Positions 1 to 64,000 of a stretch of 64,000 nucleotides of DNA are shown in pieces (the first letter of the stretch is position 1; each line of letters starts with the position of its first letter). Both the position numbers and the translations under genes were made by a program. The DNA comes from Sphingomonas sp. 67-36 (GTDB lineage: Bacteria; Pseudomonadota; Alphaproteobacteria; Sphingomonadales; Sphingomonadaceae): NCBI GenBank assembly GCA_001897375.1, contig MKSU01000014.1, positions 59,745-123,744 of the forward strand, in the 5' to 3' direction. The notes below the pieces were generated by a model. That model was given only the letters and a program-made list of their open reading frames with translations, searched no databases and was not told where the DNA came from.

Positions 1-102
1 CCGATCGTCATCAATCTCAACATCAACGTGACGCAGGAAGTGGTATATCGCCTCGACAGCGACGCGAAATCGCTGATCAAGCAGAATCCGGGGATTTTCT
101 GA
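1..102 (+). CDS. ynbE: YnbE-like lipoprotein, C-terminal 33 residues (partial)
   Basis: An open frame enters from the left edge and stops at 100-102. Its 33 residues include PIVINLNINV and end in KQNPGIF. I recall Escherichia coli YnbE ending in a similar hydrophobic-strand and acidic-helix pattern. YnbE is a small outer-membrane lipoprotein that works with the AsmA-like protein YdbH in an intermembrane bridge affecting outer-membrane lipid balance. The lipobox and N-terminus lie outside the window. The YdbL-like gene starts two bases after the stop, the same order as in E. coli, which supports the call. The fragment alone is too short for certainty. Confidence 0.6.
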   Translation, partial: PIVINLNINVTQEVVYRLDSDAKSLIKQNPGIF

Positions 103-104
103 CC

Positions 105-485
105 ATGACGAACAAGGCTTTGCTGATGGTTGCCGGCGCGGTGGCTCTCGCCGGCCTTTCCGCCACCGCCTTCGCGCAGCGCGACCCGGCCTATGCCGCC
201 GCGCGCGCCGAAGGGAAGGTGGGCGAGCAGCCGGACGGCTATCTCGGCATCGTCGGCGCGCCGACGCCGGAGCTGCGCGCGCTGGTCAATTCGATCAACA
301 TCCAGCGCAAGGCCGCCTATACGCAGAAGGCGCAGGCGGCCGGCGCGACGGTGGAACAGATGGCCTTCACCTCCGGCTGCAACCTGATCCTCCAATTGTC
401 GCCGGGCGAGAAATACAAGACGCCGGGCGGCATGTGGGAGACGCGTGGGGCCAGCGCGCCGCAACGCGATTCGCGCTGTATCTGA
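105..485 (+). CDS. ydbL: YdbL family (DUF1318) periplasmic protein
   Basis: A 126-residue protein. Residues 1-24 form a signal peptide ending AFA, before QRDPAYA. The mature part has the YdbL pattern: AAARAEGKVGEQPDGYLG, then a helix with ALVNSINIQRKAAY, and LSPGEKYKTPGGMW near the end. In E. coli, YdbL is the periplasmic partner of the YdbH-YnbE lipid-homeostasis bridge and is thought to modulate assembly of the pair. The start ATG lies two bases after the preceding stop, so the two are surely co-transcribed and probably translationally coupled. The C-terminal tail, roughly the last 15 residues, is polar and probably disordered. The DUF1318 call is firm; the lipid role is carried over from E. 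coli. Confidence 0.85.
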   Translation: MTNKALLMVAGAVALAGLSATAFAQRDPAYAAARAEGKVGEQPDGYLGIVGAPTPELRALVNSINIQRKAAYTQKAQAAGATVEQMAFTSGCNLILQLSPGEKYKTPGGMWETRGASAPQRDSRCI

Positions 486-551
486 TTCGAGGTGGTGGCG
501 CGAGAAGGGGCGCCCCCGAATATCCGACCGTTACCGGAGGGTGACGAAGAG

Positions 552-580
552 TTGACACCCCCGGACCCCCCGGCTAACCG
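552..580 (+). promoter_or_regulatory. Possible sigma-70-type promoter for the F0 operon
   Basis: A consensus -35 hexamer TTGACA sits at 552-557. It is followed by a 17-base C/G-rich spacer and TAACCG at 575-580 as a weak -10. The site is about 65 bases upstream of atpI and is the best promoter-like match in the ydbL-atpI gap. The -10 is poor, so this is tentative. Confidence 0.35.
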
Positions 581-645
581 GACCCGGCCTTGGCGGGCTC
601 GCCTTTCGGCCTGACAGCGCCTGTCCGTCGCACGGGAGAGCGCGA

Positions 646-960
646 ATGGCCGAAAACGAGTCCGGACCGGAAACCCTCGGCGAAGACGCGCGCCTCAAGT
701 CGCTCGATGAGCGGCTGCAGGCGGCGCGGAAGGACGAGGCGCTTCGGGCAGGCGCGGGCAAAGCGGCGGACGATGCGGGGTATCGCCTCGGCAATCGCGT
801 GCTCGCGGAGCTTGTGGGGGGAATGGCGGGCGGCGCCCTGATCGGTTGGGTGATCGATCGGTTCGCCGGCACTTCTCCCTGGGCCCTGTTGGTGATGCTC
901 GCCCTCGGGACGGTCGTCGCCTTCAGGAACATCATTCGGATTTCACAGCGCCCGAAGTGA
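646..960 (+). CDS. atpI: ATP synthase accessory protein I (AtpI)
   Basis: A 104-residue protein that opens an F0 ATP synthase gene set. The N-terminal ~45 residues are charged and probably helical (LKSLDERLQAARKDEA). Two transmembrane helices follow, about residues 51-72 and 76-96, separated by the short loop DRFAGTSPW and ending in FRNIIRI. This is the AtpI layout of alphaproteobacteria. AtpI is thought to aid assembly of the c-ring and metal uptake and is not part of the working enzyme. The start at 646 follows a GGGAGAG-type ribosome site. The gene lies 31 bases before atpB. Confidence 0.9.
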   Translation: MAENESGPETLGEDARLKSLDERLQAARKDEALRAGAGKAADDAGYRLGNRVLAELVGGMAGGALIGWVIDRFAGTSPWALLVMLALGTVVAFRNIIRISQRPK

Positions 961-991
961 CTTCGGGCGCTTTGTTCAAGGATTGAGCGAA

Positions 992-1777
992 GTGGCAGCC
1001 GGCGGCAAGATCGATCCGATGCACCAGTTCCTGGTGGAACCGCTGTTCGGAACCCAGAACTGGTCGATCGCGGGCTACAACGTGGCCTTCACCAATTCGG
1101 CCGCGTGGATGTGCGTGGCGACGATCGCGCTGATCGCCTTCATGACGATGGGCACGCGCGGCGCGCTGATCCCCGGCCGCGGGCAGGTGATGGTGGAGGG
1201 CTTCGTCCGCTTCGTCGACAACATGCTGTCGGCGAACGTCGGGCCGGAGGGGAAGCGCTACGTCCCCTATATCTTCTCGCTGTTCATGTTCATCCTGTTC
1301 GCCAACGTGCTCGGCCTGCTGCCGCTCGGGCTATTCGGCATCCATCCGTTCACCTTCACCAGCCATTTCACGATCACCGGCGTGCTGGCGATCATGAGCT
1401 TCTCGATCGTGCTGATCGTCGGCTTCTGGCGGCATGGCCTGCATTTCTTCAGCCTGTTCGTGCCGCATGGCACGCCGGTGTGGCTGCTGCCGTTGATCCC
1501 GCTGATCGAGTTCGTCTCGTTCATGGTGCGCCCGTTCAGCCTCGGCCTGCGACTGTTCGTCGCGATGACGGCGGGTCACGTGCTGCTGAAGGTGCTGGCG
1601 GGCTTCATCATCAATTCCGGCACCGCCGGGATCGCGCCCGGCCTGTTCGTCGGCGTCCCCTCTTTCGTCCTGATGGTCGGCATCTCCGCGCTCGAGCTGC
1701 TGGTGGCCGGCATCCAGGCCTATGTCTTTGCGCTGCTGACCTCGCTGTATCTCAACGACGCGGTCAACCTGCACTGA
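992..1777 (+). CDS. atpB: F0F1 ATP synthase subunit a
   Basis: Membrane subunit a forms the proton half-channels next to the c-ring. The open frame can start at TTG 983 or GTG 992. I chose GTG 992 because AAGGA at 978-982 abuts the TTG with no spacer but sits nine bases before the GTG. The product is then 261 residues beginning [13 protein letters not shown]. At least five hydrophobic helices are visible. The essential arginine lies in [14 protein letters not shown] (Arg187 from this start), in the helix that faces the c-ring carboxylate. A short gap with a good ribosome site leads to atpE. Identification is secure; only the exact start is open. Confidence 0.93.
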
Positions 1778-1821
1778 GTTTTCCCAAGCGTTCCAACCCT
1801 TTCAACACTGGAGTTAAAACT

Positions 1822-2049
1822 ATGGATCCCGCAGCCGCCAAGCTCATCGGTGCCGGTCTCGCCGCGATCGGCGCCGGCATGGCCGCCATCGGCGTCGGCA
1901 ATGTCTTCGGCTCGTTCCTCGAGGGCGCGCTGCGCAATCCGGGCGCGGCCGACGGCCAGCAGGGCCGCCTGTTCATCGGCTTCGCCGCCGCCGAGCTTCT
2001 CGGTCTGCTGTCGTTCGTCGTCGCGATGATCCTGATCTTCGTCGCGTAA
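1822..2049 (+). CDS. atpE: F0F1 ATP synthase subunit c
   Basis: A 75-residue proteolipid of two transmembrane helices. The first is Gly-rich ([17 protein letters not shown]). A polar loop with [11 protein letters not shown] follows, then the second helix with the proton-carrying carboxylate Glu58 in [11 protein letters not shown] ring of these subunits rotates as protons pass subunit a. The carboxylate is Glu rather than the Asp of E. coli, as usual for alphaproteobacteria. I see no sodium-binding signature, so proton coupling is expected. The gene is preceded by a GGAG ribosome site at 1810-1813 and lies between atpB and b'. Confidence 0.97.
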
Positions 2050-2118
2050 CGAAAACGGCTTTTCCTTGGGCGGCCCGGTGCGCGTGAGAGCGCTCCGGTC
2101 CGCCGAGGCAGGACGAAC

Positions 2119-2613
2119 ATGCCACAGATATCCCAGCTCGCCGCCACTTATGCGTCGCAGATCTTCTGGCTGCTGCTGACGTTCGGCATCGTCTTCTTCA
2201 TCGTGGGCCGCGGGATGCTGCCCAGGGTGCAGAAGACGATCGATTCGCGCGATCGGTCGATCGCCGACGATCTCGCCGCCGCCAGCCGCGCGCGCGACGA
2301 GGCCGACAAGGCGGAGGAAGCGTGGCGCCTGCGCGACCATGCCAACCGCGAGAAGGCGCAAGCGCTCGTCGCCGAGGCGCGCGCCCGCGCCGCCAAGGCG
2401 ACCGAGGCGACGCTCCACGCCGCCAATGAGGAGCAGGCGGTGAAGATCGCCGCCGGCGAGGCGGAGGTCCGCGCGGCCACCAACCGCGCGCTGGACGAGA
2501 TCGAGGCGGTGGCCGCCGAGGCCGCGCAGGACATCGTTGCCCGCGTTTCCGGCGCGAGCGTGACGGCGGACGAGGCGAGGGGGGCCGTGAAGGCGGCGAT
2601 GGCGAATGGCTGA
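2119..2613 (+). CDS. F0F1 ATP synthase subunit b' (peripheral stalk)
   Basis: A 164-residue stator subunit. One N-terminal transmembrane helix (about residues 13-32, IFWLLLTFGIVFFIVGRGML) is followed by a long Ala/Glu/Arg-rich coiled coil to the C-terminus. It is the first of two tandem b-type genes. In alphaproteobacteria and phototrophs the stalk is a b/b' heterodimer, and the copy beginning close to the membrane after a short N-tail (MPQISQLAATYASQ) is usually b'. It overlaps the next gene by eight bases, fitting tight co-translation of the heterodimer partners. Confidence 0.9.
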   Translation: MPQISQLAATYASQIFWLLLTFGIVFFIVGRGMLPRVQKTIDSRDRSIADDLAAASRARDEADKAEEAWRLRDHANREKAQALVAEARARAAKATEATLHAANEEQAVKIAAGEAEVRAATNRALDEIEAVAAEAAQDIVARVSGASVTADEARGAVKAAMANG

Positions 2614-3157
2614 TCTGGTTCTTCTCTCCGCCGCCGCCGAGAGCGCGGAGCACGCCGTCGATCCGGCGCTGTTCGGCGTGCTGAACAGCACCGTCTGGGT
2701 GTCGATCGCGATGGCCGCGTTCCTCGCGATCGTGATCTGGAAGGGCGGCATCCGCGCCGTCACCGGGATGCTCGATCGCCAGATCGCCGACATCCGCAAG
2801 CAGCTCGACGACGCGAAGCAGCTTCGCGCCGAGGCGGAGGCGCTGCGCGACGAATATACGCGCAAGATCGCCGATGCCGAAAAGAACGCCGCCGAAATGG
2901 CGACGCAGGCGGAGCATGAGGCCGAGGCGGTCGTCGCACAGGCCAAGCTCGACGCCGCCGAACTGGTGCAGCGCCGCGCCCGGATGGCGGAGGACAAGAT
3001 CGCAGCCGCCGAGCGCGCCGCGATCGCCGAGGTCCGCGCCAGGACCGCCGACGCGGCGGCGAAAGCGGCGGCCGCGCTGATCGCCGAGCGGCACGGCAAG
3101 GATGCGGACAAGGCGTTGGTCGATCGCACCATCGCCGGGCTGAGCCGTCCGCACTGA
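2606..3157 (+). CDS. atpF: F0F1 ATP synthase subunit b (peripheral stalk)
   Basis: A 183-residue stator subunit pairing with b'. An N-terminal stretch of about 27 residues precedes the transmembrane helix (about 28-46, NSTVWVSIAMAAFLAIVIW). The rest is a continuous charged coiled coil (DRQIADIRKQLDDAKQLRAE and so on). Subunit b clamps the F1 head through delta. Its ATG lies inside the last codons of b'. It is the last gene before a strong hairpin, so F0 is one transcription unit here and the F1 genes must be elsewhere, the usual alphaproteobacterial split. Confidence 0.93.
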   Translation: MADLVLLSAAAESAEHAVDPALFGVLNSTVWVSIAMAAFLAIVIWKGGIRAVTGMLDRQIADIRKQLDDAKQLRAEAEALRDEYTRKIADAEKNAAEMATQAEHEAEAVVAQAKLDAAELVQRRARMAEDKIAAAERAAIAEVRARTADAAAKAAAALIAERHGKDADKALVDRTIAGLSRPH

Positions 3158-3180
3158 GCGTTCGCCCGAACGACTGACGC

Positions 3181-3210
3181 AAACGGGGCGGCCTGCGGGT
3201 CGCCCCGTTT
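3181..3210 (+). terminator. Rho-independent-type terminator after the F0 operon
   Basis: AAACGGGGCG at 3181-3190 pairs perfectly with CGCCCCGTTT at 3201-3210 across a ten-base loop. The right arm ends in TTT and continues CGTTTGG. It lies 23 bases after the subunit b stop. Because the left arm starts AAA, it could also work on the other strand, but no leftward gene ends here. Confidence 0.85.
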
Positions 3211-3309
3211 CGTTTGGAGCCGGGGGACGATGGGGTGCGCTTCTGTCAGGCCGGGTGAGTATCGCCGGCCCGTTGGCGCAATCCCGATCGTCTCGCTAAA
3301 ACCGCGCCC

Positions 3310-3672
3310 ATGACCGATGCACGCGAATCGGGCCTTGCCCTTGATCCGAAATATGACGCCAACGGGCTCGTCACGGCGGTCGTCACCGATCGCGTCGGTG
3401 GCGGGGTGCTGATGGTCGCGCATATGAATGCTGAGGCGCTGGCGGCGACGCTCGCCAGCGGCGAGGCGACTTTCTGGTCGCGCAGCCGGGGGCGGTTGTG
3501 GAAGAAGGGCGAGACATCCGGCAACGTGCTGCGCGTCGTGGAAGTCCGCGTCGATTGCGATCAGGATGCCTTGTGGCTGATCGCCGATCCCGCCGGCCCG
3601 GCGTGCCACACCGGCGCGCCGAGTTGCTTCTACCGTCGCATCGCCGATGGCCGGCTGGAGCGCGTCGATTGA
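3310..3672 (+). CDS. hisI: Phosphoribosyl-AMP cyclohydrolase
   Basis: A 120-residue enzyme that opens the purine ring of phosphoribosyl-AMP in the third step of histidine synthesis. Visible family marks are [17 protein letters not shown], the magnesium-binding DCDQDAL, and the zinc cysteines in DCDQ, ACHTG and SCFYR. Length matches the free-standing HisI; there is no HisE pyrophosphohydrolase domain fused. No other histidine genes are near, so it is split from the his operon. Its TGA overlaps the TTG start of the following lipoprotein gene. Confidence 0.95.
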
Positions 3673-4172
3673 GGCGAGCGGCGCTCGTTCTGTCGCTGGG
3701 CATGTTGCTGGCCGGATGCGGGCGGGCGGCGCATGAGCCGGAGGCTGATCGCAACAGCGCCGGGGCGCAGCTTGAACGCGCCGCAATCACGGCGGGCGTG
3801 GTGGCCGACCCCGCGCAACTCGATCCGGTCGGCGCCTATGGCGCGGAGAACGACCGCGCGTGCATCGTCCGTGCCGGCAAGGGTTATCGCATCGGCGCGG
3901 GCGTGGATTACGGAGACGGGCACGGCTGCCTCGCGCGCGGCACGGCGAAGGGGACGGGAAAGCTCGCCGTCACGCTGGGCGGGGGATGCCATTTCGACGC
4001 GCGCTTCGACGGGCGCCGACTGATCTTCCCGCCGGTGCTGCCGGCGGAATGCGATCGTTTCTGCACCGGCCGGGCCTCGCTCACCGCGCTTTCGGTCGAA
4101 AGGCTGAGCGGCGCGGAGTCCGAGGCAGGGGCGCTGCGCGGGAGCGACGGGAAGCCGCTATGCGGCGAATGA
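3669..4172 (+). CDS. Hypothetical lipoprotein
   Basis: A 167-residue product if started at TTG 3669, which overlaps the hisI stop (TTGA). This start gives an ideal lipoprotein signal: two arginines, a hydrophobic core, and lipobox LLAGC with Cys17. A longer frame upstream is only the shadow of hisI. The mature part is basic and Gly-rich, with several cysteines ([34 protein letters not shown]) that could form disulfides in the periplasm. I do not recognise the fold. Co-translation with hisI is probably incidental. Confidence 0.7.
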
Positions 4173-4214
4173 TCGCAAGTTGACGTTCACGTAAGGGTGA
4201 GTTAGCTTCTCCCC

Positions 4215-4634
4215 ATGTCGAGCGTCTCCGCCTACGCCCCGATACCGTCGCTGCCCGATCGCACCAGCTTCACGATCACCGATCTCGCCGCCGAATTCGA
4301 CGTCACGCCGCGCGCGCTGCGTTTCTATGAGGACGAGGGGCTGATCGCGCCGGAGCGGCGGGGCACCGCGCGCATCTATTCGCATCGCGATCGCGCGCGG
4401 CTGGCGTGGATTTTGCGCGGCAAGCGCGTCGGCTTCAGCCTCGCGGAAATCCGCGAGATGATCGACCTCTACGATATCGACGACGGCCGCCATACCCAGC
4501 GCGCCGTCACCATCGAGCGCTGCCGCGCGCGCATCGCGACGCTGGAAGCGCAGAAGCAGGACATCGACGCCGCGATCGAGGAACTGGGCGAATTCGTCGC
4601 CCTGCTCGAAACCGGCGCAACCAGGGAAGCCTGA
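4215..4634 (+). CDS. MerR family transcriptional regulator
   Basis: A 139-residue regulator. The winged-helix MerR domain spans about residues 18-88: FTITDLAAEFDVTPRALRFY is the recognition helix-turn-helix and DEGLIAPERRG the wing, followed by SLAEIREMIDLYD. The rest is the dimerising coiled coil. No cysteine metal site is visible, so it is not a classical metal sensor. It ends two bases before an acyl-CoA dehydrogenase gene. Related MerR proteins next to acyl-CoA dehydrogenases control fatty-acid or branched-chain amino-acid breakdown (LiuR type). That it controls its neighbour is inference from adjacency. Confidence 0.88.
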   Translation: MSSVSAYAPIPSLPDRTSFTITDLAAEFDVTPRALRFYEDEGLIAPERRGTARIYSHRDRARLAWILRGKRVGFSLAEIREMIDLYDIDDGRHTQRAVTIERCRARIATLEAQKQDIDAAIEELGEFVALLETGATREA

Positions 4635-4636
4635 AC

Positions 4637-6436
4637 ATGCCGCAATATACGCCCCCCGTGCGCGATACGCGCTTCGTGCTCGATCATGTCGTCAAGCTCG
4701 GCAATTATGCGAACCTCCCGGCCTTCGCCCCCGCGACGCCGGACATGGTGGATGCGGTGCTGGAGGAAGGCGGCCGCTTCGTCGCCGAGGTGCTGTTCCC
4801 GCTCAACCAGTCGGGCGATCTGGAGGGATGCACGCGCCACCCGGACGGTTCGGTGACGACGCCGAAGGGGATCAAGGAAGCCTATGCCAGGTTCGTCGAA
4901 TCCGGCTGGGGCACGCTCTCCGCGCCGGAGGAGTTCGGCGGGCAGAACATGCCGCACGTCGTCTCGACGGCGTTTCAGGAATATATGATCTCCTCGAACA
5001 TGGCCTTCGCCATGTATCCGGGGCTGGCGCATGGTGCGATCGCGGCGCTGATGGTGAAGGGGTCACCGGAGCAGCAGCGGACCTATCTGCCCAAGATGGT
5101 TTCCGGCCAGTGGGGCGGCACGATGAACCTGACGGAGCCGCAATGCGGCACCGACCTCGGCCTCATCAAGACCAAGGCCGAGCCGCAGGCGGACGGATCG
5201 TACAGCATCACCGGCACCAAGATCTTCATCTCGGCCGGCGAGCATGACCTGACCGAGAACATCATCCATCTCGTGCTGGCCAAGACGCCGGGCGCGCCGG
5301 ACAGCTCGAAGGGCATTTCGCTGTTCGTGGTGCCGAAGTTCCTCGTCAACGCGGACGGCTCGCTCGGCGAGCGCAACGCGGTGTCGTGCGGCTCGATCGA
5401 GCACAAGATGGGCATCCACGCCAACGCCACCTGCGTGATGAACTATGACGGCGCGAAGGGCTGGCTGGTCGGCGAGGAGATGAAGGGGCTCGCCGCGATG
5501 TTCATCATGATGAACGCGGCGCGGCTCGGCGTCGGCCTGCAGGGCCTCGCGGTGGGCGAGACGGCCTATCAGAACGCGGTCGTCTATGCCGGCGACCGGC
5601 GGCAGGGGCGCGCGTTGACCGGCCCGGCCGAGCCGAACGAGAAGGCGGACCCGCTGTTCGTCCACCCCGACGTGCGCCGGATGCTGATGCACGGCAAGGC
5701 GTGGACCGAGGGGCTGCGCGCGCTCTGCCTGTGGGGCGGGCTGCTGGTCGATCTGGAACATGGCGCGGCGACGGAGGAGGAGCGCCAGTCGGCGGCCGAC
5801 CTGATCGGGCTGCTCACTCCGGTCATCAAGGGCGTCGGCACCGACAAGGGCTATGAGATCGCCACCAACGCGCAGCAGGTTTATGGCGGCCACGGCTACA
5901 TCCAGGAATGGGGGATGGAGCAGTACGTCCGCGATGCGCGGATCGCGATGATCTACGAGGGCACCAACGGCGTGCAAGCGATGGACCTCGTCGGGCGCAA
6001 GCTGGCGACGAACGGCGGCCGCGCGGTGCAGGCGTTCTTCGCGCTGGTCGCGGGCGAATGCGCCGCTGCCAAGGGCGATGCCGCGACCGCCGATCTCGCG
6101 ACCCGGCTGGAGAAGGCGCTGGGCGAGATGCAGGCGGCGACGATGTGGTTCATGGCCAACATGGCCGATCCGAACAATATCGGCGCGGGGGCGGTGCCCT
6201 ATATGCACCTCACCGGGCTGGTCGCGGTGGGGCTGATGTGGCTGCGCATGGCGAAGGCGGCGGTCGAGCTGAAGGCGGCGGGGGAGGGCGATGCCGCGTT
6301 CCTCGACGCCAAGCTCGTCACCGCGCGCTTCTTCGCCGAGCGGATGCTGCCCGAGGCCGGCTCGCTGCGGCGGCAGATCGAGGGCGGGGCGGACGCGGTG
6401 ATGGCGATCCCGCCGGAGATGTTCCGGGCGGGGTGA
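4637..6436 (+). CDS. Acyl-CoA dehydrogenase with extra C-terminal domain
   Basis: A 599-residue flavoprotein, longer than the ~380-residue short-chain enzymes. Residues ~35-440 hold the acyl-CoA dehydrogenase core: [17 protein letters not shown] lines FAD and substrate, and [20 protein letters not shown] plus [13 protein letters not shown] carry the catalytic glutamate region. The remaining ~130 residues are the helical C-terminal domain of the DmdC-like group, which includes 3-methylmercaptopropionyl-CoA dehydrogenase and several FadE-type enzymes. It oxidises an acyl-CoA to the 2-enoyl-CoA, passing electrons to ETF. The ATG at 4637 lies two bases after the MerR stop. The exact substrate cannot be read from sequence. 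Confidence 0.92.
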
Positions 6437-6584
6437 TGCGGCTGGGCCGGGATCGCCGCGCGCTTTCCTCGTGGGTTTTCTGCGGGGGAAGCGTCGCGTC
6501 GGCTTACGCCCCACAGTCAGCCGTTGATTGTGATCAGAGAGCGCGCCCCTAGCAGACATGAAGTCGGTATGCGAAGGTTGGTCG

Positions 6585-7034
6585 ATGGACCTCATTTTGG
6601 ACGAAACACCTGCCGATCGGCTTTACCTTAGAGGACTGGCGATCCGACATGAGCGGCGCTGCGGCTTGTGGATGCCGATCATGTGGCACCTTGCGCTACG
6701 CGGCCACACAGGCGCTATGATCGAGTTGGCCGACTGGTTTTCGGACGATAACAGCGCCTCAAGCTTCGGCACTCCTGCTGGCGCATTCAGCGCAGCAGGA
6801 TTATATCGTCGCGCTTACCGAAAAGGCGATGCTCGCGCTGCGAACAATGCGGCAATGAGTTTCTTCAACCGAAATGATATGATTGGATATCGGCGGTGGC
6901 TTAGACGAGCCGCAAAGGCAGGAGACCTAGAAGCCAGGAAACAGCTAAGACATTTCGAAACTCGTCTCTGGCACGCTGCCGCTCGCAAGATTGGACGATT
7001 AAGGCCCGAGCAGAAGCGAGACGAGTTCGCATAG
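6585..7034 (+). CDS. Hypothetical protein with Sel1-like helices, atypical composition
   Basis: A 149-residue product from ATG 6585, chosen because GAAGG at 6573-6577 lies seven bases upstream; an ATG at 6558 without a ribosome site would add nine residues. Helical pairs such as GHTGAMIELADWFSDD, AAGLYRRAYRKGDARAANNAAM and WLRRAAKAGDLEARKQLRHF have the Ala/Gly spacing of Sel1 (TPR-like) repeats. No signal peptide is evident. Base composition is clearly less GC-rich than both neighbours, with TTA, AGA, CTA and GGA codons that are rare elsewhere here. This suggests acquired DNA. Function unknown; such repeats usually bind proteins. Confidence 0.65.
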   Translation: MDLILDETPADRLYLRGLAIRHERRCGLWMPIMWHLALRGHTGAMIELADWFSDDNSASSFGTPAGAFSAAGLYRRAYRKGDARAANNAAMSFFNRNDMIGYRRWLRRAAKAGDLEARKQLRHFETRLWHAAARKIGRLRPEQKRDEFA

Positions 7035-7128
7035 CAGCGCGTCTGCTTCCGTTTCCTGCGGCTCCGAAGCGGCCAGTCCGAAAACCACCCAATCTCCGCC
7101 GTTCCAGCCGCCGCCTCATCCGATACTC

Positions 7129-8052
7129 TCAGATCGCCCCCGAAAACGTATCGCACTGCGCCGGATCGCCGCTGTCCAGCCCGCGCTTCAGCCACGCCTG
7201 CCGCTGCGCCGAGGTGCCATGAGTGAAGCTGTCGGGCACGACGCGGCCCTGCGCTTCCTTTTGCAACGTGTCGTCGCCGATCGCCTGCGCGGCGGTCATG
7301 CCCTCCTGCACGTCGCCCGGATCGAGCCGGTCGCGGTTCTGCGCCGCCCAGACGCCGGCATAGCAATCCGCCTGCAATTCCAGCCGTACCGACAGGTGGT
7401 TGCCCTCCACCTCGCTCGACCGCGCCTGCTGGCGCTGCACCTGCTCCGACGTGCCGAGCAGGTTCTGGATATGGTGGCCGAACTCGTGCGCGATCACATA
7501 ATCCTGCGCGAAATCGCCGGCGGCGTGAAACCGGTCCTGCAATTCGCGGAAGAAGCTGGTGTCGAGGTAGATGCCCTGATCGGTCGGGCAATAGAACGGT
7601 CCCATCGCCGATTGCGCCGCGCCGCAGCCCGACTGGCCCATGCCGGAATAGAAGACGAGCTTCGGCTGCTGGAACCGCTCGCCCGAGCGGGAGAAGATCG
7701 CTGCCCAGGTCTTGTCCGCCGAGCTGAAGGCGTTGCAGGCGGAGCGGCTCGATGCGTCGACCGAGCAGGCCGCCGTCGCGCCGCCCGCGCCGGATGACGG
7801 GCGCTGGCCGGTCTGCACCTGCGGCGTGTTGCCGGTCCCGCCGCCGAGCATCGATCCGAGGTTGCCCAGCCCGCCGAACACCGCCAGCAGCAGGAGCACC
7901 ACGACGATGCCGCCGCAGCCGAAGCGGCTGCCGATCAGCGGCAACAGCCCCAGCAGCATTCCGCCGCCGCCGCCGCCGAATCCGCCGCCGCCGAAGCTCT
8001 GGCCGCGCTGATCCTCGACATTGATGTCCGGATCGAAATCGTCGAGCCGCAT
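7129..8052 (-). CDS. Neutral zinc metallopeptidase (YpfJ family), membrane-anchored
   Basis: A 307-residue protein starting at the ATG at 8050-8052 (MRLDDFDPDINVEDQRG). The N-terminal part is a Gly-rich linker followed by one transmembrane helix (about residues 46-62, CGGIVVVLLLLAVFGGL). The rest is the putative periplasmic peptidase domain, with the zinc motif in YVIAHEFGHHIQN and a downstream NHLSVRLELQADCYAGVW that supplies the third ligand region. The end, DSFTHGTSAQRQAWLKRGL, is typical of the family. Substrates are unknown. It is divergent from the patatin gene, with 110 bases between starts. Confidence 0.9.
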   Translation of the reverse strand: MRLDDFDPDINVEDQRGQSFGGGGFGGGGGGMLLGLLPLIGSRFGCGGIVVVLLLLAVFGGLGNLGSMLGGGTGNTPQVQTGQRPSSGAGGATAACSVDASSRSACNAFSSADKTWAAIFSRSGERFQQPKLVFYSGMGQSGCGAAQSAMGPFYCPTDQGIYLDTSFFRELQDRFHAAGDFAQDYVIAHEFGHHIQNLLGTSEQVQRQQARSSEVEGNHLSVRLELQADCYAGVWAAQNRDRLDPGDVQEGMTAAQAIGDDTLQKEAQGRVVPDSFTHGTSAQRQAWLKRGLDSGDPAQCDTFSGAI

Positions 8053-8162
8053 CGCGCTATCCCCTGTCGCCGTGCATTTACGCGCTCCTGAATGCGCGAA
8101 GCGAGCGGGCGGTTGCAAGGGGCGAACTTGATCGCGGGCCTGCACCCGTGCAGGAACGGCGC

Positions 8163-9296
8163 ATGGCAGACGTAGAACCCCGCCGGCGCCGAGCGCGGGC
8201 ATTGCCCTTGCCCGATACCGTGGCGCTGGTGCTGCAAGGCGGCGGCGCGCTGGGCAGCTATCAGGCCGGCGTGATCGAGGCGCTTTCCGCCGCCGCGATC
8301 GAGCCGGACTGGGTGGCCGGCATCTCGATCGGCGCGATCAACGCCGCGATCGTCGCCGGCAACCCGCCCGAGCGGCGCGTCGAGCGGCTGCGGCAATTCT
8401 GGAACCAGGCGACGAGCTGGCTGCCGAGCTTCCCGATCCTGCCCGACGACATGGTGCGCGAATTCGTCCACGAATGGTCCGCCGGCTTCGTCGCGATGGC
8501 CGGGGTGCCGGGCTTCTTCGGCCCGCGCTTCATCCCGCCATTCATGGCCGTGCCGGGGACGCCGGGGGCGCTGAGCTTCTACGATTCGACGCCATTGCGC
8601 GACACGCTGGACGAACTGGTCGACTGGGATCTGCTCAACGACGGGCCGGTGCGGCTCTCGGTGGGCGCGGTCGATGTGGAGAGCGGCAATTTCCGCTATT
8701 TCGACACCTATGACGAGCGGATCGACGCGCGGCATGTGATGGCGTCCGGCGCGTTGCCGCCGGGCCTGCCGCCGGTCGAGATCGACGGGCGCTGGTATTG
8801 GGACGGCGGGCTGGTGTCGAACACGCCGCTCCAGCATGTGCTCGACAACCAGCGCGCGGAGATGATCGTCTTTCAGGTCGATTTGTTCTCCGCCGCTGAC
8901 GAGCGGCCGCGCACGATCATGGACGTGGCGGCGCGCGCCAAGGAGATCGCCTTCTCCAGCCGCACCCGGCAGGTGACCGACCAGATGATGCGGCTCCGGA
9001 AAGAGCGCGAACTGGTGCGCCGCGTTCTCGCCAAACTGCCGCCGGAACTCGCCGCCGACCGCGAGGTCGAGGCGCTGGCGGCGATGGCGGCGGAACAGCC
9101 GGTCAGCCTCGTCCACCTCATCTACCGCGCCAATGCGTGGGAGGGCGGCGCGCGCGACTTCGAGTTTTCCACCCGCACGATGCGCGAGCATTGGGCGGCG
9201 GGCCGCGAGGCGGTGGAGGCCACGATGGCCAATGCCGAGCTGGTCGCGGAGAATATCCTCACCGGCCGCACCGCGGCCTTCGACCTGGCGAGATAG
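8163..9296 (+). CDS. Patatin-like phospholipase (DUF3734 type)
   Basis: A 377-residue cytoplasmic esterase or phospholipase. The oxyanion motif QGGGALGSYQAG is at 25-36, the nucleophile elbow GISIG has Ser55, and the second half of the dyad is Asp214 in WYWDGGLVSNTP. A C-terminal DUF3734-like region of about 100 residues follows. Start ATG 8163 is preceded by AGGA at seven bases; a GTG at 8148 is possible. The gene sits nine bases before bdhA. A patatin-bdhA pair is also known in Legionella (bdhA-patD), where it affects infection. The shared role probably links lipid or polyhydroxybutyrate turnover, but the true substrate is not shown. Confidence 0.9.
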   Translation: MADVEPRRRRARALPLPDTVALVLQGGGALGSYQAGVIEALSAAAIEPDWVAGISIGAINAAIVAGNPPERRVERLRQFWNQATSWLPSFPILPDDMVREFVHEWSAGFVAMAGVPGFFGPRFIPPFMAVPGTPGALSFYDSTPLRDTLDELVDWDLLNDGPVRLSVGAVDVESGNFRYFDTYDERIDARHVMASGALPPGLPPVEIDGRWYWDGGLVSNTPLQHVLDNQRAEMIVFQVDLFSAADERPRTIMDVAARAKEIAFSSRTRQVTDQMMRLRKERELVRRVLAKLPPELAADREVEALAAMAAEQPVSLVHLIYRANAWEGGARDFEFSTRTMREHWAAGREAVEATMANAELVAENILTGRTAAFDLAR

Positions 9297-9304
9297 GAGT
9301 GACC

Positions 9305-10090
9305 ATGTTTCTCAAGGGCAAGAGCGCGATCGTCACCGGTTCGACCTCCGGCATCGGCCTCGCGATCGCCAAGGCGCTGGCGGCCGAAGGCGCGGCGGTG
9401 GTCATCAACGGCTTCGGCGACGCCGACGCAATCGAGAAGGAGCGCGCCGGGCTGGCGGCGCTGAGCGGCGCGCAGGCGCTGTACGATGCGGCCGACATGA
9501 CCAAGCCCGATGAGATCGCGGCGATGGTCCGCCGCGCGCATGACGAGCTTGGCGGGCCGGACATCATCGTCAACAACGCCGGCATCCAGCATGTCGCGCC
9601 GGTCGACCAGTTCCCGATCGACAAATGGAACGCGATCATCGCGATCAACCTTACCAGCGCCTTCCACATGATGCGCGCCGCGGTGCCGTTCATGCGGAGC
9701 AAGAAGTGGGGGCGGATCATCTCCACCGCTTCGGCGCACAGCAAGGTCGCCAGCCCCAACAAGTCGGCCTATGTCGCCGCCAAGCACGGCATCGACGGGC
9801 TGACCAAGACGGTGGCGCTGGAAACCGCGACCGACGGCATCACCGTCAACTGCATCTCGCCCGGCTATGTCTGGACGCCGCTGGTCGAGAACCAGATCCC
9901 GGACACGATGAAGGCCCGCAACATGACGCGCGAGCAGGTGATGAGCGACGTGCTGCTCGCCGCCCAGCCGACCAAGCAGTTCGTCACGCCCGAGCAGGTC
10001 GCGGCGTTCGCGCTGTTCCTGTGCCGCGACGAGGCGGCGCAGGTTACCGGCGCGAACCTCTCGATCGACGGCGGCTGGACGGCGGCGTGA
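9305..10090 (+). CDS. bdhA: 3-hydroxybutyrate dehydrogenase
   Basis: A 261-residue short-chain dehydrogenase. The NAD-binding TGSTSGIG is at 11-18, NNAGIQH follows the Rossmann core, and the catalytic Ser-Tyr-Lys lies in STASAHSKVASPNKSAYVAAKHG. The motif QHVAPVDQFP and the substrate lid ending VWTPLVENQIP match D-3-hydroxybutyrate dehydrogenases, which convert 3-hydroxybutyrate to acetoacetate in ketone-body and PHB breakdown. Size and C-terminal IDGGWTA are standard. It lies in an operon between the patatin gene and a DUF4893 lipoprotein gene whose GTG overlaps its TGA. Confidence 0.92.
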   Translation: MFLKGKSAIVTGSTSGIGLAIAKALAAEGAAVVINGFGDADAIEKERAGLAALSGAQALYDAADMTKPDEIAAMVRRAHDELGGPDIIVNNAGIQHVAPVDQFPIDKWNAIIAINLTSAFHMMRAAVPFMRSKKWGRIISTASAHSKVASPNKSAYVAAKHGIDGLTKTVALETATDGITVNCISPGYVWTPLVENQIPDTMKARNMTREQVMSDVLLAAQPTKQFVTPEQVAAFALFLCRDEAAQVTGANLSIDGGWTAA

Positions 10091-10743
10091 GCCTGTTGTT
10101 CGGCCTTGCCGCGCTGGCGGCGTGTCAGGCCGCCGCGCCTGACGCGGCCGCCGCCGTGGTGCCCGAACATGCGGCGTCCGAACGCGCCGACACCTGTGGC
10201 GGGGTAGAGGTGGCGTGGCGCCGCGCCGCGACGCAGAACGATCGCGTGCGGCTGCGCAACTGGCGCACCTCGTGGCTGGACGCGGTGGCGAAGGCCAAGG
10301 CCGGCGGCGGGGCGGAGGTGATCGCGCGCGACGATGCGCTCTACGATCCCGATCGCGCGCTCGACCACCCGATCCCGCCCGCCGGCGATTATCGCTGCCG
10401 GATCGTCAAGCTCGGCGCGAAACGGACGGTGAACAAGGATTTCGTCGAGCTGCCGGCGAGCGCCTGCACCGTGGGGCGCAACGGCGACGAGACGTGGTTC
10501 ACGATCAACGAGGGCAAGCAGCGCCCGATCGGCCGCTTCTTCGCCGGCCCGCCGGGGCGCGGGGTGTTCCTCGGCACGCTCGAGCTGGGGGACGAGCGGC
10601 TGCCGCTGGAATACGGGCTGGACGCGCGGCGCGACATGATCGCCTATCTCGATCGCGTGGGCGACGCGCGGTGGCGGCTGATCGTGCCGCAGCCGCATTT
10701 CGATTCCATCGTCGAACTGGTGGAGATCGTGCCGGCGCGCTGA
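10087..10743 (+). CDS. DUF4893 lipoprotein
   Basis: A 218-residue protein starting at GTG 10087, overlapping the bdhA stop (GTGA). This start yields a very short lipoprotein signal, MSLLFGLAALAAC, with Cys13. The mature part begins the DUF4893 pattern (TQNDRVRLRNWRTSWLDAV) and ends VPQPHFDSIVELVEIVPAR. DUF4893 proteins are common in sphingomonads and have no known function. Translational coupling to bdhA suggests joint expression, but a periplasmic lipoprotein is an odd partner for a cytoplasmic dehydrogenase. It converges with trpE 13 bases away. Confidence 0.85.
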   Translation: MSLLFGLAALAACQAAAPDAAAAVVPEHAASERADTCGGVEVAWRRAATQNDRVRLRNWRTSWLDAVAKAKAGGGAEVIARDDALYDPDRALDHPIPPAGDYRCRIVKLGAKRTVNKDFVELPASACTVGRNGDETWFTINEGKQRPIGRFFAGPPGRGVFLGTLELGDERLPLEYGLDARRDMIAYLDRVGDARWRLIVPQPHFDSIVELVEIVPAR

Positions 10744-10756
10744 CGAGCGGCAGGGC

Positions 10757-12205
10757 CTATTGTCCGAAGCCCGCCGCGCTGGCCTGCGCGATCGCCTCGC
10801 GCGCGGCGGCGACGAGCGCGCTGGCCTTCGCCTCGCACTCGCGCTGTTCATAGGCCGGGTCCGAATCCGCGACGATGCCCGCGCCCGCCTGCATGTGGAT
10901 CGTCCCGTCCTTCACCACGGCGGTGCGCAGCACGATGCATGAATCCATCGACCCGTCCGGCGAGAAATAGCCAACGCCGCCGGCATAGGCGCCGCGCTTT
11001 TCCCGCTCCAGCTCGGCGATGATCTGGCAGGCGCGCACCTTGGGCGCGCCGCTGACCGTGCCGGCGGGGAAGCCGGCGAGCAGCGCGTCGATCGCATCGT
11101 GCGACGGATCGAGCCGGCCGACCACGTTCGACACGATGTGCATCACATGGCTGTAGAATTCGACCATGTAGCTGTCCGTTACCGTCACGCTGCCCGCCGC
11201 CGCGACGCGCCCGACGTCGTTGCGGCCGAGATCGAGCAGCATCAGGTGCTCGGCGCGCTCCTTGGGATCGGCGAGCAGACTGGCGCGGTTGGCCTCGTCC
11301 TCGCTGGCGGTCTTGCCGCGCGGGCGGGTGCCGGCGATTGGGCGGATCGTCACCTCGCCGTCGCGCGCGCGGACGAGGATTTCCGGGCTGGAGCCGATCA
11401 GCGCGAACCCCGGCAGATCGAGGTGATAGAGGAACGGGGACGGGTTGATCCGCCTGAGCGCGCGATACAGCTCGAACGGCGGCAGCGCGAAAGGCGCGGT
11501 GAAACGCTGCGCCAGCACGACCTGGAAGATATCGCCGGCGGCGATATATTCCTTCGCCCGCGCGACCATCTGGCCATAGCGGCCGGGCGCAAGGACAGGG
11601 GTCAGCGCCACCTCCGCCGGCTCGCCCGTCACACGCGGCGGCACGCCGGCGGTGGCGAGCCGCGCCTCGACCGCATCAAGCCGCTCCTCCGCCTCGGCGA
11701 CGATCGCGGCGGCGTCACGCGCCGCGTCCGGCCAGACGGGCGCGACGAGGAACAGCGCATCGGCCAGCCGGTCGAACACCAGGATCACGGTCGGCCGCAC
11801 GAACATCATGTCGGGCAGCCCGAGCGGATCGGCCTCCGGCACGGGGAGGTTTTCCGCCAGCGCCATCGTCTCATAACCGAAATAGCCGACGAGGCAGGCG
11901 AGCGCGCGCGGCAGCTCCGCCGGCACGTCGGCGCGGCAATCCGCGACCAGCCGGCGCAGCGCCGCCAGCGTCGGTTCGGGGCAGGGCGCGAAGGCGTCGC
12001 GGTCGGTGAGCCAGTGGCGGTTGATCGCGGCGCTGTCGCCCCGCGCGCGGAATACGAGATCAGGCGCGAGGCCGATCAGGCTGTGCCGCCCGCGCACCGA
12101 TCCGCCCTCGACCGATTCGAGCAGGAAATCGCCGCGCCCCGGCTCGATCAGCTTGAGCGCGGCGGCGACCGGCGTTTCGGTATCGGCGACGCGCCGCCGC
12201 CACAC
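10757..12205 (-). CDS. trpE: Anthranilate synthase component I (N-terminus may extend upstream)
   Basis: Converts chorismate to anthranilate with TrpG glutamine amidotransferase, the first step of tryptophan synthesis. Motifs include LLESVEGGSVRGRHSLIG (the feedback-binding region with LLES), NPSPFLYHL, PIAGTRPRGKT, ELLMLLDLGRNDVGR-like segment, and GTVSGAPKVRACQIIAELE. From GTG 12205 the protein is 482 residues. This start has no ribosome site and truncates an N-terminus (ALAAGRPALVWRR) that I expect in sphingomonad TrpE and that is encoded in the same frame just upstream. No ATG/GTG/TTG is available there. An ATC at 12253-12251 has AAGGA eight bases before it and overlaps the ppiD end. Confidence 0.93.
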   Translation of the reverse strand: MWRRRVADTETPVAAALKLIEPGRGDFLLESVEGGSVRGRHSLIGLAPDLVFRARGDSAAINRHWLTDRDAFAPCPEPTLAALRRLVADCRADVPAELPRALACLVGYFGYETMALAENLPVPEADPLGLPDMMFVRPTVILVFDRLADALFLVAPVWPDAARDAAAIVAEAEERLDAVEARLATAGVPPRVTGEPAEVALTPVLAPGRYGQMVARAKEYIAAGDIFQVVLAQRFTAPFALPPFELYRALRRINPSPFLYHLDLPGFALIGSSPEILVRARDGEVTIRPIAGTRPRGKTASEDEANRASLLADPKERAEHLMLLDLGRNDVGRVAAAGSVTVTDSYMVEFYSHVMHIVSNVVGRLDPSHDAIDALLAGFPAGTVSGAPKVRACQIIAELEREKRGAYAGGVGYFSPDGSMDSCIVLRTAVVKDGTIHMQAGAGIVADSDPAYEQRECEAKASALVAAAREAIAQASAAGFGQ

Positions 12206-12245
12206 GAGCGCGGGGCGCCCGGCCGCGAGCGCGCCTTCGGCTGGA

Positions 12246-14183
12246 TTACTGATTGCCCGCGTCCTTGCCCGACAGGTCGGCCTTGATCCGCGCGATCTCG
12301 GCGGCGTTGCGCACCACCTTCAGCTCGGCCTTCACCGCATTGGTGAACTGCTCGGCATATTCGCGGCCGATCAGGCTGCCGATCTGCTGACGGGTGGAGG
12401 CGATGAGCTGCGGCGTCCTCGCCGCGTCGCCGCCGACGATCGTGTCGACCTTGACGATCATCCAGCCGGCATTGTTCGGCGCCTCCAGCAGCCGCGCGCT
12501 GCCGCCCGGCAGGCTGAACATCAGCGCCAGCGCCGGATCGACGCCCTGCCGCGAGGTGATCTGGCCGCGCATCCCCTCGATCGGGCGCACCGCCGCGCCG
12601 TTCACGCCGGCCAGCGCCTGCACCAGCGGGGTGCCTTTCTGCACCTTGGCGAGCGCCGCCGCCGCCGCCTGCCGCGCCGCCTTGCGCGCGCGATCGGCGG
12701 CGAAATCCTTCGCCACCGTCTCGCGCACCTTGTCGAGCGGGCGCGGCGCGGCGTGGACCACGCGATCGAGCGCGACCAGCGCGAAGCTGCCGTCTGGCCC
12801 GAGCTGCACCATCGTCGGCGAATCGCCCTCTTCCGCGGCGAAGCCCGCCTTGACGATCTCGGCCAGCGCGGGATCGGGCTTGGCGGCGGGATCGTCGGGG
12901 TTGAGGCCGGTCGCGGCGAGCGCGGGGGTGGTCTCCGCCGTCAGCTTGTTGTCCGCCACCAGCTCGCTGAAATTGGCGTTTTCGGCGATCGCGTCGTCCA
13001 GCTTGTCGTGGATCTTGCTCAGCGCCTCGACCAGCTTCTGCTGGGTCAGCGCCTTGACGATCTCGTCGCGCGCTTCGGCGAGCGATTTGGCCGGCACCTG
13101 CTCGATCGCATCGACCCTGGCGACGACGAAGCCGATCCCGCCCTTGACCGGGCCGATCGTCGCGCCCTTCGCGGCGCCGAACGCGGCATCGGCGGCGGCG
13201 GCGGAGGTCTGCGCGGCATAGGCCGATTTCTCGATCGCGCTGATCGTGCGCGATTCCAGCCCGGCGGCGCGCGCGGCCTCGGTGATTGAGCCGGCCTTCG
13301 CCTTGGCGGCGAGCGCCTCGGCGGCCTTCTGGTCGAGCACCACGACCTGCGTCAGCGAGCGCTTTTCCTTCGCGGCGTAGCGGGCGCGGTTGTTGTTATA
13401 GGCCTGCGCGATCTCCGCGTCGCTCGGCTGCGCCTGCGCCTTCATCATCTCGGCGGTGACGCGGGCGTAACGGATCACGCGGCGCTCCGGCACGGTATAA
13501 TTGGCGAGGTTGCGCTTGTAGAAATCCTGCACTTCCGCGTCGGTCGGCGCGGGGCCGGCGGGCATCGCGGCGGCGGGGATCAGCGCGACCTGCCCGGTGC
13601 GCCGCTCGAGCAGCAGCGAGGCATAGGGCAGCGCGACCGATTCCGGCAGCTGCGCCGCGCCGACCGTCGAGGCGAGCAGGAAGCGCGCCATCGTGCTCTG
13701 CGCGATCTCGCCCTGCACCTGCTTGTCGGTCATGTGGCGTTGCTGGAGGATGCGCTCATAGGCGGCCTGATCGAACTTGCCGGTCGGGCCGATCAGCGCG
13801 GGGATGCTCTGCAACTCGCTGCCGATCAGCGCGCGGCTGACGGCCATGCCCTGATCCTGCCCGAACTTCTCCAGCGCGATGCCGGTGATGAGCTGGTCCA
13901 GCACCCCCTCCACGCCGCCGTTGGCGACGAAGGTCGGCATGTCGACGCCGGGGTTCTGCTGGTGGATCTCGTTGAGCTGGTCGCCCACGCGCTGCTTGAG
14001 CTGCGCCTCGCCGATCGCGACATTGCCGATCCGCGCGACGGTGGTCTTGGTCATGCCCCCGCTGCCCGCGCTCAGCCCGGTCACGTCGCCGGCGGCGAAG
14101 GCCAGCGCGATCATGCCCAGGGTGACGAAAGTGATGACCAGCCCGATCTTTGAATTGGTGATCCGCCGGAAGAAACCGAGCAT
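12246..14183 (-). CDS. ppiD: Periplasmic peptidyl-prolyl isomerase / chaperone (PpiD-SurA type)
   Basis: A 645-residue inner-membrane-anchored folding factor. It begins MLGFFRRITNSKIGLVITFVTLGMIALAF, one transmembrane helix in about residues 12-32. The SurA-N-like chaperone region follows (VARIGNVAIGEAQLKQRVGDQ, GVDMPTFVANGGVEGVLDQLI). The middle holds a parvulin-like domain around residues 240-360 (YAAKEKRSLTQVVVLD ... GAAKGATIGPVKGGIGFVVARVD). PpiD gathers outer-membrane and secreted proteins leaving the Sec translocon. The parvulin domain looks divergent, so isomerase activity is uncertain. trpE follows directly, overlapping it if the ATC start is used. Confidence 0.88.
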   Translation of the reverse strand: MLGFFRRITNSKIGLVITFVTLGMIALAFAAGDVTGLSAGSGGMTKTTVARIGNVAIGEAQLKQRVGDQLNEIHQQNPGVDMPTFVANGGVEGVLDQLITGIALEKFGQDQGMAVSRALIGSELQSIPALIGPTGKFDQAAYERILQQRHMTDKQVQGEIAQSTMARFLLASTVGAAQLPESVALPYASLLLERRTGQVALIPAAAMPAGPAPTDAEVQDFYKRNLANYTVPERRVIRYARVTAEMMKAQAQPSDAEIAQAYNNNRARYAAKEKRSLTQVVVLDQKAAEALAAKAKAGSITEAARAAGLESRTISAIEKSAYAAQTSAAAADAAFGAAKGATIGPVKGGIGFVVARVDAIEQVPAKSLAEARDEIVKALTQQKLVEALSKIHDKLDDAIAENANFSELVADNKLTAETTPALAATGLNPDDPAAKPDPALAEIVKAGFAAEEGDSPTMVQLGPDGSFALVALDRVVHAAPRPLDKVRETVAKDFAADRARKAARQAAAAALAKVQKGTPLVQALAGVNGAAVRPIEGMRGQITSRQGVDPALALMFSLPGGSARLLEAPNNAGWMIVKVDTIVGGDAARTPQLIASTRQQIGSLIGREYAEQFTNAVKAELKVVRNAAEIARIKADLSGKDAGNQ

Positions 14184-14220
14184 GCGCGTTGAAATCCGTG
14201 AAGTTGCAGCTTGCGGCTTT

Positions 14221-14306
14221 AGGGTCCAAACTCCATCAGGGCAATGTCGTGATCGCCCGGCGACCCCTTCGGGGCGGGCGGATTGTCCTGATGGAGTTTG
14301 GACCCT
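14221..14306. repeat. 86-bp palindromic element between ppiD and tpiA
   Basis: AGGGTCCAAACTCCATCAGG at 14221-14240 is repeated as its exact reverse complement at 14287-14306, a perfect 20-bp arm. Pairing resumes inside with CAAT, then CGCCCG/CGGGCG and a central CCCC-TTC-GGGG. The whole unit would fold as one long hairpin or cruciform. It lies between two divergent genes, so it cannot be an ordinary terminator for either. It may be a genome-wide palindromic repeat, a small MITE, or a regulatory hairpin in the ppiD leader. No second copy is seen in this window. Confidence 0.8.
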
Positions 14307-14389
14307 CGGGACGCGGCACGGTGGCATCAAGCGCCGAGCGCGGCTATCGACCGGATCATCCGTGATTGTGGTTGCGCAAGGGGAGGGAC

Positions 14390-15127
14390 ATGCGTCGTAA
14401 GCTGGTTGCCGGGAACTGGAAGATGAACGGGTCGCTGGCGAGCCTCGCCGAGCTTGACGGGATCGGCGCGGCGCTCGATCCGCGCGTCGACGTGGCGATC
14501 GCGGTGCCCGCCACGCTGATCGCGCCGGCGGCGGCGCGCGCGTCCTTCCCGATCGGGGCGGAAGACGTCCATGCCGCCGACAGCGGCGCGCATACCGGCT
14601 GCATCTCCGCGCCGATGGCGAAGGAGGCGGGCGCGACGTTCTCGATCGTCGGCCATTCCGAGCGGCGGCAGGGCCAGTGCGAGAGTGATGCCGACGTGAA
14701 GGCCAAGGCGGAGGCGCTGCGCCGCAACGCCATGCAGGCGATCCTGTGCGTCGGCGAGACGCTGGACGAGCGCGAGAGCGGCCGCGCCGAGGCGGTGGTG
14801 ATGGCGCAGGTCCGCGCCTCGCTGCCGGAAGGCGCGGCGGGCGACTGGCTCGCCATCGCCTATGAGCCGATCTGGGCGATCGGCACCGGGCGCACCGCCA
14901 CGGTGGCGGATGTCGAGGCGATGCATGGCGCGATCCGCGCGACGTTGGTCGAGCTGCTCGGCGCGGACGGCGGCGCGGGCGTGCGGCTGCTCTACGGCGG
15001 ATCGGTGACGGCGGACAATGCGGCGGCGCTGCTTCATGCGCGCGACGTGGACGGCGCGCTGGTCGGCGGGGCGAGCCTGACGGCGGCGAAATTCGCGCCG
15101 ATCATCGCGGCGGGGGCGGGGGCATGA
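14390..15127 (+). CDS. tpiA: Triose-phosphate isomerase
   Basis: A 245-residue (beta/alpha)8 enzyme interconverting dihydroxyacetone phosphate and glyceraldehyde 3-phosphate. Active-site marks are all present: VAGNWKMNG at the start (Asn/Lys), IVGHSERRQ (catalytic His), AYEPIWAIGTGRTA (catalytic Glu and mobile loop), and LLYGGSV with VGGASL for phosphate binding. The ATG at 14390 follows GGGAGGG. Its stop overlaps the ATG of a cupin gene (ATGA). It is not next to the trp or gap genes here. Confidence 0.97.
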   Translation: MRRKLVAGNWKMNGSLASLAELDGIGAALDPRVDVAIAVPATLIAPAAARASFPIGAEDVHAADSGAHTGCISAPMAKEAGATFSIVGHSERRQGQCESDADVKAKAEALRRNAMQAILCVGETLDERESGRAEAVVMAQVRASLPEGAAGDWLAIAYEPIWAIGTGRTATVADVEAMHGAIRATLVELLGADGGAGVRLLYGGSVTADNAAALLHARDVDGALVGGASLTAAKFAPIIAAGAGA

Positions 15128-15690
15128 CGCTCGCGCCGCTGCCGCCGGTCCGCCGCGTGCTCACCGCGATCGACGGCGAGGGGCGCTCGCATATCGTGGA
15201 AGACGGCCCCAGCCCGGCGGGCTTCGCGCTGCCCGGCTCGCCGTTCCGCAGCGACAATATCTGGCGCACCGCCGCCGCGCCCGCGCCGGTCGAGGCGGCG
15301 GACACGATCACCGCGCACAAGGGCGTGCTGCCCCCGCCGGGCGGCACGGTGCTGCGCGTGATCGACTTCCCGCCGCAAGTCGGATCGCGCGCGGAGCAGG
15401 CCGCGCTGGCGGCGCAGGTCTTCGCCCTGCTCTATCCGGACGCCGACCACCATACCGGCAGCGAGCGCAGCGCCGGGATGCACACCACCGACACGGTGGA
15501 TTATGCGATCGTTCTGGCCGGCGAGATCTGGGCGATGATGGATCGCGACGAGACGCTGCTGAAGGCGGGCGACATATTGATCCAGCGCGGCACCGCCCAT
15601 TCTTGGGAGAATCGCGGCGCGGCGATGGCGCGCGTCGCCTTCGTGCTGATCGATGGCACGCGCGATGGGTTGAGCCGGCGGAGCGCGTGA
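15124..15690 (+). CDS. Cupin-domain protein
   Basis: A 188-residue protein. The C-terminal half is a cupin_2 barrel: GMHTTDTVDYAIVLAGEIWAMMDRDETLLKAGDILIQRGTAHSWEN carries His/Glu metal-ligand positions and the second cupin motif. The N-terminal half (RRVLTAIDGEGRSHIVEDGP) is typical of cupins linked to small-molecule or aromatic catabolism. Reaction unknown. It overlaps tpiA by four bases and the next monooxygenase by one base (TGATG), so the three are co-expressed. A small oxidative enzyme pair seems likely. Confidence 0.82.
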   Translation: MTLAPLPPVRRVLTAIDGEGRSHIVEDGPSPAGFALPGSPFRSDNIWRTAAAPAPVEAADTITAHKGVLPPPGGTVLRVIDFPPQVGSRAEQAALAAQVFALLYPDADHHTGSERSAGMHTTDTVDYAIVLAGEIWAMMDRDETLLKAGDILIQRGTAHSWENRGAAMARVAFVLIDGTRDGLSRRSA

Positions 15691-15989
15691 TGCTGCTGAT
15701 CGTCGGCACGATGCGGCTGCCGCCGGACAAGCTTGATCAGGCGCGGCCGGCGATGGCGGAAATGATCGCGCGCAGCCGCGCCGAGGATGGCTGCATCCTT
15801 TATGCCTATGCCGGGGACGTGCTCGACGCCGGGCTGATCCACATCAAGGAATTGTGGCGCGATGAAGCCGCGTTGCGCCGCCATTTCGCCTCCGATCACA
15901 TCCGGGCGTGGCGGGCGGCATGGCCCGCGCTGGGGATCGGTGCGCGCGATCTCGTCGCCTATGAGGTGGGCGAGGCGCGCGCGGTCTGA
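15690..15989 (+). CDS. Antibiotic biosynthesis monooxygenase (ABM/YgiN-type)
   Basis: A 99-residue ferredoxin-like barrel protein. It begins MLLIVGTMRLPPDKLDQAR, has SRAEDGCILYAYAGDVLDAG in the middle, and ends with LWRDEAALRRHFASDHIRAWRAA, the typical ABM ending where two His/His-Ile positions close the pocket. These proteins oxidise quinols or aromatics without cofactor or act as small-molecule binders. The start at 15690 shares one base with the cupin stop. An in-frame extension upstream is the cupin shadow. Confidence 0.85.
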   Translation: MLLIVGTMRLPPDKLDQARPAMAEMIARSRAEDGCILYAYAGDVLDAGLIHIKELWRDEAALRRHFASDHIRAWRAAWPALGIGARDLVAYEVGEARAV

Positions 15990-15994
15990 CCCGC

Positions 15995-16405
15995 TCAATA
16001 GACGTATTTGCTGCCGTTCCACCTAGCGACCGGCATCCGCCCCATGCCGGGGCCGCCGATCTCTATGTCCTTCCAGCCGAGGTGCTTCGTCGGGCGCACC
16101 ACCGCCATTCCCTGCGCGGAGAGGACGGGGGCGAGCGCACCCTGCCTGTTGCGCGTCAGCACGACGAACATCGAGCCGCCGTTGCCGTAGCAGGCGCCGC
16201 CATCGGAAACGATGATCTCCGGAGCGCCGTCGCCGTTGAGGTCCTCGCGCTCGAAATTGATCTGCTCGGCGGTGACGTCGCATTCGTTGACGATGCGGCT
16301 TCCGCTCACCTTGAAGCCGGCCGCCCGCGCCGCCGCCAGCCGCTCCGGCGCGGTGAACGGCTGCGCCGCGCCGGCCAACATCATCGCCGTGATCAGTAAT
16401 CCCAT
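15995..16405 (-). CDS. Hypothetical secreted protein with EF-hand-like loop
   Basis: A 136-residue product. Residues 1-14 form a short signal peptide (MGLLITAMMLAGAA) with a likely cut before QPFTAPE. The mature part has one calcium-loop-like motif, EDLNGDGAPEIIVSDGG, as in FG-GAP/VCBS or dockerin-type repeats, and two cysteines (NECDV, GACYG) that may pair. The ribosome site AAAGGGAG is seven bases before the ATG at 16405. It converges with the monooxygenase gene. Probably periplasmic; function unknown. Confidence 0.72.
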   Translation of the reverse strand: MGLLITAMMLAGAAQPFTAPERLAAARAAGFKVSGSRIVNECDVTAEQINFEREDLNGDGAPEIIVSDGGACYGNGGSMFVVLTRNRQGALAPVLSAQGMAVVRPTKHLGWKDIEIGGPGMGRMPVARWNGSKYVY

Positions 16406-16472
16406 CGCATCGCTCCCTTTGTCGAGAATCGCGCGACCCTGATCTTTTGCTCAACCTAGCATCGGTGACGGA

Positions 16473-17852
16473 TCAGGCATAGCGCGCCTTCAGCACCTCC
16501 CACGCCGCGCGCAGGCCGAGCGCGTCGCCGCCCTTCGGCCGCCCGGCCTTGGCCGCCGGCCGCCACGCGAAGGTGTCGACATGCGCCCAGGGGATCGTCG
16601 CGGGGACGAAGCGGCGCAGGAACAAGGCGGCGGTGACCGCACCGGCAAAGCCGCCTTCGGGCGAGTTCACCATGTCCGCCACGTCGGATTTGAGCATCTC
16701 GTCATAGCCGTCCCACAACGGCATCCGCCACAGCGGGTCGCTCACTCGCTCCGCCGCGGCCAGAAGCTCGCTCGCCAGCGCATCGTCGTTGGCGAACAGC
16801 GGCGGCAGGTCCGGCCCCAGCGCCACGCGCGCCGCGCCGGTGAGGGTGGCGAAGTCGAGGATCAGTGCCGGTTCCGCCTCCACCGCCTTCGCAATCGCAT
16901 CGCCGAGGATCAGGCGGCCTTCCGCATCGGTATTGGTGTTCTCCACCGTCAGCCCCTTGCGGGTCCTGAGCACGTCGCCGGGGCGGAAGGCGTTGCCCGC
17001 GACGGCATTCTCCACCGCCGGCACGAGCAGGTGCAGCCGCACCTTGAGCCGCGCGCCCATCACCAGGCTCGCCAGCGCCAGCATGTGCGCCGCGCCGCCC
17101 ATGTCCTTCTTCATCAGCCGCATCCCGGCGGCGGGCTTGATGTCCAGCCCGCCCGAATCGAAGCACACGCCCTTGCCGACCAGCGCGATGCGCGGATGTG
17201 CGGGATCGCCCCATTCCAGCTCGATCAGGCGCGGCGCGCGCTCCTTCGAAGCCGCCTGCCCGACCGCGTGGATCATCGGATAGCCGGTGGCGAGCGCGTC
17301 GCCACGCGTCACGGTCAGCGTGCCGCCGTGCTGCTTCGCCAGCCCCTCCGCGATCTCCTCCAGCTCAGCCGGGCCGAGATCGGACGCGCCGATGTTGACC
17401 AGATCGCGCACCAGCGCGGTCGCCTCCGCGACGCGCAGCGCCTCCTCGATCCGCGCCGGCTCGCCGGAGAGCAGCACGCGCGGCTCGGCGGGGTCGGCGC
17501 GGTAGCGCTCGAAGCGATATTGGCCGAGCAGCCAGCCGAGCATCGCCGCCCCCGGCTCGCCCGACGCGAGGCGATACGTCCCCTCCGGCAGCGAGGTGCC
17601 GAGCGAGGCGATCCGCCACGGCGAGCTTTCCGGCTCGGGGCAGACGAGCAGGTACGACCAGTCCTCCGCCGCCTCGCCCGGCAGCACCGCGCGATCGCCC
17701 GGCTTGCCCGCCACGCGCCCGGCGGCGACCGCCGTGCGCACGCGCGGCGGCTGACCGGCGAGCCAGTCGGCGAAGGCATCGGGGTGGACGACATGGATCG
17801 CGCGCGCGGGCTGGCCGCGATCGGGCTGGAGCATCGGGGTAAAGTCCGTCAT
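16473..17852 (-). CDS. M17 leucyl aminopeptidase family protein
   Basis: A 459-residue cytosolic aminopeptidase. The catalytic domain begins near residue 165 with a Lys in ALVGKGVCFDSGGLDIK, continues KKDMGGAAHMLAL, and includes the M17 signature NTDAEGRLILGDA, which supplies the two-metal site and the catalytic arginine. The N-terminal ~150 residues form the less conserved regulatory domain. It releases N-terminal residues from peptides. I chose the ATG at 17850-17852 (MTDFTPMLQ); an upstream start is less likely. It is divergent from trxB. Confidence 0.92.
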   Translation of the reverse strand: MTDFTPMLQPDRGQPARAIHVVHPDAFADWLAGQPPRVRTAVAAGRVAGKPGDRAVLPGEAAEDWSYLLVCPEPESSPWRIASLGTSLPEGTYRLASGEPGAAMLGWLLGQYRFERYRADPAEPRVLLSGEPARIEEALRVAEATALVRDLVNIGASDLGPAELEEIAEGLAKQHGGTLTVTRGDALATGYPMIHAVGQAASKERAPRLIELEWGDPAHPRIALVGKGVCFDSGGLDIKPAAGMRLMKKDMGGAAHMLALASLVMGARLKVRLHLLVPAVENAVAGNAFRPGDVLRTRKGLTVENTNTDAEGRLILGDAIAKAVEAEPALILDFATLTGAARVALGPDLPPLFANDDALASELLAAAERVSDPLWRMPLWDGYDEMLKSDVADMVNSPEGGFAGAVTAALFLRRFVPATIPWAHVDTFAWRPAAKAGRPKGGDALGLRAAWEVLKARYA

Positions 17853-17932
17853 GCCGCCACCAAAGCAGGAGTTGGGCGGCCGCGCAACGCGGGCGGTTTG
17901 CAAGCGCGAATGCACAATCTACATCATGCGCC

Positions 17933-18901
17933 ATGACCACGCACACCACCCGCATGTTGATTCTCGGTTCCGGCCCGGCCGGCCTTTCCGCCGCCATCTA
18001 CGGCGCGCGCGCCGGGATGCAGCCGATCGTCGTGCAGGGCATCCAGCCCGGCGGCCAGCTCACCATCACCACAGATGTGGAGAATTACCCCGGCTTCGCG
18101 GACGTGATCCAGGGCCCATGGCTGATGGAGCAGATGCAGAAGCAGGCCGAGCATGTCGGCACGCGGCTGATGTGGGACACGATCGTCGAGGTCGACCTGT
18201 CGCAGCGCCCGTTCCGCCTGACCGGCGATGGCGGCGACGTCTATGAGGGCGAGGTGCTGGTGATCGCCACCGGCGCGCAGGCCAGGTGGCTCGGCATCGA
18301 CAGCGAGGAGCCGATGAAGGGCAAGGGTGTCAGCGCCTGCGCCACCTGCGACGGCTTCTTCTATCGCGGCAAGAAGGTGGCGGTGATCGGCGGCGGCAAC
18401 ACGGCGGTGGAGGAGGCGCTCTACCTCACCAACCATTCCGACGACGTGACGCTGATCCACCGCCGCGATTCGCTGCGCGCGGAGAAGATCCTGCAGGAGC
18501 GGCTGTTCGCGCATCCCAACATCAAGGTGCTGTGGAACAAGGAGGTGCGCGAATTCGTCGACGGCGGCGGCACCGCCGGCCTCGTCGCGCTCGACCTGCG
18601 CGATACGGTGACGGGGGAAGCGTCGCGGCTCGACGTGCAGGGCGGCTTCGTCGCGATCGGCCACCATCCGGCGACCGAATTGTTCCGCGGGCATCTGGAG
18701 CTGGACGCGGACGGCTATGTCGCGGTCCAGCCCGGCTCGACGCGCACCAGCGTCCCCGGTGTGTTCGCCTGTGGCGACGTGATGGACAAGGTCTATCGTC
18801 AGGCGGTGACGGCGGCCGGCACCGGTTGCATGGCGGCGCTGGATGCCGAGCGGTTCCTCGCGGAAGCGGACTTCGAGAAGCTGGCCGAGGCCGCCGAGTA
18901 G
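17933..18901 (+). CDS. trxB: Thioredoxin-disulfide reductase
   Basis: A 322-residue FAD enzyme reducing thioredoxin with NADPH. The FAD motif is GSGPAGLSAAIYGARAG, the redox pair is Cys136/Cys139 in SACATCDGFF, the NADPH motif is VIGGGNTAVEEAL, followed by HRRDSLRAEK, and the second FAD motif is GVFACGDVMDKVYRQAVTAAGTG. All elements are intact and length is normal. It stands as a single gene divergent from the M17 peptidase. Confidence 0.97.
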   Translation: MTTHTTRMLILGSGPAGLSAAIYGARAGMQPIVVQGIQPGGQLTITTDVENYPGFADVIQGPWLMEQMQKQAEHVGTRLMWDTIVEVDLSQRPFRLTGDGGDVYEGEVLVIATGAQARWLGIDSEEPMKGKGVSACATCDGFFYRGKKVAVIGGGNTAVEEALYLTNHSDDVTLIHRRDSLRAEKILQERLFAHPNIKVLWNKEVREFVDGGGTAGLVALDLRDTVTGEASRLDVQGGFVAIGHHPATELFRGHLELDADGYVAVQPGSTRTSVPGVFACGDVMDKVYRQAVTAAGTGCMAALDAERFLAEADFEKLAEAAE

Positions 18902-18963
18902 GGTTGCGCTCGCCCCGGTCGTGGCGCAAACCTCGCGTCACGCAACCGTAACCGGGGGAAATA

Positions 18964-20487
18964 ATGAAGTTTCGGATCGCGCTCGCGCTGTCGGCGGCGA
19001 GCATCGTGCTGGCCGCGCCGGCCATCGCGCAGGACAAAAAGGCCGAGGACAAGGCGCCGGCGGAAAAGAGCGGCGATCCCGCGATCCCGCCGCCGGTCGT
19101 CTCTGTCACGCATCACAGCGGCACGTTCGGCGGAGTGAAGGTCGCCTATAAGGCGATCGCCGGCGAAACCTATCTCAAGGACAAGGACGGCAAGCCGCTC
19201 GCCGCGATTACCTCGTACAGCTATATCAAGGAGGGGCCGACCGATCCCAACCGGCCGGTGACCTTCCTGTGGAACGGCGGCCCCGGCTCCGGCTCGCTGT
19301 GGCTCCAGATGGGCGCGTTCGGGCCGAAGCGCGTCGTGCTGCCGGATGCGAAGGACGACGGCGCGCCGCCCTATCGCCTCATCGACAACAATGCCTCGCT
19401 GCTCGACGTGACCGACCTCGTGTTCATCGATCCGGTCGGCACCGGCTTCAGCCGCGCGCTCGGCAAGACCGATCCCAAGGATTACTGGGGCGTCACCAAG
19501 GACGCCAAGTCGATGGCGCGCTTCATCCGCCTGTGGCTCGACGCCAACGGCCGCTGGAACGCGCCGAAGTTCATCGGCGGCGAAAGCTACGGCACGACGC
19601 GCTCGGCGGCGGTGATCCATGAGCTTGAGGGCAGCTATACCGACGTCGCGGTCAACGGCATCATCCTGATCTCCTCGATCATGGATTTCAGCCAGGCGGC
19701 CGACGCGCCGGGCAACGAACTCGGCTATGTCACCAACCTGCCATCGATGGCAGCGACCGCCTGGTATCACGACAAGGTGCCGAACAAGCCGGCGACGGTG
19801 GAGGAGTTTGTCGCCCAGGCGCGCGCCTGGGCGATCGGGCCTTATGCCTCCGCGCTGCTCAAGGGCAACAATCTCTCCGCCGAGGAGCGCGCGCAGATCC
19901 TGCCGCAGCTTTCGCGCTTCACCGGCGTGTCGCAGACCTTCCTCCAGAATGCCGACCTCAGGCTCTCGCCGAGCCGCTTCTACAAGGAGCTCCTGCGCGA
20001 TCGCGGGCTGACGATCGGGCGGCTCGACACGCGCTATACCGGCAAGGATTATGACAATGCCGGCGAGGAGCCGGACAACGACCCCAGCTTCTACGGCATC
20101 GACGGCTCATACACCGCCGCGATGAACCAGTGGGTGCGCGAGGAGCTGAAATATTCGCCGGAGCTGGTCTATTCCTCGATCGGCGCGGTGACGAGCTGGG
20201 ACTGGGCGCTCGGCGGAGAGCGCGGCGGCGAGACCTATGTCAACGTCGCGCCCTATATCGGCCGGGCGCTACGCGAGAACAGCGGGCTGCGCGTGTTCGA
20301 GGGGCAGGGCTATTACGACTTCGCCACGCCCTTCTTCGGCGCGGAATATGCCTTCTCGCGCACCGGTATGCCGACCGACGGGCGGATCGAATGGCATTAT
20401 TATCACGCCGGGCACATGATGTATGTGCACGAAGAGGATTTGCAGAAGCTTTCCAACGATATCCGCGCGTTCATTCGCAAGCGGTGA
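18964..20487 (+). CDS. Secreted S10 serine carboxypeptidase
   Basis: A 507-residue periplasmic protein. The signal peptide is residues 1-22 (cut after AIA), followed by a Lys/Glu-rich linker. The alpha/beta-hydrolase core shows the S10 marks WNGGPGSGSLW (oxyanion), GGESYG with nucleophile Ser208, YYDFATPF near the catalytic Asp, and the final His484 in YHAGHMMY. S10 enzymes remove C-terminal residues, usually at acidic pH, and are frequent in sphingomonads and xanthomonads. Its 3' end overlaps the convergent exosortase-associated hydrolase 1 gene by 17 bases. Confidence 0.93.
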   Translation: MKFRIALALSAASIVLAAPAIAQDKKAEDKAPAEKSGDPAIPPPVVSVTHHSGTFGGVKVAYKAIAGETYLKDKDGKPLAAITSYSYIKEGPTDPNRPVTFLWNGGPGSGSLWLQMGAFGPKRVVLPDAKDDGAPPYRLIDNNASLLDVTDLVFIDPVGTGFSRALGKTDPKDYWGVTKDAKSMARFIRLWLDANGRWNAPKFIGGESYGTTRSAAVIHELEGSYTDVAVNGIILISSIMDFSQAADAPGNELGYVTNLPSMAATAWYHDKVPNKPATVEEFVAQARAWAIGPYASALLKGNNLSAEERAQILPQLSRFTGVSQTFLQNADLRLSPSRFYKELLRDRGLTIGRLDTRYTGKDYDNAGEEPDNDPSFYGIDGSYTAAMNQWVREELKYSPELVYSSIGAVTSWDWALGGERGGETYVNVAPYIGRALRENSGLRVFEGQGYYDFATPFFGAEYAFSRTGMPTDGRIEWHYYHAGHMMYVHEEDLQKLSNDIRAFIRKR

Positions 20488-21256
20488 CAAGATCGCGGAT
20501 CGCCGCCGCCAGCGCGGCGGCGTCCGCCTCGCGCGCGAAACCGTGCGAATTGGTGGGGATCGTGACCGTAGGCGGCGCGATCCCCGCCCGCTTCGCGGCA
20601 TCGGCATAAGCGATCGCGGTCGCGTCGCCTTCCGCGAGGATGACGGTGGCATCGGCGCCCCAGCCGGCGATCGCGGCGAGCGCCTCGGCTGCGAGTGGCT
20701 CGGCGGGCGGCGGCTTGCGGGCGATGCGCGCCAGACCCCGGATCAGCTTGCCGGGCGAGACGCCGCCGCCGAGCGCCCGCCGCCACGTCGCGGGGTCGCG
20801 CAGCCGGGCGGCATAATGCGCGCGGATCGCGGCGGGCGGGGGAAGGTCGTCGGCCGGCTCCACCACCCAGGGATTGGCGAGCAGCACGCGCGCGATCCCG
20901 CCGTCGCGGCCGTGAAGGGCAAGCGTCGTCGCGGCGTCGCAATTGCCGAATGCGACCAGCCGATCGACCTGCGGCGCCTCCGTCCGGAACGCCTCGCATG
21001 CCGCGAGCAGGTCGGCGCGCGCCGCGCGGAAGCCGCGATTGACGCCGCCCGAATCGCCGACGCCCCGGCGGTCGTAGCGGAACACCGGCACGCCCTCCGC
21101 AGCCAGTTCCGCCGCCAGCAGCGCCATGCCGCGATGTGCGCCGGCACGGATCTCGTTCCCGCCGGAGACGATCAGCAACCCGGTTGTTCTCGCGCCTTCG
21201 TCGAACGAGCCGATCAGCGTCTCGCCCTCGCAGGGAAAGGCGATCAGCCGGCGCAT
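20471..21256 (-). CDS. XrtA-associated hydrolase 1 (alpha/beta hydrolase)
   Basis: A 261-residue alpha/beta hydrolase from the family found only in exosortase A loci. The start is taken at 21256 (MRRLIAFPCEGETL); another ATG at 21268 adds MDRE. Core marks are LIVSGGNEIRAGAHRGMALLA, FRYDRRGVGDSGG, and FGNCDAATTLAL where the usual GxSxG elbow is GNCDA, so the nucleophile would be Cys. A terminal His region is PTNSHGFARE. It overlaps the end of hydrolase 2 by 13 bases. The substrate is unknown; the family is taken to act on the lipid- or acyl-linked part of the polysaccharide route. Confidence 0.88.
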   Translation of the reverse strand: MRRLIAFPCEGETLIGSFDEGARTTGLLIVSGGNEIRAGAHRGMALLAAELAAEGVPVFRYDRRGVGDSGGVNRGFRAARADLLAACEAFRTEAPQVDRLVAFGNCDAATTLALHGRDGGIARVLLANPWVVEPADDLPPPAAIRAHYAARLRDPATWRRALGGGVSPGKLIRGLARIARKPPPAEPLAAEALAAIAGWGADATVILAEGDATAIAYADAAKRAGIAPPTVTIPTNSHGFAREADAAALAAAIRDLVTACE

Positions 21257-21852
21257 TTCGCGATCCATGAAGCGAGGTCTTCCGCCACCGCCTCCTGCAA
21301 CGCCGGATCGACCCCCGGCTCGCTGGCGCGCCACAGCGGGCGGCCGGGCAGGCGGATCGCCGCGTCGCGCGGATCGCCGTCCAGCCGCGCGACGCGCAGC
21401 GCGCCCGCGTCCAGCGGCTCGGCGGCGTCGAGTTCGTCGAGCAGCGCGGGCGACAAGCGGTTGCCGGCATAGTCCGTGCCGCCGCCGAGCTGGCGGATGC
21501 GCTCAAGCTCACGATATTGCGCCGCCCCGGTCAGCGGCGCGAGCCGCCAACGCCCGGCCAGCGCGGCCTCGCCGTCGATCAGCGCGCCGCCGCGCCACGT
21601 CATCGCGAACACCGGCCCGGCGAGCGTTCCCACCGCCGCCGCGAATGCCGCGCGCCAGTCGGACAGTGACGCCTGCGCGGTCGGGACGAGGCTTTCGCCG
21701 ATGCCGGGCAGGTCAGGCAGCGCCCCGCCGATCCCGCGCGCCGCCAGCCGCCGCAGGACGTCGACCACCGCCGCGCGGGTGCGGTTGGCTTCCTCGAACA
21801 AGGGGAGCGCGGCGATGACGGTGGGGCCGTGATCCGGCCCGAAGCGCAGCAT
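21244..21852 (-). CDS. XrtA-associated hydrolase 2 (N-terminus may extend to 21903)
   Basis: A 202-residue alpha/beta hydrolase from ATG 21852. The frame is open further upstream and encodes SAPRLSHYEWRGGREA, which looks like genuine family N-terminus. No ATG/GTG/TTG lies there, but CTG at 21903-21901 overlaps the ACP stop (CTGA) with AAGG seven bases before it. Marks include PTVIAALPLFEEANRTRA and ALPDLPGIGES. The nucleophile elbow reads FAMTWRGGAL rather than GxSxG, so catalysis is doubtful. It sits between the ACP gene and hydrolase 1 in the leftward arm of the XrtA locus. Confidence 0.83.
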   Translation of the reverse strand: MLRFGPDHGPTVIAALPLFEEANRTRAAVVDVLRRLAARGIGGALPDLPGIGESLVPTAQASLSDWRAAFAAAVGTLAGPVFAMTWRGGALIDGEAALAGRWRLAPLTGAAQYRELERIRQLGGGTDYAGNRLSPALLDELDAAEPLDAGALRVARLDGDPRDAAIRLPGRPLWRASEPGVDPALQEAVAEDLASWIAKCAG

Positions 21853-21899
21853 CGCCTCGCGGCCGCCGCGCCATTCGTAATGAGAGAGGCGCGGGGCGC

Positions 21900-22172
21900 T
21901 CAGGCCGCCACCTTGTCCGCGGCGAAACGGGCGAGCGCGCCGAACGTCTCGAGCATGTCGCCATCGACCTCGTCGTCGTCGATCGTGATGCCCAGCCGGT
22001 CCTCCAGCTCGGTCAGCACGCCGGCGACCGCCATCGAATCAAGCTCGGGCAATGCTCCGAACAGCGGCGTATCCGTCTCGAACGCCGCGACCTGTGCCTC
22101 CGGCAGTCCCAGCGCATCGCGCAGCACCGCGCGCACCGCCTGCTCGATGTCGTTCATGCTTCCCCGCTTCAT
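21900..22172 (-). CDS. XrtA-associated acyl carrier protein
   Basis: A 90-residue acidic carrier protein. The phosphopantetheine serine is Ser46 in PELDSMAVAGVL, followed by LEDRLGITIDDDEVDGDMLETFG as in ACPs. ATG 22172 is preferred because AAGGGA lies six bases upstream; ATG 22157 (MNDIEQAV) is possible. In exosortase A loci this ACP is paired with the acyl-CoA ligase, here divergent 77 bases away, and with the two hydrolases. Together these suggest loading and off-loading of an acyl or amino-acyl group, probably for polysaccharide decoration (inference). Confidence 0.88.
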   Translation of the reverse strand: MKRGSMNDIEQAVRAVLRDALGLPEAQVAAFETDTPLFGALPELDSMAVAGVLTELEDRLGITIDDDEVDGDMLETFGALARFAADKVAA

Positions 22173-22184
22173 GCACGATCCCTT

Positions 22185-22231
22185 GCCGTTGCAGCGAGCC
22201 GTTAAGCCGGGGGGATGAAATCCGCAACGGC
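22185..22231. promoter_or_regulatory. Inverted repeat in the divergent XrtA promoter region
   Basis: GCCGTTGC at 22185-22192 is matched by GCAACGGC at 22224-22231, a perfect 8-bp inverted repeat with a 31-base spacer. It covers most of the 77-base gap between the ACP and ligase starts, so it may be an operator shared by both arms. Half-sites this far apart would need looping or two dimers. Confidence 0.35.
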
Positions 22232-22249
22232 TTCGGTCATGGAGGGACA

Positions 22250-23740
22250 ATGGTGAGGCTCGACCCTGTTCCGCAACCGATCGACCGCGTTCTTGCCGGT
22301 GCGGATGATGCGCCCGCGCTGATCGAGCGGGCGACGACGCTCAGCTACGCGCAAGTGGAGCAGGCGGTGGCGCGGCTCGCGGGGTGGCTCGCCGGCTTCG
22401 GCTTCGCGCCGGGCGACCGTGTGGCGAGCTGGCTGCCCAAGACGCGCGAGGCGTGCCTGATGCCGCTTGCCGCGCCGCGCGCCGGCCTCGTCCATGTGCC
22501 GGTCAACCCGCTGCTCAAGCGCGCGCAGGTGGCGCATATCGTGGCCGATAGCGGCGCGCGGCTGTTGCTCACCCACGCCCCGCGCGCCGCGACGCTGGAG
22601 CCGGGCGACCTGCCGGGCGATGTGCGGGTTGAGATCGCGGCGGACGAGGGGGATGCGCTGCCGCGCTCCGCCGCCGATCCCGATGCGCTGGCGGCGATCC
22701 TCTACACCTCCGGTTCGACCGGACGGCCCAAGGGGGTGATGCTGAGCCACGCGAACCTGTGGCTCGGTGCCAATTCCGTCGCGCATTATCTTGAGATCGT
22801 GCCGGAAGATCGCGTGCTGGCCGTGCTGCCGCTGAGCTTCGATTACGGCCAGAGCCAGCTTCTCTCGACCTGGGCGGCGGGCGCGGCGGTGGCGCCGCTC
22901 GACTATCTCACCGCGCGCGACGTGGTGAAGGCGGTGGAGCGGGTCGGCGCGACGACCCTGGCCTGCGTGCCGCCGCTGTGGGTGCAGCTCATCGAGGCGG
23001 AATGGCCGCCCGAGACCGCCGCGCGGCTGCGGCGGCTGACCAATTCCGGCGGTGCGCTGACGCCCCGGCTGGTGCGCGCGCTGCGCGAGACGTTCCCGGC
23101 GGCGCGTCTCTATCCGATGTACGGGCTGACCGAGGCGTTCCGCTCGACCTTCCTCGATCCGGCGCTGGTCGACGCGCACCCCGAATCGATCGGGCGCGCG
23201 ATCCCCCATGCCGAGGTGATGGTCGTTCGCCCAGACGGCTCGCGGGCGGGGGCGGGAGAGCCGGGCGAGCTGGTCCACGCCGGGCCGCTCGTCGCGCAGG
23301 GCTATTGGCGCGACGCGGAGCGGACGGCGCAGCGTTTCCGCCCCGCGCCGGCCTTCTCGCGCTACGGCGGGACGGCGGTATGGTCCGGCGATACGGTGGC
23401 GGCCGATGCGGACGGGCTGCTGCGCTTCGTCGGCCGCGACGACGAGATGATCAAGAGCGCGGGCAACCGCATCAGCCCGGCGGAGCTTGAGGAAGCGGCG
23501 GTCTCCGGCGGCGAGGCGGCGGAGGCGGTCGCGGTCGGCGTGCCCGACGCGCGGCTGGGGCAGGCGATCGTGCTGGTGCTGCGCGGCGACGCGGCACGCG
23601 AGCCTGGCTTGCGCGAGCGGCTCAGGCGCGACCTGCCCAATTTCATGCAGCCGGCCCGGATCGAGTGGCGCGACGATCTGCCGCGCAATCCCAACGGAAA
23701 GCTCGACCGCGCCCGCATCCGCGCGGAGGTGACGTCATGA
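22250..23740 (+). CDS. XrtA-associated acyl-CoA ligase (AMP-forming)
   Basis: A 496-residue ANL-superfamily enzyme. The ATP loop is ILYTSGSTGRPKGVMLSH, the A5 region is YPMYGLTEAFRST, the hinge motif is GRDDEMIKSAGNRISP, and the C-terminal catalytic lysine is in RNPNGKLDRARI. It activates an acyl or amino acid as adenylate and loads it on CoA or, more likely here, on the nearby ACP. Start ATG 22250 follows GGAGGG; GTG 22253 would also work. It opens the rightward XrtA operon and overlaps the decarboxylase gene by four bases. Confidence 0.92.
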   Translation: MVRLDPVPQPIDRVLAGADDAPALIERATTLSYAQVEQAVARLAGWLAGFGFAPGDRVASWLPKTREACLMPLAAPRAGLVHVPVNPLLKRAQVAHIVADSGARLLLTHAPRAATLEPGDLPGDVRVEIAADEGDALPRSAADPDALAAILYTSGSTGRPKGVMLSHANLWLGANSVAHYLEIVPEDRVLAVLPLSFDYGQSQLLSTWAAGAAVAPLDYLTARDVVKAVERVGATTLACVPPLWVQLIEAEWPPETAARLRRLTNSGGALTPRLVRALRETFPAARLYPMYGLTEAFRSTFLDPALVDAHPESIGRAIPHAEVMVVRPDGSRAGAGEPGELVHAGPLVAQGYWRDAERTAQRFRPAPAFSRYGGTAVWSGDTVAADADGLLRFVGRDDEMIKSAGNRISPAELEEAAVSGGEAAEAVAVGVPDARLGQAIVLVLRGDAAREPGLRERLRRDLPNFMQPARIEWRDDLPRNPNGKLDRARIRAEVTS

Positions 23741-24966
23741 AACCGATGGGGCCGATCCCGCCCGAGTTCGCCGGCCAGCGCGGGGCGCTGACGATCGGGG
23801 AGCGCAGCGCGCGGGAGTGGGTGGCGGAGGCCGGTTCGCCGTGCTTCGTCTATGATCCGGCGATCGTCGCGGCCCGCGTCGCGCGCTTCCGCGCGGCGAT
23901 GCCGGGCATCGACCTGCATTATGCGGTGAAGGCCAATCCGCACGCGACGCTGCTCGCCGCGATCGCGCCGCTGGTCGACGGGATCGACGTCGCCTCCGCC
24001 GGCGAACTGGCGATCGCGCGCGCGGAGATGCCGGCCGCGCGTATCAGCTTCGCCGGCCCCGGCAAGCGCGACGCGGAATTGCAGGCGGCGATCGCGGCGG
24101 GCGCGACGCTCAACGCCGAATCGACCGGCGAGGTGCGGCGCGCGCTGGCGATCGGTGAGCGGCTTGGCCGGCAGCCGCGCCTCGCGGTGCGGGTCAATCC
24201 CGATCTGGAGCTGAAGGGATCGGGGATGAAGATGGGCGGCCGCCCATCGCCCTTCGGCATCGATGCGGAGCGCGCCGCCGACGCCGTGCGGCTGATCCGC
24301 GAGGGCGGGGCGGACTGGCGCGGCTTCCATATCTTCGCCGGCTCGCAGGCGCTCGATCCGCAGGCGATCATCGAGACGCAGATGGCGACCGTCGCGCTCG
24401 CCGCGCGGCTGGCGGAGGAGGCGGGCGCGGCCCCGCCGCTCGTCAATCTCGGCGGCGGATTCGGCGTGCCCTATTTCGCAGGCGACGTGGCGGTGGATGT
24501 CGAGCGGATCGGCGCGGCGCTGGCCGAAACGCTGGCGGCTCGCCCCGCGATCCTCGCCGATTCGGGCTTCGCGATCGAGCTGGGACGCTGGCTGGTGGCG
24601 GAAGCTGGGGTGTACCTGACCCGCATCGTCGATCGGAAGGAGAGCCGGGGCGAGACCTTCCTCGTCGTCGACGGCGGGCTGCATCACCAGCTCGCCGCGA
24701 GCGGCAATTTCGGCACGGTGGTGCGCCGCAACTATCCGGTCGCAGTGGCGCATCGCATGGGGGAGGAAGCGGCGCTGGAGGAGGTTTCGGTCGTCGGCTG
24801 CCTCTGCACCCCGCTCGACCGGCTGGCCGATCGCGTCGCGCTGCCGCACGCGGAGCCGGGTGACGTCATCGCCATCTTCCTCGCCGGCGCCTATGGCCTC
24901 ACCGCCAGCCCGACGGCATTCCTGGGCCATCCCAAGGCGGTAGAACGCGTGGTCGGTCTTTCCTAA
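23737..24966 (+). CDS. XrtA-associated PLP-dependent decarboxylase
   Basis: A 409-residue fold-type III (alanine racemase-like) decarboxylase resembling diaminopimelate and ornithine decarboxylases. PLP lysine lies in LHYAVKANPHATLL. Further marks are DVASAGELAIA, VNLGGGFGVPYF (phosphate loop), and VVGCLCTPLDRLADR, where the cysteine matches the active-site Cys from the partner subunit. The ATG overlaps the ligase stop (ATGA). In XrtA loci it is thought to make an amine or amino acid for the ligase/ACP pair; the substrate is unproven. Confidence 0.9.
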   Translation: MKPMGPIPPEFAGQRGALTIGERSAREWVAEAGSPCFVYDPAIVAARVARFRAAMPGIDLHYAVKANPHATLLAAIAPLVDGIDVASAGELAIARAEMPAARISFAGPGKRDAELQAAIAAGATLNAESTGEVRRALAIGERLGRQPRLAVRVNPDLELKGSGMKMGGRPSPFGIDAERAADAVRLIREGGADWRGFHIFAGSQALDPQAIIETQMATVALAARLAEEAGAAPPLVNLGGGFGVPYFAGDVAVDVERIGAALAETLAARPAILADSGFAIELGRWLVAEAGVYLTRIVDRKESRGETFLVVDGGLHHQLAASGNFGTVVRRNYPVAVAHRMGEEAALEEVSVVGCLCTPLDRLADRVALPHAEPGDVIAIFLAGAYGLTASPTAFLGHPKAVERVVGLS

Positions 24967-25022
24967 CGCTATCTTCACCTCTTTGCCCGATAGGCGGATG
25001 CAAGCGCCTCCGTCGGGGAAGA

Positions 25023-25036
25023 CGTCACCCGTGACG
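25023..25036. promoter_or_regulatory. 14-bp perfect palindrome upstream of the export gene
   Basis: CGTCAC-CC-GTGACG at 25023-25036 is a perfect dyad lying 23 bases before the ATG of the Wza-like gene. The 93-base gap here is the only substantial one inside the rightward XrtA arm, so a second promoter and an operator are plausible. The protein that would bind is not identifiable. Confidence 0.35.
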
Positions 25037-25059
25037 CCGGACGCGCGAAGGAGACTGGT

Positions 25060-25710
25060 ATGCGTTTCGGCAATGGTTCCCGTGGCCTGGCGATAATGGC
25101 ATTGGCGTCGCTGCCGATGGCCGCCTGCGCTCGGGACAAGGCCCGCCCTGCGGCGACGTTGCCGCCCGCCGCTTTCGTCGCCAAGGCGGAGCAGCCGGGC
25201 GAGGAATATGTCATCGGCCCGCTCGATTCGCTCCAGATCTTCGTGTGGCGCAATCCGGAGCTGTCGGCGAAGGTACAGGTGCGCCCCGACGGCCGCATCA
25301 CCACGCCGCTGGTCAACGACATGTCGGCGGTGGGCAAGACGCCGGCCAAGCTCGCCGAGGACATGAAGGCTGCGCTGGCCGAGTATATCAAGGACCCGAT
25401 CGTCTCGGTGATCGTGGAGAATTTCTCCGGCACCTACAGCCAGCAGGTGCGCATCGTCGGCGCGACGGAGAAGCCGGCCTCGCTGCCCTATCGCGCGAAC
25501 ATGACGCTGCTCGACGCGATGATCGCGGTCGGCGGCCTGTCGCAATATGCCGCCGGCAACCGCGCCCGCCTGATCCGCTACGACCGCGCGACCGGCAAGC
25601 AGCATGAATATCGGCTCAAGATCAATCGCCTGCTCAAGAGCGGCGATCCTTCCGCCAACGTGAAGCTGGAACCGGGCGACGTCATCATCATCCCCGAAAG
25701 CATGTTCTGA
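25060..25710 (+). CDS. XrtA-type polysaccharide export lipoprotein (Wza-like)
   Basis: A 216-residue outer-membrane lipoprotein. The signal ends in the lipobox PMAAC (Cys23). The poly-export domain begins EEYVIGPLDSLQIFVWRNPELS with VRPDGRITTPLV, followed by a SLBB-type segment QQVRIVGATEKPASLPYRANMTLLDAMIAVGGL. It ends VKLEPGDVIIIPESMF. It lacks the long C-terminal helix of E. coli Wza, as usual in exosortase-type loci. It would form the periplasmic/outer-membrane part of the export channel. Ribosome site AAGGAG precedes the ATG. Confidence 0.93.
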   Translation: MRFGNGSRGLAIMALASLPMAACARDKARPAATLPPAAFVAKAEQPGEEYVIGPLDSLQIFVWRNPELSAKVQVRPDGRITTPLVNDMSAVGKTPAKLAEDMKAALAEYIKDPIVSVIVENFSGTYSQQVRIVGATEKPASLPYRANMTLLDAMIAVGGLSQYAAGNRARLIRYDRATGKQHEYRLKINRLLKSGDPSANVKLEPGDVIIIPESMF

Positions 25711-25720
25711 AGGAGCGCGC

Positions 25721-27238
25721 GTGTCGGGATTGTTTGAAGAGATACGGATCGCCGGCCACATGATGTGGACCCGCCGCTGGCTCGCGCTGGCGGTGGCGTG
25801 GGGGATCTGCATCCTCGGCTGGCTGTTCGTCAGCCAGATACCCAGCCGCTACGAGAGCCATGCCCGCGTCTTCGTGCAGATGCGGCAAGTGCTGCCGGGC
25901 GGCCCGAACGGCGGCGGGCTGGGCGATCAGGCGCGCGATATCGACACGGTGCGCCAGACGCTGACCTCGGCGGTCAACCTCGAGAAGGTGGTGCGCGGCA
26001 CCGATCTGGCACAGCAGGCGACGACCGACCGTGCCGTCACCGATCGCGCCGCCAGCCTCCAGAACGCGATCAAGATCACCGCGCAGCAGGACAATCTGTT
26101 CGAGATCGTCACCACCGCCTCCACGCCGCGCCTCGCCCGGCAGATCACGCAGAAGCTGATCGACCTGTTCGTCGAGCAGAACCTGTCCGACGATCGAAGC
26201 CAGAGCACGCAGACGCTGCAATTCCTCGATTCGCAGCTTCAGTCGCTTGGCGCGAAGCTGCAGGATGCGGAGGCGAAGCGCGCCGATTTCCAGAACCATT
26301 ATCTCGGCTCGCTGCCCGGCACCGGATCGGTCAGCGACCGGATCGGCGCGGCGCGCGCCCAGATGGGGCAGGTCGACAGCGACCTCGCCGCCGCGCAGGC
26401 CAATCTGTCGGCGCTGAGCGGTCAGATGGCGGGCACGCCGCGCAACATCCCCGGCGCCGGCCCAGCGCCGGGCATCGGCCCGGCACGCGCGCGGCTGTCG
26501 GCGATCCAGGGCCAGCTCGCCGATGCGCGCGCGCGGGGCTATACCGACAACCATCCCGACGTGGTGGCGCTGAAGGCGCAGCTCGCGCAGGCGCAGGCCG
26601 ATGCGCGCAACGAGCCGGCATCGGGCGGCGCGGCTTCGGCGGACAATCCAGCCTTTCTCTCGCTCCAGTCGATGCGCGCCGACCGGCAAGCGGCCGTCAC
26701 CGCGCTGCTGGTGCGGAAGCGCCAGCTCCAGTCCGATCTCGACACGCTCAACGCCAAGCTGGCGCAAGACCCGGCGGTCGCCGCCGAACAGGGCGGGATC
26801 GATCGCAATTACGGCGTGCTCAAGGACCAGTACGACCAGCTTCTCGCCCAGCGCCAGCAGGTCGCGTTGCACAGCCAGGCGCAGACTCAGACCGATGCGG
26901 TGAAGTTCAGCGTGATCGATCCGCCGACCAGCCCGCGCACGCCGACCGCGCCGAACCGGCCGCTGCTGCTGACCGGAGTGCTGGCGGCGGGGCTGATCGG
27001 CGGGCTGGGCGCGGCCTTCGCGCTGGGGCAGGTGCAGGCCACTTTCCCGACGGCGCAGCGGCTGGAGAAGGCGTCCGGCATGGCGGTGATCGGATCGATC
27101 GGCGAGATGGTGACGCGCGCGCAGGCCGAGGATCGGGTGAAGAAGCTCAAATGGCTGGCCGGTGGCACCGCAGCGCTGCTGGGGAGCTACATCATCCTGC
27201 TCGGTGTCGAGATGGTCCAGCGGGGGATGGCCGCATGA
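25721..27238 (+). CDS. XrtA-type chain-length determinant (Wzc-N-like)
   Basis: A 505-residue inner-membrane protein starting at GTG 25721 after AGGAGCG. Two transmembrane helices flank a large periplasmic coiled-coil region: the first at about 18-37 (WLALAVAWGICILGWLFVSQ), the second near 420-440 (LLLTGVLAAGLIGGLGAAFAL), preceded by the proline-rich VIDPPTSPRTPTAPNRP. It ends with a further hydrophobic stretch near the C-terminus. Wzz/Wzc-type proteins set chain length and help export. It lacks a kinase domain, which is the next gene (4-base overlap). Confidence 0.93.
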   Translation: MSGLFEEIRIAGHMMWTRRWLALAVAWGICILGWLFVSQIPSRYESHARVFVQMRQVLPGGPNGGGLGDQARDIDTVRQTLTSAVNLEKVVRGTDLAQQATTDRAVTDRAASLQNAIKITAQQDNLFEIVTTASTPRLARQITQKLIDLFVEQNLSDDRSQSTQTLQFLDSQLQSLGAKLQDAEAKRADFQNHYLGSLPGTGSVSDRIGAARAQMGQVDSDLAAAQANLSALSGQMAGTPRNIPGAGPAPGIGPARARLSAIQGQLADARARGYTDNHPDVVALKAQLAQAQADARNEPASGGAASADNPAFLSLQSMRADRQAAVTALLVRKRQLQSDLDTLNAKLAQDPAVAAEQGGIDRNYGVLKDQYDQLLAQRQQVALHSQAQTQTDAVKFSVIDPPTSPRTPTAPNRPLLLTGVLAAGLIGGLGAAFALGQVQATFPTAQRLEKASGMAVIGSIGEMVTRAQAEDRVKKLKWLAGGTAALLGSYIILLGVEMVQRGMAA

Positions 27239-28254
27239 GCAATCCGTCCGCCCCTCGCGACGAATCGCTGATCGAACGCGCCGCGCAGATCTACGATTTC
27301 GACGCGCAGTTCCGTGTGCGCCGGGCCGCGTCGATCGTCACGCGGCCGGAACATGCGGTTGAACCGGTCCACACCTTCCTCGACGACGCGCCGGCTCCGC
27401 CGCCGGGCGCCGAAACCATGTCGGCGGAGGCTGCCGCGACGCTGGCCGCCATTCCGCTCGAACTGCGCGATTTCGCGGTGCAGCCGGAGGATGCGGATGG
27501 CTGGGCCGTACCGTCCGGCCTCGCGCATATCGATCGCGTGATGCTGGCGGAAAAGGGCATGCTGGTGCCCGGTGCGCCGGTCGGGGCGCTGGCGGAGGAG
27601 TTCCGGCTGGTGAAGCGGCAGTTGCTGCTCAACGCCCGCGCGATCGCCGCCGCGACGCCGGAACGCCGCGCGCGCACGATTCTGGTCGGCTCGGGCAAGC
27701 CGGGCGAGGGCAAGACGTGGTGCGCGATCAACCTCGCGATCAGCCTTGCCGCCGAGCGGGATATCGAGGTGCTGCTGGTCGATGCCGATTTCGCCAAGCC
27801 CGATATCATGCCGGCGCTGGGGTTGGAGGACGCGACCGGGCTGCTCGACATCCTGAGCGACCATTCGCTCGATCCCGAGGCGTTCGTGCTCAAGACGGAT
27901 GTGCCGCAGCTTTCGCTCCTCCCATCCGGCGCGCGCAGCCATGCCGATACGGAGCTGCTTGCCAGCGCGCGCACAGCGCAGGTGCTGGATCGGCTTCTCG
28001 CGGCCGATCCGCGCCGCATCATCATCTTCGATTCGCCGCCCGCGCTCGCCGCCTCGCCCGCCTCGGTGCTGGCGCTGCTCGTCGCGCAAGTGATGCTCGT
28101 GGTCCGCGCCGACCGCACGACCGAAAGCGACGTGCGCGAGGCGGTGGGCCTGCTCGACGGCTGCGAGCATATCAGCCTGGTGCTCAACGCGACCTCTTAC
28201 GAGCCGCACTACGGGCGCTTCGGCAGCTATTACGGACAGGGAGAGCGCGGGTGA
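27235..28254 (+). CDS. XrtA-associated tyrosine autokinase (BY-kinase)
   Basis: A 339-residue cytoplasmic ATPase of the CpsD/Wzc kinase type. The Walker A is VGSGKPGEGKTWCAINLA, the A' motif is VLLVDADFAKPDI, and the B motif is RIIIFDSPPAL. The C-terminus is tyrosine-rich (YEPHYGRFGSYYGQ), the expected autophosphorylation cluster. The first ~130 residues form a variable N-terminal part. It pairs with the chain-length protein to control polymer length and export by phosphorylation cycling. GTG of the next gene overlaps its stop. Confidence 0.93.
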   Translation: MSNPSAPRDESLIERAAQIYDFDAQFRVRRAASIVTRPEHAVEPVHTFLDDAPAPPPGAETMSAEAAATLAAIPLELRDFAVQPEDADGWAVPSGLAHIDRVMLAEKGMLVPGAPVGALAEEFRLVKRQLLLNARAIAAATPERRARTILVGSGKPGEGKTWCAINLAISLAAERDIEVLLVDADFAKPDIMPALGLEDATGLLDILSDHSLDPEAFVLKTDVPQLSLLPSGARSHADTELLASARTAQVLDRLLAADPRRIIIFDSPPALAASPASVLALLVAQVMLVVRADRTTESDVREAVGLLDGCEHISLVLNATSYEPHYGRFGSYYGQGERG

Positions 28255-29855
28255 GACGACCGCTTCTCGCGGCCGCGCTGGGCGCGGCGATGACGGCGTC
28301 GCCGGCGCTGGCCGATACGCGCTATATCGCGCCTTATGTCGAACTGGGGCAGGCGGTCGGCGCCGACCTCACCAACGACGATGTCGTGACGTGGACGCAG
28401 GTCGCCGTGGGCGTCGATGCCGGAGTGTCGAACGGCCGCGCCGAAGGGCAGATCAGCGCGCGCTACGAGCGCCGCATCCCGTGGGGCGGCAACCTTACGG
28501 ATGTGGACATGCTCTCCGGTCTCGCGCGCGGGTCGGTGAAGCTTTCGCCGGCCTTATCGATCGACGCGGGCGCGCTGGCGACCCGCTCGCGCATGGATAT
28601 CCGCGGCGCGGCGCCAGGGCTGTTCAGCGACGATTCGGCCAATATCTCGAACGTCTATTCGCTCTATGTCGCTCCGCAACTGGCGACCAATGTCGGGCCG
28701 GCGCAGGTCACGGCGGCCTATCGCTTCGGCTATACGCGGGTCGACGCCCCCGATTTCACCGGGATCGCGCCGGGTGCGCAGCGGCTCGATTATTTCGACG
28801 ACGAGACGAGCCATCTCGCGATGGCCTCGATCGGTGTCGGGGCGGGGCGGATCGCGCCGTTCGGCATCACGCTGAGCGGCGCGCTGGAGCGCGACTTCGC
28901 CAGCCAGCTTTCGCAGCGCTACGAGGGCGAGTTCGCCAGGCTCGACGTGGTGCAGCCGGTGAGCCGCACCGTCGCGGTGCGCGGTGGCGTCGGCTATGAG
29001 AAGATCGAGGCGACGCAGCGCGACGCGCTGTTCGATGTCAACGGCAATCCGGTGCTGGACGGCAACGGGCGGTTCGTTACCGATCCCGCCTCGCCGCGCC
29101 GCATCGCCTATAACACCGACGGCCTGATCTATGACGCGGGCGTGATCTGGCGACCGTCGCCCCGGCTGGAGTTGCAGGCTAACGCCGGCTATCGCTACGG
29201 CGGCGCGACCTATTTCGGCTCGCTTTCGTGGCGCTTGTCGCCGGACAGCGCGGTGCGTGCAGTGGTCTATGACGGCGTCACCACCTTCGGCCGCCAGCTT
29301 CGCGATGGCCTCGCGACGCTGCCGACCAGCTTCCAGACGCAAGGCGACGGCTTCGGCCAGCAATTCACCGGCTGCGTCTTCGCATCGCAACCGGCGACCG
29401 GCGGCGCGGGCGGATGCCTCAACAGCGCTTTCCAGTCGGTCAGCACCGCCGTCTATCGCACGCGCGGCGTGGACGTGATCTATACCCGCACGGAGGGGCG
29501 GACGCGGATCGGCATCGGCGCGGGCTATGCCAACCGCCGCCTGTTCTCCCCGCCCGCCGCGCCGGGCATCACCGTGTTCGGCACCAACGACGAGAGCTAT
29601 TACGCGCAGATCTTCTACTCTCGCGCGCTGAGCCGGGTGTCGGAGGTGGATGCCAATCTGTTCATGAACTATTATGACGCCGACCTGCCGGGGATGCGGG
29701 GCGTGCTCGGCGCGGGGATTACCGGCGCGTACCAATATCGCTTCGGCCGGATCGGCACGATCGCATCGCTCGGCCTCTACACCTACGACCAGCGCGGCTT
29801 CGACAGCCAATGGTCGGCGCAGGGGCTGCTCGGGGCAAGGTACACGTTCCGATGA
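28251..29855 (+). CDS. XrtA-associated outer-membrane beta-barrel protein
   Basis: A 534-residue protein from GTG 28251. Signal peptide residues 1-21 (ALA before DTRY). The mature protein is a series of amphipathic strands with alternating aromatics and ends in the outer-membrane signature ARYTFR, with a C-terminal aromatic residue next to the last. Two cysteines (TGCVFASQ, AGGCLNS) may form a loop disulfide. This family accompanies exosortase A polysaccharide loci and may act as the outer-membrane exit or surface anchor. Its exact role is unproven. Confidence 0.88.
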   Translation: MRRPLLAAALGAAMTASPALADTRYIAPYVELGQAVGADLTNDDVVTWTQVAVGVDAGVSNGRAEGQISARYERRIPWGGNLTDVDMLSGLARGSVKLSPALSIDAGALATRSRMDIRGAAPGLFSDDSANISNVYSLYVAPQLATNVGPAQVTAAYRFGYTRVDAPDFTGIAPGAQRLDYFDDETSHLAMASIGVGAGRIAPFGITLSGALERDFASQLSQRYEGEFARLDVVQPVSRTVAVRGGVGYEKIEATQRDALFDVNGNPVLDGNGRFVTDPASPRRIAYNTDGLIYDAGVIWRPSPRLELQANAGYRYGGATYFGSLSWRLSPDSAVRAVVYDGVTTFGRQLRDGLATLPTSFQTQGDGFGQQFTGCVFASQPATGGAGGCLNSAFQSVSTAVYRTRGVDVIYTRTEGRTRIGIGAGYANRRLFSPPAAPGITVFGTNDESYYAQIFYSRALSRVSEVDANLFMNYYDADLPGMRGVLGAGITGAYQYRFGRIGTIASLGLYTYDQRGFDSQWSAQGLLGARYTFR

Positions 29856-29888
29856 CGCGGCGGCACGGAAAACAGGGAACATCGCGAG

Positions 29889-30908
29889 ATGTATGAGGAT
29901 CATTTCGGATTGCGCGAGCGGCCGTTCCAGCTCACGCCCGACCCGAAATACTGGTTCGACAGCGCCACGCACCGCAAGGCGATGGCCTATCTCGGCTATG
30001 GGCTGGCGCAGGGCGAGGGCTTCATCGTCATCACCGGTGACATCGGCGCGGGCAAGACGACCCTGGTCGGCCACCTGACTTCGCGGATCGACCCGGCGAA
30101 CCTCAACGTCATCTCGCTCGTCTCCAGCGCGATCCAGGCGGACGACCTGCTCAGGATCGTCGCGACCGGGCTGGGCGTCGCCGACGCGCCGCGCAACAAG
30201 GCCGAACTGCTCACCGTGATCGAGCGCGGGCTGAACGCAGTCGCGCGCACCGGGCGGCGCACGCTGCTGATCGTCGACGAGGCGCAGGCGCTGGACATCT
30301 CCGCCGTCGAGGAACTGCGGATGCTGTCCAATTTCCAGGCTGGCGGGAGGGCGCTGCTCCAGATTTTCCTGCTCGGCCAGCCCGAGTTCCGCGAGCGGCT
30401 GCACGGATCGCAGGCGCTGGAGCAACTCCGCCAGCGCGTCATCGCGATCCACCACCTCGATCCGATGGGCGAGGAGGAGATCGCCGAATATGTCGGCCAT
30501 CGGCTCCAGGTCGCGGGCTGGCAGGGCAGTCCCGATTTCGCGGAGGACGCCTTCCCGCTGCTCCACCGCATCACCGGCGGCGTGCCGCGCCGGGTGAACC
30601 AGCTTATGGGCCGGGTGATGCTGCACGCCGCGATCGTCGGCGCGACGCTGATCGACGCCGCCTTGATCGAGGAGGTGCAGGCCGACGCCGCGCGCGATCT
30701 GCCGACCGCATCGCCCTCCGCGGCCGCTCCCGCCGTCACGGGCGAGGACGCTGCCGCGCTCGTGCAACGCATCGCCGCGCTGGAGGCGCGGATCGAGGAG
30801 CAGGACGCCGCGCTGCGCCGCGTGCTTACCCTGCTGGTCGACTGGGTGGAGAATGAGGTCGGCCCGCCCGCCTCGCGGCTGGAGGCGGTGCGCGGCGCCG
30901 CTGCGTGA
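29889..30908 (+). CDS. XrtA-associated AAA ATPase (ExeA-like)
   Basis: A 339-residue ATPase. It begins MYEDHFGLRERPFQLTPDP, the ExeA/GspA-type start. Walker A is ITGDIGAGKTTLVGHL, Walker B is TLLIVDEAQAL, and the sensor region contains LQIFLLGQPEFRERL. ITGGVPRRVNQL is the family winged-helix end of the AAA part. The C-terminal tail has a short coiled coil (AALVQRIAALEARIEEQDAALRRVL). In exosortase loci it is thought to energise or organise the export complex. Confidence 0.92.
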   Translation: MYEDHFGLRERPFQLTPDPKYWFDSATHRKAMAYLGYGLAQGEGFIVITGDIGAGKTTLVGHLTSRIDPANLNVISLVSSAIQADDLLRIVATGLGVADAPRNKAELLTVIERGLNAVARTGRRTLLIVDEAQALDISAVEELRMLSNFQAGGRALLQIFLLGQPEFRERLHGSQALEQLRQRVIAIHHLDPMGEEEIAEYVGHRLQVAGWQGSPDFAEDAFPLLHRITGGVPRRVNQLMGRVMLHAAIVGATLIDAALIEEVQADAARDLPTASPSAAAPAVTGEDAAALVQRIAALEARIEEQDAALRRVLTLLVDWVENEVGPPASRLEAVRGAAA

Positions 30909-30909
30909 G

Positions 30910-31740
30910 ATGAGCGTCGTCAACGGCCTGTCGGTCGATATCGAGGAATGGTTTCAGGTCGGCGCGTTCGAGAAGACGATCGCGCGCGATGACTGGGAAA
31001 GCCTCGAATCGCGTGTCGAGCGCAATACCGGCATGGTGCTGGACCTGTTCGCCCAGGCGGGGGTGAAGGGCACCTTCTTCACGCTTGGCTGGGTCGCCGC
31101 GCGTCATCCCGCGCTGGTCCGCCGCATCGTGGCGGAGGGGCATGAGATCGCCAGCCACGGCTGGGACCATGCGCGCGTCTTCACGATGAACGCCGCCGCC
31201 TTCCGCGACGACCTGCGCCGCACCCGCATCGCGCTGGAGGATGCCGGGGGCATGGCCGTCACCGGCTATCGCGCGCCGAGCTTCTCGATCGACGCGCGCA
31301 CGCCCTGGGCGCATATCGTGCTGGCGGAGGAAGGCTATGCCTATTCGTCCAGCGTCGCGCCGATCGCGCACGATCATTACGGCTGGCGCGACAGCCCGCG
31401 CTACGCCTGGCGCCCGCTGGCCGACGCGTCGTTGATCGAACTGCCGGTGACGGTGGCCGAGATCGCCGGGCGGCGGCTGGCGACGGGAGGCGGCTTCTTC
31501 CGCCTGCTGCCGGCCGCGCTGACCGATTTCGCGGTGCGGCAGGTGAATGGCGCGGGGCAGCCGGCGATCTTCTATTTCCACCCTTGGGAGGTCGATCCCG
31601 GCCAGCCGCGCGTCGGCGACGCGCCGCTGCGGTCGAAGCTCCGCCATTATAGCCGGCTCGGCGCGATGGCGGGCAAGCTCGGCAAACTGATTCGGCGGCA
31701 TGACTGGGGGCGGATCGACGCGATCGCGGCGGCGCGATGA
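30910..31740 (+). CDS. XrtA-associated polysaccharide deacetylase
   Basis: A 276-residue NodB-domain enzyme. The metal motif 1 is LSVDIEEWFQVGAFE, where DIEEW replaces the usual TFDDG. Motif 2 is GHEIASHGWDHARV with the His-x3-His pair. Later marks are TGYRAPSFSID (motif 3) and FYFHPWEVDPGQP. It would remove acetyl groups from N-acetyl sugars of the polymer. No signal peptide is visible, so action on a lipid-linked precursor at the cytoplasmic face is possible. It overlaps the next gene by four bases. Confidence 0.92.
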   Translation: MSVVNGLSVDIEEWFQVGAFEKTIARDDWESLESRVERNTGMVLDLFAQAGVKGTFFTLGWVAARHPALVRRIVAEGHEIASHGWDHARVFTMNAAAFRDDLRRTRIALEDAGGMAVTGYRAPSFSIDARTPWAHIVLAEEGYAYSSSVAPIAHDHYGWRDSPRYAWRPLADASLIELPVTVAEIAGRRLATGGGFFRLLPAALTDFAVRQVNGAGQPAIFYFHPWEVDPGQPRVGDAPLRSKLRHYSRLGAMAGKLGKLIRRHDWGRIDAIAAAR

Positions 31741-32738
31741 CCGCGATTGTGCGCGAGGCGGCGCCGGCGGACGACGCGGCGATCACGGCGTTCGTCCGCG
31801 CGCAACCCGGTGCGACGCCCTTCCACCTCCCCGCATGGAGCCGCGCGGTGGAACGCGGGTGCGGCCAGCGCGCGCGCTATCTCGTCGCGGAGCGCGACCG
31901 CGCGATCGCCGGCGTATTGCCGCTGACCGAGATGCGATCGCCGCTGTTCAGCAATGCGCTCGTCTCCGCCGGGTTCGCGGTCGACGGCGGCGTGCTGGGC
32001 GAGGAGGGCGAGGCGCTGGTCGCCGCCGCGCGGGCGTTCGGCCTGCCGTCGATCGAACTGCGCGGCGGGACTGCTCCGGCCGGCTGGGTGGTGGACGAGA
32101 CGACCTATCTCGGCTTCGTCCGCCCACTGGCCGCCGATGACGAGGCGGACTTGAAGGCGATTCCGCGCAAGCAGCGCGCCGAGGTGCGCAAGGCGCTGGC
32201 GAACGATCTGGAGCTCGTGACCGGCGGTGCGGAACGCGCGGCGGAGCATTACGCGGTCTATGCAGAATCGGTCCGCAATCTCGGCACCCCGGTATTCCCG
32301 CGCGCCTTGTTCCGCGCGGTGCTGGAGACGATGGACGCCGATGTGCTGACCGTGCGCCACAAGGGCCGCGCGGTAGCCAGCGTGCTCAGCCTCTACTTCG
32401 ACGGCACCGTCTATCCCTATTGGGGCGGCGGGACGGCGGCGGCGCGCGAATTGCGCGCCAATGACCGGATGTATTTCGCGCTGATGGCGCACGCCCGCGC
32501 GAAGGGCTGCACGCATTTCGACTTCGGCCGGTCCAAGGCCGGAACGGGCGCGGCGGCGTTCAAGAAGAACTGGGGGTTCGAGGGGCGACCACTCGCCTAC
32601 GCCCGGTGGAGCAAGGGCGCGGCGCGAGAGGTCAATCCGCTCAACCCGAAATATGCGCTGATGGTGCGGACGTGGCGGCGGCTGCCGCTCCCGGTCGCCA
32701 ACCTGATCGGTCCGTGGATCAGCCGGGGGCTGGGGTGA
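31737..32738 (+). CDS. XrtA-associated FemAB-family protein
   Basis: A 333-residue GNAT-fold protein of the FemAB/PEP-CTERM type. The second half carries the acyl-transfer domain: DVLTVRHKGRAVASVLSLYF, YPYWGGGTAAARELRANDRMY and HFDFGRSKAGTGAAAFKKNWGFE. FemAB enzymes transfer amino acids from aminoacyl-tRNA to cell-wall peptides; in exosortase loci the acceptor is unknown and may be the polysaccharide. Together with the ligase, ACP and decarboxylase, it points to amino-acyl decoration (inference). Four-base overlaps join it to both neighbours. Confidence 0.9.
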   Translation: MTAIVREAAPADDAAITAFVRAQPGATPFHLPAWSRAVERGCGQRARYLVAERDRAIAGVLPLTEMRSPLFSNALVSAGFAVDGGVLGEEGEALVAAARAFGLPSIELRGGTAPAGWVVDETTYLGFVRPLAADDEADLKAIPRKQRAEVRKALANDLELVTGGAERAAEHYAVYAESVRNLGTPVFPRALFRAVLETMDADVLTVRHKGRAVASVLSLYFDGTVYPYWGGGTAAARELRANDRMYFALMAHARAKGCTHFDFGRSKAGTGAAAFKKNWGFEGRPLAYARWSKGAAREVNPLNPKYALMVRTWRRLPLPVANLIGPWISRGLG

Positions 32739-33880
32739 GCGAGATATTGTTCATCGCGCATCGCGTGCCCTTCCCGCCGGATCGCGGGGACAAGATCCGC
32801 AGCTTTCATGTGCTGCGCCATCTCGCGGGCCGGGCGCGGGTGCATCTGGTCGCCTTCGCCGACGATCCGCGCGATCTGGTCCCCGCGCCGGAATATCGCG
32901 CATTGGTGGACGAATGCGTGATCGTGCCGCGCACCAAATCGCGCGCCCGCGCGGGACTGGAGGCGCTGGCGACCGCGCAGCCGGTGTCGCTCACCGCCTT
33001 CGCGCATCGCGACGTGGAGCGCGCGGTGCGCGACATCCTCGCGCGACAGCCGATCGACGCGATCTACGTCTTTTCGGGGCAGATGGCGCAATATCTGCTG
33101 GTTGCCGGGCCGCGCGCGATCATGGATTTCGTTGATCTCGATTCGGCGAAATTCGCCGCTTATGCCGGGGATGCGCACGGCTTCACCCGCTACATGATGC
33201 GCCGCGAGGCGCGCCTGCTCGCCGCGTTCGAGCGCGAGGTGGCCGGGCGCGTCGACGCCAGCCTGTTCGTGAGCGAGGCGGAGGCGGCGCTGCTCCCCGG
33301 CAGCATCGCGATCGAGAACGGCATCGACACCGCTTATTACGATCCCGTCGCGCGCCATGTGCCGGTGGTGGGGCAGGGGCCGTTGATCGTCTTCACCGGG
33401 CAGATGGATTACCGGCCGAACATCGACGCGGTGACATGGTTCGCGCGCGACATGCTGCCGCGCATCCCCGGCGCGCGCTTCGCGATCGTCGGCCGCGCGC
33501 CCGCGCCCGAGGTGCGCGCGCTGGCGGGCGAGCGGGTGATCGTCACCGGCGAGGTGGCGGACGTGCGTGGCTGGCTCGCGGCGGCGAGCGTGGTGGTCGC
33601 GCCATTGAAGCTCGCGCGCGGCGTGCAGAACAAGGTGCTGGAGGCGATGGCGATGGCCCGCCCGGTCGTCGCCTCGCTGGCGGCGGCGGAGGGGATCGAC
33701 CATGACGGCGCGATCCGCGTCGCGCCGGACGCGGACGCCTTCGTCGCGGCGGTGGGCGCGCTGCTCGCCGATCCGGCGGCGGCGCGGGCGCTGGGCGCGG
33801 CGGCGCGGGCGCGGGTGATCGCGCGCTACGACTGGGCGGCGGCGCTCGCCCCGCTCGACGGCCTGCTCGGGCTGGCATGA
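32735..33880 (+). CDS. XrtA-associated glycosyltransferase (GT4-like)
   Basis: A 381-residue GT-B glycosyltransferase from GTG 32735. N-terminal domain: HRVPFPPDRGDKIRSFHVLRHLA. The linker has VSEAEAALLPG and IENGIDTAYYDP. The C-terminal nucleotide-sugar domain has IVFTGQMDYRPNIDAV, APLKLARGVQNKVLEAMAMARPVVAS, with the conserved Glu in KVLEAMA. It adds a sugar to the lipid-linked repeat unit. The sugar is not predictable. Confidence 0.92.
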   Translation: MSEILFIAHRVPFPPDRGDKIRSFHVLRHLAGRARVHLVAFADDPRDLVPAPEYRALVDECVIVPRTKSRARAGLEALATAQPVSLTAFAHRDVERAVRDILARQPIDAIYVFSGQMAQYLLVAGPRAIMDFVDLDSAKFAAYAGDAHGFTRYMMRREARLLAAFEREVAGRVDASLFVSEAEAALLPGSIAIENGIDTAYYDPVARHVPVVGQGPLIVFTGQMDYRPNIDAVTWFARDMLPRIPGARFAIVGRAPAPEVRALAGERVIVTGEVADVRGWLAAASVVVAPLKLARGVQNKVLEAMAMARPVVASLAAAEGIDHDGAIRVAPDADAFVAAVGALLADPAAARALGAAARARVIARYDWAAALAPLDGLLGLA

Positions 33881-35397
33881 CGCTCGCGATCGCCCGACCT
33901 GTCGCGATGCCGGCGGCGGCGCGGGAATGGCGGCGCTCCCTCGTCGTGCTGGCGCTGGTCGCGGCGCTGATCCTCACGGCCTTCCACGCAGACCTGTTCC
34001 ATCTCGTCTCGATCTGGTGGACCAGCACCACTTTCGGCCACTGCCTGTTCATCCCGCCGGTGATCGCATGGCTGGTGTGGACCCGACGGCGCGAACTGGC
34101 CGCGCTGGAACCGGTGGCTTGGTGGCCGGGCCTCGCGATCGTCGCGGCGGGCGGCTTGGGCTGGCTGCTCGGCGATGCGGGGGGCGTGGCGTTCGCGCGG
34201 CAGCTCGGGCTGGTGATGATGCTCCAGGGCGCGGTGGTGACCTTGCTCGGCGCGAATGTCGCGCGCGGGCTGCTGTTCCCGCTCTGCTACGCCGTATTCC
34301 TCGTCCCGTTCGGCGAGATGCTGGAGCCGCCGTTGCAGCGCGTGACGGTGGCGATCACCCTGCCGCTACTCCACCTGTGCGGCGTGCCGGCCGAGGTGGA
34401 CGGCGTGCTGATCCACGCCGGCCGTTATTATTTCGAGGTGGCGGAGGCGTGTTCCGGCGCGAAGTTCGTCATCGCCATGCTGGCCTATGGTGTGCTGGTC
34501 GCCAACGTCTGTTTTACCTCATGGCGGCGGCGCGCGGTCTTCCTCGCTGTCAGCATCGTCGTGCCGGTGATCGCCAACGGCATCCGCGCTTTCGGGACGA
34601 TCTACGCCGCGCATCTCACCTCGGTCGAGGCGGCGACCGGGTTCGACCATATCGTATATGGCTGGCTGTTCTTCGGCCTCGTCATGGCGCTGGTGATGGC
34701 GATCGGCTGGCGCTGGTTCGATCGCGCGCCGGACGATCCGGCGTTCGATCCGGCGACGCTGGCGCGGCCCGTTCGCCACCGCATCGCGCTCCTCCCCGCG
34801 GCGGCGCTGGTGCTGGCGACCGCGGGATTGTTCGCCGGGTGGAGCGCCGCGATCGCCGCGCGCGCCGCCACGCTGCCCGATCGGATCGCGCTGCCGGAGG
34901 TGCCGGGCTGGCGGCGCGCGCCGCTCAGCCGAAGCGCGCCGTGGCAACCCTATTACCCCGGCGCCGACCATTATCTGTTCGGCCGCTACATGGATGCGGA
35001 CGGCACGGCGGTGGACATGACCGTCGCCGTCTTCGCCAGCCAGCGCGAGGGGAAGAAGCTCGCCGCCTTTGGCACCGGCGCGCTGCGCGAGAACGACATC
35101 TGGGTGCGCGTCGCCGACGAGCCGGGCATCGCCGGCGGCAGCGCGATGCGCATCACCGCGCCGGGGCCGGTGGAGCGGATCGTGGCGTCATGGTATCGCG
35201 CCGGCGGAATCGTCACCGGGGAAGATGCAATCGTGAAGCTCGCCACGCTCAGGGCCCGGATGCTGGGCGGCGATCAGGCGGCGGTGGCGATCCATCTTTC
35301 GGCGGAAGGGCCGCGCGCGCGTGCCGCGATCGAGCGCTTCCTCGCCGCGCTGGGGCCGATCGACGGCGTGGCGGATCGCGCGACGGCGACGCGCTGA
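33877..35397 (+). CDS. xrtA: Exosortase A fused to EpsI domain
   Basis: A 506-residue polytopic membrane protein. Residues ~20-285 are the exosortase: about eight transmembrane helices with Cys192 in EACSGAKF, Arg237 in IANGIRAFG and His258 in FDHIVYGW, the three residues expected for cysteine-protease-like sorting. Residues ~300-490 form a periplasmic EpsI (DUF3485) domain after another membrane helix (GWRRAPLSRSAPWQPYYPGADHY). Exosortases cut the C-terminal PEP-CTERM tag of exported proteins and are thought to attach them to the surface. The EpsI fusion ties sorting to polysaccharide production. Start and stop overlap both neighbours. Confidence 0.95.
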   Translation: MTLAIARPVAMPAAAREWRRSLVVLALVAALILTAFHADLFHLVSIWWTSTTFGHCLFIPPVIAWLVWTRRRELAALEPVAWWPGLAIVAAGGLGWLLGDAGGVAFARQLGLVMMLQGAVVTLLGANVARGLLFPLCYAVFLVPFGEMLEPPLQRVTVAITLPLLHLCGVPAEVDGVLIHAGRYYFEVAEACSGAKFVIAMLAYGVLVANVCFTSWRRRAVFLAVSIVVPVIANGIRAFGTIYAAHLTSVEAATGFDHIVYGWLFFGLVMALVMAIGWRWFDRAPDDPAFDPATLARPVRHRIALLPAAALVLATAGLFAGWSAAIAARAATLPDRIALPEVPGWRRAPLSRSAPWQPYYPGADHYLFGRYMDADGTAVDMTVAVFASQREGKKLAAFGTGALRENDIWVRVADEPGIAGGSAMRITAPGPVERIVASWYRAGGIVTGEDAIVKLATLRARMLGGDQAAVAIHLSAEGPRARAAIERFLAALGPIDGVADRATATR

Positions 35398-37289
35398 TGT
35401 GCGGGATCGCCGGGCTTTACTATCCGGGCACGCCCAAGCCGGTCGATCCGGCGCGGGTGCGCGTGATGGCCGACGCGATGGCGCATCGCGGGCCGGACGG
35501 CGCGGGCGTGTGGACCGCGCCGGGCGTCGGGCTGGGGCATCGCAGGCTCTCGATCATCGACGTGGAAGGCTCGCCGCAGCCGATGGCGAGCGCGGACGGC
35601 GCGCTGGCCATCGTCTTCAACGGCGAGATCTATAATTACCGCGAGTTGCGCCGGGAGCTTGCCGCACGCGGCTGGGCGTTCCGCAGCGACGGCGATACCG
35701 AGGTGCTGCTCGCCGGTTGGGCGGCGTGGGGACCGGCGCTGCTCGACCGGCTGGTCGGCATGTTCGCCTTCGCGATCCACGACGCACGGGCCAACACGCT
35801 GTTCCTCGCGCGCGATCGGCTGGGGGTGAAGCCGCTTTACCATGTCGAGCTGGCCGATGGCGCGCTCGCCTTCGCCTCCGAGCTGAAGGGGCTGCTCGCC
35901 CATCCGCTGCTGCGCCGGGTGCCGGACGTGCGCGCGGTCGAGGATTATCTGGCGTTCGGCTATGTCCCCGACGACGCCTGTATCGTCTCCGGGGTGAGGA
36001 AGCTGCCGGCGGGCCATTTCATGCTGGTCGAGCGCGGCAAGCCGGTGCCCGCGCCGCGCCGCTGGTGGGACATCTCCTTCGCCGACCGCGCCGGCGGCAG
36101 CCTCGCCGCGCTGGAGGAGGAGTTGCTCGCCCACATGCGCGAAGGCGTCCGCTCGCGCATGGTGGCGGACGTGCCGCTGGGGGCGTTCCTGTCGGGCGGG
36201 GTGGACAGTTCCTCGGTCGTCGCGCTGATGGCGGAAGCGTCGCCGCAGGCGGTGAAGACCTGCACGATCGGCTTCGACGTGGCCGATTTCGACGAGCGCG
36301 CTCATGCCGCCGCCGTCGCCACGCGCTTCGCGACCGATCATCGCGAGCGGGTGGTGGACGCGAGCGACTTCCGCCTGATCGACACGCTGACCCATGCCTT
36401 CGACGAGCCGTTCGCGGACGCCTCCGCGCTAGCCACCTGGCAGGTCTGCGCGCTGGCGCGGGAGCAGGTGACGGTCGCGCTGTCGGGCGACGGGGCGGAC
36501 GAGGCGCTGGCCGGTTATCGCCGCTACCGCTTCCATGCAGCCGAGGAGCGCGTGCGCGGGCTGCTCCCTGCCGGGCTGCGCGCCGGCCTGTTTGGGACGC
36601 TGGGGCGCTTCTACCCCAAGGCAGACTGGGCGCCCCGGCCGCTGCGCGCGCGGACCACCCTGCTCGAACTCGCGGCCGACGGCGGCGATGCCTATGCCCG
36701 CGCGGTGGGGGTGACGACGCCCGATCTGCGCCGCGCCTTGTTCACCGACGCCGCGCGGCGCGCGCTCGGCGGGCATCGCGCCGAGGATCGCTATGTCGTG
36801 GCGATGCGCGATGCGCCGGCGCGCGACGGACTCGACCGGGCGCAATATGCCGACATGAAGATCTGGCTCCCCGGCGACATCCTCACCAAGAGCGACCGCA
36901 CCAGCATGGCGGTGAGCCTTGAGGTGCGCGAGCCGCTGCTCGATCACCGGCTGGTGGAATTCGCCGCGCGGCTGCCCGCGTCGATGCGGCTCAGGCACGG
37001 CGAGGGCAAGTGGCTGATGAAGAAAGCGATGGAGCGCTATCTGCCGCGCGACATCCTCTACCGGCCGAAGATGGGCTTCGTCACGCCGGTTGGCGCATGG
37101 TTTCGCGGACCGCTGGCGGATCGCGCGGCGGCGCTGGCGAAGTCGCGGATGCTCGCGGATACCGGGTGGTTCGATCTCGATCGGTTGGCGCGGATCGCGG
37201 CGGCGCATCGCGCGGGCCGGGAAGAGCACGGGCGGACGTTGTGGCAATTCGTGATGCTGGAACGGAGCCTGGCGCGGGTGTTCGCGTAG
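35397..37289 (+). CDS. XrtA-associated amidotransferase (asparagine synthase-like)
   Basis: A 630-residue class II glutamine amidotransferase. Nucleophile Cys2 in MCGIAGLYYPG, then HRGPDGAG, LGHRRLSIID and FNGEIYNYRELR in the glutaminase domain. The synthetase domain has the PP-loop LGAFLSGGVDSSSVVALM and ALSGDGADEALAGYRRY. Exosortase loci carry such a paralogue of AsnB. It probably amidates an acidic sugar or amino-acid group of the polymer rather than making asparagine (inference). It is the last gene of the rightward XrtA operon. Confidence 0.93.
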   Translation: MCGIAGLYYPGTPKPVDPARVRVMADAMAHRGPDGAGVWTAPGVGLGHRRLSIIDVEGSPQPMASADGALAIVFNGEIYNYRELRRELAARGWAFRSDGDTEVLLAGWAAWGPALLDRLVGMFAFAIHDARANTLFLARDRLGVKPLYHVELADGALAFASELKGLLAHPLLRRVPDVRAVEDYLAFGYVPDDACIVSGVRKLPAGHFMLVERGKPVPAPRRWWDISFADRAGGSLAALEEELLAHMREGVRSRMVADVPLGAFLSGGVDSSSVVALMAEASPQAVKTCTIGFDVADFDERAHAAAVATRFATDHRERVVDASDFRLIDTLTHAFDEPFADASALATWQVCALAREQVTVALSGDGADEALAGYRRYRFHAAEERVRGLLPAGLRAGLFGTLGRFYPKADWAPRPLRARTTLLELAADGGDAYARAVGVTTPDLRRALFTDAARRALGGHRAEDRYVVAMRDAPARDGLDRAQYADMKIWLPGDILTKSDRTSMAVSLEVREPLLDHRLVEFAARLPASMRLRHGEGKWLMKKAMERYLPRDILYRPKMGFVTPVGAWFRGPLADRAAALAKSRMLADTGWFDLDRLARIAAAHRAGREEHGRTLWQFVMLERSLARVFA

Positions 37290-37303
37290 AAGGGGAGGCC
37301 GGC

Positions 37304-37394
37304 CGTCATGGGAGTGAATCCCATGACGTCGGACGCGGCCGTGGCCGCGCCGGCCGGCCCTTCGCGGTCTCGCGGCCAGCTTGCGCTGGCCGCG
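37304..37394. repeat. Cluster of three palindromes between convergent genes
   Basis: Three back-to-back dyads fill the gap between the amidotransferase and the deoxyhypusine synthase-like gene. CGTCATGGGA/TCCCATGACG (37304-37313 and 37319-37328) has a five-base loop. CGCGGCC-GT-GGCCGCG covers 37334-37349. CGCGGCCAGC/GCTGGCCGCG (37371-37380 and 37385-37394) has a four-base loop. All arms are perfect. There is no T-tract, so factor-independent termination is uncertain, but the site between converging genes suits a two-way terminator or a palindromic repeat. Confidence 0.75.
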
Positions 37395-37400
37395 TGCCGC

Positions 37401-38480
37401 TCAGGCGAACAGCTTCGCCCAGCGGCGCTCGGGCCGGTCCTTCCACAGGCCGCGATGATAGGCGTCGGACGCCAGCAGCGGCATGACCGAGCCGGCCTCG
37501 GCGAACACCATCTGCTCGATGCCGGTGTTGACCTTGCCCCAGCTCGCCGCCTCCTGAAGCGTGGACGAGGAGCAGGCGCCGTCGCGCACGTCGGCGACGG
37601 TGATCTGCACGGCATATTTATGCACCTCGACATCCTCGTGGCCGAGAATCTCGGCGCAGACCACCGTGTCCTGGATGAAGTTCTTCGGCACGCCGCCGCC
37701 GATCATCAGCAGGCCGGTGGTGCCGGCCTGGATCTTGATCTCGGTCAGTTCGCGGAAATCGGCCACCGCGTCGATCATCAGATAGGGCTTGCCGGCCTTC
37801 ATCTGGTCGACCTGATGCTTCACCAGCCCGAAGCCGGCCGAGGAATCGACGAACGCCGGGCAGAAGATCGGCACATCATGCTCATAGGCGAGCTTGACGA
37901 GGCTGTTCTCCTTCTTGCCGTGCTCCGAAAGATAGCGGCCCATCTCGCGGATGAAGGCGCGGCTGGAATAGGCGCGCGGCTCCAGCTCGTTGGCGATCTT
38001 GTTGATCGTGAAGTCGCAGTCCTGAAGCTGCTCCTCGTCGATATAGGTGTCGTAGATGCGGTCGATGTAGAGCGAGCGCAGCGTGTCGTCGTCGGGGATT
38101 TCCTGCGCCTGATAGTGCTTGTGGCCCAGCCCCTCGAAGAAATCCATGTCGACGATCGTCGCGCCGGTGGCGACCACCACGTCGACCATCTTGTTGCGGA
38201 TCAGCTCCGCATAAAGGTCCATGCAGCCGCCCGCCGAGGTGGAACCGGCGATCACCAGGCACACCGTGCAATCCTTGTCGGCGAGCATCTGGTTGTAGAT
38301 ATTCGTCGCGCGACCGAGGTCGCGGCTGGTGAAGCTCATGTCGGACATCGCATCGACGATCGGGCGCGCGTCGAAGCTCCTGATGTCGATATGCTTCACC
38401 TGCTTCGAGAGCAGTTCGGCCTTGCGGTTGTCGTTGATCGGCGCGTTGGCCGCGGCGGTCTTGTTGAGCGTGTCGGTCAT
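37401..38480 (-). CDS. Deoxyhypusine synthase family protein (polyamine synthase)
   Basis: A 359-residue protein of the deoxyhypusine synthase fold. Marks include VIAGSTSAGGCMDLYAELIR, VVATGATIVDMDFFEGLGH, PIFCPAFVDSSAGFGL and LLMIGGGVPKNFIQDT. The enamine-forming lysine is in SSTLQEAASWGKVNTG. Bacteria have no eIF5A, so the enzyme most likely transfers an aminobutyl group from one polyamine to another. The neighbouring ornithine-type decarboxylase would supply putrescine. Homospermidine is the marker polyamine of Sphingomonas proper, so homospermidine synthase is a reasonable guess. ATG 38480 was chosen over a start five codons upstream. Confidence 0.88.
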   Translation of the reverse strand: MTDTLNKTAAANAPINDNRKAELLSKQVKHIDIRSFDARPIVDAMSDMSFTSRDLGRATNIYNQMLADKDCTVCLVIAGSTSAGGCMDLYAELIRNKMVDVVVATGATIVDMDFFEGLGHKHYQAQEIPDDDTLRSLYIDRIYDTYIDEEQLQDCDFTINKIANELEPRAYSSRAFIREMGRYLSEHGKKENSLVKLAYEHDVPIFCPAFVDSSAGFGLVKHQVDQMKAGKPYLMIDAVADFRELTEIKIQAGTTGLLMIGGGVPKNFIQDTVVCAEILGHEDVEVHKYAVQITVADVRDGACSSSTLQEAASWGKVNTGIEQMVFAEAGSVMPLLASDAYHRGLWKDRPERRWAKLFA

Positions 38481-38587
38481 GGGAAACTCCCGCATACGAT
38501 GCCGTCGTCATTGAAGGGGACGCGGAAACCCCAAGGGCGACGGCGCGCGCGAAGCGCACCGTCGCCCGAAACCCTGTCTTGTGGACG

Positions 38588-39820
38588 TTACAGCGTTACG
38601 ACGTTGTTCGCGACCTTCGGCTCCACGACGGTGTAGAGCGAGACCATCGGCTCATCGAGCGCGACGATCGTCTCGTCCGAACCGAAGCCGTTGAACGCGG
38701 TGCGCATCGCCGCGCCATAGGCGCCGAGCATCCCGATCTCGATATAATCCCCGGCCTGCACGTCCGCCGGCAGCAGGAACGGCCCGACCATATGATCGAG
38801 GTCGTCGCAGGTGGGGCCGTAGAAGGAGAAGGGGTGGTCACGCACGGTGGATTCCGGTTCGCGCAGCAACGCGACCGGGAACCGCCAGCCGATATGCGCC
38901 GCATCGAACAGCGCGCCGTAAGCGCCGTCGTTGATATACAGCTCGTTGCCGCGCCGCTTCTCGACGCGCACCACCAGCGAGCTGTATTCGGCGCACAGCG
39001 CGCGGCCCGGCTCCGCCCACAGCTCGGCCGAATAGCTGACCGGCAGGCTTTCGAACGCGCGGTGGATCGTCTCGAAATAACGCTCCAGCGGCGGCGGCTC
39101 CATCCCCGGATAGGAGGACGGAAAGCCCCCGCCGACGTCGATCACGTCCACCGTCACCGCCGCATCGACGATCGCGTGGCGCACGCGCTCCATCGCCTCG
39201 GCATAGGCTTCCGGCGTCATCGCCTGGCTGCCGACATGGAAGCAGATGCCGAGCGCATCGGCGGCCTGGCGGGTCGCCATCAGCAGCGCCTTCGCCTCAT
39301 GCGCGGCGACGCCGAACTTGGACGCGAGGCTGAGCTTCGAATGCTCCGACGACACGCGCAGCCGCACGCAGAGCGTAAGATCGTCCGCGCCCTTCGTCGC
39401 GCGGGTGATCTTGTCCAGCTCCTCGAGGCTGTCGAGGCTGAACACGCGCACGCCATGCGTGAAATAGGCCTCGGCGATCGCCTCCTCGGCCTTCACCGGG
39501 TGCATGAAGCACAGGATGGCGCCGGGCACGGTGCGCGCGACCAGCCGCACCTCGGCGATCGAGGCGACGTCGAAATGCGTGATGCCGTTCTCGAACAGCG
39601 TCGCGATCAGTTCGGGGCTGGGATTCGCCTTCACCGCATACATCGAGCGGCCCGGAAACTTCTCCGAAAAGAAGCGGGCGGCCCGCGCGGCTGCGTGCGG
39701 ACGAACAAGCGTCACCGGCTGGACCGGCTTCTGCTTCGCAATGTCAATGGCTCCGCCGACAGAGGTGGCGGGAACAATCGAGGGGGCAGCTAGCCCCAGC
39801 GCGCTATGATGCTGGTGCAA
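38588..39820 (-). CDS. Type III PLP-dependent ornithine/lysine-type decarboxylase
   Basis: A 410-residue fold-type III decarboxylase from TTG 39820 (MHQHHSALGLAAPS) with GGAGG nine bases upstream. The PLP lysine is in SMYAVKANPSPELI; other marks are HFDVASIAEVRLVA, CFHVGSQAMTPEAY, VIDVGGGFPSSYPG, AEPGRALCAEYSSLVV and the partner-subunit cysteine motif YGPTCDDLDHM. This matches eukaryotic-type ornithine decarboxylases, which make putrescine. It lies 107 bases upstream of the deoxyhypusine synthase-like gene on the same strand, forming a polyamine unit. Ornithine versus lysine preference cannot be settled by eye. Confidence 0.9.
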   Translation of the reverse strand: MHQHHSALGLAAPSIVPATSVGGAIDIAKQKPVQPVTLVRPHAAARAARFFSEKFPGRSMYAVKANPSPELIATLFENGITHFDVASIAEVRLVARTVPGAILCFMHPVKAEEAIAEAYFTHGVRVFSLDSLEELDKITRATKGADDLTLCVRLRVSSEHSKLSLASKFGVAAHEAKALLMATRQAADALGICFHVGSQAMTPEAYAEAMERVRHAIVDAAVTVDVIDVGGGFPSSYPGMEPPPLERYFETIHRAFESLPVSYSAELWAEPGRALCAEYSSLVVRVEKRRGNELYINDGAYGALFDAAHIGWRFPVALLREPESTVRDHPFSFYGPTCDDLDHMVGPFLLPADVQAGDYIEIGMLGAYGAAMRTAFNGFGSDETIVALDEPMVSLYTVVEPKVANNVVTL

Positions 39821-39959
39821 CTCAAGGGACCTCCAATTGCCTTTCGGCGTCGAGCGAAAAAAGCTGCCTTGCGGTTGGAAGTCCCATGGGGCAGCGGATG
39901 GGCGAGTTAGGGTCGCCGGACCCGAATGTAAAGTGGATTCCAATGACGCAGGATCGATC

Positions 39960-40964
39960 GTGACAATTGTGCGACAGCCAACCCGCGCCGGCGTGCGCGA
40001 CGCCGCGGCGAAGGTAGCGGCGATCCTGCCGCCGACGCCGCTTTTCATCCATGAAATCAATCATGTGCCGATCGCCTTCAAGGCCGAGTCGCTGCAGCCG
40101 ATCGGGGCGTTCAAGATTCGCGGCGCATGGCATCGGCTGACCGCGCTGGATGGGGAGGCGCGCGCGCGCGGCGTGGTCGCTTTCTCCTCCGGCAATCATG
40201 CGCAGGGAATCGCCTGGGCGGCGAAGCGGCTGGGCATCGCCGCGACGATCGTGATGCCGGCCGACGCGCCGCGCGCCAAGCGCGAATCGACGCTGGCGCT
40301 GGGCGCGGAGGTGGTGGATTACGACCGCGCGACCGAAAGCCGCGAGGTGATCGCGGGGCGACTCGCCAGGGCGCGCGGCGCGACGCTGGTGCCGAGCTTC
40401 GACGATCCATGGGTGATCGAGGGGCAGGGCAGCGCCGCGATCGAGGCGGTGCGGCAGATGGAGGAGGCGGGCCTCGGTGCGCCTGCCCACGCGATCGTGC
40501 CGTGCGGCGGCGGGGGGCTCGCCGCCGGGATCGCGCTCGCGCTGCCCGATGCGCGGATCACGATCGTCGAGCCGGAGGGCTGGGACGACATGACGCGCAG
40601 CCTGGAGGCGAGCTGGATCGAACCGGTCGGTCCCAATCCGCCGCCGACCGCCTGCGACGCGCTCCAGACCAAGGAAGTTTCGCCGCTCACCTTCGAGGTG
40701 CTGGCGCGGCGCGATGCGAAGGGCGTGGCGGTCAGCGAGGAGGAAGTGGCGGCGGCGCAGCGCTGGGCGGCGGAATATCTGCGGCTCGTGGTGGAGCCGG
40801 GCGGCGCGGTGGCGCTCGCGGCGGTGCTGGCGGGCAAGGCGCCGGTGGAGGCCGGGATGCTGGTGATCCTGTCCGGCGGCAACGTAGATCTCGACGCTTA
40901 TGCGCGCGCGCTGGCGGGTGCGGGGGGGCTCACGTCGGCGGATGCTCGTTCAGAAGCGGTATGA
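39960..40964 (+). CDS. Threonine/serine ammonia-lyase (PLP)
   Basis: A 334-residue fold-type II PLP enzyme from GTG 39960 (MTIVRQPTRAGVRD), with GGA eight bases before it. The PLP lysine is in LQPIGAFKIRGAWHRL; SSGNHAQGIAWAAK binds the substrate and VPCGGGGLAAGIALAL holds the PLP phosphate. It lacks a C-terminal ACT domain, so it is the short catabolic/serine-racemase-like form and should not be feedback-inhibited by isoleucine. The reaction is threonine or serine to the 2-oxoacid plus ammonia. Its 3' end overlaps the convergent TlpA gene by 35 bases. Confidence 0.9.
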   Translation: MTIVRQPTRAGVRDAAAKVAAILPPTPLFIHEINHVPIAFKAESLQPIGAFKIRGAWHRLTALDGEARARGVVAFSSGNHAQGIAWAAKRLGIAATIVMPADAPRAKRESTLALGAEVVDYDRATESREVIAGRLARARGATLVPSFDDPWVIEGQGSAAIEAVRQMEEAGLGAPAHAIVPCGGGGLAAGIALALPDARITIVEPEGWDDMTRSLEASWIEPVGPNPPPTACDALQTKEVSPLTFEVLARRDAKGVAVSEEEVAAAQRWAAEYLRLVVEPGGAVALAAVLAGKAPVEAGMLVILSGGNVDLDAYARALAGAGGLTSADARSEAV

Positions 40965-41439
40965 GCACGGTGTTGAGCGTATCGAGGTCCAGCGCGCCGG
41001 CCTTGGCGTATCGCACCACGCCGGCGCGATCGATCACGTAATTGGTCGGCACGCCGCCCATCACCGCATATGGCCCCTTCACGCGGCGCACCGCCGGGAT
41101 GGCGAGCTTCTCGAACAGCGGCTTGAGCTTGTAGAGCGGCACCGAATCCTCGGTGGTCACCGCGAACACGCGCAGGCCGTGCTTCTGCGTGATCTCATAG
41201 AAAGCGTTCAGCGTCGGCAGTTCGGTGCGGCACGGCACGCACCATGTCGCCCAGAAATTGAGCACGACGACATTGCCGCGCAGTTCCGACAGCCTCACCT
41301 TGTCGCCGGCGAACAGCGTCAGCTCGAAATCGGGCGCCGGCTCGCCGATGCGCGGCGCCTTCTCCGCCAGCGCCAACGGGGCGGGCGTGGCGAGCGCCGC
41401 GCAGGCCAGCGCCAGCAATACCATTGACGCGCGGCGCAT
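40930..41439 (-). CDS. TlpA/ResA-type thioredoxin-fold protein
   Basis: A 169-residue exported redoxin. Start ATG 41439 (MRRASMVLLALACAALATPAPLALA) has GGGGAG seven bases upstream; 41445 adds two residues. The signal peptide is followed by the AhpC/TSA-Redoxin fold: APDFELTLFAGDKVRLSELRG, VVLNFWATWCVPCRTELP with the CVPC redox pair, and the cis-proline loop GGVPTNYVID. Such proteins reduce disulfides in the periplasm, for example in cytochrome c maturation. No cytochrome genes are near. Confidence 0.9.
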   Translation of the reverse strand: MRRASMVLLALACAALATPAPLALAEKAPRIGEPAPDFELTLFAGDKVRLSELRGNVVVLNFWATWCVPCRTELPTLNAFYEITQKHGLRVFAVTTEDSVPLYKLKPLFEKLAIPAVRRVKGPYAVMGGVPTNYVIDRAGVVRYAKAGALDLDTLNTVLIPLLNEHPPT

Positions 41440-41576
41440 CCTCATTCTCCCCCCGGTTCCCTTGCGCGAAGGAAGCCCTTTCGCCTCGTCGCGGTCAATA
41501 CCAATCCCCACTGGCGCCGCGCGGCCCCCCCGGCTAACAGGCGCAGGAACATCTTGGTTGCACTCAGGGGTAAGCG

Positions 41577-42485
41577 ATGACGCCGACGGTCAAGGCCATT
41601 CTCGACAAGTATGAATCCGATTCTCCCGCCACCAAGGCGAATCTCGCCCGCATCCTGATGCAGGGCAAGCTGGGCGGCACGGGCAAGCTGATCATCCTGC
41701 CGGTCGACCAGGGCTTCGAGCATGGCCCGGCGCGCAGCTTCGCGATCAACCCGCCGGCCTACGATCCGCATTACCATTACCAGCTCGCGATCGACGCGGG
41801 CCTCTCGGCCTATGCCGCGCCGCTCGGCATGCTGGAGGCGGGGGCGGAGACGTTCGCCGGCCAGATCCCGACGATCCTGAAGTGCAACAGCTCGAATAGC
41901 TGGGCGACCAGCGTCGATCAGGCGGTGACGGCGGGCGTGGACGACGCGCTGCGGCTGGGCTGCGCGGCGATCGGCTTCACCATCTATCCCGGCTCGGACC
42001 ATGTGTTCGAGCAGATGGAGGAAATCCGCGAGCTTTCGGCGCAGGCCAAGTCGGTCGGCATCGCCACCGTCATCTGGTCCTATCCGCGCGGCGGCAAGCT
42101 CTCCAAGGAGGGCGAGCTGGCGCTCGACGTCGGCGCCTATGCCGCGCACATGGCGGCGCTGCTCGGCGCGCACATCATCAAGGTGAAGCTGCCGACCGAC
42201 CATATCGAGCAGGCCGACGCGAAGAAGGCCTATGAGGGCGGCGATTGGTCGACCCAGGCCAAGCGCGTCGCGCATGTCGTGCAGTGCAGCTTCGCCGGGC
42301 GGCGCATCGTGGTGTTCTCCGGCGGCGCGGCGAAGGGCGCGGACGCCGTCTATCAGGACGCGCGCGACATCCGCGACGGCGGCGGCAACGGCTCGATCAT
42401 CGGCCGCAACACCTTCCAGCGCGAGCGCGGCGAGGCGCTGGCGATGCTCGACAGGCTCGTCCGCATCTACAAGGGCGAGGAATAA
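41577..42485 (+). CDS. Class I fructose-bisphosphate aldolase (FbaB/DhnA type)
   Basis: A 302-residue aldolase. It shows the DhnA-type marks ILPVDQGFEHGPARSF, KCNSSNSWATS, IGFTIYPGSDHVFEQMEE and the Schiff-base lysine region HIIKVKLPTDH, with FSGGAAKGADA and NGSIIGRNTFQRERGEAL binding phosphate. It splits fructose 1,6-bisphosphate in glycolysis, or the reverse in gluconeogenesis, without metal. It is five bases upstream of an O-methyltransferase gene. No other glycolytic gene is adjacent. Confidence 0.93.
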   Translation: MTPTVKAILDKYESDSPATKANLARILMQGKLGGTGKLIILPVDQGFEHGPARSFAINPPAYDPHYHYQLAIDAGLSAYAAPLGMLEAGAETFAGQIPTILKCNSSNSWATSVDQAVTAGVDDALRLGCAAIGFTIYPGSDHVFEQMEEIRELSAQAKSVGIATVIWSYPRGGKLSKEGELALDVGAYAAHMAALLGAHIIKVKLPTDHIEQADAKKAYEGGDWSTQAKRVAHVVQCSFAGRRIVVFSGGAAKGADAVYQDARDIRDGGGNGSIIGRNTFQRERGEALAMLDRLVRIYKGEE

Positions 42486-42490
42486 GCCCG

Positions 42491-43174
42491 ATGGTCGAGC
42501 GCACCCAGCCGCAGGATGCGCGCTGGGCGGCGGTCGACCGTTATATCGGCGAAAGGCTGCTCGGCGCGGATGAGGCGCCGGGCGCGACGCTCGCCGCCAA
42601 TGCGGCGGGCGGCCTGCCGGATATCGACGTTTCCCCGGCGCAAGGGAAGTTGCTCCAGCTCCTCGCGCTGATCCGTGGCGCGCGGCGCGTGCTGGAGGTG
42701 GGGACGCTCGGCGGCTATTCGACCTTGTGGCTGGCGCGCGCGGTGGGCGAGGGCGGCCGCATCGTGTCGCTGGAGATCGATCCGCATCATGCCGACGTGG
42801 CGCGCGCCAATCTCGCGGCGGCGGGCGTCGGCGACCGCGTCGAGGTCATCACCGGCCCGGCGCTCGAATCGATCGCGCGGCTGGAAGGCCCGTTCGACCT
42901 CGCCTTCATCGACGCCGACAAGGAGAACAACGTCGCCTATGTACGCGAGGCGATCCGCCTGTCGCGGCCGGGCACGGTGATCGTGGTCGACAACGTGATC
43001 CGCGAGGGCGGGGTGCTCGATGCCGCCAGCGCCGATCCGCGCATCCGGGGCACGCGGGCGCTGTTCGATTATGTCTCGGGCGAGCCGCGCCTCACCGCGA
43101 CGGCGATCCAGACGGTCGGGGAGAAGAAGTGGGACGGCTTCCTGCTCGCGGTGGTGGACGCGGGCGAGAGGTGA
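42491..43174 (+). CDS. SAM-dependent O-methyltransferase (family 3)
   Basis: A 227-residue methyltransferase of the catechol/caffeoyl-CoA O-methyltransferase type. SAM motif I is RRVLEVGTLGGYSTLWLARA; LEIDPHHADVARANL binds SAM ribose; FDLAFIDADKENNVAYV and VIVVDNVIREGGVLD carry metal-binding Asp/Asn residues. The substrate, likely a diphenol, is unknown. It follows the aldolase by five bases and overlaps a membrane protein gene (GTGA), so the three form an operon with no obvious common pathway. Confidence 0.9.
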   Translation: MVERTQPQDARWAAVDRYIGERLLGADEAPGATLAANAAGGLPDIDVSPAQGKLLQLLALIRGARRVLEVGTLGGYSTLWLARAVGEGGRIVSLEIDPHHADVARANLAAAGVGDRVEVITGPALESIARLEGPFDLAFIDADKENNVAYVREAIRLSRPGTVIVVDNVIREGGVLDAASADPRIRGTRALFDYVSGEPRLTATAIQTVGEKKWDGFLLAVVDAGER

Positions 43175-43689
43175 AGGCCTTCACCTATCATCGCGCGCTT
43201 GCGCCGATGCTATGGGTGCTGGCCGGGCTTGCTTCGATCGAATTGCTGGTGACGCATCTGCTGGTGGCGCATTGGTTTCCGCGCGTGGCGCTTGTGCTGT
43301 CAGTTGCCAGCCTTTGCGGCCTGATGTGGCTGATCCGGGCAATCGCGAAGATGCGTCGCCGCCCGGTGATTGTCGGGCCGGATGCGGTGCTGATGGCGGT
43401 GGGCGGGTTCAGGCGCGTCAACGTGCCGTTGGGGGCGGTCGCCGGGGTGGATGCAGCCGGAAACGAACGCGATCGGAGCGCGCTCAACCTCGCGCTGGTT
43501 GCCCATCCGAATGTAATGCTGGAATTGCGCGCGCCATTGCCGGGCCATCGACGGCGGATTCGCAGCATCGCGCACCGGCTCGACGATCCGCTCGGCTTTA
43601 TCGCGGCGGTGCGGGAAAGGCTCCCCGGCGATCAGCCCGCCACCGGCAGCTTCACCGTCCCGTCGGCCTCCCGCTCCAGCGGGCCGTAG
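43171..43689 (+). CDS. Hypothetical membrane protein
   Basis: A 172-residue product from GTG 43171, overlapping the methyltransferase stop. Two transmembrane helices are likely (about 9-32 and 38-56: LAPMLWVLAGLASIELLVTHLL and ALVLSVASLCGLMWLI), then a soluble ~110-residue part with PVIVGPDAVLMAVGGFRRVNVPLGAVAGV, resembling a PH-like beta domain. The last ~20 codons overlap the convergent DUF952 gene by 58 bases, which is a lot, so the real end may matter less than the membrane part. Function unknown. Confidence 0.72.
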   Translation: MKAFTYHRALAPMLWVLAGLASIELLVTHLLVAHWFPRVALVLSVASLCGLMWLIRAIAKMRRRPVIVGPDAVLMAVGGFRRVNVPLGAVAGVDAAGNERDRSALNLALVAHPNVMLELRAPLPGHRRRIRSIAHRLDDPLGFIAAVRERLPGDQPATGSFTVPSASRSSGP

Positions 43690-43985
43690 GCGATCAGCGT
43701 TTCGAGCAGCAGCGGCTCGTAGAGGTGCGGGAAATCCTGCCCGCCGCGCGACTTCTCCCATTTCAGCGAAGCGCCGAACGAGGTGAGGTCCACCGCCGCG
43801 ACGTGCAGGTCGGCCTGCCCGGCGAAATGCCTGTCCACCGTCTCCGTCAACTGATCGGCGGTGGAGAGGTGGATGTAGCCGTCCGCCACATCCACCGGGG
43901 CGCCGGCGAAGCTGCCGTCGTGTTCCAGCGCGGCCATCTGCCCGGCGGTCAGCACCTTGTACGCGACGGACGGGCGGACGGTCAT
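43632..43985 (-). CDS. DUF952 family protein
   Basis: A 117-residue cytoplasmic protein of the DUF952 family: AYKVLTAGQMAALEHDGSFAGAP, DVADGYIHLSTADQLTETVDRHF, and FPHLYEPLLLETLIAYGPLERE. The fold is related to ADP-ribosyl-transfer (KptA/PARP-like) proteins and the role is unknown. The ATG overlaps the gyrA stop (ATGA), so it is translated from the gyrA transcript. Linkage of DUF952 to gyrA is likely incidental. Confidence 0.9.
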   Translation of the reverse strand: MTVRPSVAYKVLTAGQMAALEHDGSFAGAPVDVADGYIHLSTADQLTETVDRHFAGQADLHVAAVDLTSFGASLKWEKSRGGQDFPHLYEPLLLETLIAYGPLEREADGTVKLPVAG

Positions 43986-46687
43986 TCCGTTTCGCCCGTC
44001 GCTTCGGTCGCCGGCGTTTCGCCCTCCTCCGCGCTTTCCTCGATCCGCGCGGCGGAGACGACATGCTCGTCGTTCGCCACGTTGAACAACCGCACGCCGG
44101 CCGATCCGCGCCCGATCACCCGCAGGTCGCCCAGCGGGATGCGGATCATCTTGGCCTGATCCGTCACCAGCATGAGCTGCTGCGCCTTGGTCGCGGGGAA
44201 GCTGGCGACGACGAGGCCGTTGCGGGCGATATTGTCGATATTGGTGATGCCCTGGCCGCCGCGACCCGTGCGGCGATATTCATAGGCCGACGACATCTTG
44301 CCATAGCCGTTGGCGCACACCGTCAGGATGAACTGCTCGTGTTCCGCCAGATGCGCGAAGCGTTCATCGTCCATCGCGCGCGGGGCGCGTTCGGCATCCT
44401 CGCCCTTCCACGGCGCATGGCGGAGATAGTCCTCGCGCTCGTCGGAATCGCGCACGCCGACCTTGTGGAGGATCGAGAGCGAGATCACCTCGTCGCCCTT
44501 CGCCAGCCGCATGCCGCGCACGCCGGTGGAGTTGCGGCTCTGGAATTCGCGCACGTCGCCGCCGGGGAAGCGGATCGCCTTGCCGTGGCGGGTCGCCAGC
44601 AGCACGTCGTCCTCCTCGTCGAGCAGCGCGACGCCGATCAGGCGATCGTCCTCATCCTCGCCCTCGAACTTCATGGCGATCTTGCCGTTCGAGGGGACGT
44701 TGGTGAAGGCGTCCATGCTGTTGCGGCGCACATTGCCCTTCGCGGTGGCGAACATGACGTGGAGCGCCCCCCATTCCGCCTCGTCCTCCGGCAGCGGCAG
44801 GACGGTGGAGATCGTCTCGCCCTCGGCCAGCGGCAGCAGGTTGACCATCGGCCGCCCGCGCGTGGCCGGGCCGCCCTCCGGCAGCCTCCACACCTTGTAG
44901 CGATAGACCTTGCCGAGCGTGGAGAAGAACAGCACCGGCGTGTGCGTCGAGGTGACGAACAGCTCGGTGACGATATCCTCGTCCTTGGTCGCCATGCCGC
45001 TGCGGCCCTTGCCGCCGCGCGCCTGCGCCCGGAACGCCTCCAGCGGGGTGCGCTTGATATAGCCCTGCATGGTCACGGTGACGACCATGTCCTCGCGCTC
45101 GATCAGATCCTCGTCCTCGATCCCGTCGGCGGCGGCGGCGATCTCGGTGCGGCGCGGGGTGGCGAACAATTCGCGCACCTCGGCGAACTCGTCGCGCATC
45201 ACCTGATAGAGCTTCGCGCGGTTGGCGAGGATCTCCAGCAGCTCCGCGATCGAGGCGGCGAGCTGCTCCAGCTCCGCGCCGATCTCGTCGCGGCCGAGCG
45301 CGGTGAGGCGATGCAGGCGCAGGTCGAGGATCGCGCGGACCTGGATCTCGCTCAGGCGATAGGTGTCGCCGGTCACCTCGGCGTCCAGCGCCTCGACCAG
45401 CCGGATATAGGAGGCGATCTCCGCGATCGGCCATTCGCGCGCGAGCAGCGCCGCGCGCGCCTCCGCCGGGCTGGCGGAACCACGGATGATCCGCACCATC
45501 TCGTCCAGATTGGTGACGGCGATGACGAGGCCGAGCAAGATGTGCGCACGGTCGCGCGCCTTGGCCAGCTCGAACTTGGAACGACGGGTGATGACCTGTT
45601 CGCGGAACTGGACGAACGCCTGGATGATGTCGCGCAGGCCCAGCATCTCCGGCCGCCCGCCACGGATCGCGAGCATGTTGGCCGGGAAGCTCGATTGCGC
45701 CGGCGTGTGTCGCCAGAGCTGGTTCAGCACCACTTCCGGCGTCGCGTCGCGCTTCAGGTCCACGACGATGCGCACGCCTTCGCGGTTCGATTCGTCGCGG
45801 ATGTCGCTGACGCCCTCGATGCGCTTGTCCTTGGCGGCCTCGGCGATCTTTTCGACCAGCGCGTTCTTGCCCTGCTGGTAGGGGATTTCGGTGAGGACGA
45901 TCGAGCGCCGGTCGCCGCGCCCTTCCTCGATCACATGGCGCGAGCGCACGATGATCGAACCGCGCCCGGTGGCGTAGGCGGAGCGCGCGCCGGAACGGCC
46001 GAGGATGATCGCGCCGGTCGGGAAATCCGGCCCCGGCACGATTTCCATCAGCTCCTCGGTGGTGATCGCGCCATTGTCGAGATAGGCGAGGCAGGCGTCG
46101 ATCACTTCGCCGAGATTGTGCGGCGGGATATTGGTCGCCATGCCGACCGCGATGCCGCCGGCGCCGTTGACGAGCAGGTTCGGGAAGCGCGCGGGCAGCA
46201 CTTGCGGCTCGCTTTCCGATCCGTCGTAGTTCGGCTGGAAATCGACCGTGTCCTTGTCGAGATCGTCGAGCAGATAGTCCGCGATCTTGGCGAGGCGCGC
46301 CTCGGTGTAACGCATCGCGGCGGGCGGATCGGGGTCCATCGAGCCGAAATTGCCCTGGCCGTCGATCAGCGGCGCGCGCATCGACCAGTCCTGCGTCATG
46401 CGCGCGAGGGCGTCGTAGATCGCGGTGTCGCCGTGCGGGTGGTATTTACCGATGACGTCGCCGACGATGCGGGCCGACTTGCGATACGGCCGGTTCCAGG
46501 CGAAGCCGCTCTCGTTCGCCGAGAACAGGATGCGGCGATGCACCGGCTTCAGCCCGTCGCGGATATCCGGCAACGCGCGGGCGACGATCACGCTCATCGC
46601 GTAATCGAGGTAGCTCGTCTTCATCTCCTCGACGATGGAGATGGGGGCAATGTCCGAAGGGTCGGCGAGGAGAATCTCGTCGGTCAA
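43982..46687 (-). CDS. gyrA: DNA gyrase subunit A
   Basis: A 901-residue type II topoisomerase subunit. Start is TTG 46687 ([12 protein letters not shown]). The breakage-reunion domain has [21 protein letters not shown] and catalytic Tyr127 in [10 protein letters not shown]. The C-terminal beta-pinwheel includes [11 protein letters not shown], the GyrA box that allows DNA wrapping and negative supercoiling and separates GyrA from ParC. The end is acidic ([19 protein letters not shown]). The quinolone positions equal to E. coli Ser83/Asp87 are Thr88/Asp92. No Shine-Dalgarno is evident and a long inverted repeat ends three bases before the start codon. Confidence 0.97.
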
Positions 46688-46690
46688 GAA

Positions 46691-46750
46691 TCAGCGCTTT
46701 CGGGTTGTGTCGTTTCGATGACGAACCCTAGCCGACTGCGAAAGCGCTGA
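46691..46750 (-). promoter_or_regulatory. Nested inverted repeat in the gyrA leader
   Basis: TCAGCGCTTTCG at 46691-46702 and CGAAAGCGCTGA at 46739-46750 are perfect 12-bp complements around a 36-base spacer. The spacer holds a second pair GGGTT/AACCC (46702-46706 and 46724-46728), giving a nested stem. Read in gyrA orientation, the structure ends three bases before the TTG start codon, where a ribosome site should be. It could limit translation or respond to supercoiling by cruciform extrusion. Confidence 0.7.
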
Positions 46751-46823
46751 CCACCCCCGCGCCCGCGTATGCGCGCGCGAGGGTGGCGTGGCGACCCCGA
46801 AGGCTCGGGGGATCAGATGCGGG

Positions 46824-47132
46824 TTATTTGCAAGCCTTCTTGTTGGCGTTGCCCGCCTTCGAGCAATTGTACGTGATGGTCTTGCCGGTCGAGGTCTTGG
46901 TGGTGACCATGCGGCCCGTCGGGGTGGTGGTCGTCTTGCGCGCGACGTGCGTCGCCTTGGCGACGGTGGTCTTGGCGGTGGTCGCCGCCGGCTTCGTGAC
47001 GGTGGTGGTCTTGGTCGCGACGGTGGTTTTGGCGGCGGTGGTCGCCTTCGCGGTCGGGGTCTGCGCATAGGCCATCCCGCCCGAAGCGAGCGCGGCGGCG
47101 GAAATGGCGGCGAGGATCGCGGACTTCATCAT
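46824..47132 (-). CDS. Small secreted Thr/Lys/Ala-rich protein
   Basis: A 102-residue product from ATG 47132, with GGAG seven bases upstream. Signal peptide residues 1-23 (MMKSAILAAISAAALASGGMAYA). Residues ~25-75 are a low-complexity run of Thr, Lys, Ala and Val in short repeats (TTAAKTTVATKTTTVTK). The C-terminal ~30 residues differ: GKTITYNCSKAGNANKKACK with two cysteines that may form a disulfide. It is strongly basic, so it may bind polyanions, DNA or the cell surface. Function unknown; the repeats are the cause of long spurious frames on the other strand. Confidence 0.72.
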   Translation of the reverse strand: MMKSAILAAISAAALASGGMAYAQTPTAKATTAAKTTVATKTTTVTKPAATTAKTTVAKATHVARKTTTTPTGRMVTTKTSTGKTITYNCSKAGNANKKACK

Positions 47133-47226
47133 TGCATCACTCCGTTTCGAACGACGTCTGTCGGCGTCGGAGCCTGTAATGCACGAGAAAGAATCGCGGA
47201 GCCGTGACGCGAAGATTAAATATCGG

Positions 47227-47883
47227 TCAGGGAGCGATTTCCGTCCCGTCCCATGAGAACAGCCGCCCGCTGTCCTTCGGGGCAAGGCCGTCGATGACGT
47301 CGAGCAGCTGCACGGCGGCGCGTCCGGTGGCGAAGATGTCGCGGCCGGATTGCAGATACGGGCGCGACAGTCGCGTATCGACCGTGCCGGGGTGCAGCGC
47401 GACGACGATGCCGCGATCGTTGCGCCGCTTGTCCTCGATCGCCAGCGTGCGGATGAACTGGTTGAGCGCGGCCTTGGACGCGCGATAGCCGTGCCAGCCG
47501 CCCAGCCGGTTGTCCGAGATGCTGCCGACCCGCGCGGACAATACCGCGAAGATGCTGCGCCCGGCCCTGGGCATGAGCGGCAGGAAATGCTTCGCGACCA
47601 GCGCCGGGCCGATCGCGTTGACGGCATATTGCCGCGCCAGCCACGCCGGATCGAGATCGCCCGGCGCTTTCTCCGGGCCGTGCCCGTCCTCATGCAGGAT
47701 GCCGGTCGCGACGATCACCAGTTCCGGCGATCCGGCGCGCGCGGCGGCGGCGGCGATGGTCGCCTCGTCGGTTACGTCGATGTCGGGGCGCGAGAGGCGG
47801 AGGACGGTCTCGCCCTCATCCTCCAGCGCGTCGGCCAGCGCGCCGCCGATCCCGCCGGATGCGCCGATGACGACCGCGCTCAT
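47227..47883 (-). CDS. Short-chain dehydrogenase/reductase (CsgA/C-factor-like)
   Basis: A 218-residue SDR. The cofactor motif is VVIGASGGIGGALADALE; VIVATGILHEDG replaces the NNAG segment as in C-factor-like SDRs; the catalytic Ser/Tyr/Lys lie in SARVGSISDNRLGGWHGYRASKAALNQF. It ends LFSWDGTEIAP, common in this subgroup. The substrate is unknown. Its start overlaps the yaaA stop by four bases, so both are co-translated. Confidence 0.88.
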   Translation of the reverse strand: MSAVVIGASGGIGGALADALEDEGETVLRLSRPDIDVTDEATIAAAAARAGSPELVIVATGILHEDGHGPEKAPGDLDPAWLARQYAVNAIGPALVAKHFLPLMPRAGRSIFAVLSARVGSISDNRLGGWHGYRASKAALNQFIRTLAIEDKRRNDRGIVVALHPGTVDTRLSRPYLQSGRDIFATGRAAVQLLDVIDGLAPKDSGRLFSWDGTEIAP

Positions 47884-48626
47884 CGCCGGCGGAAGGTCCA
47901 GCTATCCCCGTCGCTCGCGGCGGAGTCGAAGGCATAGCCGTCGCTGTCGAACCCGCGCATCGCGTCCGCGTCGGCGATGCGATGCTCGACCAGCCAGCGC
48001 GCCATCATGCCGCGCGCCTTCTTCGCGTGGAAGCTGATGAAGCGGTCGTCCGCCTCGCGGAAATCCACGTCGATGATACGGATATTGCCCGGCAGCAGCC
48101 CGTCCACCGCCGCCCAATATTCCTGGCTGGCGAGATTGAGCAGCACGCCCGATCCCTCCGCCGCGATATCGCCCGCCAGCGCGTCGGCGATGCGCTTGCC
48201 CCACCAGTCGGTCAGCTTCCTGCGACGCGGCGCCCAGCGCGTGCCCATCTCCAGCCGATAGGGGCGCATCCGGTCGAGCGGGCGGAGCAGGCCGTAGAGG
48301 CCGGACAGCATCCTGAGGTGATCCTGCGCGAAATCGATCGCCGCCTCGTCCAGCGTCGCGGCTTCCAGCCCGGTATAGACGTCGCCGGCGAAGGCGCGGA
48401 TCGCCGGCCGCTCGGGCAGCGTCTCGAAGCTGCGGAAACGCCCGGCGTTCAGCGCGGCGAGCTTGTCCGAGATGTGCATCAGCTCGCCCAGCTTCCGGCG
48501 CGACATCCTCGCCGCGGCCTTCGCCAGCGTCGCCGCCTCCTCCGCGAAGCGCGGCGCGGTGGTCGCCATCGCGGGCAGGGGAGTCGCATAGTCCAGCGTC
48601 TTGGCGGGGGAAATCACGGCGATCAT
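47880..48626 (-). CDS. yaaA: Peroxide stress protein YaaA
   Basis: A 248-residue protein of the YaaA/DUF328 family: MIAVISPAKTLDY at the start, then SDKLAALNAGRF, AFAGDVYTGLEA, LSGLYGLLRPLDRMRPYRLEMGTRW, LLNLASQEYW and ISFHAKKARGMMARWLV. In E. coli YaaA lowers free iron during peroxide stress and protects DNA; the fold binds DNA. All typical blocks are present. It forms an operon with the SDR gene. No OxyR-like site was recognised upstream. Confidence 0.95.
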   Translation of the reverse strand: MIAVISPAKTLDYATPLPAMATTAPRFAEEAATLAKAAARMSRRKLGELMHISDKLAALNAGRFRSFETLPERPAIRAFAGDVYTGLEAATLDEAAIDFAQDHLRMLSGLYGLLRPLDRMRPYRLEMGTRWAPRRRKLTDWWGKRIADALAGDIAAEGSGVLLNLASQEYWAAVDGLLPGNIRIIDVDFREADDRFISFHAKKARGMMARWLVEHRIADADAMRGFDSDGYAFDSAASDGDSWTFRRR

Positions 48627-48778
48627 GGCGCCAGCGCCTATCGGGGGAACCGAAGGCGTTCAATCCATGTTCAGCGGATTGACGTCAGGGAACACCGGGT
48701 TTCTTGAACCTGCAGGGGCAGGAAGGTAGAGCGGCGCGGAGGCGCCCGCGCGCCTTCCAGAACGGAGAGAATAACGCG

Positions 48779-50056
48779 ATGAAAAGCATCTACCGGGCCG
48801 CGATCGCCGCCGCCCTCCTTTCCGGCGCAGGCAGCATCGCGCTCGTGACGCCGGCATCCGCCAAGGAAAAGAAGGCGGAGGAGGCGAAGACCCCGCCGCT
48901 CAAGCTGAGCAAGGACGTCCAGCCGCTCGCCGCCAAGGCGCAGGCCGCGATCCAGGCGAAGGACTATGCCACCGCCGCGCCGCTGGTGCAGCAGGTCTCC
49001 GCCGCCGCCAAGACCGACGACGACAAATATATCGCCTCCGTGTTCGAGCTTCAGCTTGCGGTCGGCCAGTCGCCCAACGGCCAGATCGACGACAACAAGA
49101 TCAAGCCGCCGCTCGACGCGCTGATCGCCAATCCGCGCACGCCGCAGGCCGATCAGGCGCGCTTCAACTATCAGCGCGGCATCATCGCCGCCAACGCCAA
49201 GCAGCCGCAGGAGGCGATCGCCTTCTTCCAGCGCGCGCAGCAGCTCGGCTACACCGATCCGAACCTTCCGCTCCAGATGGTGAAGATCAAGATGGAGAGC
49301 GGCGACATCGCCGGCGGCTCGGCCGATCTCCAGAAGGCGATGGACGCGCAGATCGCCGCCGGGCAGAAGCCGGACGAGCAGCTCTATCGCTATGCGATGG
49401 CCAAGACGCTGCAGAAGCGCCTGATCCCCGATTCGATCGGCTGGATGAAGCGCTACATCACCGCCTATCCCACCGCGAAGAACTGGCGCGACATCGTGTT
49501 CGTCTATGGCATCCAGCAGGGCGCTGCCGTGACGCTCGACAAGGCGCAGAAGGTCGACCTGTTCCGCCTGCTCCGCCGCGAGAAGGCGATGGCCGATCAG
49601 TTCGATTACGAGATCTACGCGCAATATGCGATCGACCTCGGCCTGCCGAACGAGGGCAAGGCGGTGATCGACGAAGGCCGCGCGGCGGGCAAGCTGCCGG
49701 CGGATTCGGTCACGGCGAACGATCTCTATCGCGTCGCCAAGCAGGCGATCGCGAACGAAGGCTCGCTCGATCCGCTCGACGCCAAGTCGAAGGCCGCCGC
49801 CAACGGCAAGCTCGCCGCCGGCACCGCCGACGCGCATCTCGGCGCGGGCAATTACGCCAAGGCGATCGAGCTTTATAAGGTCGCTCTGCAGAAGGGCGGC
49901 GTGGACGCCGACGCGATCAACACCCACCTCGGCATCGCGCTCGCCAACTCCGGCGACACCGCAGGGGCCAAGGCGGCGTTCGAGGCGGTGAAGGGCGCGC
50001 CGCGCGCGGACATCGCCTCCTTCTGGCTCACCGCGCTGGCCACCCCGGCGGCCTGA
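48779..50056 (+). CDS. Secreted TPR-repeat protein
   Basis: A 425-residue periplasmic protein from ATG 48779 (GGAGAG ribosome site). Signal peptide residues 1-28 with cut after ASA. Helix-turn-helix TPR-like pairs occur across the chain: KAQAAIQAKDYATAAPLVQQV, RFNYQRGIIAANAKQPQEAIAFFQRA, and near the end ADAHLGAGNYAKAIELYKVALQKGG plus NTHLGIALANSGDTAGAKAAFEAV. It is probably a scaffold or polymer-binding protein. No enzyme motif is seen. It ends just before a strong terminator and stands alone. Confidence 0.85.
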   Translation: MKSIYRAAIAAALLSGAGSIALVTPASAKEKKAEEAKTPPLKLSKDVQPLAAKAQAAIQAKDYATAAPLVQQVSAAAKTDDDKYIASVFELQLAVGQSPNGQIDDNKIKPPLDALIANPRTPQADQARFNYQRGIIAANAKQPQEAIAFFQRAQQLGYTDPNLPLQMVKIKMESGDIAGGSADLQKAMDAQIAAGQKPDEQLYRYAMAKTLQKRLIPDSIGWMKRYITAYPTAKNWRDIVFVYGIQQGAAVTLDKAQKVDLFRLLRREKAMADQFDYEIYAQYAIDLGLPNEGKAVIDEGRAAGKLPADSVTANDLYRVAKQAIANEGSLDPLDAKSKAAANGKLAAGTADAHLGAGNYAKAIELYKVALQKGGVDADAINTHLGIALANSGDTAGAKAAFEAVKGAPRADIASFWLTALATPAA

Positions 50057-50081
50057 CGGGCGCGACAGGCGAAAACGAAAA

Positions 50082-50108
50082 GGGCGGCCGTCGCGCCGCC
50101 CTTTTTTT
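50082..50108 (+). terminator. Rho-independent terminator after the TPR gene
   Basis: GGGCGGC at 50082-50088 pairs with GCCGCCC at 50095-50101 across six bases, followed at once by seven T residues (50102-50108). It lies 26 bases after the stop. The A-rich left flank may also let it serve the convergent Lrp gene. Confidence 0.93.
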
Positions 50109-50125
50109 GCCCGCCGCCGCGAACC

Positions 50126-50587
50126 TCAGTCGACGATCGGCACGCCCGATGCGGACTTGGCGCTGCGGATCGTCAGCGACGATTTGACGCTGGCGACGTT
50201 CGGCGCGGTGGTGAGGTGAGTCGTCAGGAAGCGCTGGAAGCTCTCCAGATCGGTGGCGACGATCTTCAGCACGAAATCGATCTCGCCGTTCAGCATATGG
50301 CATTCGCGCACCTCGGGCAGCGCGGCGACATGCGACTCGAACGCGGCGAGGTCGGCTTCCGCCTGGCTCCTGAGGCTGACCATCGCGAACACGGTGATCG
50401 GGAAACCCAGTTGCGCGGGATCGCAATCGGCGTGGTAGCCGCGGATCACCCCGGCCTGCTCCAGCGCACGGACCCGCCGCAGGCACGGCGGCGCGGTGAG
50501 GCCGACGCGATCGGCGAGTTCGACGTTGGTCATCCGCCCGTCTTCCTGAAGATAAGCCAGTATCTGCCTGTCGATCCGATCGAGCAC
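50126..50587 (-). CDS. Lrp/AsnC family transcriptional regulator
   Basis: A 153-residue regulator from GTG 50587 (MLDRIDRQILAYLQEDGRMTN), with GGAG seven bases before it. The HTH is NVELADRVGLTAPPCLRRVRALEQAGVIRGY; the C-terminal RAM effector domain includes PEVRECHMLNGEIDFVLKIVATDLESFQRFLTTHL. It should bind an amino acid and act as a dimer or octamer. It is divergent from the histidine kinase gene across 179 bases that hold repeated TTGCG half-sites. Its targets are not evident. Confidence 0.93.
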   Translation of the reverse strand: MLDRIDRQILAYLQEDGRMTNVELADRVGLTAPPCLRRVRALEQAGVIRGYHADCDPAQLGFPITVFAMVSLRSQAEADLAAFESHVAALPEVRECHMLNGEIDFVLKIVATDLESFQRFLTTHLTTAPNVASVKSSLTIRSAKSASGVPIVD

Positions 50588-50648
50588 GTCATTCTCCGCC
50601 TGTCGCCACGCACGTTCATGGCGATTTGGTGGACGTATCCATAGGAAT

Positions 50649-50680
50649 ATTGCGCGCAAACGCAATTGTCCCACATTGCG
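50649..50680. promoter_or_regulatory. Cluster of TTGCG/CGCAA half-sites in Lrp upstream region
   Basis: ATTGCG (50649-50654), CGCAAA (50655-50660), CGCAAT (50661-50666) and ATTGCG (50675-50680) lie within 32 bases. TTGCGCGCAA is itself a perfect palindrome. The block sits 60-95 bases upstream of the Lrp start and 87-118 upstream of the kinase start. Lrp-type regulators often bind repeated imperfect dyads and repress themselves, so self-control is likely (inference). The 179-base gap shows no other feature. Confidence 0.4.
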
Positions 50681-50766
50681 ACGTGCCAAAATCTACTGTT
50701 TCGCGAAGGCGGGATGAGGACTAATCAGGCGATCCCCGGCGACGAAAAGGTCGCCCGCCGGCAAGG

Positions 50767-52458
50767 ATGACAGCGGTGCGATTCGACGACAGCCTGAAGA
50801 CCGTTCTCGCTGCGGACGCCTCCACGCCGTTCGGCGCGCAGGCGGCGTTCCGGCAGATCGCGGACCTTCTCGCGCGCGGGCGAATCGAGGAGAGCGGCGA
50901 GGTGCTCGATCACCTGCGCGGCTTGCGTGGGCGCGTCCCGGCGGCGGTGCGCACCGCCGCCGCGCGCGCGCTGGCGCTGGCGAGCCCCTCGGCGGGGCTG
51001 GTCGCGATCTTCGCGGAGGACGAGCCGGCGGTGGCCGCGCCCGTGCTGCGCGCGGCTCGGCTCGGCGATGCCGAATGGCGTTCCCTGCTTCCCGCGCTCG
51101 GCCCCACCGGGCGCGCCGTGCTGCGCCATCGCGACGATCTCGGCGCGGATGTGGTCCGCGCGCTGGAGAGCTTCGGCGCGGCGGATTTCGCGCTCGGCTA
51201 CGACGGCGCGGAAATCGCGATGCCGGAGGTCGAGCCGGCCGTCGCGGAGGCGCCGCCGATCGTCACGCTGGTCGCCGATCCGTTCGCGGATGTGCTCGAT
51301 GCCGAGCCGGCGGCCGCACCCGGCGGCGGCTTCGAGATCGCGGCGCTGGTCGATCGCATCGCCGCGTTCCGCCAGCAGCATCGCGAGCAGCCGATAGCGA
51401 GCAGCGAGGAGCCGGACGAGGCCCAGCCGACCGAGCGTTTCAGCTTCGAGACCGATTCGGCCGGCGTGATCCGCTGGATCGATGCGGCGCCGCGCGCGGC
51501 GGTGATCGGGATCGGCTTCCTGCTGCCCGGCGCAGACGGCCAGCCGCAGGTCGACGGCGTGGCGAGCGGGGCGTTCCGCCATCGCACCGCGTTCCGCGAC
51601 GCGCGGCTCAGTATCGGCGGACGGTCCGCGCTGGCCGGCGACTGGCGCATTTCCGGCGTGCCGATGTTCGATCCCGCGACCGGCCGCTTCATCGGCTTTC
51701 GAGGTGGCGCGCGTCGCCCGCGCGTCGACGAGGGCGCGATCGGGCGCGGCACCGAATCGGGTGGCGTCGAGGGATTGCGGCGGCTGGTGCATGAATTGCG
51801 CACGCCGACCAATGCGATCGCCGGCTTCTCCGAACTGATCGAGACGGCGATGCTTGGCCCGGTGCCGGAAGTCTATCGCCAGCGCGCGGCGACGATCCGG
51901 GGCCATGCCGGCGATCTCGTCGCGGCGATCGAGGATCTGGAACTGGCCGCACGGATCGAGGGCGATGCGCTGGACCTGCGCGAGGACAATGTGGCGCTTG
52001 CCCCGCTGTTGTCGCGGATGCTGGACGATCTCGCGCCGCTGGTGCGGCTGCGCGGCTGCGCGATCGACCTTGCGCCGGTGTCGCCGGATATCGCGCTCGC
52101 CTGCGACGCGCGGATCGCGGAGCGGCTGATCGGCCGGCTGGTCGCCGCGCTCGTCGCCAGCGCCGCGCCGGACGAGAAGCTGGCGATCGCCGCGCGCGCG
52201 GAGGAGACGGCGGTGGCGATCGACATCACCCGCCCGCGTGCGCTCGCCGCCGTGCCGGAGGCGACGCTGCTGACGCTCGATGCCGAGCGCGAGGTGGAGA
52301 TGCCGGGCGCGCCGCTGCTCGGCACCGGCTTCGCGATCCGGCTGGCGCGTAATCTGGCGACCGAATTGCGCGGCGCGCTGGTGATCGGGGCGGAACGCTT
52401 GACTCTCCGCCTGCCGACGGGCCTGATCGGCGACATGGGGCAGGCATCGACGAACTGA
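50767..52458 (+). CDS. Histidine kinase-like protein with eroded ATPase domain
   Basis: A 563-residue soluble protein. Residues 1-~220 are an Ala/Arg-rich helical sensor region; ~240-330 may be a PAS-like domain (VIRWIDAAPRAAVIGIGF ... FRGG). HisKA follows with intact H-box RRLVHELRTPTNAIAGFSELIE, His342. The HATPase region keeps a GTGFAIRLARNL-like G2 box but no clear N-box asparagine and no DxGxG. No membrane helix is visible. It may be a pseudokinase, or phosphotransfer may need a partner. It sits six bases before a polysaccharide deacetylase gene; no response regulator is adjacent. Confidence 0.82.
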   Translation: MTAVRFDDSLKTVLAADASTPFGAQAAFRQIADLLARGRIEESGEVLDHLRGLRGRVPAAVRTAAARALALASPSAGLVAIFAEDEPAVAAPVLRAARLGDAEWRSLLPALGPTGRAVLRHRDDLGADVVRALESFGAADFALGYDGAEIAMPEVEPAVAEAPPIVTLVADPFADVLDAEPAAAPGGGFEIAALVDRIAAFRQQHREQPIASSEEPDEAQPTERFSFETDSAGVIRWIDAAPRAAVIGIGFLLPGADGQPQVDGVASGAFRHRTAFRDARLSIGGRSALAGDWRISGVPMFDPATGRFIGFRGGARRPRVDEGAIGRGTESGGVEGLRRLVHELRTPTNAIAGFSELIETAMLGPVPEVYRQRAATIRGHAGDLVAAIEDLELAARIEGDALDLREDNVALAPLLSRMLDDLAPLVRLRGCAIDLAPVSPDIALACDARIAERLIGRLVAALVASAAPDEKLAIAARAEETAVAIDITRPRALAAVPEATLLTLDAEREVEMPGAPLLGTGFAIRLARNLATELRGALVIGAERLTLRLPTGLIGDMGQASTN

Positions 52459-52463
52459 CGACG

Positions 52464-53474
52464 GTGGCGGCGCCCGCGATCGTCCCGCGGCGCTGGCGCG
52501 TGCCGCCCCCCGATGCCGCGGCATTGGTGCGCTGGCCGGCGGATTTCGGCCCGCGCTACACGATCTTCGTCGATACCGAGGAGGAGTTCGACTGGTCGGC
52601 TCCCTTCTCGCGCACGGCGCGGGGCGTGACCGCGCTGGCCGCGTTGCCCGAGGCGCATCATCGCCTGTCGGACGCGGGCGCGGCGCTCACCTTCTTCATC
52701 GATCACCCGGTGGCCGCCGATCCCCGCGCGGTCGGCCTGCTGCGCGATGTGGTCGCCGCCGATCCGCGCGCGGCGATCGGCGCGCAGCTTCATCCGTGGG
52801 TCAATCCGCCGTTCGAGGAGCCGCTGTCACCCGCCGCCTCCTTCGCCGGCAACCTGCCCTCCGCCTTGCTGGAGGCGAAGCTGGCCGCGCTGACCGACAC
52901 GATCGCGGCGGCGTTCGGCGCGCGGCCCGTCGCGTTCCGCGCCGGCCGCTATGGCGTGTCGCCGGAGATGCTCGCGCTGCTGGCGCGGCACGGCTATCGC
53001 CTCGACAGCTCGATGCGCCCCGGCTTCGATTATCGCGCGCAGGGCGGGCCGGATTTCACCCTGTTGGGAGGCGCGGCGTGGCGCGAGGCCGGGCTGATCG
53101 AACTGCCGCTCTCCACCGTTTTCACCGGGGCGCTGCGGCGTCACGGCGCGCGGCTCCATGCCCGTCTCGGCGCGATCCCGCGCGCGCTGGGGGTCTGCGC
53201 CCGCGCGCGCCTGCTCTCACGCGTGCCGCTGACGCCGGAAGGCGTGCCCGTCACGGAGGCGCTGGAGGCGATCGCGGTTGCGCTGGGGGAGGGGGCGGCC
53301 GTGCTCAATTTCGCCTTCCACTCGCCATCGCTGGTGCCGGGCAATACGCCTTATGTCCGCGATGCCGCCGATCTCGCGCTTTTCTGGCGCTGGTGGGATC
53401 GCGTGCTGGGCGAACTCTCCCGGCGCGGCGTCAGGCCGGCATCGCTCGCCGAACTGCTCGCCGCCGCCGGATGA
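52464..53474 (+). CDS. Polysaccharide deacetylase-like protein (WalW type)
   Basis: A 336-residue NodB-fold protein from GTG 52464. Motif 1 is TIFVDTEEEFDWSAPFS, in place of TFDDG; then AQLHPWVNPPFEE supplies the His motif, RAGRYGVSPEMLALL the substrate loop, and NFAFHSPSLVPGNTPYV the final catalytic His. No signal peptide is seen. This group is common in sphingomonads and may act on sugars of the cell surface. It follows the histidine kinase-like gene closely, so the two probably form a unit. It converges with the acylase gene eight bases away. Confidence 0.85.
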   Translation: MAAPAIVPRRWRVPPPDAAALVRWPADFGPRYTIFVDTEEEFDWSAPFSRTARGVTALAALPEAHHRLSDAGAALTFFIDHPVAADPRAVGLLRDVVAADPRAAIGAQLHPWVNPPFEEPLSPAASFAGNLPSALLEAKLAALTDTIAAAFGARPVAFRAGRYGVSPEMLALLARHGYRLDSSMRPGFDYRAQGGPDFTLLGGAAWREAGLIELPLSTVFTGALRRHGARLHARLGAIPRALGVCARARLLSRVPLTPEGVPVTEALEAIAVALGEGAAVLNFAFHSPSLVPGNTPYVRDAADLALFWRWWDRVLGELSRRGVRPASLAELLAAAG

Positions 53475-53482
53475 GGTCAGTG

Positions 53483-55663
53483 TCACTCGCCGGGGCGGTA
53501 TCGCCGCTCGACATGCCCTTGCAGTTCGTCGGGGTAGAAATAGACCGGGCGTAATTGCCCGTCGGCGTAGCGCCGGATCTGGTCCGCGAAATGCGGAGAC
53601 TTTAGATCGCCGCTCTGTCCGCCGGCCATCACCGCCGTGGCCTTCACGCGCGGGCCGAACTCGACGATCGCGACGAAGCTGTTGCCGCTGGTGCCGTAAT
53701 AGCGCTTCGTCCCCGGCCACGGCTTCGCGCCGAACGAGGCGAGGCTGCCCCATTGCGCCGAGGTGAAGGGCACCGGCAGCGACGCGGCCTTGTCGTCGAA
53801 ATGTGGATTGATCGCGTCGTCCAGCCGCTGGAAGCGGTTGATCTCGCGCCATTTGATCCGCCAGTCGCCGAAATCGCCGGTCAGCCGCGTCACCGCTGCT
53901 GCCAGCGCGTCGAGCCGCGCGCCGGGGGAGACTTTCGCCGCGATATAATCGGGCACGTTCATCCGCTCGGCCTGCGCGAAGCTGCCGACCTCGCGCCACA
54001 GGTGATCGCCCCAGAACACCGCGAGGCTGGTCGCGGTGGAATCGTAGCCCCAGCGATAGTCCCAGCCGCGCAGCAGCGCGACCGGCCCGGCAAGGCTCGC
54101 GCGGCGCGGATCGGCGGCGGGCAGCGCATCCCATGCCGAGACCAGTTGCGGGATCAGCTTCGCGAAGGCGGGGAGATAGCTGTCGAACGCCGCGTCGCGC
54201 AGCTTCGCCGCCGTCCAGCCGGTCTTGCCGGTGAGCAGCAGGTCGGCATGGGCGCCGCGCGCATTGCCGCCGGTCTGGTCCATGTAGCGCGGGAAATCCG
54301 CCGCCTTCGGACTGTCCGCCCCGGCGGCGCTCCACGGCCAGTCGTTGGTGTTCTTCACCCAGCCGGTGCCGGGGTTGAGCACGTTGGGCAGCGAGGGGAG
54401 CGCGTGCAGCCCCTTCCAGTCGGTCGCCGGATCGCTGCCGTCCACCGGGCGGGTGTAGTCGAAGCGATTGTCGCGCAGCGGCATGAACTGCGGCATCAGG
54501 AAGGCGATCTCGCCCTTGCTGTCCGCGAACAACGTGTCGTTGGAGGAATTGGCCTTGCGCTCGGCGATCCGCATGAAGCCGGCGAGATCGGTCGCTTTCG
54601 TGCGCAGGTAGCTCTGCTCCAGCGCCGGCACCGGCTTCCACATCAGCGCGGTCGCGATCCACCGCCCGCCGCGCGCGGCGACGATCGGGCCGTGATGGGT
54701 GCGCCACGTCGTGAAGCCGCGCTCGCCCATCGAGCCGTCCGCGCGACGATAGCGCAGCGTCACCCGCTCGCTTGTCACCGCGCGGCTGGCGGAGCCATAG
54801 GCATAGACGTAGCCGTCCCCGGCCTTGCGCACCTTCTCCGCGAACTCGTCGACATTATCGACGGTGGAGGAAGTGTGCATCCACCCCGCCTTGGCATTGA
54901 AGCCCTGATAGATGAAGAACTGGCCCCAGGTGCTCGCGCCATAGGCGTCCAGCCCGGCGTCGCTCGTCATCTGCGCCTCGGAGCGGAAATAGAAGCTGGT
55001 GTGCGGGTTGATGAGCAGCAGCGCATGGCCGTTCGCGGTGATCTTCGGCGCGATGGCGATGCCGTTCGATCCCGAAGGCTCGCGCGGCACGCTGCCGTTC
55101 TCCTCCGGCGTCGGCGGGGTCGGGTTGCCGTAGAAGGTCTTGAGTTCGCTGAGCGAGACGCGCTCGATATCGCCGCCGATGCTGCCCTCGGTGAAGGACA
55201 GCGCCATCCACGGCTCGAACCGCGTGAGCACCTTCGGGCGGACCTCCGGGTGCGTCGCGAGATAATAGTTCAGCCCGTCCGCCCAGGCATCCATCAGCGC
55301 GCGCAGCCACGCGGGGCTGGCGGCATATTCGCGCTTCAGCGCCGCCGGATCGACCCACAGCCGCTGGCGCAGATCGGCCCAGATCGCCTCCTCGCCATCG
55401 GCCTCCGCGCTGCGGCCGAGCGCGGTGAGATAGTTGGCCTCGACGCGCGGGAAATCGTCCTCCGCCTGCGCATAGATCATGCCGAACACCGCGTCCGCGT
55501 CGCTCTTGCCGTGGACATGCGGGATGCCCCAGTCGTCGCGCGTGATCGTCACCCGCGCCGCCTCGGCCCGCCAGCGCGCCATGTCGGCGTCCACCGGGGC
55601 GGCGGTGGCGGTCAGCGAAAGCAGAAGCGGGGCTAGGAGCAGGGGACGAAGGCTTATATCCAT
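53483..55663 (-). CDS. Secreted penicillin acylase family Ntn hydrolase
   Basis: A 726-residue periplasmic protein. Signal peptide residues 1-22 (LTATA-APVD). The alpha part begins VTITRDDWGIPHVHGKSDADAVFGMIYAQAEDDF. Ser199 in EPSGSNGIAIAP is the N-terminal nucleophile exposed by autocleavage after Gly198. The beta chain has NPHTSFYF, THHGPIV and NDTLFADSKGEIAFL. The family hydrolyses amides such as N-acyl homoserine lactones, acyl-amino acids or beta-lactams; substrate cannot be told. It is divergent from a secreted amidohydrolase gene across 35 bases. Confidence 0.92.
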   Translation of the reverse strand: MDISLRPLLLAPLLLSLTATAAPVDADMARWRAEAARVTITRDDWGIPHVHGKSDADAVFGMIYAQAEDDFPRVEANYLTALGRSAEADGEEAIWADLRQRLWVDPAALKREYAASPAWLRALMDAWADGLNYYLATHPEVRPKVLTRFEPWMALSFTEGSIGGDIERVSLSELKTFYGNPTPPTPEENGSVPREPSGSNGIAIAPKITANGHALLLINPHTSFYFRSEAQMTSDAGLDAYGASTWGQFFIYQGFNAKAGWMHTSSTVDNVDEFAEKVRKAGDGYVYAYGSASRAVTSERVTLRYRRADGSMGERGFTTWRTHHGPIVAARGGRWIATALMWKPVPALEQSYLRTKATDLAGFMRIAERKANSSNDTLFADSKGEIAFLMPQFMPLRDNRFDYTRPVDGSDPATDWKGLHALPSLPNVLNPGTGWVKNTNDWPWSAAGADSPKAADFPRYMDQTGGNARGAHADLLLTGKTGWTAAKLRDAAFDSYLPAFAKLIPQLVSAWDALPAADPRRASLAGPVALLRGWDYRWGYDSTATSLAVFWGDHLWREVGSFAQAERMNVPDYIAAKVSPGARLDALAAAVTRLTGDFGDWRIKWREINRFQRLDDAINPHFDDKAASLPVPFTSAQWGSLASFGAKPWPGTKRYYGTSGNSFVAIVEFGPRVKATAVMAGGQSGDLKSPHFADQIRRYADGQLRPVYFYPDELQGHVERRYRPGE

Positions 55664-55698
55664 GCGCGGAGGCGTAACGAAATAACGGGGGAAAAACC

Positions 55699-56973
55699 AT
55701 GCGCTTGATCGCGCTGATGATGGCGGCGCTGCTCGGATCGGCCGGCGCGGCGGCGATGGCTGAAGGCCCCGGCGGGGCGATGCTCATCAAGCCCGATGCG
55801 GTGTTCGATCCGGTCGACGGCAAGCGTCATCCCGGCTGGCAGGTGCTGGTGCGCGGAGAGACGATCGTCGCGGTCGGCCCCGATCTCGCCGCGCCGGCGG
55901 GCGCCGAGGTGCTGGCGCTGCCGGGCGACACGCTGATGCCGGGGATGATCGAGGGGCACGGCCACCTCTTTCTCCATCCCTATAACCAGACGAGCTGGGA
56001 CGATCAGGTGCTGCACGAGCCGCTTGCGCTGCGCACCGCGCGCGCCGTGGCGCAGGCGCGCGCGACCCTGCTCGCCGGCTTCACCAGCGAGCGCGATCTC
56101 GGCACGGAGGGCGCCGGCTATGCCGACGTCGGGCTGAAGCAGGCGATCGAGCAGGGGATCATGCCCGGCCCCCGGCTGTCGGTGGCGACCAGGGCGATCG
56201 TCGCGCTCGGCGCCTACGGGCCGAAGGGGTTCGAGCCGGGCGTCGCGATCCCGCAGGGCGCGGCGGAAGCCTCCGGCGTCGATCAGGTCGTCGCGGAGGT
56301 GCGGCGGCAGATCGCGGCGGGCGCGGACTGGGTGAAACTCTATGCCGATTATCGCTGGCGGCCCGGCGAGGACAGCCGCGCGACGCTGGGCGCGGAGGAG
56401 ATCAGGGCGGCGGTCGCGGCGGCGCACGATGCCGGGCGGCCGGTGGCGGTCCATGCCGCGACCGCCGAGGGGATGCGCCGCTCGATCGCGGCCGGCGTCG
56501 ACACGATCGAGCATGGCTATGGCGGCACGCCGGAAATCTTCGCGGCAATGGCGGCGAAGGGGATCGCCTATTGCCCGACGCTCGCCGCATCGGATTCGGT
56601 CGCGCGCTATCGCGGCTGGAACGGGGCCGAGCCGGCGCCGGCCAGCGTGAAGCTCGCCCGCGAGGCGTTCCGGCTCGCGCTCAGGGCGGGCGTGCGCATG
56701 TGCATGGGTGGCGATGTCGGCGTGTTCGCGCATGGCGAGAATGCGCGCGAGATGGAGCTTATGGTGGCGGGCGGCATGACCCCGGCGCAGGTGCTGACCG
56801 CCGCCACCTGGGGCAATGCGCGCTGGTTCGGGCTGGACGCGAAGCTGGGCGCGGTGAAGCCGGGGATGCTGGCCGATCTGGTCGCGGTGCATGGCGATCC
56901 GACGGCGGATATCGGCGCGGTGCGGCGGATCGGGATGGTGATGAAGGGCGGCGCGGTGGTCGTGCGGCAGTAG
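55699..56973 (+). CDS. Secreted amidohydrolase (prolidase/Xaa-Arg dipeptidase-like)
   Basis: A 424-residue metal hydrolase. Signal peptide residues 1-21. Metal ligands are visible in PGMIEGHGHLFLHP (two His), ADWVKLYADY (carboxylated Lys), PVAVHAATAEGM (His), DTIEHGYGG (His) and CMGGDVGVFAHG (Asp). This layout is shared with COG1228 enzymes, some of which from Caulobacter cut dipeptides with C-terminal Arg, Lys or Pro. It is divergent from the acylase gene with only 35 bases between starts. Whether it acts in peptide use with the nearby isoaspartyl locus is speculation. Confidence 0.9.
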   Translation: MRLIALMMAALLGSAGAAAMAEGPGGAMLIKPDAVFDPVDGKRHPGWQVLVRGETIVAVGPDLAAPAGAEVLALPGDTLMPGMIEGHGHLFLHPYNQTSWDDQVLHEPLALRTARAVAQARATLLAGFTSERDLGTEGAGYADVGLKQAIEQGIMPGPRLSVATRAIVALGAYGPKGFEPGVAIPQGAAEASGVDQVVAEVRRQIAAGADWVKLYADYRWRPGEDSRATLGAEEIRAAVAAAHDAGRPVAVHAATAEGMRRSIAAGVDTIEHGYGGTPEIFAAMAAKGIAYCPTLAASDSVARYRGWNGAEPAPASVKLAREAFRLALRAGVRMCMGGDVGVFAHGENAREMELMVAGGMTPAQVLTAATWGNARWFGLDAKLGAVKPGMLADLVAVHGDPTADIGAVRRIGMVMKGGAVVVRQ

Positions 56974-56994
56974 CGGAATCGGGGCGGGGGCTCT

Positions 56995-57966
56995 ATGGCT
57001 CCGCCCGCCATGCCAGCAGCAGACCATGATTCCCGCGACCTGCCAATCTGCGTCGCGGCGCTCTATCGCTTCACGCCGTTCGAGGATTGCGCGGCGATCC
57101 GGGAGCCGCTGCTCGATCTCTGCCGGTCGCTCGACGTGAAGGGCACGCTGCTGCTCGCGCGCGAGGGGATCAATGGCACGATCGCTGGCAGCGACGAGGC
57201 GATCGCGGCGGTGCTGCGGCACATCCGCGCGCTGCCGGGATGCGCCGGGCTGGAGCCGAAATTCTCGCGCGCGGCGACGCTGCCGTTCCATCGCATGAAG
57301 GTGCGCATCAAGCGAGAGATCGTGACGATGGGCGAGCCGGATATCGATCCGCTCGGCGACGTCGGCCAATATGTCGCGCCCGAGGCGTGGAACGAACTGA
57401 TCGCCGCGCCGGACACGATCGTGATCGACACGCGCAACGATTATGAGGTGGCGGTCGGCACCTTTCGCGGTGCGGTCGATCCGCGCACGCCGACCTTCCG
57501 CGACTTCCCCGCGTGGTTCCGCGCGCAACGCGATGCCCTGCTCGGCGACGGCACGGCGCCAAGGGTTGCGATGTTCTGCACCGGCGGCATCCGCTGCGAG
57601 AAGGCCACCGCCTTCCTGAGGGCGGAAGGGGTGGACGAGGTCTATCACCTCGAGGGCGGCATCCTGAAATATCTCGAAACCGTGGCCCCGGTGGAAAGCC
57701 TGTGGGAAGGCGAATGCTTCGTCTTCGACGAGCGGGTGACGGTGGTGCACGGGCTGGCGACCGGGAGCCATGCCTTGTGCCGCGGCTGCCGCCGGCCGGT
57801 GAGCGCGGCGGATCGCGCCTCGGCGCTCTATGTCGAGGGCGTGAGCTGCCCCGCCTGTCACGCCGAGCGCAGCGACGGCCAGCGCGCCGGCTATGCCGAG
57901 CGGATGCGCCAGACCCGCTTCGCCGAGGCGCGCGGCGAGCCGCACGTCGGCGCGCGGATGGGCTGA
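56995..57966 (+). CDS. trhO: tRNA uridine(34) hydroxylase (TrhO/YceA family)
   Basis: A 323-residue rhodanese-family protein. The N-terminal acylphosphatase-like domain ([38 protein letters not shown]) leads to the rhodanese domain with [18 protein letters not shown] and catalytic Cys in [19 protein letters not shown]-terminal part has paired cysteines ([21 protein letters not shown]), a zinc-binding tail. TrhO makes 5-hydroxyuridine at the wobble base of tRNA. Start ATG 56995 is kept; ATG 57010 is also possible. Confidence 0.9.
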
Positions 57967-57967
57967 C

Positions 57968-58624
57968 CTATCGCCGGCGCGGGCGGTAGAAGATGTGGCT
58001 CTCGACCTGCGCGATCTTGTCGAGCGAGCCGATCCAATAGGGCACGATCCAGTCGGTATGGTAATGCGTCGCGGTGCCGACCGGGCGGAAGACATAGCCG
58101 GACAGCGCGCGCTGCGCGGCATGGCGCGCGGCGATCCAGCCGGCATGTTCGGGGCGGCGCGTGCGCGAGCCGTCGCAGGTGAAGGAGAACTGGCACCCGG
58201 TCGGCCGCGCCGCGCCCTGATAGACCACGCCGCACACCGTTTTGGGATAGCCGCCGAGCCGGACGCGGTTGAGCACCACCTGCATCACCGCGCGCTGCCC
58301 GCGCCGATCGCCGCCCGCTTCGTACAGCGCGGCGGTGGCGAGGCATCGCACCGCCTGCTCACGCGCGGCGGGGCCGCCACGGAAACGGAACGGCTTCGCC
58401 GGCGTCGGCGTGTCGGTGACGAACGGAATCGCGGCATTGGCGGCGCGGGCCTCGTCCATCGTCAGCTTCCTTGGCGCGGGCTTGTCCGGCCGGCTCGCCG
58501 TGGCGAACCACAGGATGAGGACGACCAATGCGAACGCGCCGGGAATGAGCAGGTCGGAGAGAGGCGTGGCTCGCCCCCTCCGGCGCCCCGCCGCCCTTCG
58601 CCGCCCCTGCTTCCGCCGTGCCAT
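57968..58624 (-). CDS. SleB-like cell wall hydrolase
   Basis: A 218-residue protein. A basic N-terminus (RRKQGRRRAAGRRRGR) precedes one membrane helix (about 23-42, LLIPGAFALVVLILWFATA), so the enzyme is anchored with its domain outside. The SleB/hydrolase_2 domain has ATAALYEAGGDRRGQRAVMQVVLNRVR with the catalytic Glu in YEAGG, CQFSFTCDG, and THYHTDWIVPYW. It should cut peptidoglycan glycan or amide bonds. It lies 42 bases downstream of the Lrp gene on the same strand and may share its transcript. Confidence 0.9.
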   Translation of the reverse strand: MARRKQGRRRAAGRRRGRATPLSDLLIPGAFALVVLILWFATASRPDKPAPRKLTMDEARAANAAIPFVTDTPTPAKPFRFRGGPAAREQAVRCLATAALYEAGGDRRGQRAVMQVVLNRVRLGGYPKTVCGVVYQGAARPTGCQFSFTCDGSRTRRPEHAGWIAARHAAQRALSGYVFRPVGTATHYHTDWIVPYWIGSLDKIAQVESHIFYRPRRR

Positions 58625-58666
58625 GCCGCGCGGATATCGCGTGAAGTGGCGGCGGAACAGCCCCGG

Positions 58667-59107
58667 TCAGCGCTGCAATCTGGTCGCGAGGATGATCGAG
58701 GAGGTGGTGCGCTCCACCCCTTCGATCATCCCGATGCGGTCGATCAGGTCGTTGAGCCGCTCCGGGCTGTCGGCTTCGACCATCGCGATCATGTCGAACT
58801 GGCCGGCGATGGCGTGGAGCGCGGTCAGCTCCGGCATGGCGGCGAGCTGCTCGAACGTCGCCTGCGTCAGCTTGGGGAACAGGTTCAGCATGACATGCGC
58901 GCGGATCATCCGCCGCTCGCGCGCGACGCCGAGGCGGACGGTGTAGCCCGCGATCGTCCCGCCCTGTTCCAGTCGCGCGATCCCGGCATAGACCAGGGCG
59001 CGCGACACGCCGAGCGTCGCGGCAAGCTCCGACACCGGCTTGCGCGAATCCTCCCGCAGCAGCGCGAGCAGTTGCGCGTCGAATTCGTCCTGCGCGTTAT
59101 TTGCCAT
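58667..59107 (-). CDS. Lrp/AsnC family regulator of the isoaspartyl peptidase locus
   Basis: A 146-residue regulator starting at ATG 59107, eleven bases inside the end of the fusion hydrolase gene, so the two are translationally coupled. The HTH is KPVSELAATLGVSRALVYAGIARLEQGGTIAGYTV. The RAM domain spans ~70-145 (MIRAHVMLNLFPKLTQATFEQLAAM ... AIAGQFDMIAMVEADSPERLNDLIDRI). Lrp-type proteins sense amino acids. Arg or Asp from the hydrolase would be fitting ligands (inference). The 41-bp dyad at 61099-61139 is a plausible target. Confidence 0.92.
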   Translation of the reverse strand: MANNAQDEFDAQLLALLREDSRKPVSELAATLGVSRALVYAGIARLEQGGTIAGYTVRLGVARERRMIRAHVMLNLFPKLTQATFEQLAAMPELTALHAIAGQFDMIAMVEADSPERLNDLIDRIGMIEGVERTTSSIILATRLQR

Positions 59108-61046
59108 CGACCGTCTCGTCGGCATAGATCGCGACGCGCGGCTCGCCGTCGGCGCTCACCTCGCCGCGATACATCCCTTCCGTGTTCATCGCGAAGGCGG
59201 CATGGCCATCGCCGTCCATCGCGATCAGCCCGCCGTCGCCGCCGATGTCTGCGATCTCGCCGATCGTGTCCTGCGCGGCGCTCGCCACGCTCTCGCCGCG
59301 CCAGCGGATGCGGTCGCACACCTGCCGCCCGGCGCTCTCGCGGATGAAATATTCGCCGGTGCCGGTCGCCGATACGGCGCAGTCGCGGCCGAAGGCGTAG
59401 GTACCCGCGCCGATCAGCGGCGTGTCCCCGATCCGGCCCCAGCGCTTGCCGGTCAGCCCGCCGGTCGAGGTCGCCGCCGCGAGGTGGCCGTGCATGTCGA
59501 GCGCCACCGCGCCGACCGTGCCGAAGCGATGCGTCGGGTCCTGCGCGGCCTGCTCGTTGCCGCGCTTCCAATCGAGATATTCCTGCCAGCGCTTTTCGGT
59601 GCGGAAATAGGAAGGGTCGACCTGCTCGATGCCCTGCTCGCGGGCGAATTCGTCCGCCCCGGCCCCGCTCAGCAGCACGTGGCCGCTATGCTCCATCACC
59701 GCGCGCGCCAGCGCCACCGGGTTCTTCGTCGCGCTCACGCCCGCCACCGCGCCGGCGCGCAGCGAGGCGCCGTCCATGATCGCCGCGTCGAGCTGGTTCT
59801 TGCCCTCCGCGTCGAACACGGCGCCGCGCCCGGCGTTGAACAGCGGATTGTCCTCCAGCGCCATCACCGCAGCCTCCACCGCGTCGAGGCTGCTGCCGCC
59901 CGCCTTCAGCACCGCTGACCCGGCGACGAGCGCGTCGGTCAGGCCCTGACGATAGGCGCGCTCCTGCTCCGGCGTCAGCGCGCCGTGCGGGATCACGCCC
60001 GCGCCGCCGTGGATCGCCAGCGACCAGCGGCGGTCGGGCAGGACGGGCACGCCATCCAGCCGCCCGTCGCGCACCGATGCGGTGCTGGTGAAGGCTATCT
60101 CCGGCATCTTCAGCGTGCGCAGGTCGATGGTGTGGCCGGGGGCGATGCCGGTCACGCGGATATCGTCCCAGTCGAGCGGGGTTCCGCGCTTCAGCGAGGG
60201 CACGCCGCGCGGCTGGATGAGCCATGCGAAGGTGCCGTCCGGCCCGTGGAAACGCGCGACGCCCTTCGCATCGACGCACAGCGCGCCACGCTCGTCCACG
60301 CCGATGCCGATCGCGTGCCGGTCTCCGCTGGCGCGCGCGGAGGCGACGAAGGCGATCAGCCGGCCCAGCCGGTCGCGCTTGTTGAAATGCGTGTCGGTGA
60401 CGACATGCGCCAGATAGGGCATCCTGAGGAAACCGTGCACCATCGTCATCGCCGGCCCGGCGGGATCGTTCAGCGCGGTCATTGAATCGATGCTGCCGCC
60501 GTCGAGCGCGCCATAGGCGGTGCCGCCGAGGATCGCGAGGCCGGCGCTGGTGCCGCCGATCGGCCGCCCCTTGCGCACATGGGCGTTGAGCGCGCGGGCG
60601 ACGGGCGTGTCCTTCCAGTACCGCACATAGCGCGCCTGATCCCCGCCGGCGATGAAGATGCCGTCGGCATGGGCGATGATCGACAGCACACGCGGGTCGC
60701 TCGACGCCTTGCGGTCGCTGAACACGAGCGTCTCCACCGAGGCGACGCCGCCGATGTCGCGGAACATCTCCTCGCCCGCGTCGGCGCCGCCGGACGCGCG
60801 GAGGATTACGATATGGCCGCTGCCCGCCTTCTCGACGAACCAGCGGAAGGCCTCGCGATTCCAGTCGCCGCCGCCGACCAGCATCAGGCCGGGCGAAGTC
60901 CTGGCGCGCAGGGTGCCGGCGGTGTTGCCGATCGAGTAATAATTATAGCCGGCCGAAGGCAGGGCGGGGGCCGCGGCGGCGGCGATCGGCATCAGCGCGG
61001 CCGCGGCGAGGGCCAGTTTCATGAAAAATTGTTGTGTTCGGCCCAT
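59097..61046 (-). CDS. Cyanophycinase (S51) - isoaspartyl peptidase/asparaginase (T2) fusion
   Basis: A 649-residue secreted protein. Residues 1-26 are a signal peptide (AAAAA-PALP). Residues ~40-320 form an S51 cyanophycinase-like domain: GGDQARYVRYW, nucleophile Ser167 in IGGTSAGLAIL, His220 in DTHFNKRDRLGRL, and GIGVDERGAL. Residues ~340-649 are a plant-type asparaginase/isoaspartyl peptidase: LAIHGGAGVI, NAGRGAVF, autocleavage at Gly509/Thr510 in RFGTVGAVALD, ATSTGG and GRIGDTPLIGAG. Cyanophycinase yields beta-Asp-Arg; isoaspartyl peptidase splits it to Asp and Arg, so both steps are in one chain. T2 self-cleavage would leave S51 joined to the alpha chain. Divergent from a TonB receptor. 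Confidence 0.93.
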   Translation of the reverse strand: MGRTQQFFMKLALAAAALMPIAAAAAPALPSAGYNYYSIGNTAGTLRARTSPGLMLVGGGDWNREAFRWFVEKAGSGHIVILRASGGADAGEEMFRDIGGVASVETLVFSDRKASSDPRVLSIIAHADGIFIAGGDQARYVRYWKDTPVARALNAHVRKGRPIGGTSAGLAILGGTAYGALDGGSIDSMTALNDPAGPAMTMVHGFLRMPYLAHVVTDTHFNKRDRLGRLIAFVASARASGDRHAIGIGVDERGALCVDAKGVARFHGPDGTFAWLIQPRGVPSLKRGTPLDWDDIRVTGIAPGHTIDLRTLKMPEIAFTSTASVRDGRLDGVPVLPDRRWSLAIHGGAGVIPHGALTPEQERAYRQGLTDALVAGSAVLKAGGSSLDAVEAAVMALEDNPLFNAGRGAVFDAEGKNQLDAAIMDGASLRAGAVAGVSATKNPVALARAVMEHSGHVLLSGAGADEFAREQGIEQVDPSYFRTEKRWQEYLDWKRGNEQAAQDPTHRFGTVGAVALDMHGHLAAATSTGGLTGKRWGRIGDTPLIGAGTYAFGRDCAVSATGTGEYFIRESAGRQVCDRIRWRGESVASAAQDTIGEIADIGGDGGLIAMDGDGHAAFAMNTEGMYRGEVSADGEPRVAIYADETVDGK

Positions 61047-61098
61047 CTTCTACTAATCTCCGGCACAAAATGTCGATATAAGCGAGCAAAGTGAAATA

Positions 61099-61139
61099 TT
61101 GACTTCGTAACATGCGCCATAAGCATGTCATTATGTCAA
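61099..61139. promoter_or_regulatory. 41-bp symmetric dyad in the divergent fusion/TonB receptor promoter
   Basis: TTGAC-N6-ACATGC-N7-GCATGT-N6-GTCAA. The inner arms are at 61110-61115 and 61123-61128; the outer at 61099-61103 and 61135-61139. Spacers are equal on both sides, so the element has exact two-fold symmetry around 61119. It lies 53 bases from the fusion ATG and 31 from the receptor ATG. TTGACT at 61099 may also be a -35 box for the receptor. It is the strongest operator-like site in the window. Confidence 0.65.
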
Positions 61140-61170
61140 TCGGGCAAAAAGGGGCTCCGGGGGGTAACAT

Positions 61171-63933
61171 ATGCGTCTGTCGAAAATCGCAACCGTCGCG
61201 CTGTGCGGCGCCAGCCTGATGACCACCGCCACCGCGGCGCTGGCGCAGACCGGGGGAGGCGCGCAGCAATCGGCCGACGAGAGCGGCGACGTCGTCGTGC
61301 TCGGCTCGCGCATCCCGCGCCTGCAACAGGAAGGCCCGGCGCCGGTGACCACCGTCACCGCCGACGACATCGCGAAGAACGGCTTCCAGAGCGTGCCGGA
61401 CGTCCTGCGCTCGCTGACGCAGAACGGCGGCGCGACGCAGAGCCAGCAGGATTATTCCAATTCGTCCTTCACGCCGGGCGCGCAGCAGGTCGACCTGCGC
61501 GGGCTGGGGCCGAACCATACGCTCGTACTGGTCAACGGCCGCCGCATCGCCGATTTCCCGCTGCCGTTCGAAGGCAACAGCAACTTCACCGATATCTCGA
61601 ACATCCCGGTCGGGCTGATCGACCAGATCCAGGTGCTGAGCGGCAGCGCCTCGGCGATCTATGGCTCGGACGCGGTGGCGGGCGTCGTCAACTTCAAGAT
61701 GAAGTCCAAGATGGACGGCACGCAGCTCGATTTCCGCTACGGCGATACGCAGCACGGCGGCGGCGCCTCCTATCGTCTCACCGGCGTGACGGGGTGGGAT
61801 ACGGGACGTTTCCACGGCGTGCTCGGCGTCGAGCTGCTCAACCAGCGCCCGCTGTGGCAATGGCAGCGCTCGCGGCAGGATTCGACCAATGACAATCCGG
61901 TGTCACCCGTCGCGCGGCGCACCTTCCTGCGCACCGACGAATATTACGACTATATCAATCCGGGCAAATCGACCTGCGACAAGCTTTCGTCGCTGAACCA
62001 GGGCTCGACCTATTATGCGTCGCGGCCCAATTACGACACGTTCGACGGGCCAGGCTATTTCTGCGGCAGCGACAAGTCGGTTGCCTATGGCACGATGCTG
62101 TCGGAGCGGAAGTCGATCAACGCCTATAGCTCGCTGGGTCTTGCACTGGGCGAGAAGACCGAATTGTTCGCCGATCTCCAGCTCAGCTATTCAAGGCTGA
62201 AGCTGATGCGCGACGTGCTGAGCTGGTATTATGTCGCGCCGGACGGGAATGAGGAGGGCACCTTCTTCAATCCCAACCTGTCGCCCGACGCGACCTATAG
62301 CGGCGCGCAGCTCGATAACTGGACGCGCCAGTTCACGCCGGAGGAGATGGGCGGCTTCGGCCCGGCGATGACCCGCAACGATTCGGTCGCGTTCAGCTTC
62401 ACGCCCGGAATCAGGGGATCGTTCGGGGAGGGTGATCGGTGGCATTACGAGCTGTCGTTCAATCACGCCGAATATCATTCCAAGGTGGCGTTCCCGGAGG
62501 TCGTGATCGGCAAGGCCAACGCCTTCTTCCTCGGCCAGCAGCAGGGTGTCGACGAGGCGAGCGGCTATCCGATCTTCGACGCGGACGTGGCGCGGCTCTA
62601 TACGCCGCTCACCCCGGCGCAATATCGCTCGATCACGGCGGATGCGGTCTATCGGCCGAAATCGTGGGTGAACAATCTCTCCGCCACGGTGAACACCACG
62701 CAATTGTTCAACCTGCCGGCCGGCCCGGTCGGCTTCGCGGCGGTGTTCGAGGCGGGCAATCAGGGCTTCAACCTCCGCCCCGATCCGCTGGCGCTGACGC
62801 AATATTATGTCGGACTGGTGGATTCGGACGGCGAAGGGCAGCGCGGCCACTGGGGCGGGGGCGTCGAGTTCCGTGTCCCCGTCCTGTCGGTTCTCAGCAT
62901 CAGCGCGGCGGGACGCTACGATCACTATCGCGCCGACCGCAATGGCTATGGCCGTTTCACCTACAATGTCGGTGGGGAGTTGCGCCCGACCTCGCACCTG
63001 TTGCTGCGCGGCGCCTACGGCACGGGCTTCCGCGCGCCTGACCTCAACTACGTGTTCCGCGGCCCCGGCAACGTCCATTCCGGCGGGACCGATTACTATC
63101 AGTGCGCGACCCAGGAGACCGACGATTGCGAGGTGAATTTCATCGCCTACAAGCTCGGCAACCGTAACCTGCGGCCGGAAACCTCCACCTCGTTCAACGG
63201 CGGCGTGGTGTGGCAGCCGTCGCGGCGTTTCGACGTGTCGGTCGATTATTTCCGCGTGAAGATGAAGAACCAGGTGCTCGATATGGATATCGACAGCCTG
63301 CTCCGCGCCGAATCCTCATGCCGCCTGTCCGGCTCCACCACGCCGACCTGCGTAGATGCGATCAGCCGTGTGCAGCGCTACGCCAGCGGCGCGCTCGAAG
63401 GACAGATTCAGGGCGTCCATATCGAGCCGATCAACGTGGCGGAGGAAACCACCGACGGCATCGACGCCGCCGTCCATGTGAAGCTGCCGACCGCCGCGCT
63501 CGGCGAATTCGCGCTGTCGGCCGGCTACACCTATGTCTTCAATCACACGATCCGGCAGTATCCGGGCGATCCGATCGTCGACAAGCTGCGCTACGACAGC
63601 AATTACTACATCCCGCGCGACAAGGGCATGGCGAGCCTGACGTGGACGCTGGACCGCTTCTCCACCACGCTGACCGGGCAGCGGCTCGGCAAGCTGCCCA
63701 ATTACGACGAGGACGCCTATATCAAGGCGAGCTATACCTTCAATCTGACCGCGCGCTACGACATCACCGATCGCCTGCGGGTGACGGGCACGATCAACAA
63801 CCTGTTCGATCAGGCGCCGATCTTCGATCGCACCTGGTCCAGCTACCCCTATTACGATTCGACGTGGTTCGACGGCATCGGCCGCAGCTTCTACCTGCAG
63901 GTGACCTACAAGATGGGTGGCGCTCCGCTCTAG
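61171..63933 (+). CDS. TonB-dependent outer-membrane receptor
   Basis: A 920-residue receptor. Signal peptide residues 1-26 (ALA-QTGGG). A TonB-box-like DVVVLGSRIPR comes before the plug (PVTTVTADDIAKNGFQSVPDVLRSL, VDLRGLGPNHTLVLVNGRR, QVLSGSASAIYGSDAVAGVVNFKM). The 22-strand barrel ends ...RSFYLQVTYKMGGAPL, with RGAYGTGFRAPDLNYVF and NLRPETSTSFNGGVVW as typical barrel blocks. No N-terminal sigma-regulating STN domain. Start follows GGGG. It would import its ligand using proton-motive force. Divergence from the isoaspartyl fusion suggests the ligand is a peptide or its breakdown product. An IS end follows 13 bases after the stop. Confidence 0.95.
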   Translation: MRLSKIATVALCGASLMTTATAALAQTGGGAQQSADESGDVVVLGSRIPRLQQEGPAPVTTVTADDIAKNGFQSVPDVLRSLTQNGGATQSQQDYSNSSFTPGAQQVDLRGLGPNHTLVLVNGRRIADFPLPFEGNSNFTDISNIPVGLIDQIQVLSGSASAIYGSDAVAGVVNFKMKSKMDGTQLDFRYGDTQHGGGASYRLTGVTGWDTGRFHGVLGVELLNQRPLWQWQRSRQDSTNDNPVSPVARRTFLRTDEYYDYINPGKSTCDKLSSLNQGSTYYASRPNYDTFDGPGYFCGSDKSVAYGTMLSERKSINAYSSLGLALGEKTELFADLQLSYSRLKLMRDVLSWYYVAPDGNEEGTFFNPNLSPDATYSGAQLDNWTRQFTPEEMGGFGPAMTRNDSVAFSFTPGIRGSFGEGDRWHYELSFNHAEYHSKVAFPEVVIGKANAFFLGQQQGVDEASGYPIFDADVARLYTPLTPAQYRSITADAVYRPKSWVNNLSATVNTTQLFNLPAGPVGFAAVFEAGNQGFNLRPDPLALTQYYVGLVDSDGEGQRGHWGGGVEFRVPVLSVLSISAAGRYDHYRADRNGYGRFTYNVGGELRPTSHLLLRGAYGTGFRAPDLNYVFRGPGNVHSGGTDYYQCATQETDDCEVNFIAYKLGNRNLRPETSTSFNGGVVWQPSRRFDVSVDYFRVKMKNQVLDMDIDSLLRAESSCRLSGSTTPTCVDAISRVQRYASGALEGQIQGVHIEPINVAEETTDGIDAAVHVKLPTAALGEFALSAGYTYVFNHTIRQYPGDPIVDKLRYDSNYYIPRDKGMASLTWTLDRFSTTLTGQRLGKLPNYDEDAYIKASYTFNLTARYDITDRLRVTGTINNLFDQAPIFDRTWSSYPYYDSTWFDGIGRSFYLQVTYKMGGAPL

Positions 63934-64000
63934 GCGTTGTCTGCATTCATCGTAACCAGATGATGGCGCAGGCGAGGTGAACGAAGCCCATGAAGGCAGA
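63934..64000 (-). mobile_element. IS5-type insertion sequence, right-edge fragment
   Basis: The last 67 bases hold the 3' end of a leftward transposase gene and 13 further bases (GCGTTGTCTGCAT) that probably belong to the element's terminal repeat. The element begins right after the receptor's stop codon, in the sequence CTCTAG. IS5-group elements often target CTAG or TNA. The rest lies outside the window. Confidence 0.6.
63947..64000 (-). CDS. IS5 family transposase, C-terminal 17 residues (partial)
   Basis: The reverse strand reads AFMGFVHLACAIIWLR followed by TGA at 63949-63947. This C-terminus, a short helix with FVHLACAIIWLR, is characteristic of IS5-type (DDE) transposases, whose conserved C1 Glu lies upstream. 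Only the tail is in the window. The group cannot be fixed from so few residues. Confidence 0.7.
   Translation of the reverse strand, partial: SAFMGFVHLACAIIWLR

Follow-up and report, generated by a model that had tools for sequence, protein, structure and literature searches.

Cyanophycin is a nitrogen-rich storage polymer of other microbes, and to our knowledge its capture by bacteria that do not produce it has been little worked out. At one end of a 64,000-nucleotide stretch of DNA from the soil-type bacterium Sphingomonas sp. 67-36 (hereafter the window), a gene joining a cyanophycinase-type S51 domain to a T2 isoaspartyl peptidase/asparaginase domain lies between a gene for an Lrp/AsnC-family regulator and a divergent gene for a TonB-dependent receptor (TBDT) (Table 1). 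Could this locus be a unit for capturing, digesting and sensing cyanophycin fragments, as a sequence-only reading had proposed? Our analysis leaves us fairly confident that it is a cyanophycin-scavenging module, with cyanophycin as the predicted substrate.

Table 1. Features of the locus, in window coordinates.
Feature	Position	Strand	Basis
Lrp/AsnC-family regulator	58667..59107, alternative start 59125	-	Pfam AsnC_trans_reg 7.2e-14, HTH_AsnC-type 6.7e-10
S51-T2 fusion gene, secreted, 649 aa	59097..61046	-	ORF and domain searches
T2 isoaspartyl peptidase/asparaginase domain, residues 339-649	59100..60032	-	Pfam, 2zak, residues
Thr510, T2 nucleophile and presumed self-cleavage site	59517-59519	-	Residue alignment
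S51 cyanophycinase-type domain and C-terminal extension, residues 26-335	60042..60971	-	Pfam, PDB chains, residues, model/fold
Ser167, S51 nucleophile	60546-60548	-	Residue alignment
Signal peptide, residues 1 to ~25	60972..61046	-	Read by eye: hydrophobic segment, then AAAAAP
Intergenic region between divergent TBDT and fusion genes	61047..61170	.	Read from gene coordinates
Candidate operator, inverted pair of GACATATTGA-like boxes	61093..61137	.	Motif count across loci
TBDT (plug and beta-barrel), proposed cyanophycin oligomer importer	61171..63933	+	Pfam Plug 1.1e-22, barrel 1.4e-35

The fusion is a single chain, as the sequence-only reading had held. Pfam finds both Peptidase_S51 (7.2e-10, residues 103-177) and Asparaginase_2 (8e-106, 354 bits against a cut-off of 27, residues 341-641) in it, and a check of the open reading frames confirmed the coordinates and frames of the earlier reading, with no internal stop. 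Judging from its signal sequence, the protein appears to be exported to the periplasm.

We surveyed the neighbors of related S51 genes, counting the best 80 loci, with gene starts from a simple home-made caller and most neighbors identified from BLAST matches to a small set of queries instead of by Pfam. A related TBDT, here one with >40% identity and a score >200 bits no more than four genes away, is divergent from S51 in 78 of the 80 loci, across Alpha- and Gammaproteobacteria, and a relative of the Lrp gene lies no more than two genes from S51 in 27. Given the first of these counts, we conclude that the TBDT-S51 arrangement exceeds chance. Had an ordinary secreted hydrolase fusion simply ended up next to TBDT and Lrp genes by accident, TBDTs being frequent in this genome (that of the window matches 33 stretches), we would not expect a related receptor in the same orientation in hosts from both classes, nor an S51-T2 order that is identical whether the genes are fused or separate, nor a module whose outside flanks differ between the window and S. 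adhaesiva. This explanation is already disfavored, and we give it very little chance of being correct. In the window's own genome, the TBDT that scores next best against the window TBDT shares 30% identity with it, and no other stretch exceeds 41% identity (220 residues). Two of 13 close relatives in a sample of the order are without this TBDT in the stretch examined, which we counted against the cyanophycin-scavenging reading. The contig ends where the window does, and the gene neighborhood beyond the TBDT lies outside the available sequence.

The S51 part on its own matches PDB chains named cyanophycinase at 4e-14 to 2e-12, and Peptidase E only at 0.003. Modeled alone with 57 rows (mean pLDDT 90.6), it has an S51 fold with the nucleophile elbow G-T-S-A-G and a catalytic Ser, His and Glu; a model of the full-length fusion (9 rows, mean pLDDT 56, T2 part poor) was set aside. 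The catalytic residues proposed earlier, Ser167 and His220 in S51 and Thr510 in T2, are those expected from PDB-chain and family alignments, and the S51 set comprises Gln137, Ser167, Asp218, Thr219, His220, Arg224, Arg226, Arg229 and Glu252. All five pocket residues listed in PMC3235067 (Gln101, Asp172, Arg178, Arg180 and Arg183 in CphB numbering) are present in the window protein, and they are kept in 90 of 91 alignment rows, the remaining row being a gap. Compared by the residues described there, the protein resembles CphE of Pseudomonas in being an exported S51 enzyme in which Ser/His/Glu, Gln, Asp, Thr and three Arg occupy equivalent positions, but it carries a T2 domain, which the passages on CphE do not mention.

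Against the NCBIfam cyanophycinase model TIGR02069, S51 scores 99.7 bits, below the equivalog cut-off of 126.6, and we therefore class it as a cyanophycinase-type domain rather than an assured cyanophycinase. The four other members of its family that we scored likewise fall below (86-104 bits), unlike a distant S51 gene in the cphA cluster of S. gei (286 bits). In addition, sequence comparison with PDB chains ranks pseudo-CphB (7uqv) first, and it ties with cyanophycinase in the fold comparison. These results weaken the cyanophycin-scavenging reading, and they would suit an S51 enzyme acting on some other aspartate polymer, such as that of pseudo-CphB, with the logic of capture, digestion and sensing unchanged. 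We regard that as decidedly improbable: the three Arg are all conserved in the family, as is the CphE-type Thr, for which 19 relatives have Ser, and in one genome, that of S. gei, the module adjoins a cyanophycin synthetase cluster whose synthetase scores 703-748 bits against chains named cyanophycin synthase.

The T2 domain has the N-terminal Thr nucleophile after Gly and the conserved substrate residues of its family; Thr510, Thr528, Arg538, Asp541, Thr561 and Gly562 are kept in 58 of 59 T2 rows, with a gap in the other. Its closest solved structure is 2zak (260 bits). Since it reaches 285 bits on the NCBIfam beta-aspartyl-peptidase model, short of the equivalog cut-off of 567, we class it as an isoaspartyl peptidase-type domain. 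Enzymes of the IaaA type are promiscuous, accepting many beta-aspartyl dipeptides even within cyanophycin clusters (PMC10206079), and the S51 family also contains aspartyl dipeptidases. Both points favor a scavenger of isoaspartyl peptides from damaged protein, in which S51 would be an aspartyl-specific exopeptidase, T2 would remove beta-Asp and cyanophycin would be at most incidental. The promiscuity of T2 weakens the cyanophycin-scavenging reading, as do the absence of T2 beside S51 in 22 of the 80 loci (a contig end truncates two of these) and the finding that 8 of 11 fused genomes searched also carry T2 as a gene of its own (55-60% identity). We consider the damaged-protein alternative unlikely as an account of the whole locus; under the cyanophycin-scavenging reading, damaged isoaspartyl peptides are a possible extra substrate. 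Because of the same 8 genomes we rejected, as a rule, replacement of a housekeeping IaaA by the fusion. In the other three, nothing above 38% identity turned up as a separate T2 gene, and a search of the window's own genome gave one T2 match only.

How S51 and T2 came to be joined bears on what they do, since repeated fusion in the same order, if true, would be evidence that both enzymes serve one substrate in sequence. The fused form probably arose more than once. We do not flatly reject a single fused clade: the p value of 6e-45 against it leans on a separate Caulobacter row (L179) among the fused rows, and with that row counted in, p for one fused clade is 0.02. Both large trees were built by a quick method and contain long rows and many forks without support. 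In 11 of the 80 loci an M20 peptidase gene is found near S51. All 11 group together on the S51 tree as a single clade (98) and so count as one event, and the M20 gene, whose product in S. desiccabilis is secreted, is a possible second-step peptidase. Its identification as CphZ, the cyanophycin dipeptide hydrolase, was dropped because PMC10206079 places CphZ in the M14/succinylglutamate desuccinylase family. Variants of this sort, with M20 for T2 or FecI/FecR for Lrp, provide internal controls as well as a candidate new second-step enzyme. We put at slightly under an even chance the broader proposal that Alpha- and Gammaproteobacteria have a dedicated outer membrane import route for cyanophycin oligomers in which S51 and T2 were joined repeatedly into a single periplasmic bifunctional enzyme that would split beta-Asp-Arg before it diffuses away, with lineage-specific sensors (Lrp, FecI/FecR) and second-step enzymes (T2, M20).

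A profile search of the window's own genome found no cyanophycin synthetase (best 74.8 bits, cut-off 850), and of 41 carrier genomes searched from among the 80 loci only 3 have one, which fits the earlier suggestion of scavenging rather than storage. In QA11 (L107), cphA lies ~280 kb from the module. We did not link the module to cphA in the genome of L134, whose cphA cluster (L189) gave no match to the module TBDT. Arginine-catabolic genes lie beside the module in two arrangements among relatives, and in S. ginsenosidimutans KACC 14949 (L111) the module adjoins Ast-type genes; AstA of the window's own genome is on another contig, which was counted against cyanophycin scavenging. We did not count the HglS/FAD-oxidase genes beside Ast-like genes in S. 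desiccabilis (L129) as those of S. adhaesiva, the matches being weak (HglS models 25 and 18 bits against cut-offs of 600 and 550; GlcD 149 against 568).

The catalytic and pocket residues, a cyanophycinase-like fold, albeit one tied with pseudo-CphB, the co-conservation of S51 with TBDT and T2, the arginine-catabolic neighbors and the one adjacent synthetase cluster together support the capture-digest-sense proposal. The TBDT would import soluble oligomers or fragments of cyanophycin through the outer membrane. In the periplasm, S51 would cut the Asp backbone to give beta-Asp-Arg or beta-Asp-Lys, and T2, self-cleaved before Thr510, would release Asp and Arg or Lys from these dipeptides, as residues and family chemistry suggest for both steps. 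The amino acids would then be taken up and used, and several relatives probably break down arginine by an Ast-type pathway. The conserved association of this TBDT with a cyanophycinase offers a named, testable importer.

The sequence-only reading knew of no described system with this architecture. The kind of system is already known, since cyanophycin-scavenging loci have been described (PMC10206079), and for Citromicrobium sp. JLT1363 a 2012 paper noted a TBDT close to a cyanophycinase gene, with cyanophycin as predicted substrate (PMC3400609). Its passages on this gene pair describe no fusion; we found that JLT1363 carries a fused locus of the window's kind (L141) and a second locus with separate genes (L193, TBDT-DcuC-S51-T2), and Figure 4f there could be either. 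The cyanophycin utilization locus of Ben Hania et al. 2017, as cited in PMC10206079, likewise combines a cyanophycinase, an isoaspartyl dipeptidase and uptake for scavenging, TBDT uptake being predicted in our case. What does set the window apart from that locus, as summarized there with iadA and a transporter, is an IaaA-type T2 fused to an exported S51, together with an Lrp gene and the divergent TBDT. Table 4 of PMC10206079 lists cyanophycinase and IaaA genes that cluster in the absence of cphA1, side by side in 30 of 32 genomes. The window shares with those clusters the two enzyme families and a genome without cyanophycin synthetase, but has both enzymes in one chain, plus a TBDT.

Pfam finds both the AsnC-type HTH and the ligand-binding domain in the regulator, so this part of the earlier reading stood. 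Its translational coupling to the fusion is plausible from an 11-nt overlap of the Lrp ATG with the fusion stop, in ATGGCAAATAA. The Lrp gene is one variant of the module; FecI/FecR-like genes take its place in 22 of the 80 loci. The Lrp-type protein would probably control the divergent pair in response to a released amino acid. As a lead only, the intergenic region holds candidate operator boxes at 61093-61102 and 61128-61137, each with one mismatch to GACATATTGA. Boxes of this kind, allowing a single mismatch at most, occur in the gap separating TBDT from S51 in 21 of the 27 Lrp-bearing loci and in 0 of 51 other TBDT-bearing loci, counts made on the same sequences from which the motif was derived and so not an independent test. 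In two of the 21, the boxes sit in 1.3 kb gaps, on the other strand.

The sequence-only reading had described a single protein joining a cyanophycinase-type S51 domain to an isoaspartyl peptidase/asparaginase T2 domain, translationally coupled to an Lrp-type regulator and divergent from a TonB-dependent receptor (TBDT). We confirmed this observation: both domains were matched in one chain and the reading frame ran without a break. The contig ends with the window, 67 bases past the TBDT stop (63933-64000), so any gene 3' of the TBDT lies outside our view. The second TBDT by score in the 4.0-Mb genome was 30% identical to that of the window. A few genes past Lrp are an amidohydrolase (55699-56973) that resembles a Caulobacter Xaa-Pro dipeptidase at 266 bits, with the cut-off at 500, and a member of the penicillin-amidase family (53483-55663).

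Genes of the module in the window
Feature	Position	Strand	Remarks
S51-T2 fusion gene	59097-61046	minus	649 codons, uninterrupted; signal-like segment (by eye), S51, T2
Lrp/AsnC gene	58667-59107	minus	ATG overlaps fusion stop in ATGGCAAATAA
TBDT gene	61171-63933	plus	divergent from fusion, 124 bases between

The T2 domain scored 354 bits against Asparaginase_2, 260 bits against its best solved structure (2zak) and 285 bits against NCBIfam beta-aspartyl-peptidase, under the 567 cut-off of that model, and Thr510, Thr528, Arg538, Asp541, Thr561 and Gly562 were conserved in 58 of 59 rows, the remaining row having a gap. Enzymes of the T2 family self-cleave into two chains. The same is described for IaaA in the available text of PMC10206079, and by analogy self-cleavage of the fusion would leave S51 attached to the alpha chain.

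Modules of this general kind have been noticed before. Of 32 genomes that lack cphA1, 30 have their cyanophycinase and IaaA genes in a cluster, according to the available text of PMC10206079, which also cites a cyanophycin utilization locus and does not contain the words "fusion" or "fused". A TBDT near a cyanophycinase appears in the portion of PMC3400609 on Citromicrobium JLT1363; this strain has two candidates for that locus, one fused (L141) and one with separate genes (L193). The available portions of PMC12661447, PMC10687191 and PMC4742617 make no mention of an S51-T2 fusion, nor did we find one in titles and abstract openings of the open-licence literature, which is a weak negative.

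We surveyed the module across several samples of genomes. In a first sample, 48 of 61 genomes matched, mostly by T2 only; the fusion was full-length in the window's own genome and in S. adhaesiva, was in pieces on two contigs in a third genome (G007), and in three others (G002, G003, G023) distant T2 and S51 genes lay separately, side by side. The TBDT, fusion and Lrp of S. adhaesiva were 69%, 72% and 67% identical to those of the window, and nothing beyond these three genes matched. The order was represented by 396 genomes. A match at 1e-8 was present in 50 of these, and close relatives (48-100% identity) in 13, eight fused and five unfused, with a related TBDT in the fetched stretch of 11. 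Among 385 genomes of the class, the window's own was the only one with a close relative, and seven others had distant S51 matches (26-34% identity).

A named-genome scan gave at least 507 relatives among at least 593 candidates, and since our counts are based on the best 80 of these loci, they lean to close relatives. The 80 came from Sphingomonas, Novosphingobium, Brevundimonas, Citromicrobium, Erythrobacter, Euryhalocaulis, Caulobacter and Asticcacaulis, and further from Rhodanobacter, Stenotrophomonas, Lysobacter, Pseudoxanthomonas, Luteimonas, Tahibacter and MAGs. In 78 of the best 80, a related divergent TBDT (>40% identity and >200 bits to that of the window; observed range 43-73%) lay no more than four genes from S51; at L168 and L182 none was found within that distance. 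A window-type Lrp lay no more than two genes from S51 in 27 of the 80 and not in the remainder. T2 was fused to S51 in 33 of the best 80 (partial in L140 and L171), was a separate neighbor (>45% identity) in 25, and was absent beside S51 in 22, two of which are cut by contig ends. In a plasmid collection, large plasmid records from two Novosphingobium strains aligned in one piece with 94% of the fusion, at ~58% identity (NZ_CP017076.1, 16410-18236; NZ_CP141945.1, 1815625-1817475), with no gene annotated beneath.

We asked how the fused and separate forms are related. A quick-method T2 tree of 93 rows had one group (support 98) of 26 fused rows plus a separate Caulobacter row, L179, and a second (support 100) of 24 separate rows plus eight fused Rhodanobacter rows, while 27 standalone T2 genes fell outside both. 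When the set was cut to 54 rows by dropping every standalone row and seven of the partner rows, forcing the 27 fused rows together was rejected (lnL 150 lower, p-AU 6e-45), a strength due in large part to L179; with L179 admitted, the loss was 11 and p was 0.02. Because of this rise in p, we regard repeated fusion of S51 and T2 as probable, and a single fused ancestor, split later, as a tenable alternative. The quick-method S51 tree (94 rows, L171 omitted) needed 12 changes of the fused label, eight of them forced by well-supported branches; these changes are compatible with either gain or loss of fusion and cannot tell repeated fusion from later splitting.

Other parts of the module vary as well. 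A secreted-looking, CPG2-like M20 peptidase directly followed the TBDT at 11 unfused Sphingomonas loci of the best 80 (e.g., L129, 3669-4988), which are all the members of one unfused clade, and at none of the 33 fused loci or the 25 with adjacent T2. The best T2 match was 33-36% identical in six of ten M20-bearing genomes searched, and the M20 peptidase possibly substitutes for T2. FecI/FecR-like genes (≥55% identity to those of L138) lay between TBDT and S51 in 22 of the best 80 loci, including L138 (2825-7745), all with gammaproteobacterial titles. Pfam, applied to L138, identified sigma-70 and FecR genes and a signaling STN domain on the TBDT; the STN domain suggests surface signaling in place of Lrp. 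A gene for a Na+:dicarboxylate symporter separates fusion and Lrp in Asticcacaulis.

The sequence-only reading of the locus as a capture-digest-sense unit for cyanophycin fragments is supported computationally by domains, residues and neighbors. The TBDT would import cyanophycin pieces, S51 would cut them to beta-Asp-Arg (or -Lys), and T2 would split these dipeptides, the released amino acids being used; we infer the step order, the compartment and the Lrp ligand. A search of the window's own genome found no cyanophycin synthetase. Among 41 carrier genomes that we searched, drawn from 42 of the best 80 loci, three had one, away from the module in two. At the S. gei locus, three genes come after the secreted S51 and Lrp on their strand: a weakly GH5-like gene, one for a cyanophycin synthetase (up to 748 bits to PDB cyanophycin synthases) and one for a cyanophycinase (286 bits), an arrangement seen in 1 of the best 80 loci. 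Of the 27 Lrp-bearing loci among the best 80, 21 had a GACATATTGA-like box in the divergent region, where the window has an inverted pair; none of the 51 other TBDT-bearing loci had one there, and the same 27 contained 21 more boxes outside that region. This box is a candidate operator, which we treat as a lead because the motif was derived from the sequences counted.

Arginine-catabolic genes neighbor some modules. In S. adhaesiva, Lrp is followed by genes for an FAD-oxidase, HglS (2-oxoadipate), AstA, an aldehyde dehydrogenase and a class-III aminotransferase; the last is likely AstC, a name that falls short of assured because acetylornithine transaminase was the top-scoring model. The first four recur as a set in 8 of the best 80 loci, S. 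adhaesiva included, which cluster on the S51 tree. S. desiccabilis (L129) has Ast-like genes past Lrp and a LysR gene in a different order, with aminotransferase, AstA and aldehyde dehydrogenase 74%, 33% and 64% identical to those of S. adhaesiva. Since AstA is single-copy in the window's own genome, where it sits on another contig, a chance placement within 8 kb of the module would be expected at about 0.4% per genome (16 kb out of 4 Mb).

Several loci had additional neighbors. A different Lrp-like gene, named by eye and mutual BLAST, lay between TBDT and fusion at five loci (L137, 7259-7729; L141, 7235-7522; L144; L147; L180). A peptidase family C69 gene lay beside the TBDT at L141 (2553-4100) and L137 (2279-3721), and a Cys/Met-metabolism PLP enzyme gene followed the fusion at L141. 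A second locus type was seen at L193 of JLT1363 (3744-10242) and at L101 (4418-10825), where genes for another kind of TBDT, for a DcuC-type transporter, for S51 and for a separate T2 stand in a row; JLT1363 carries both types.
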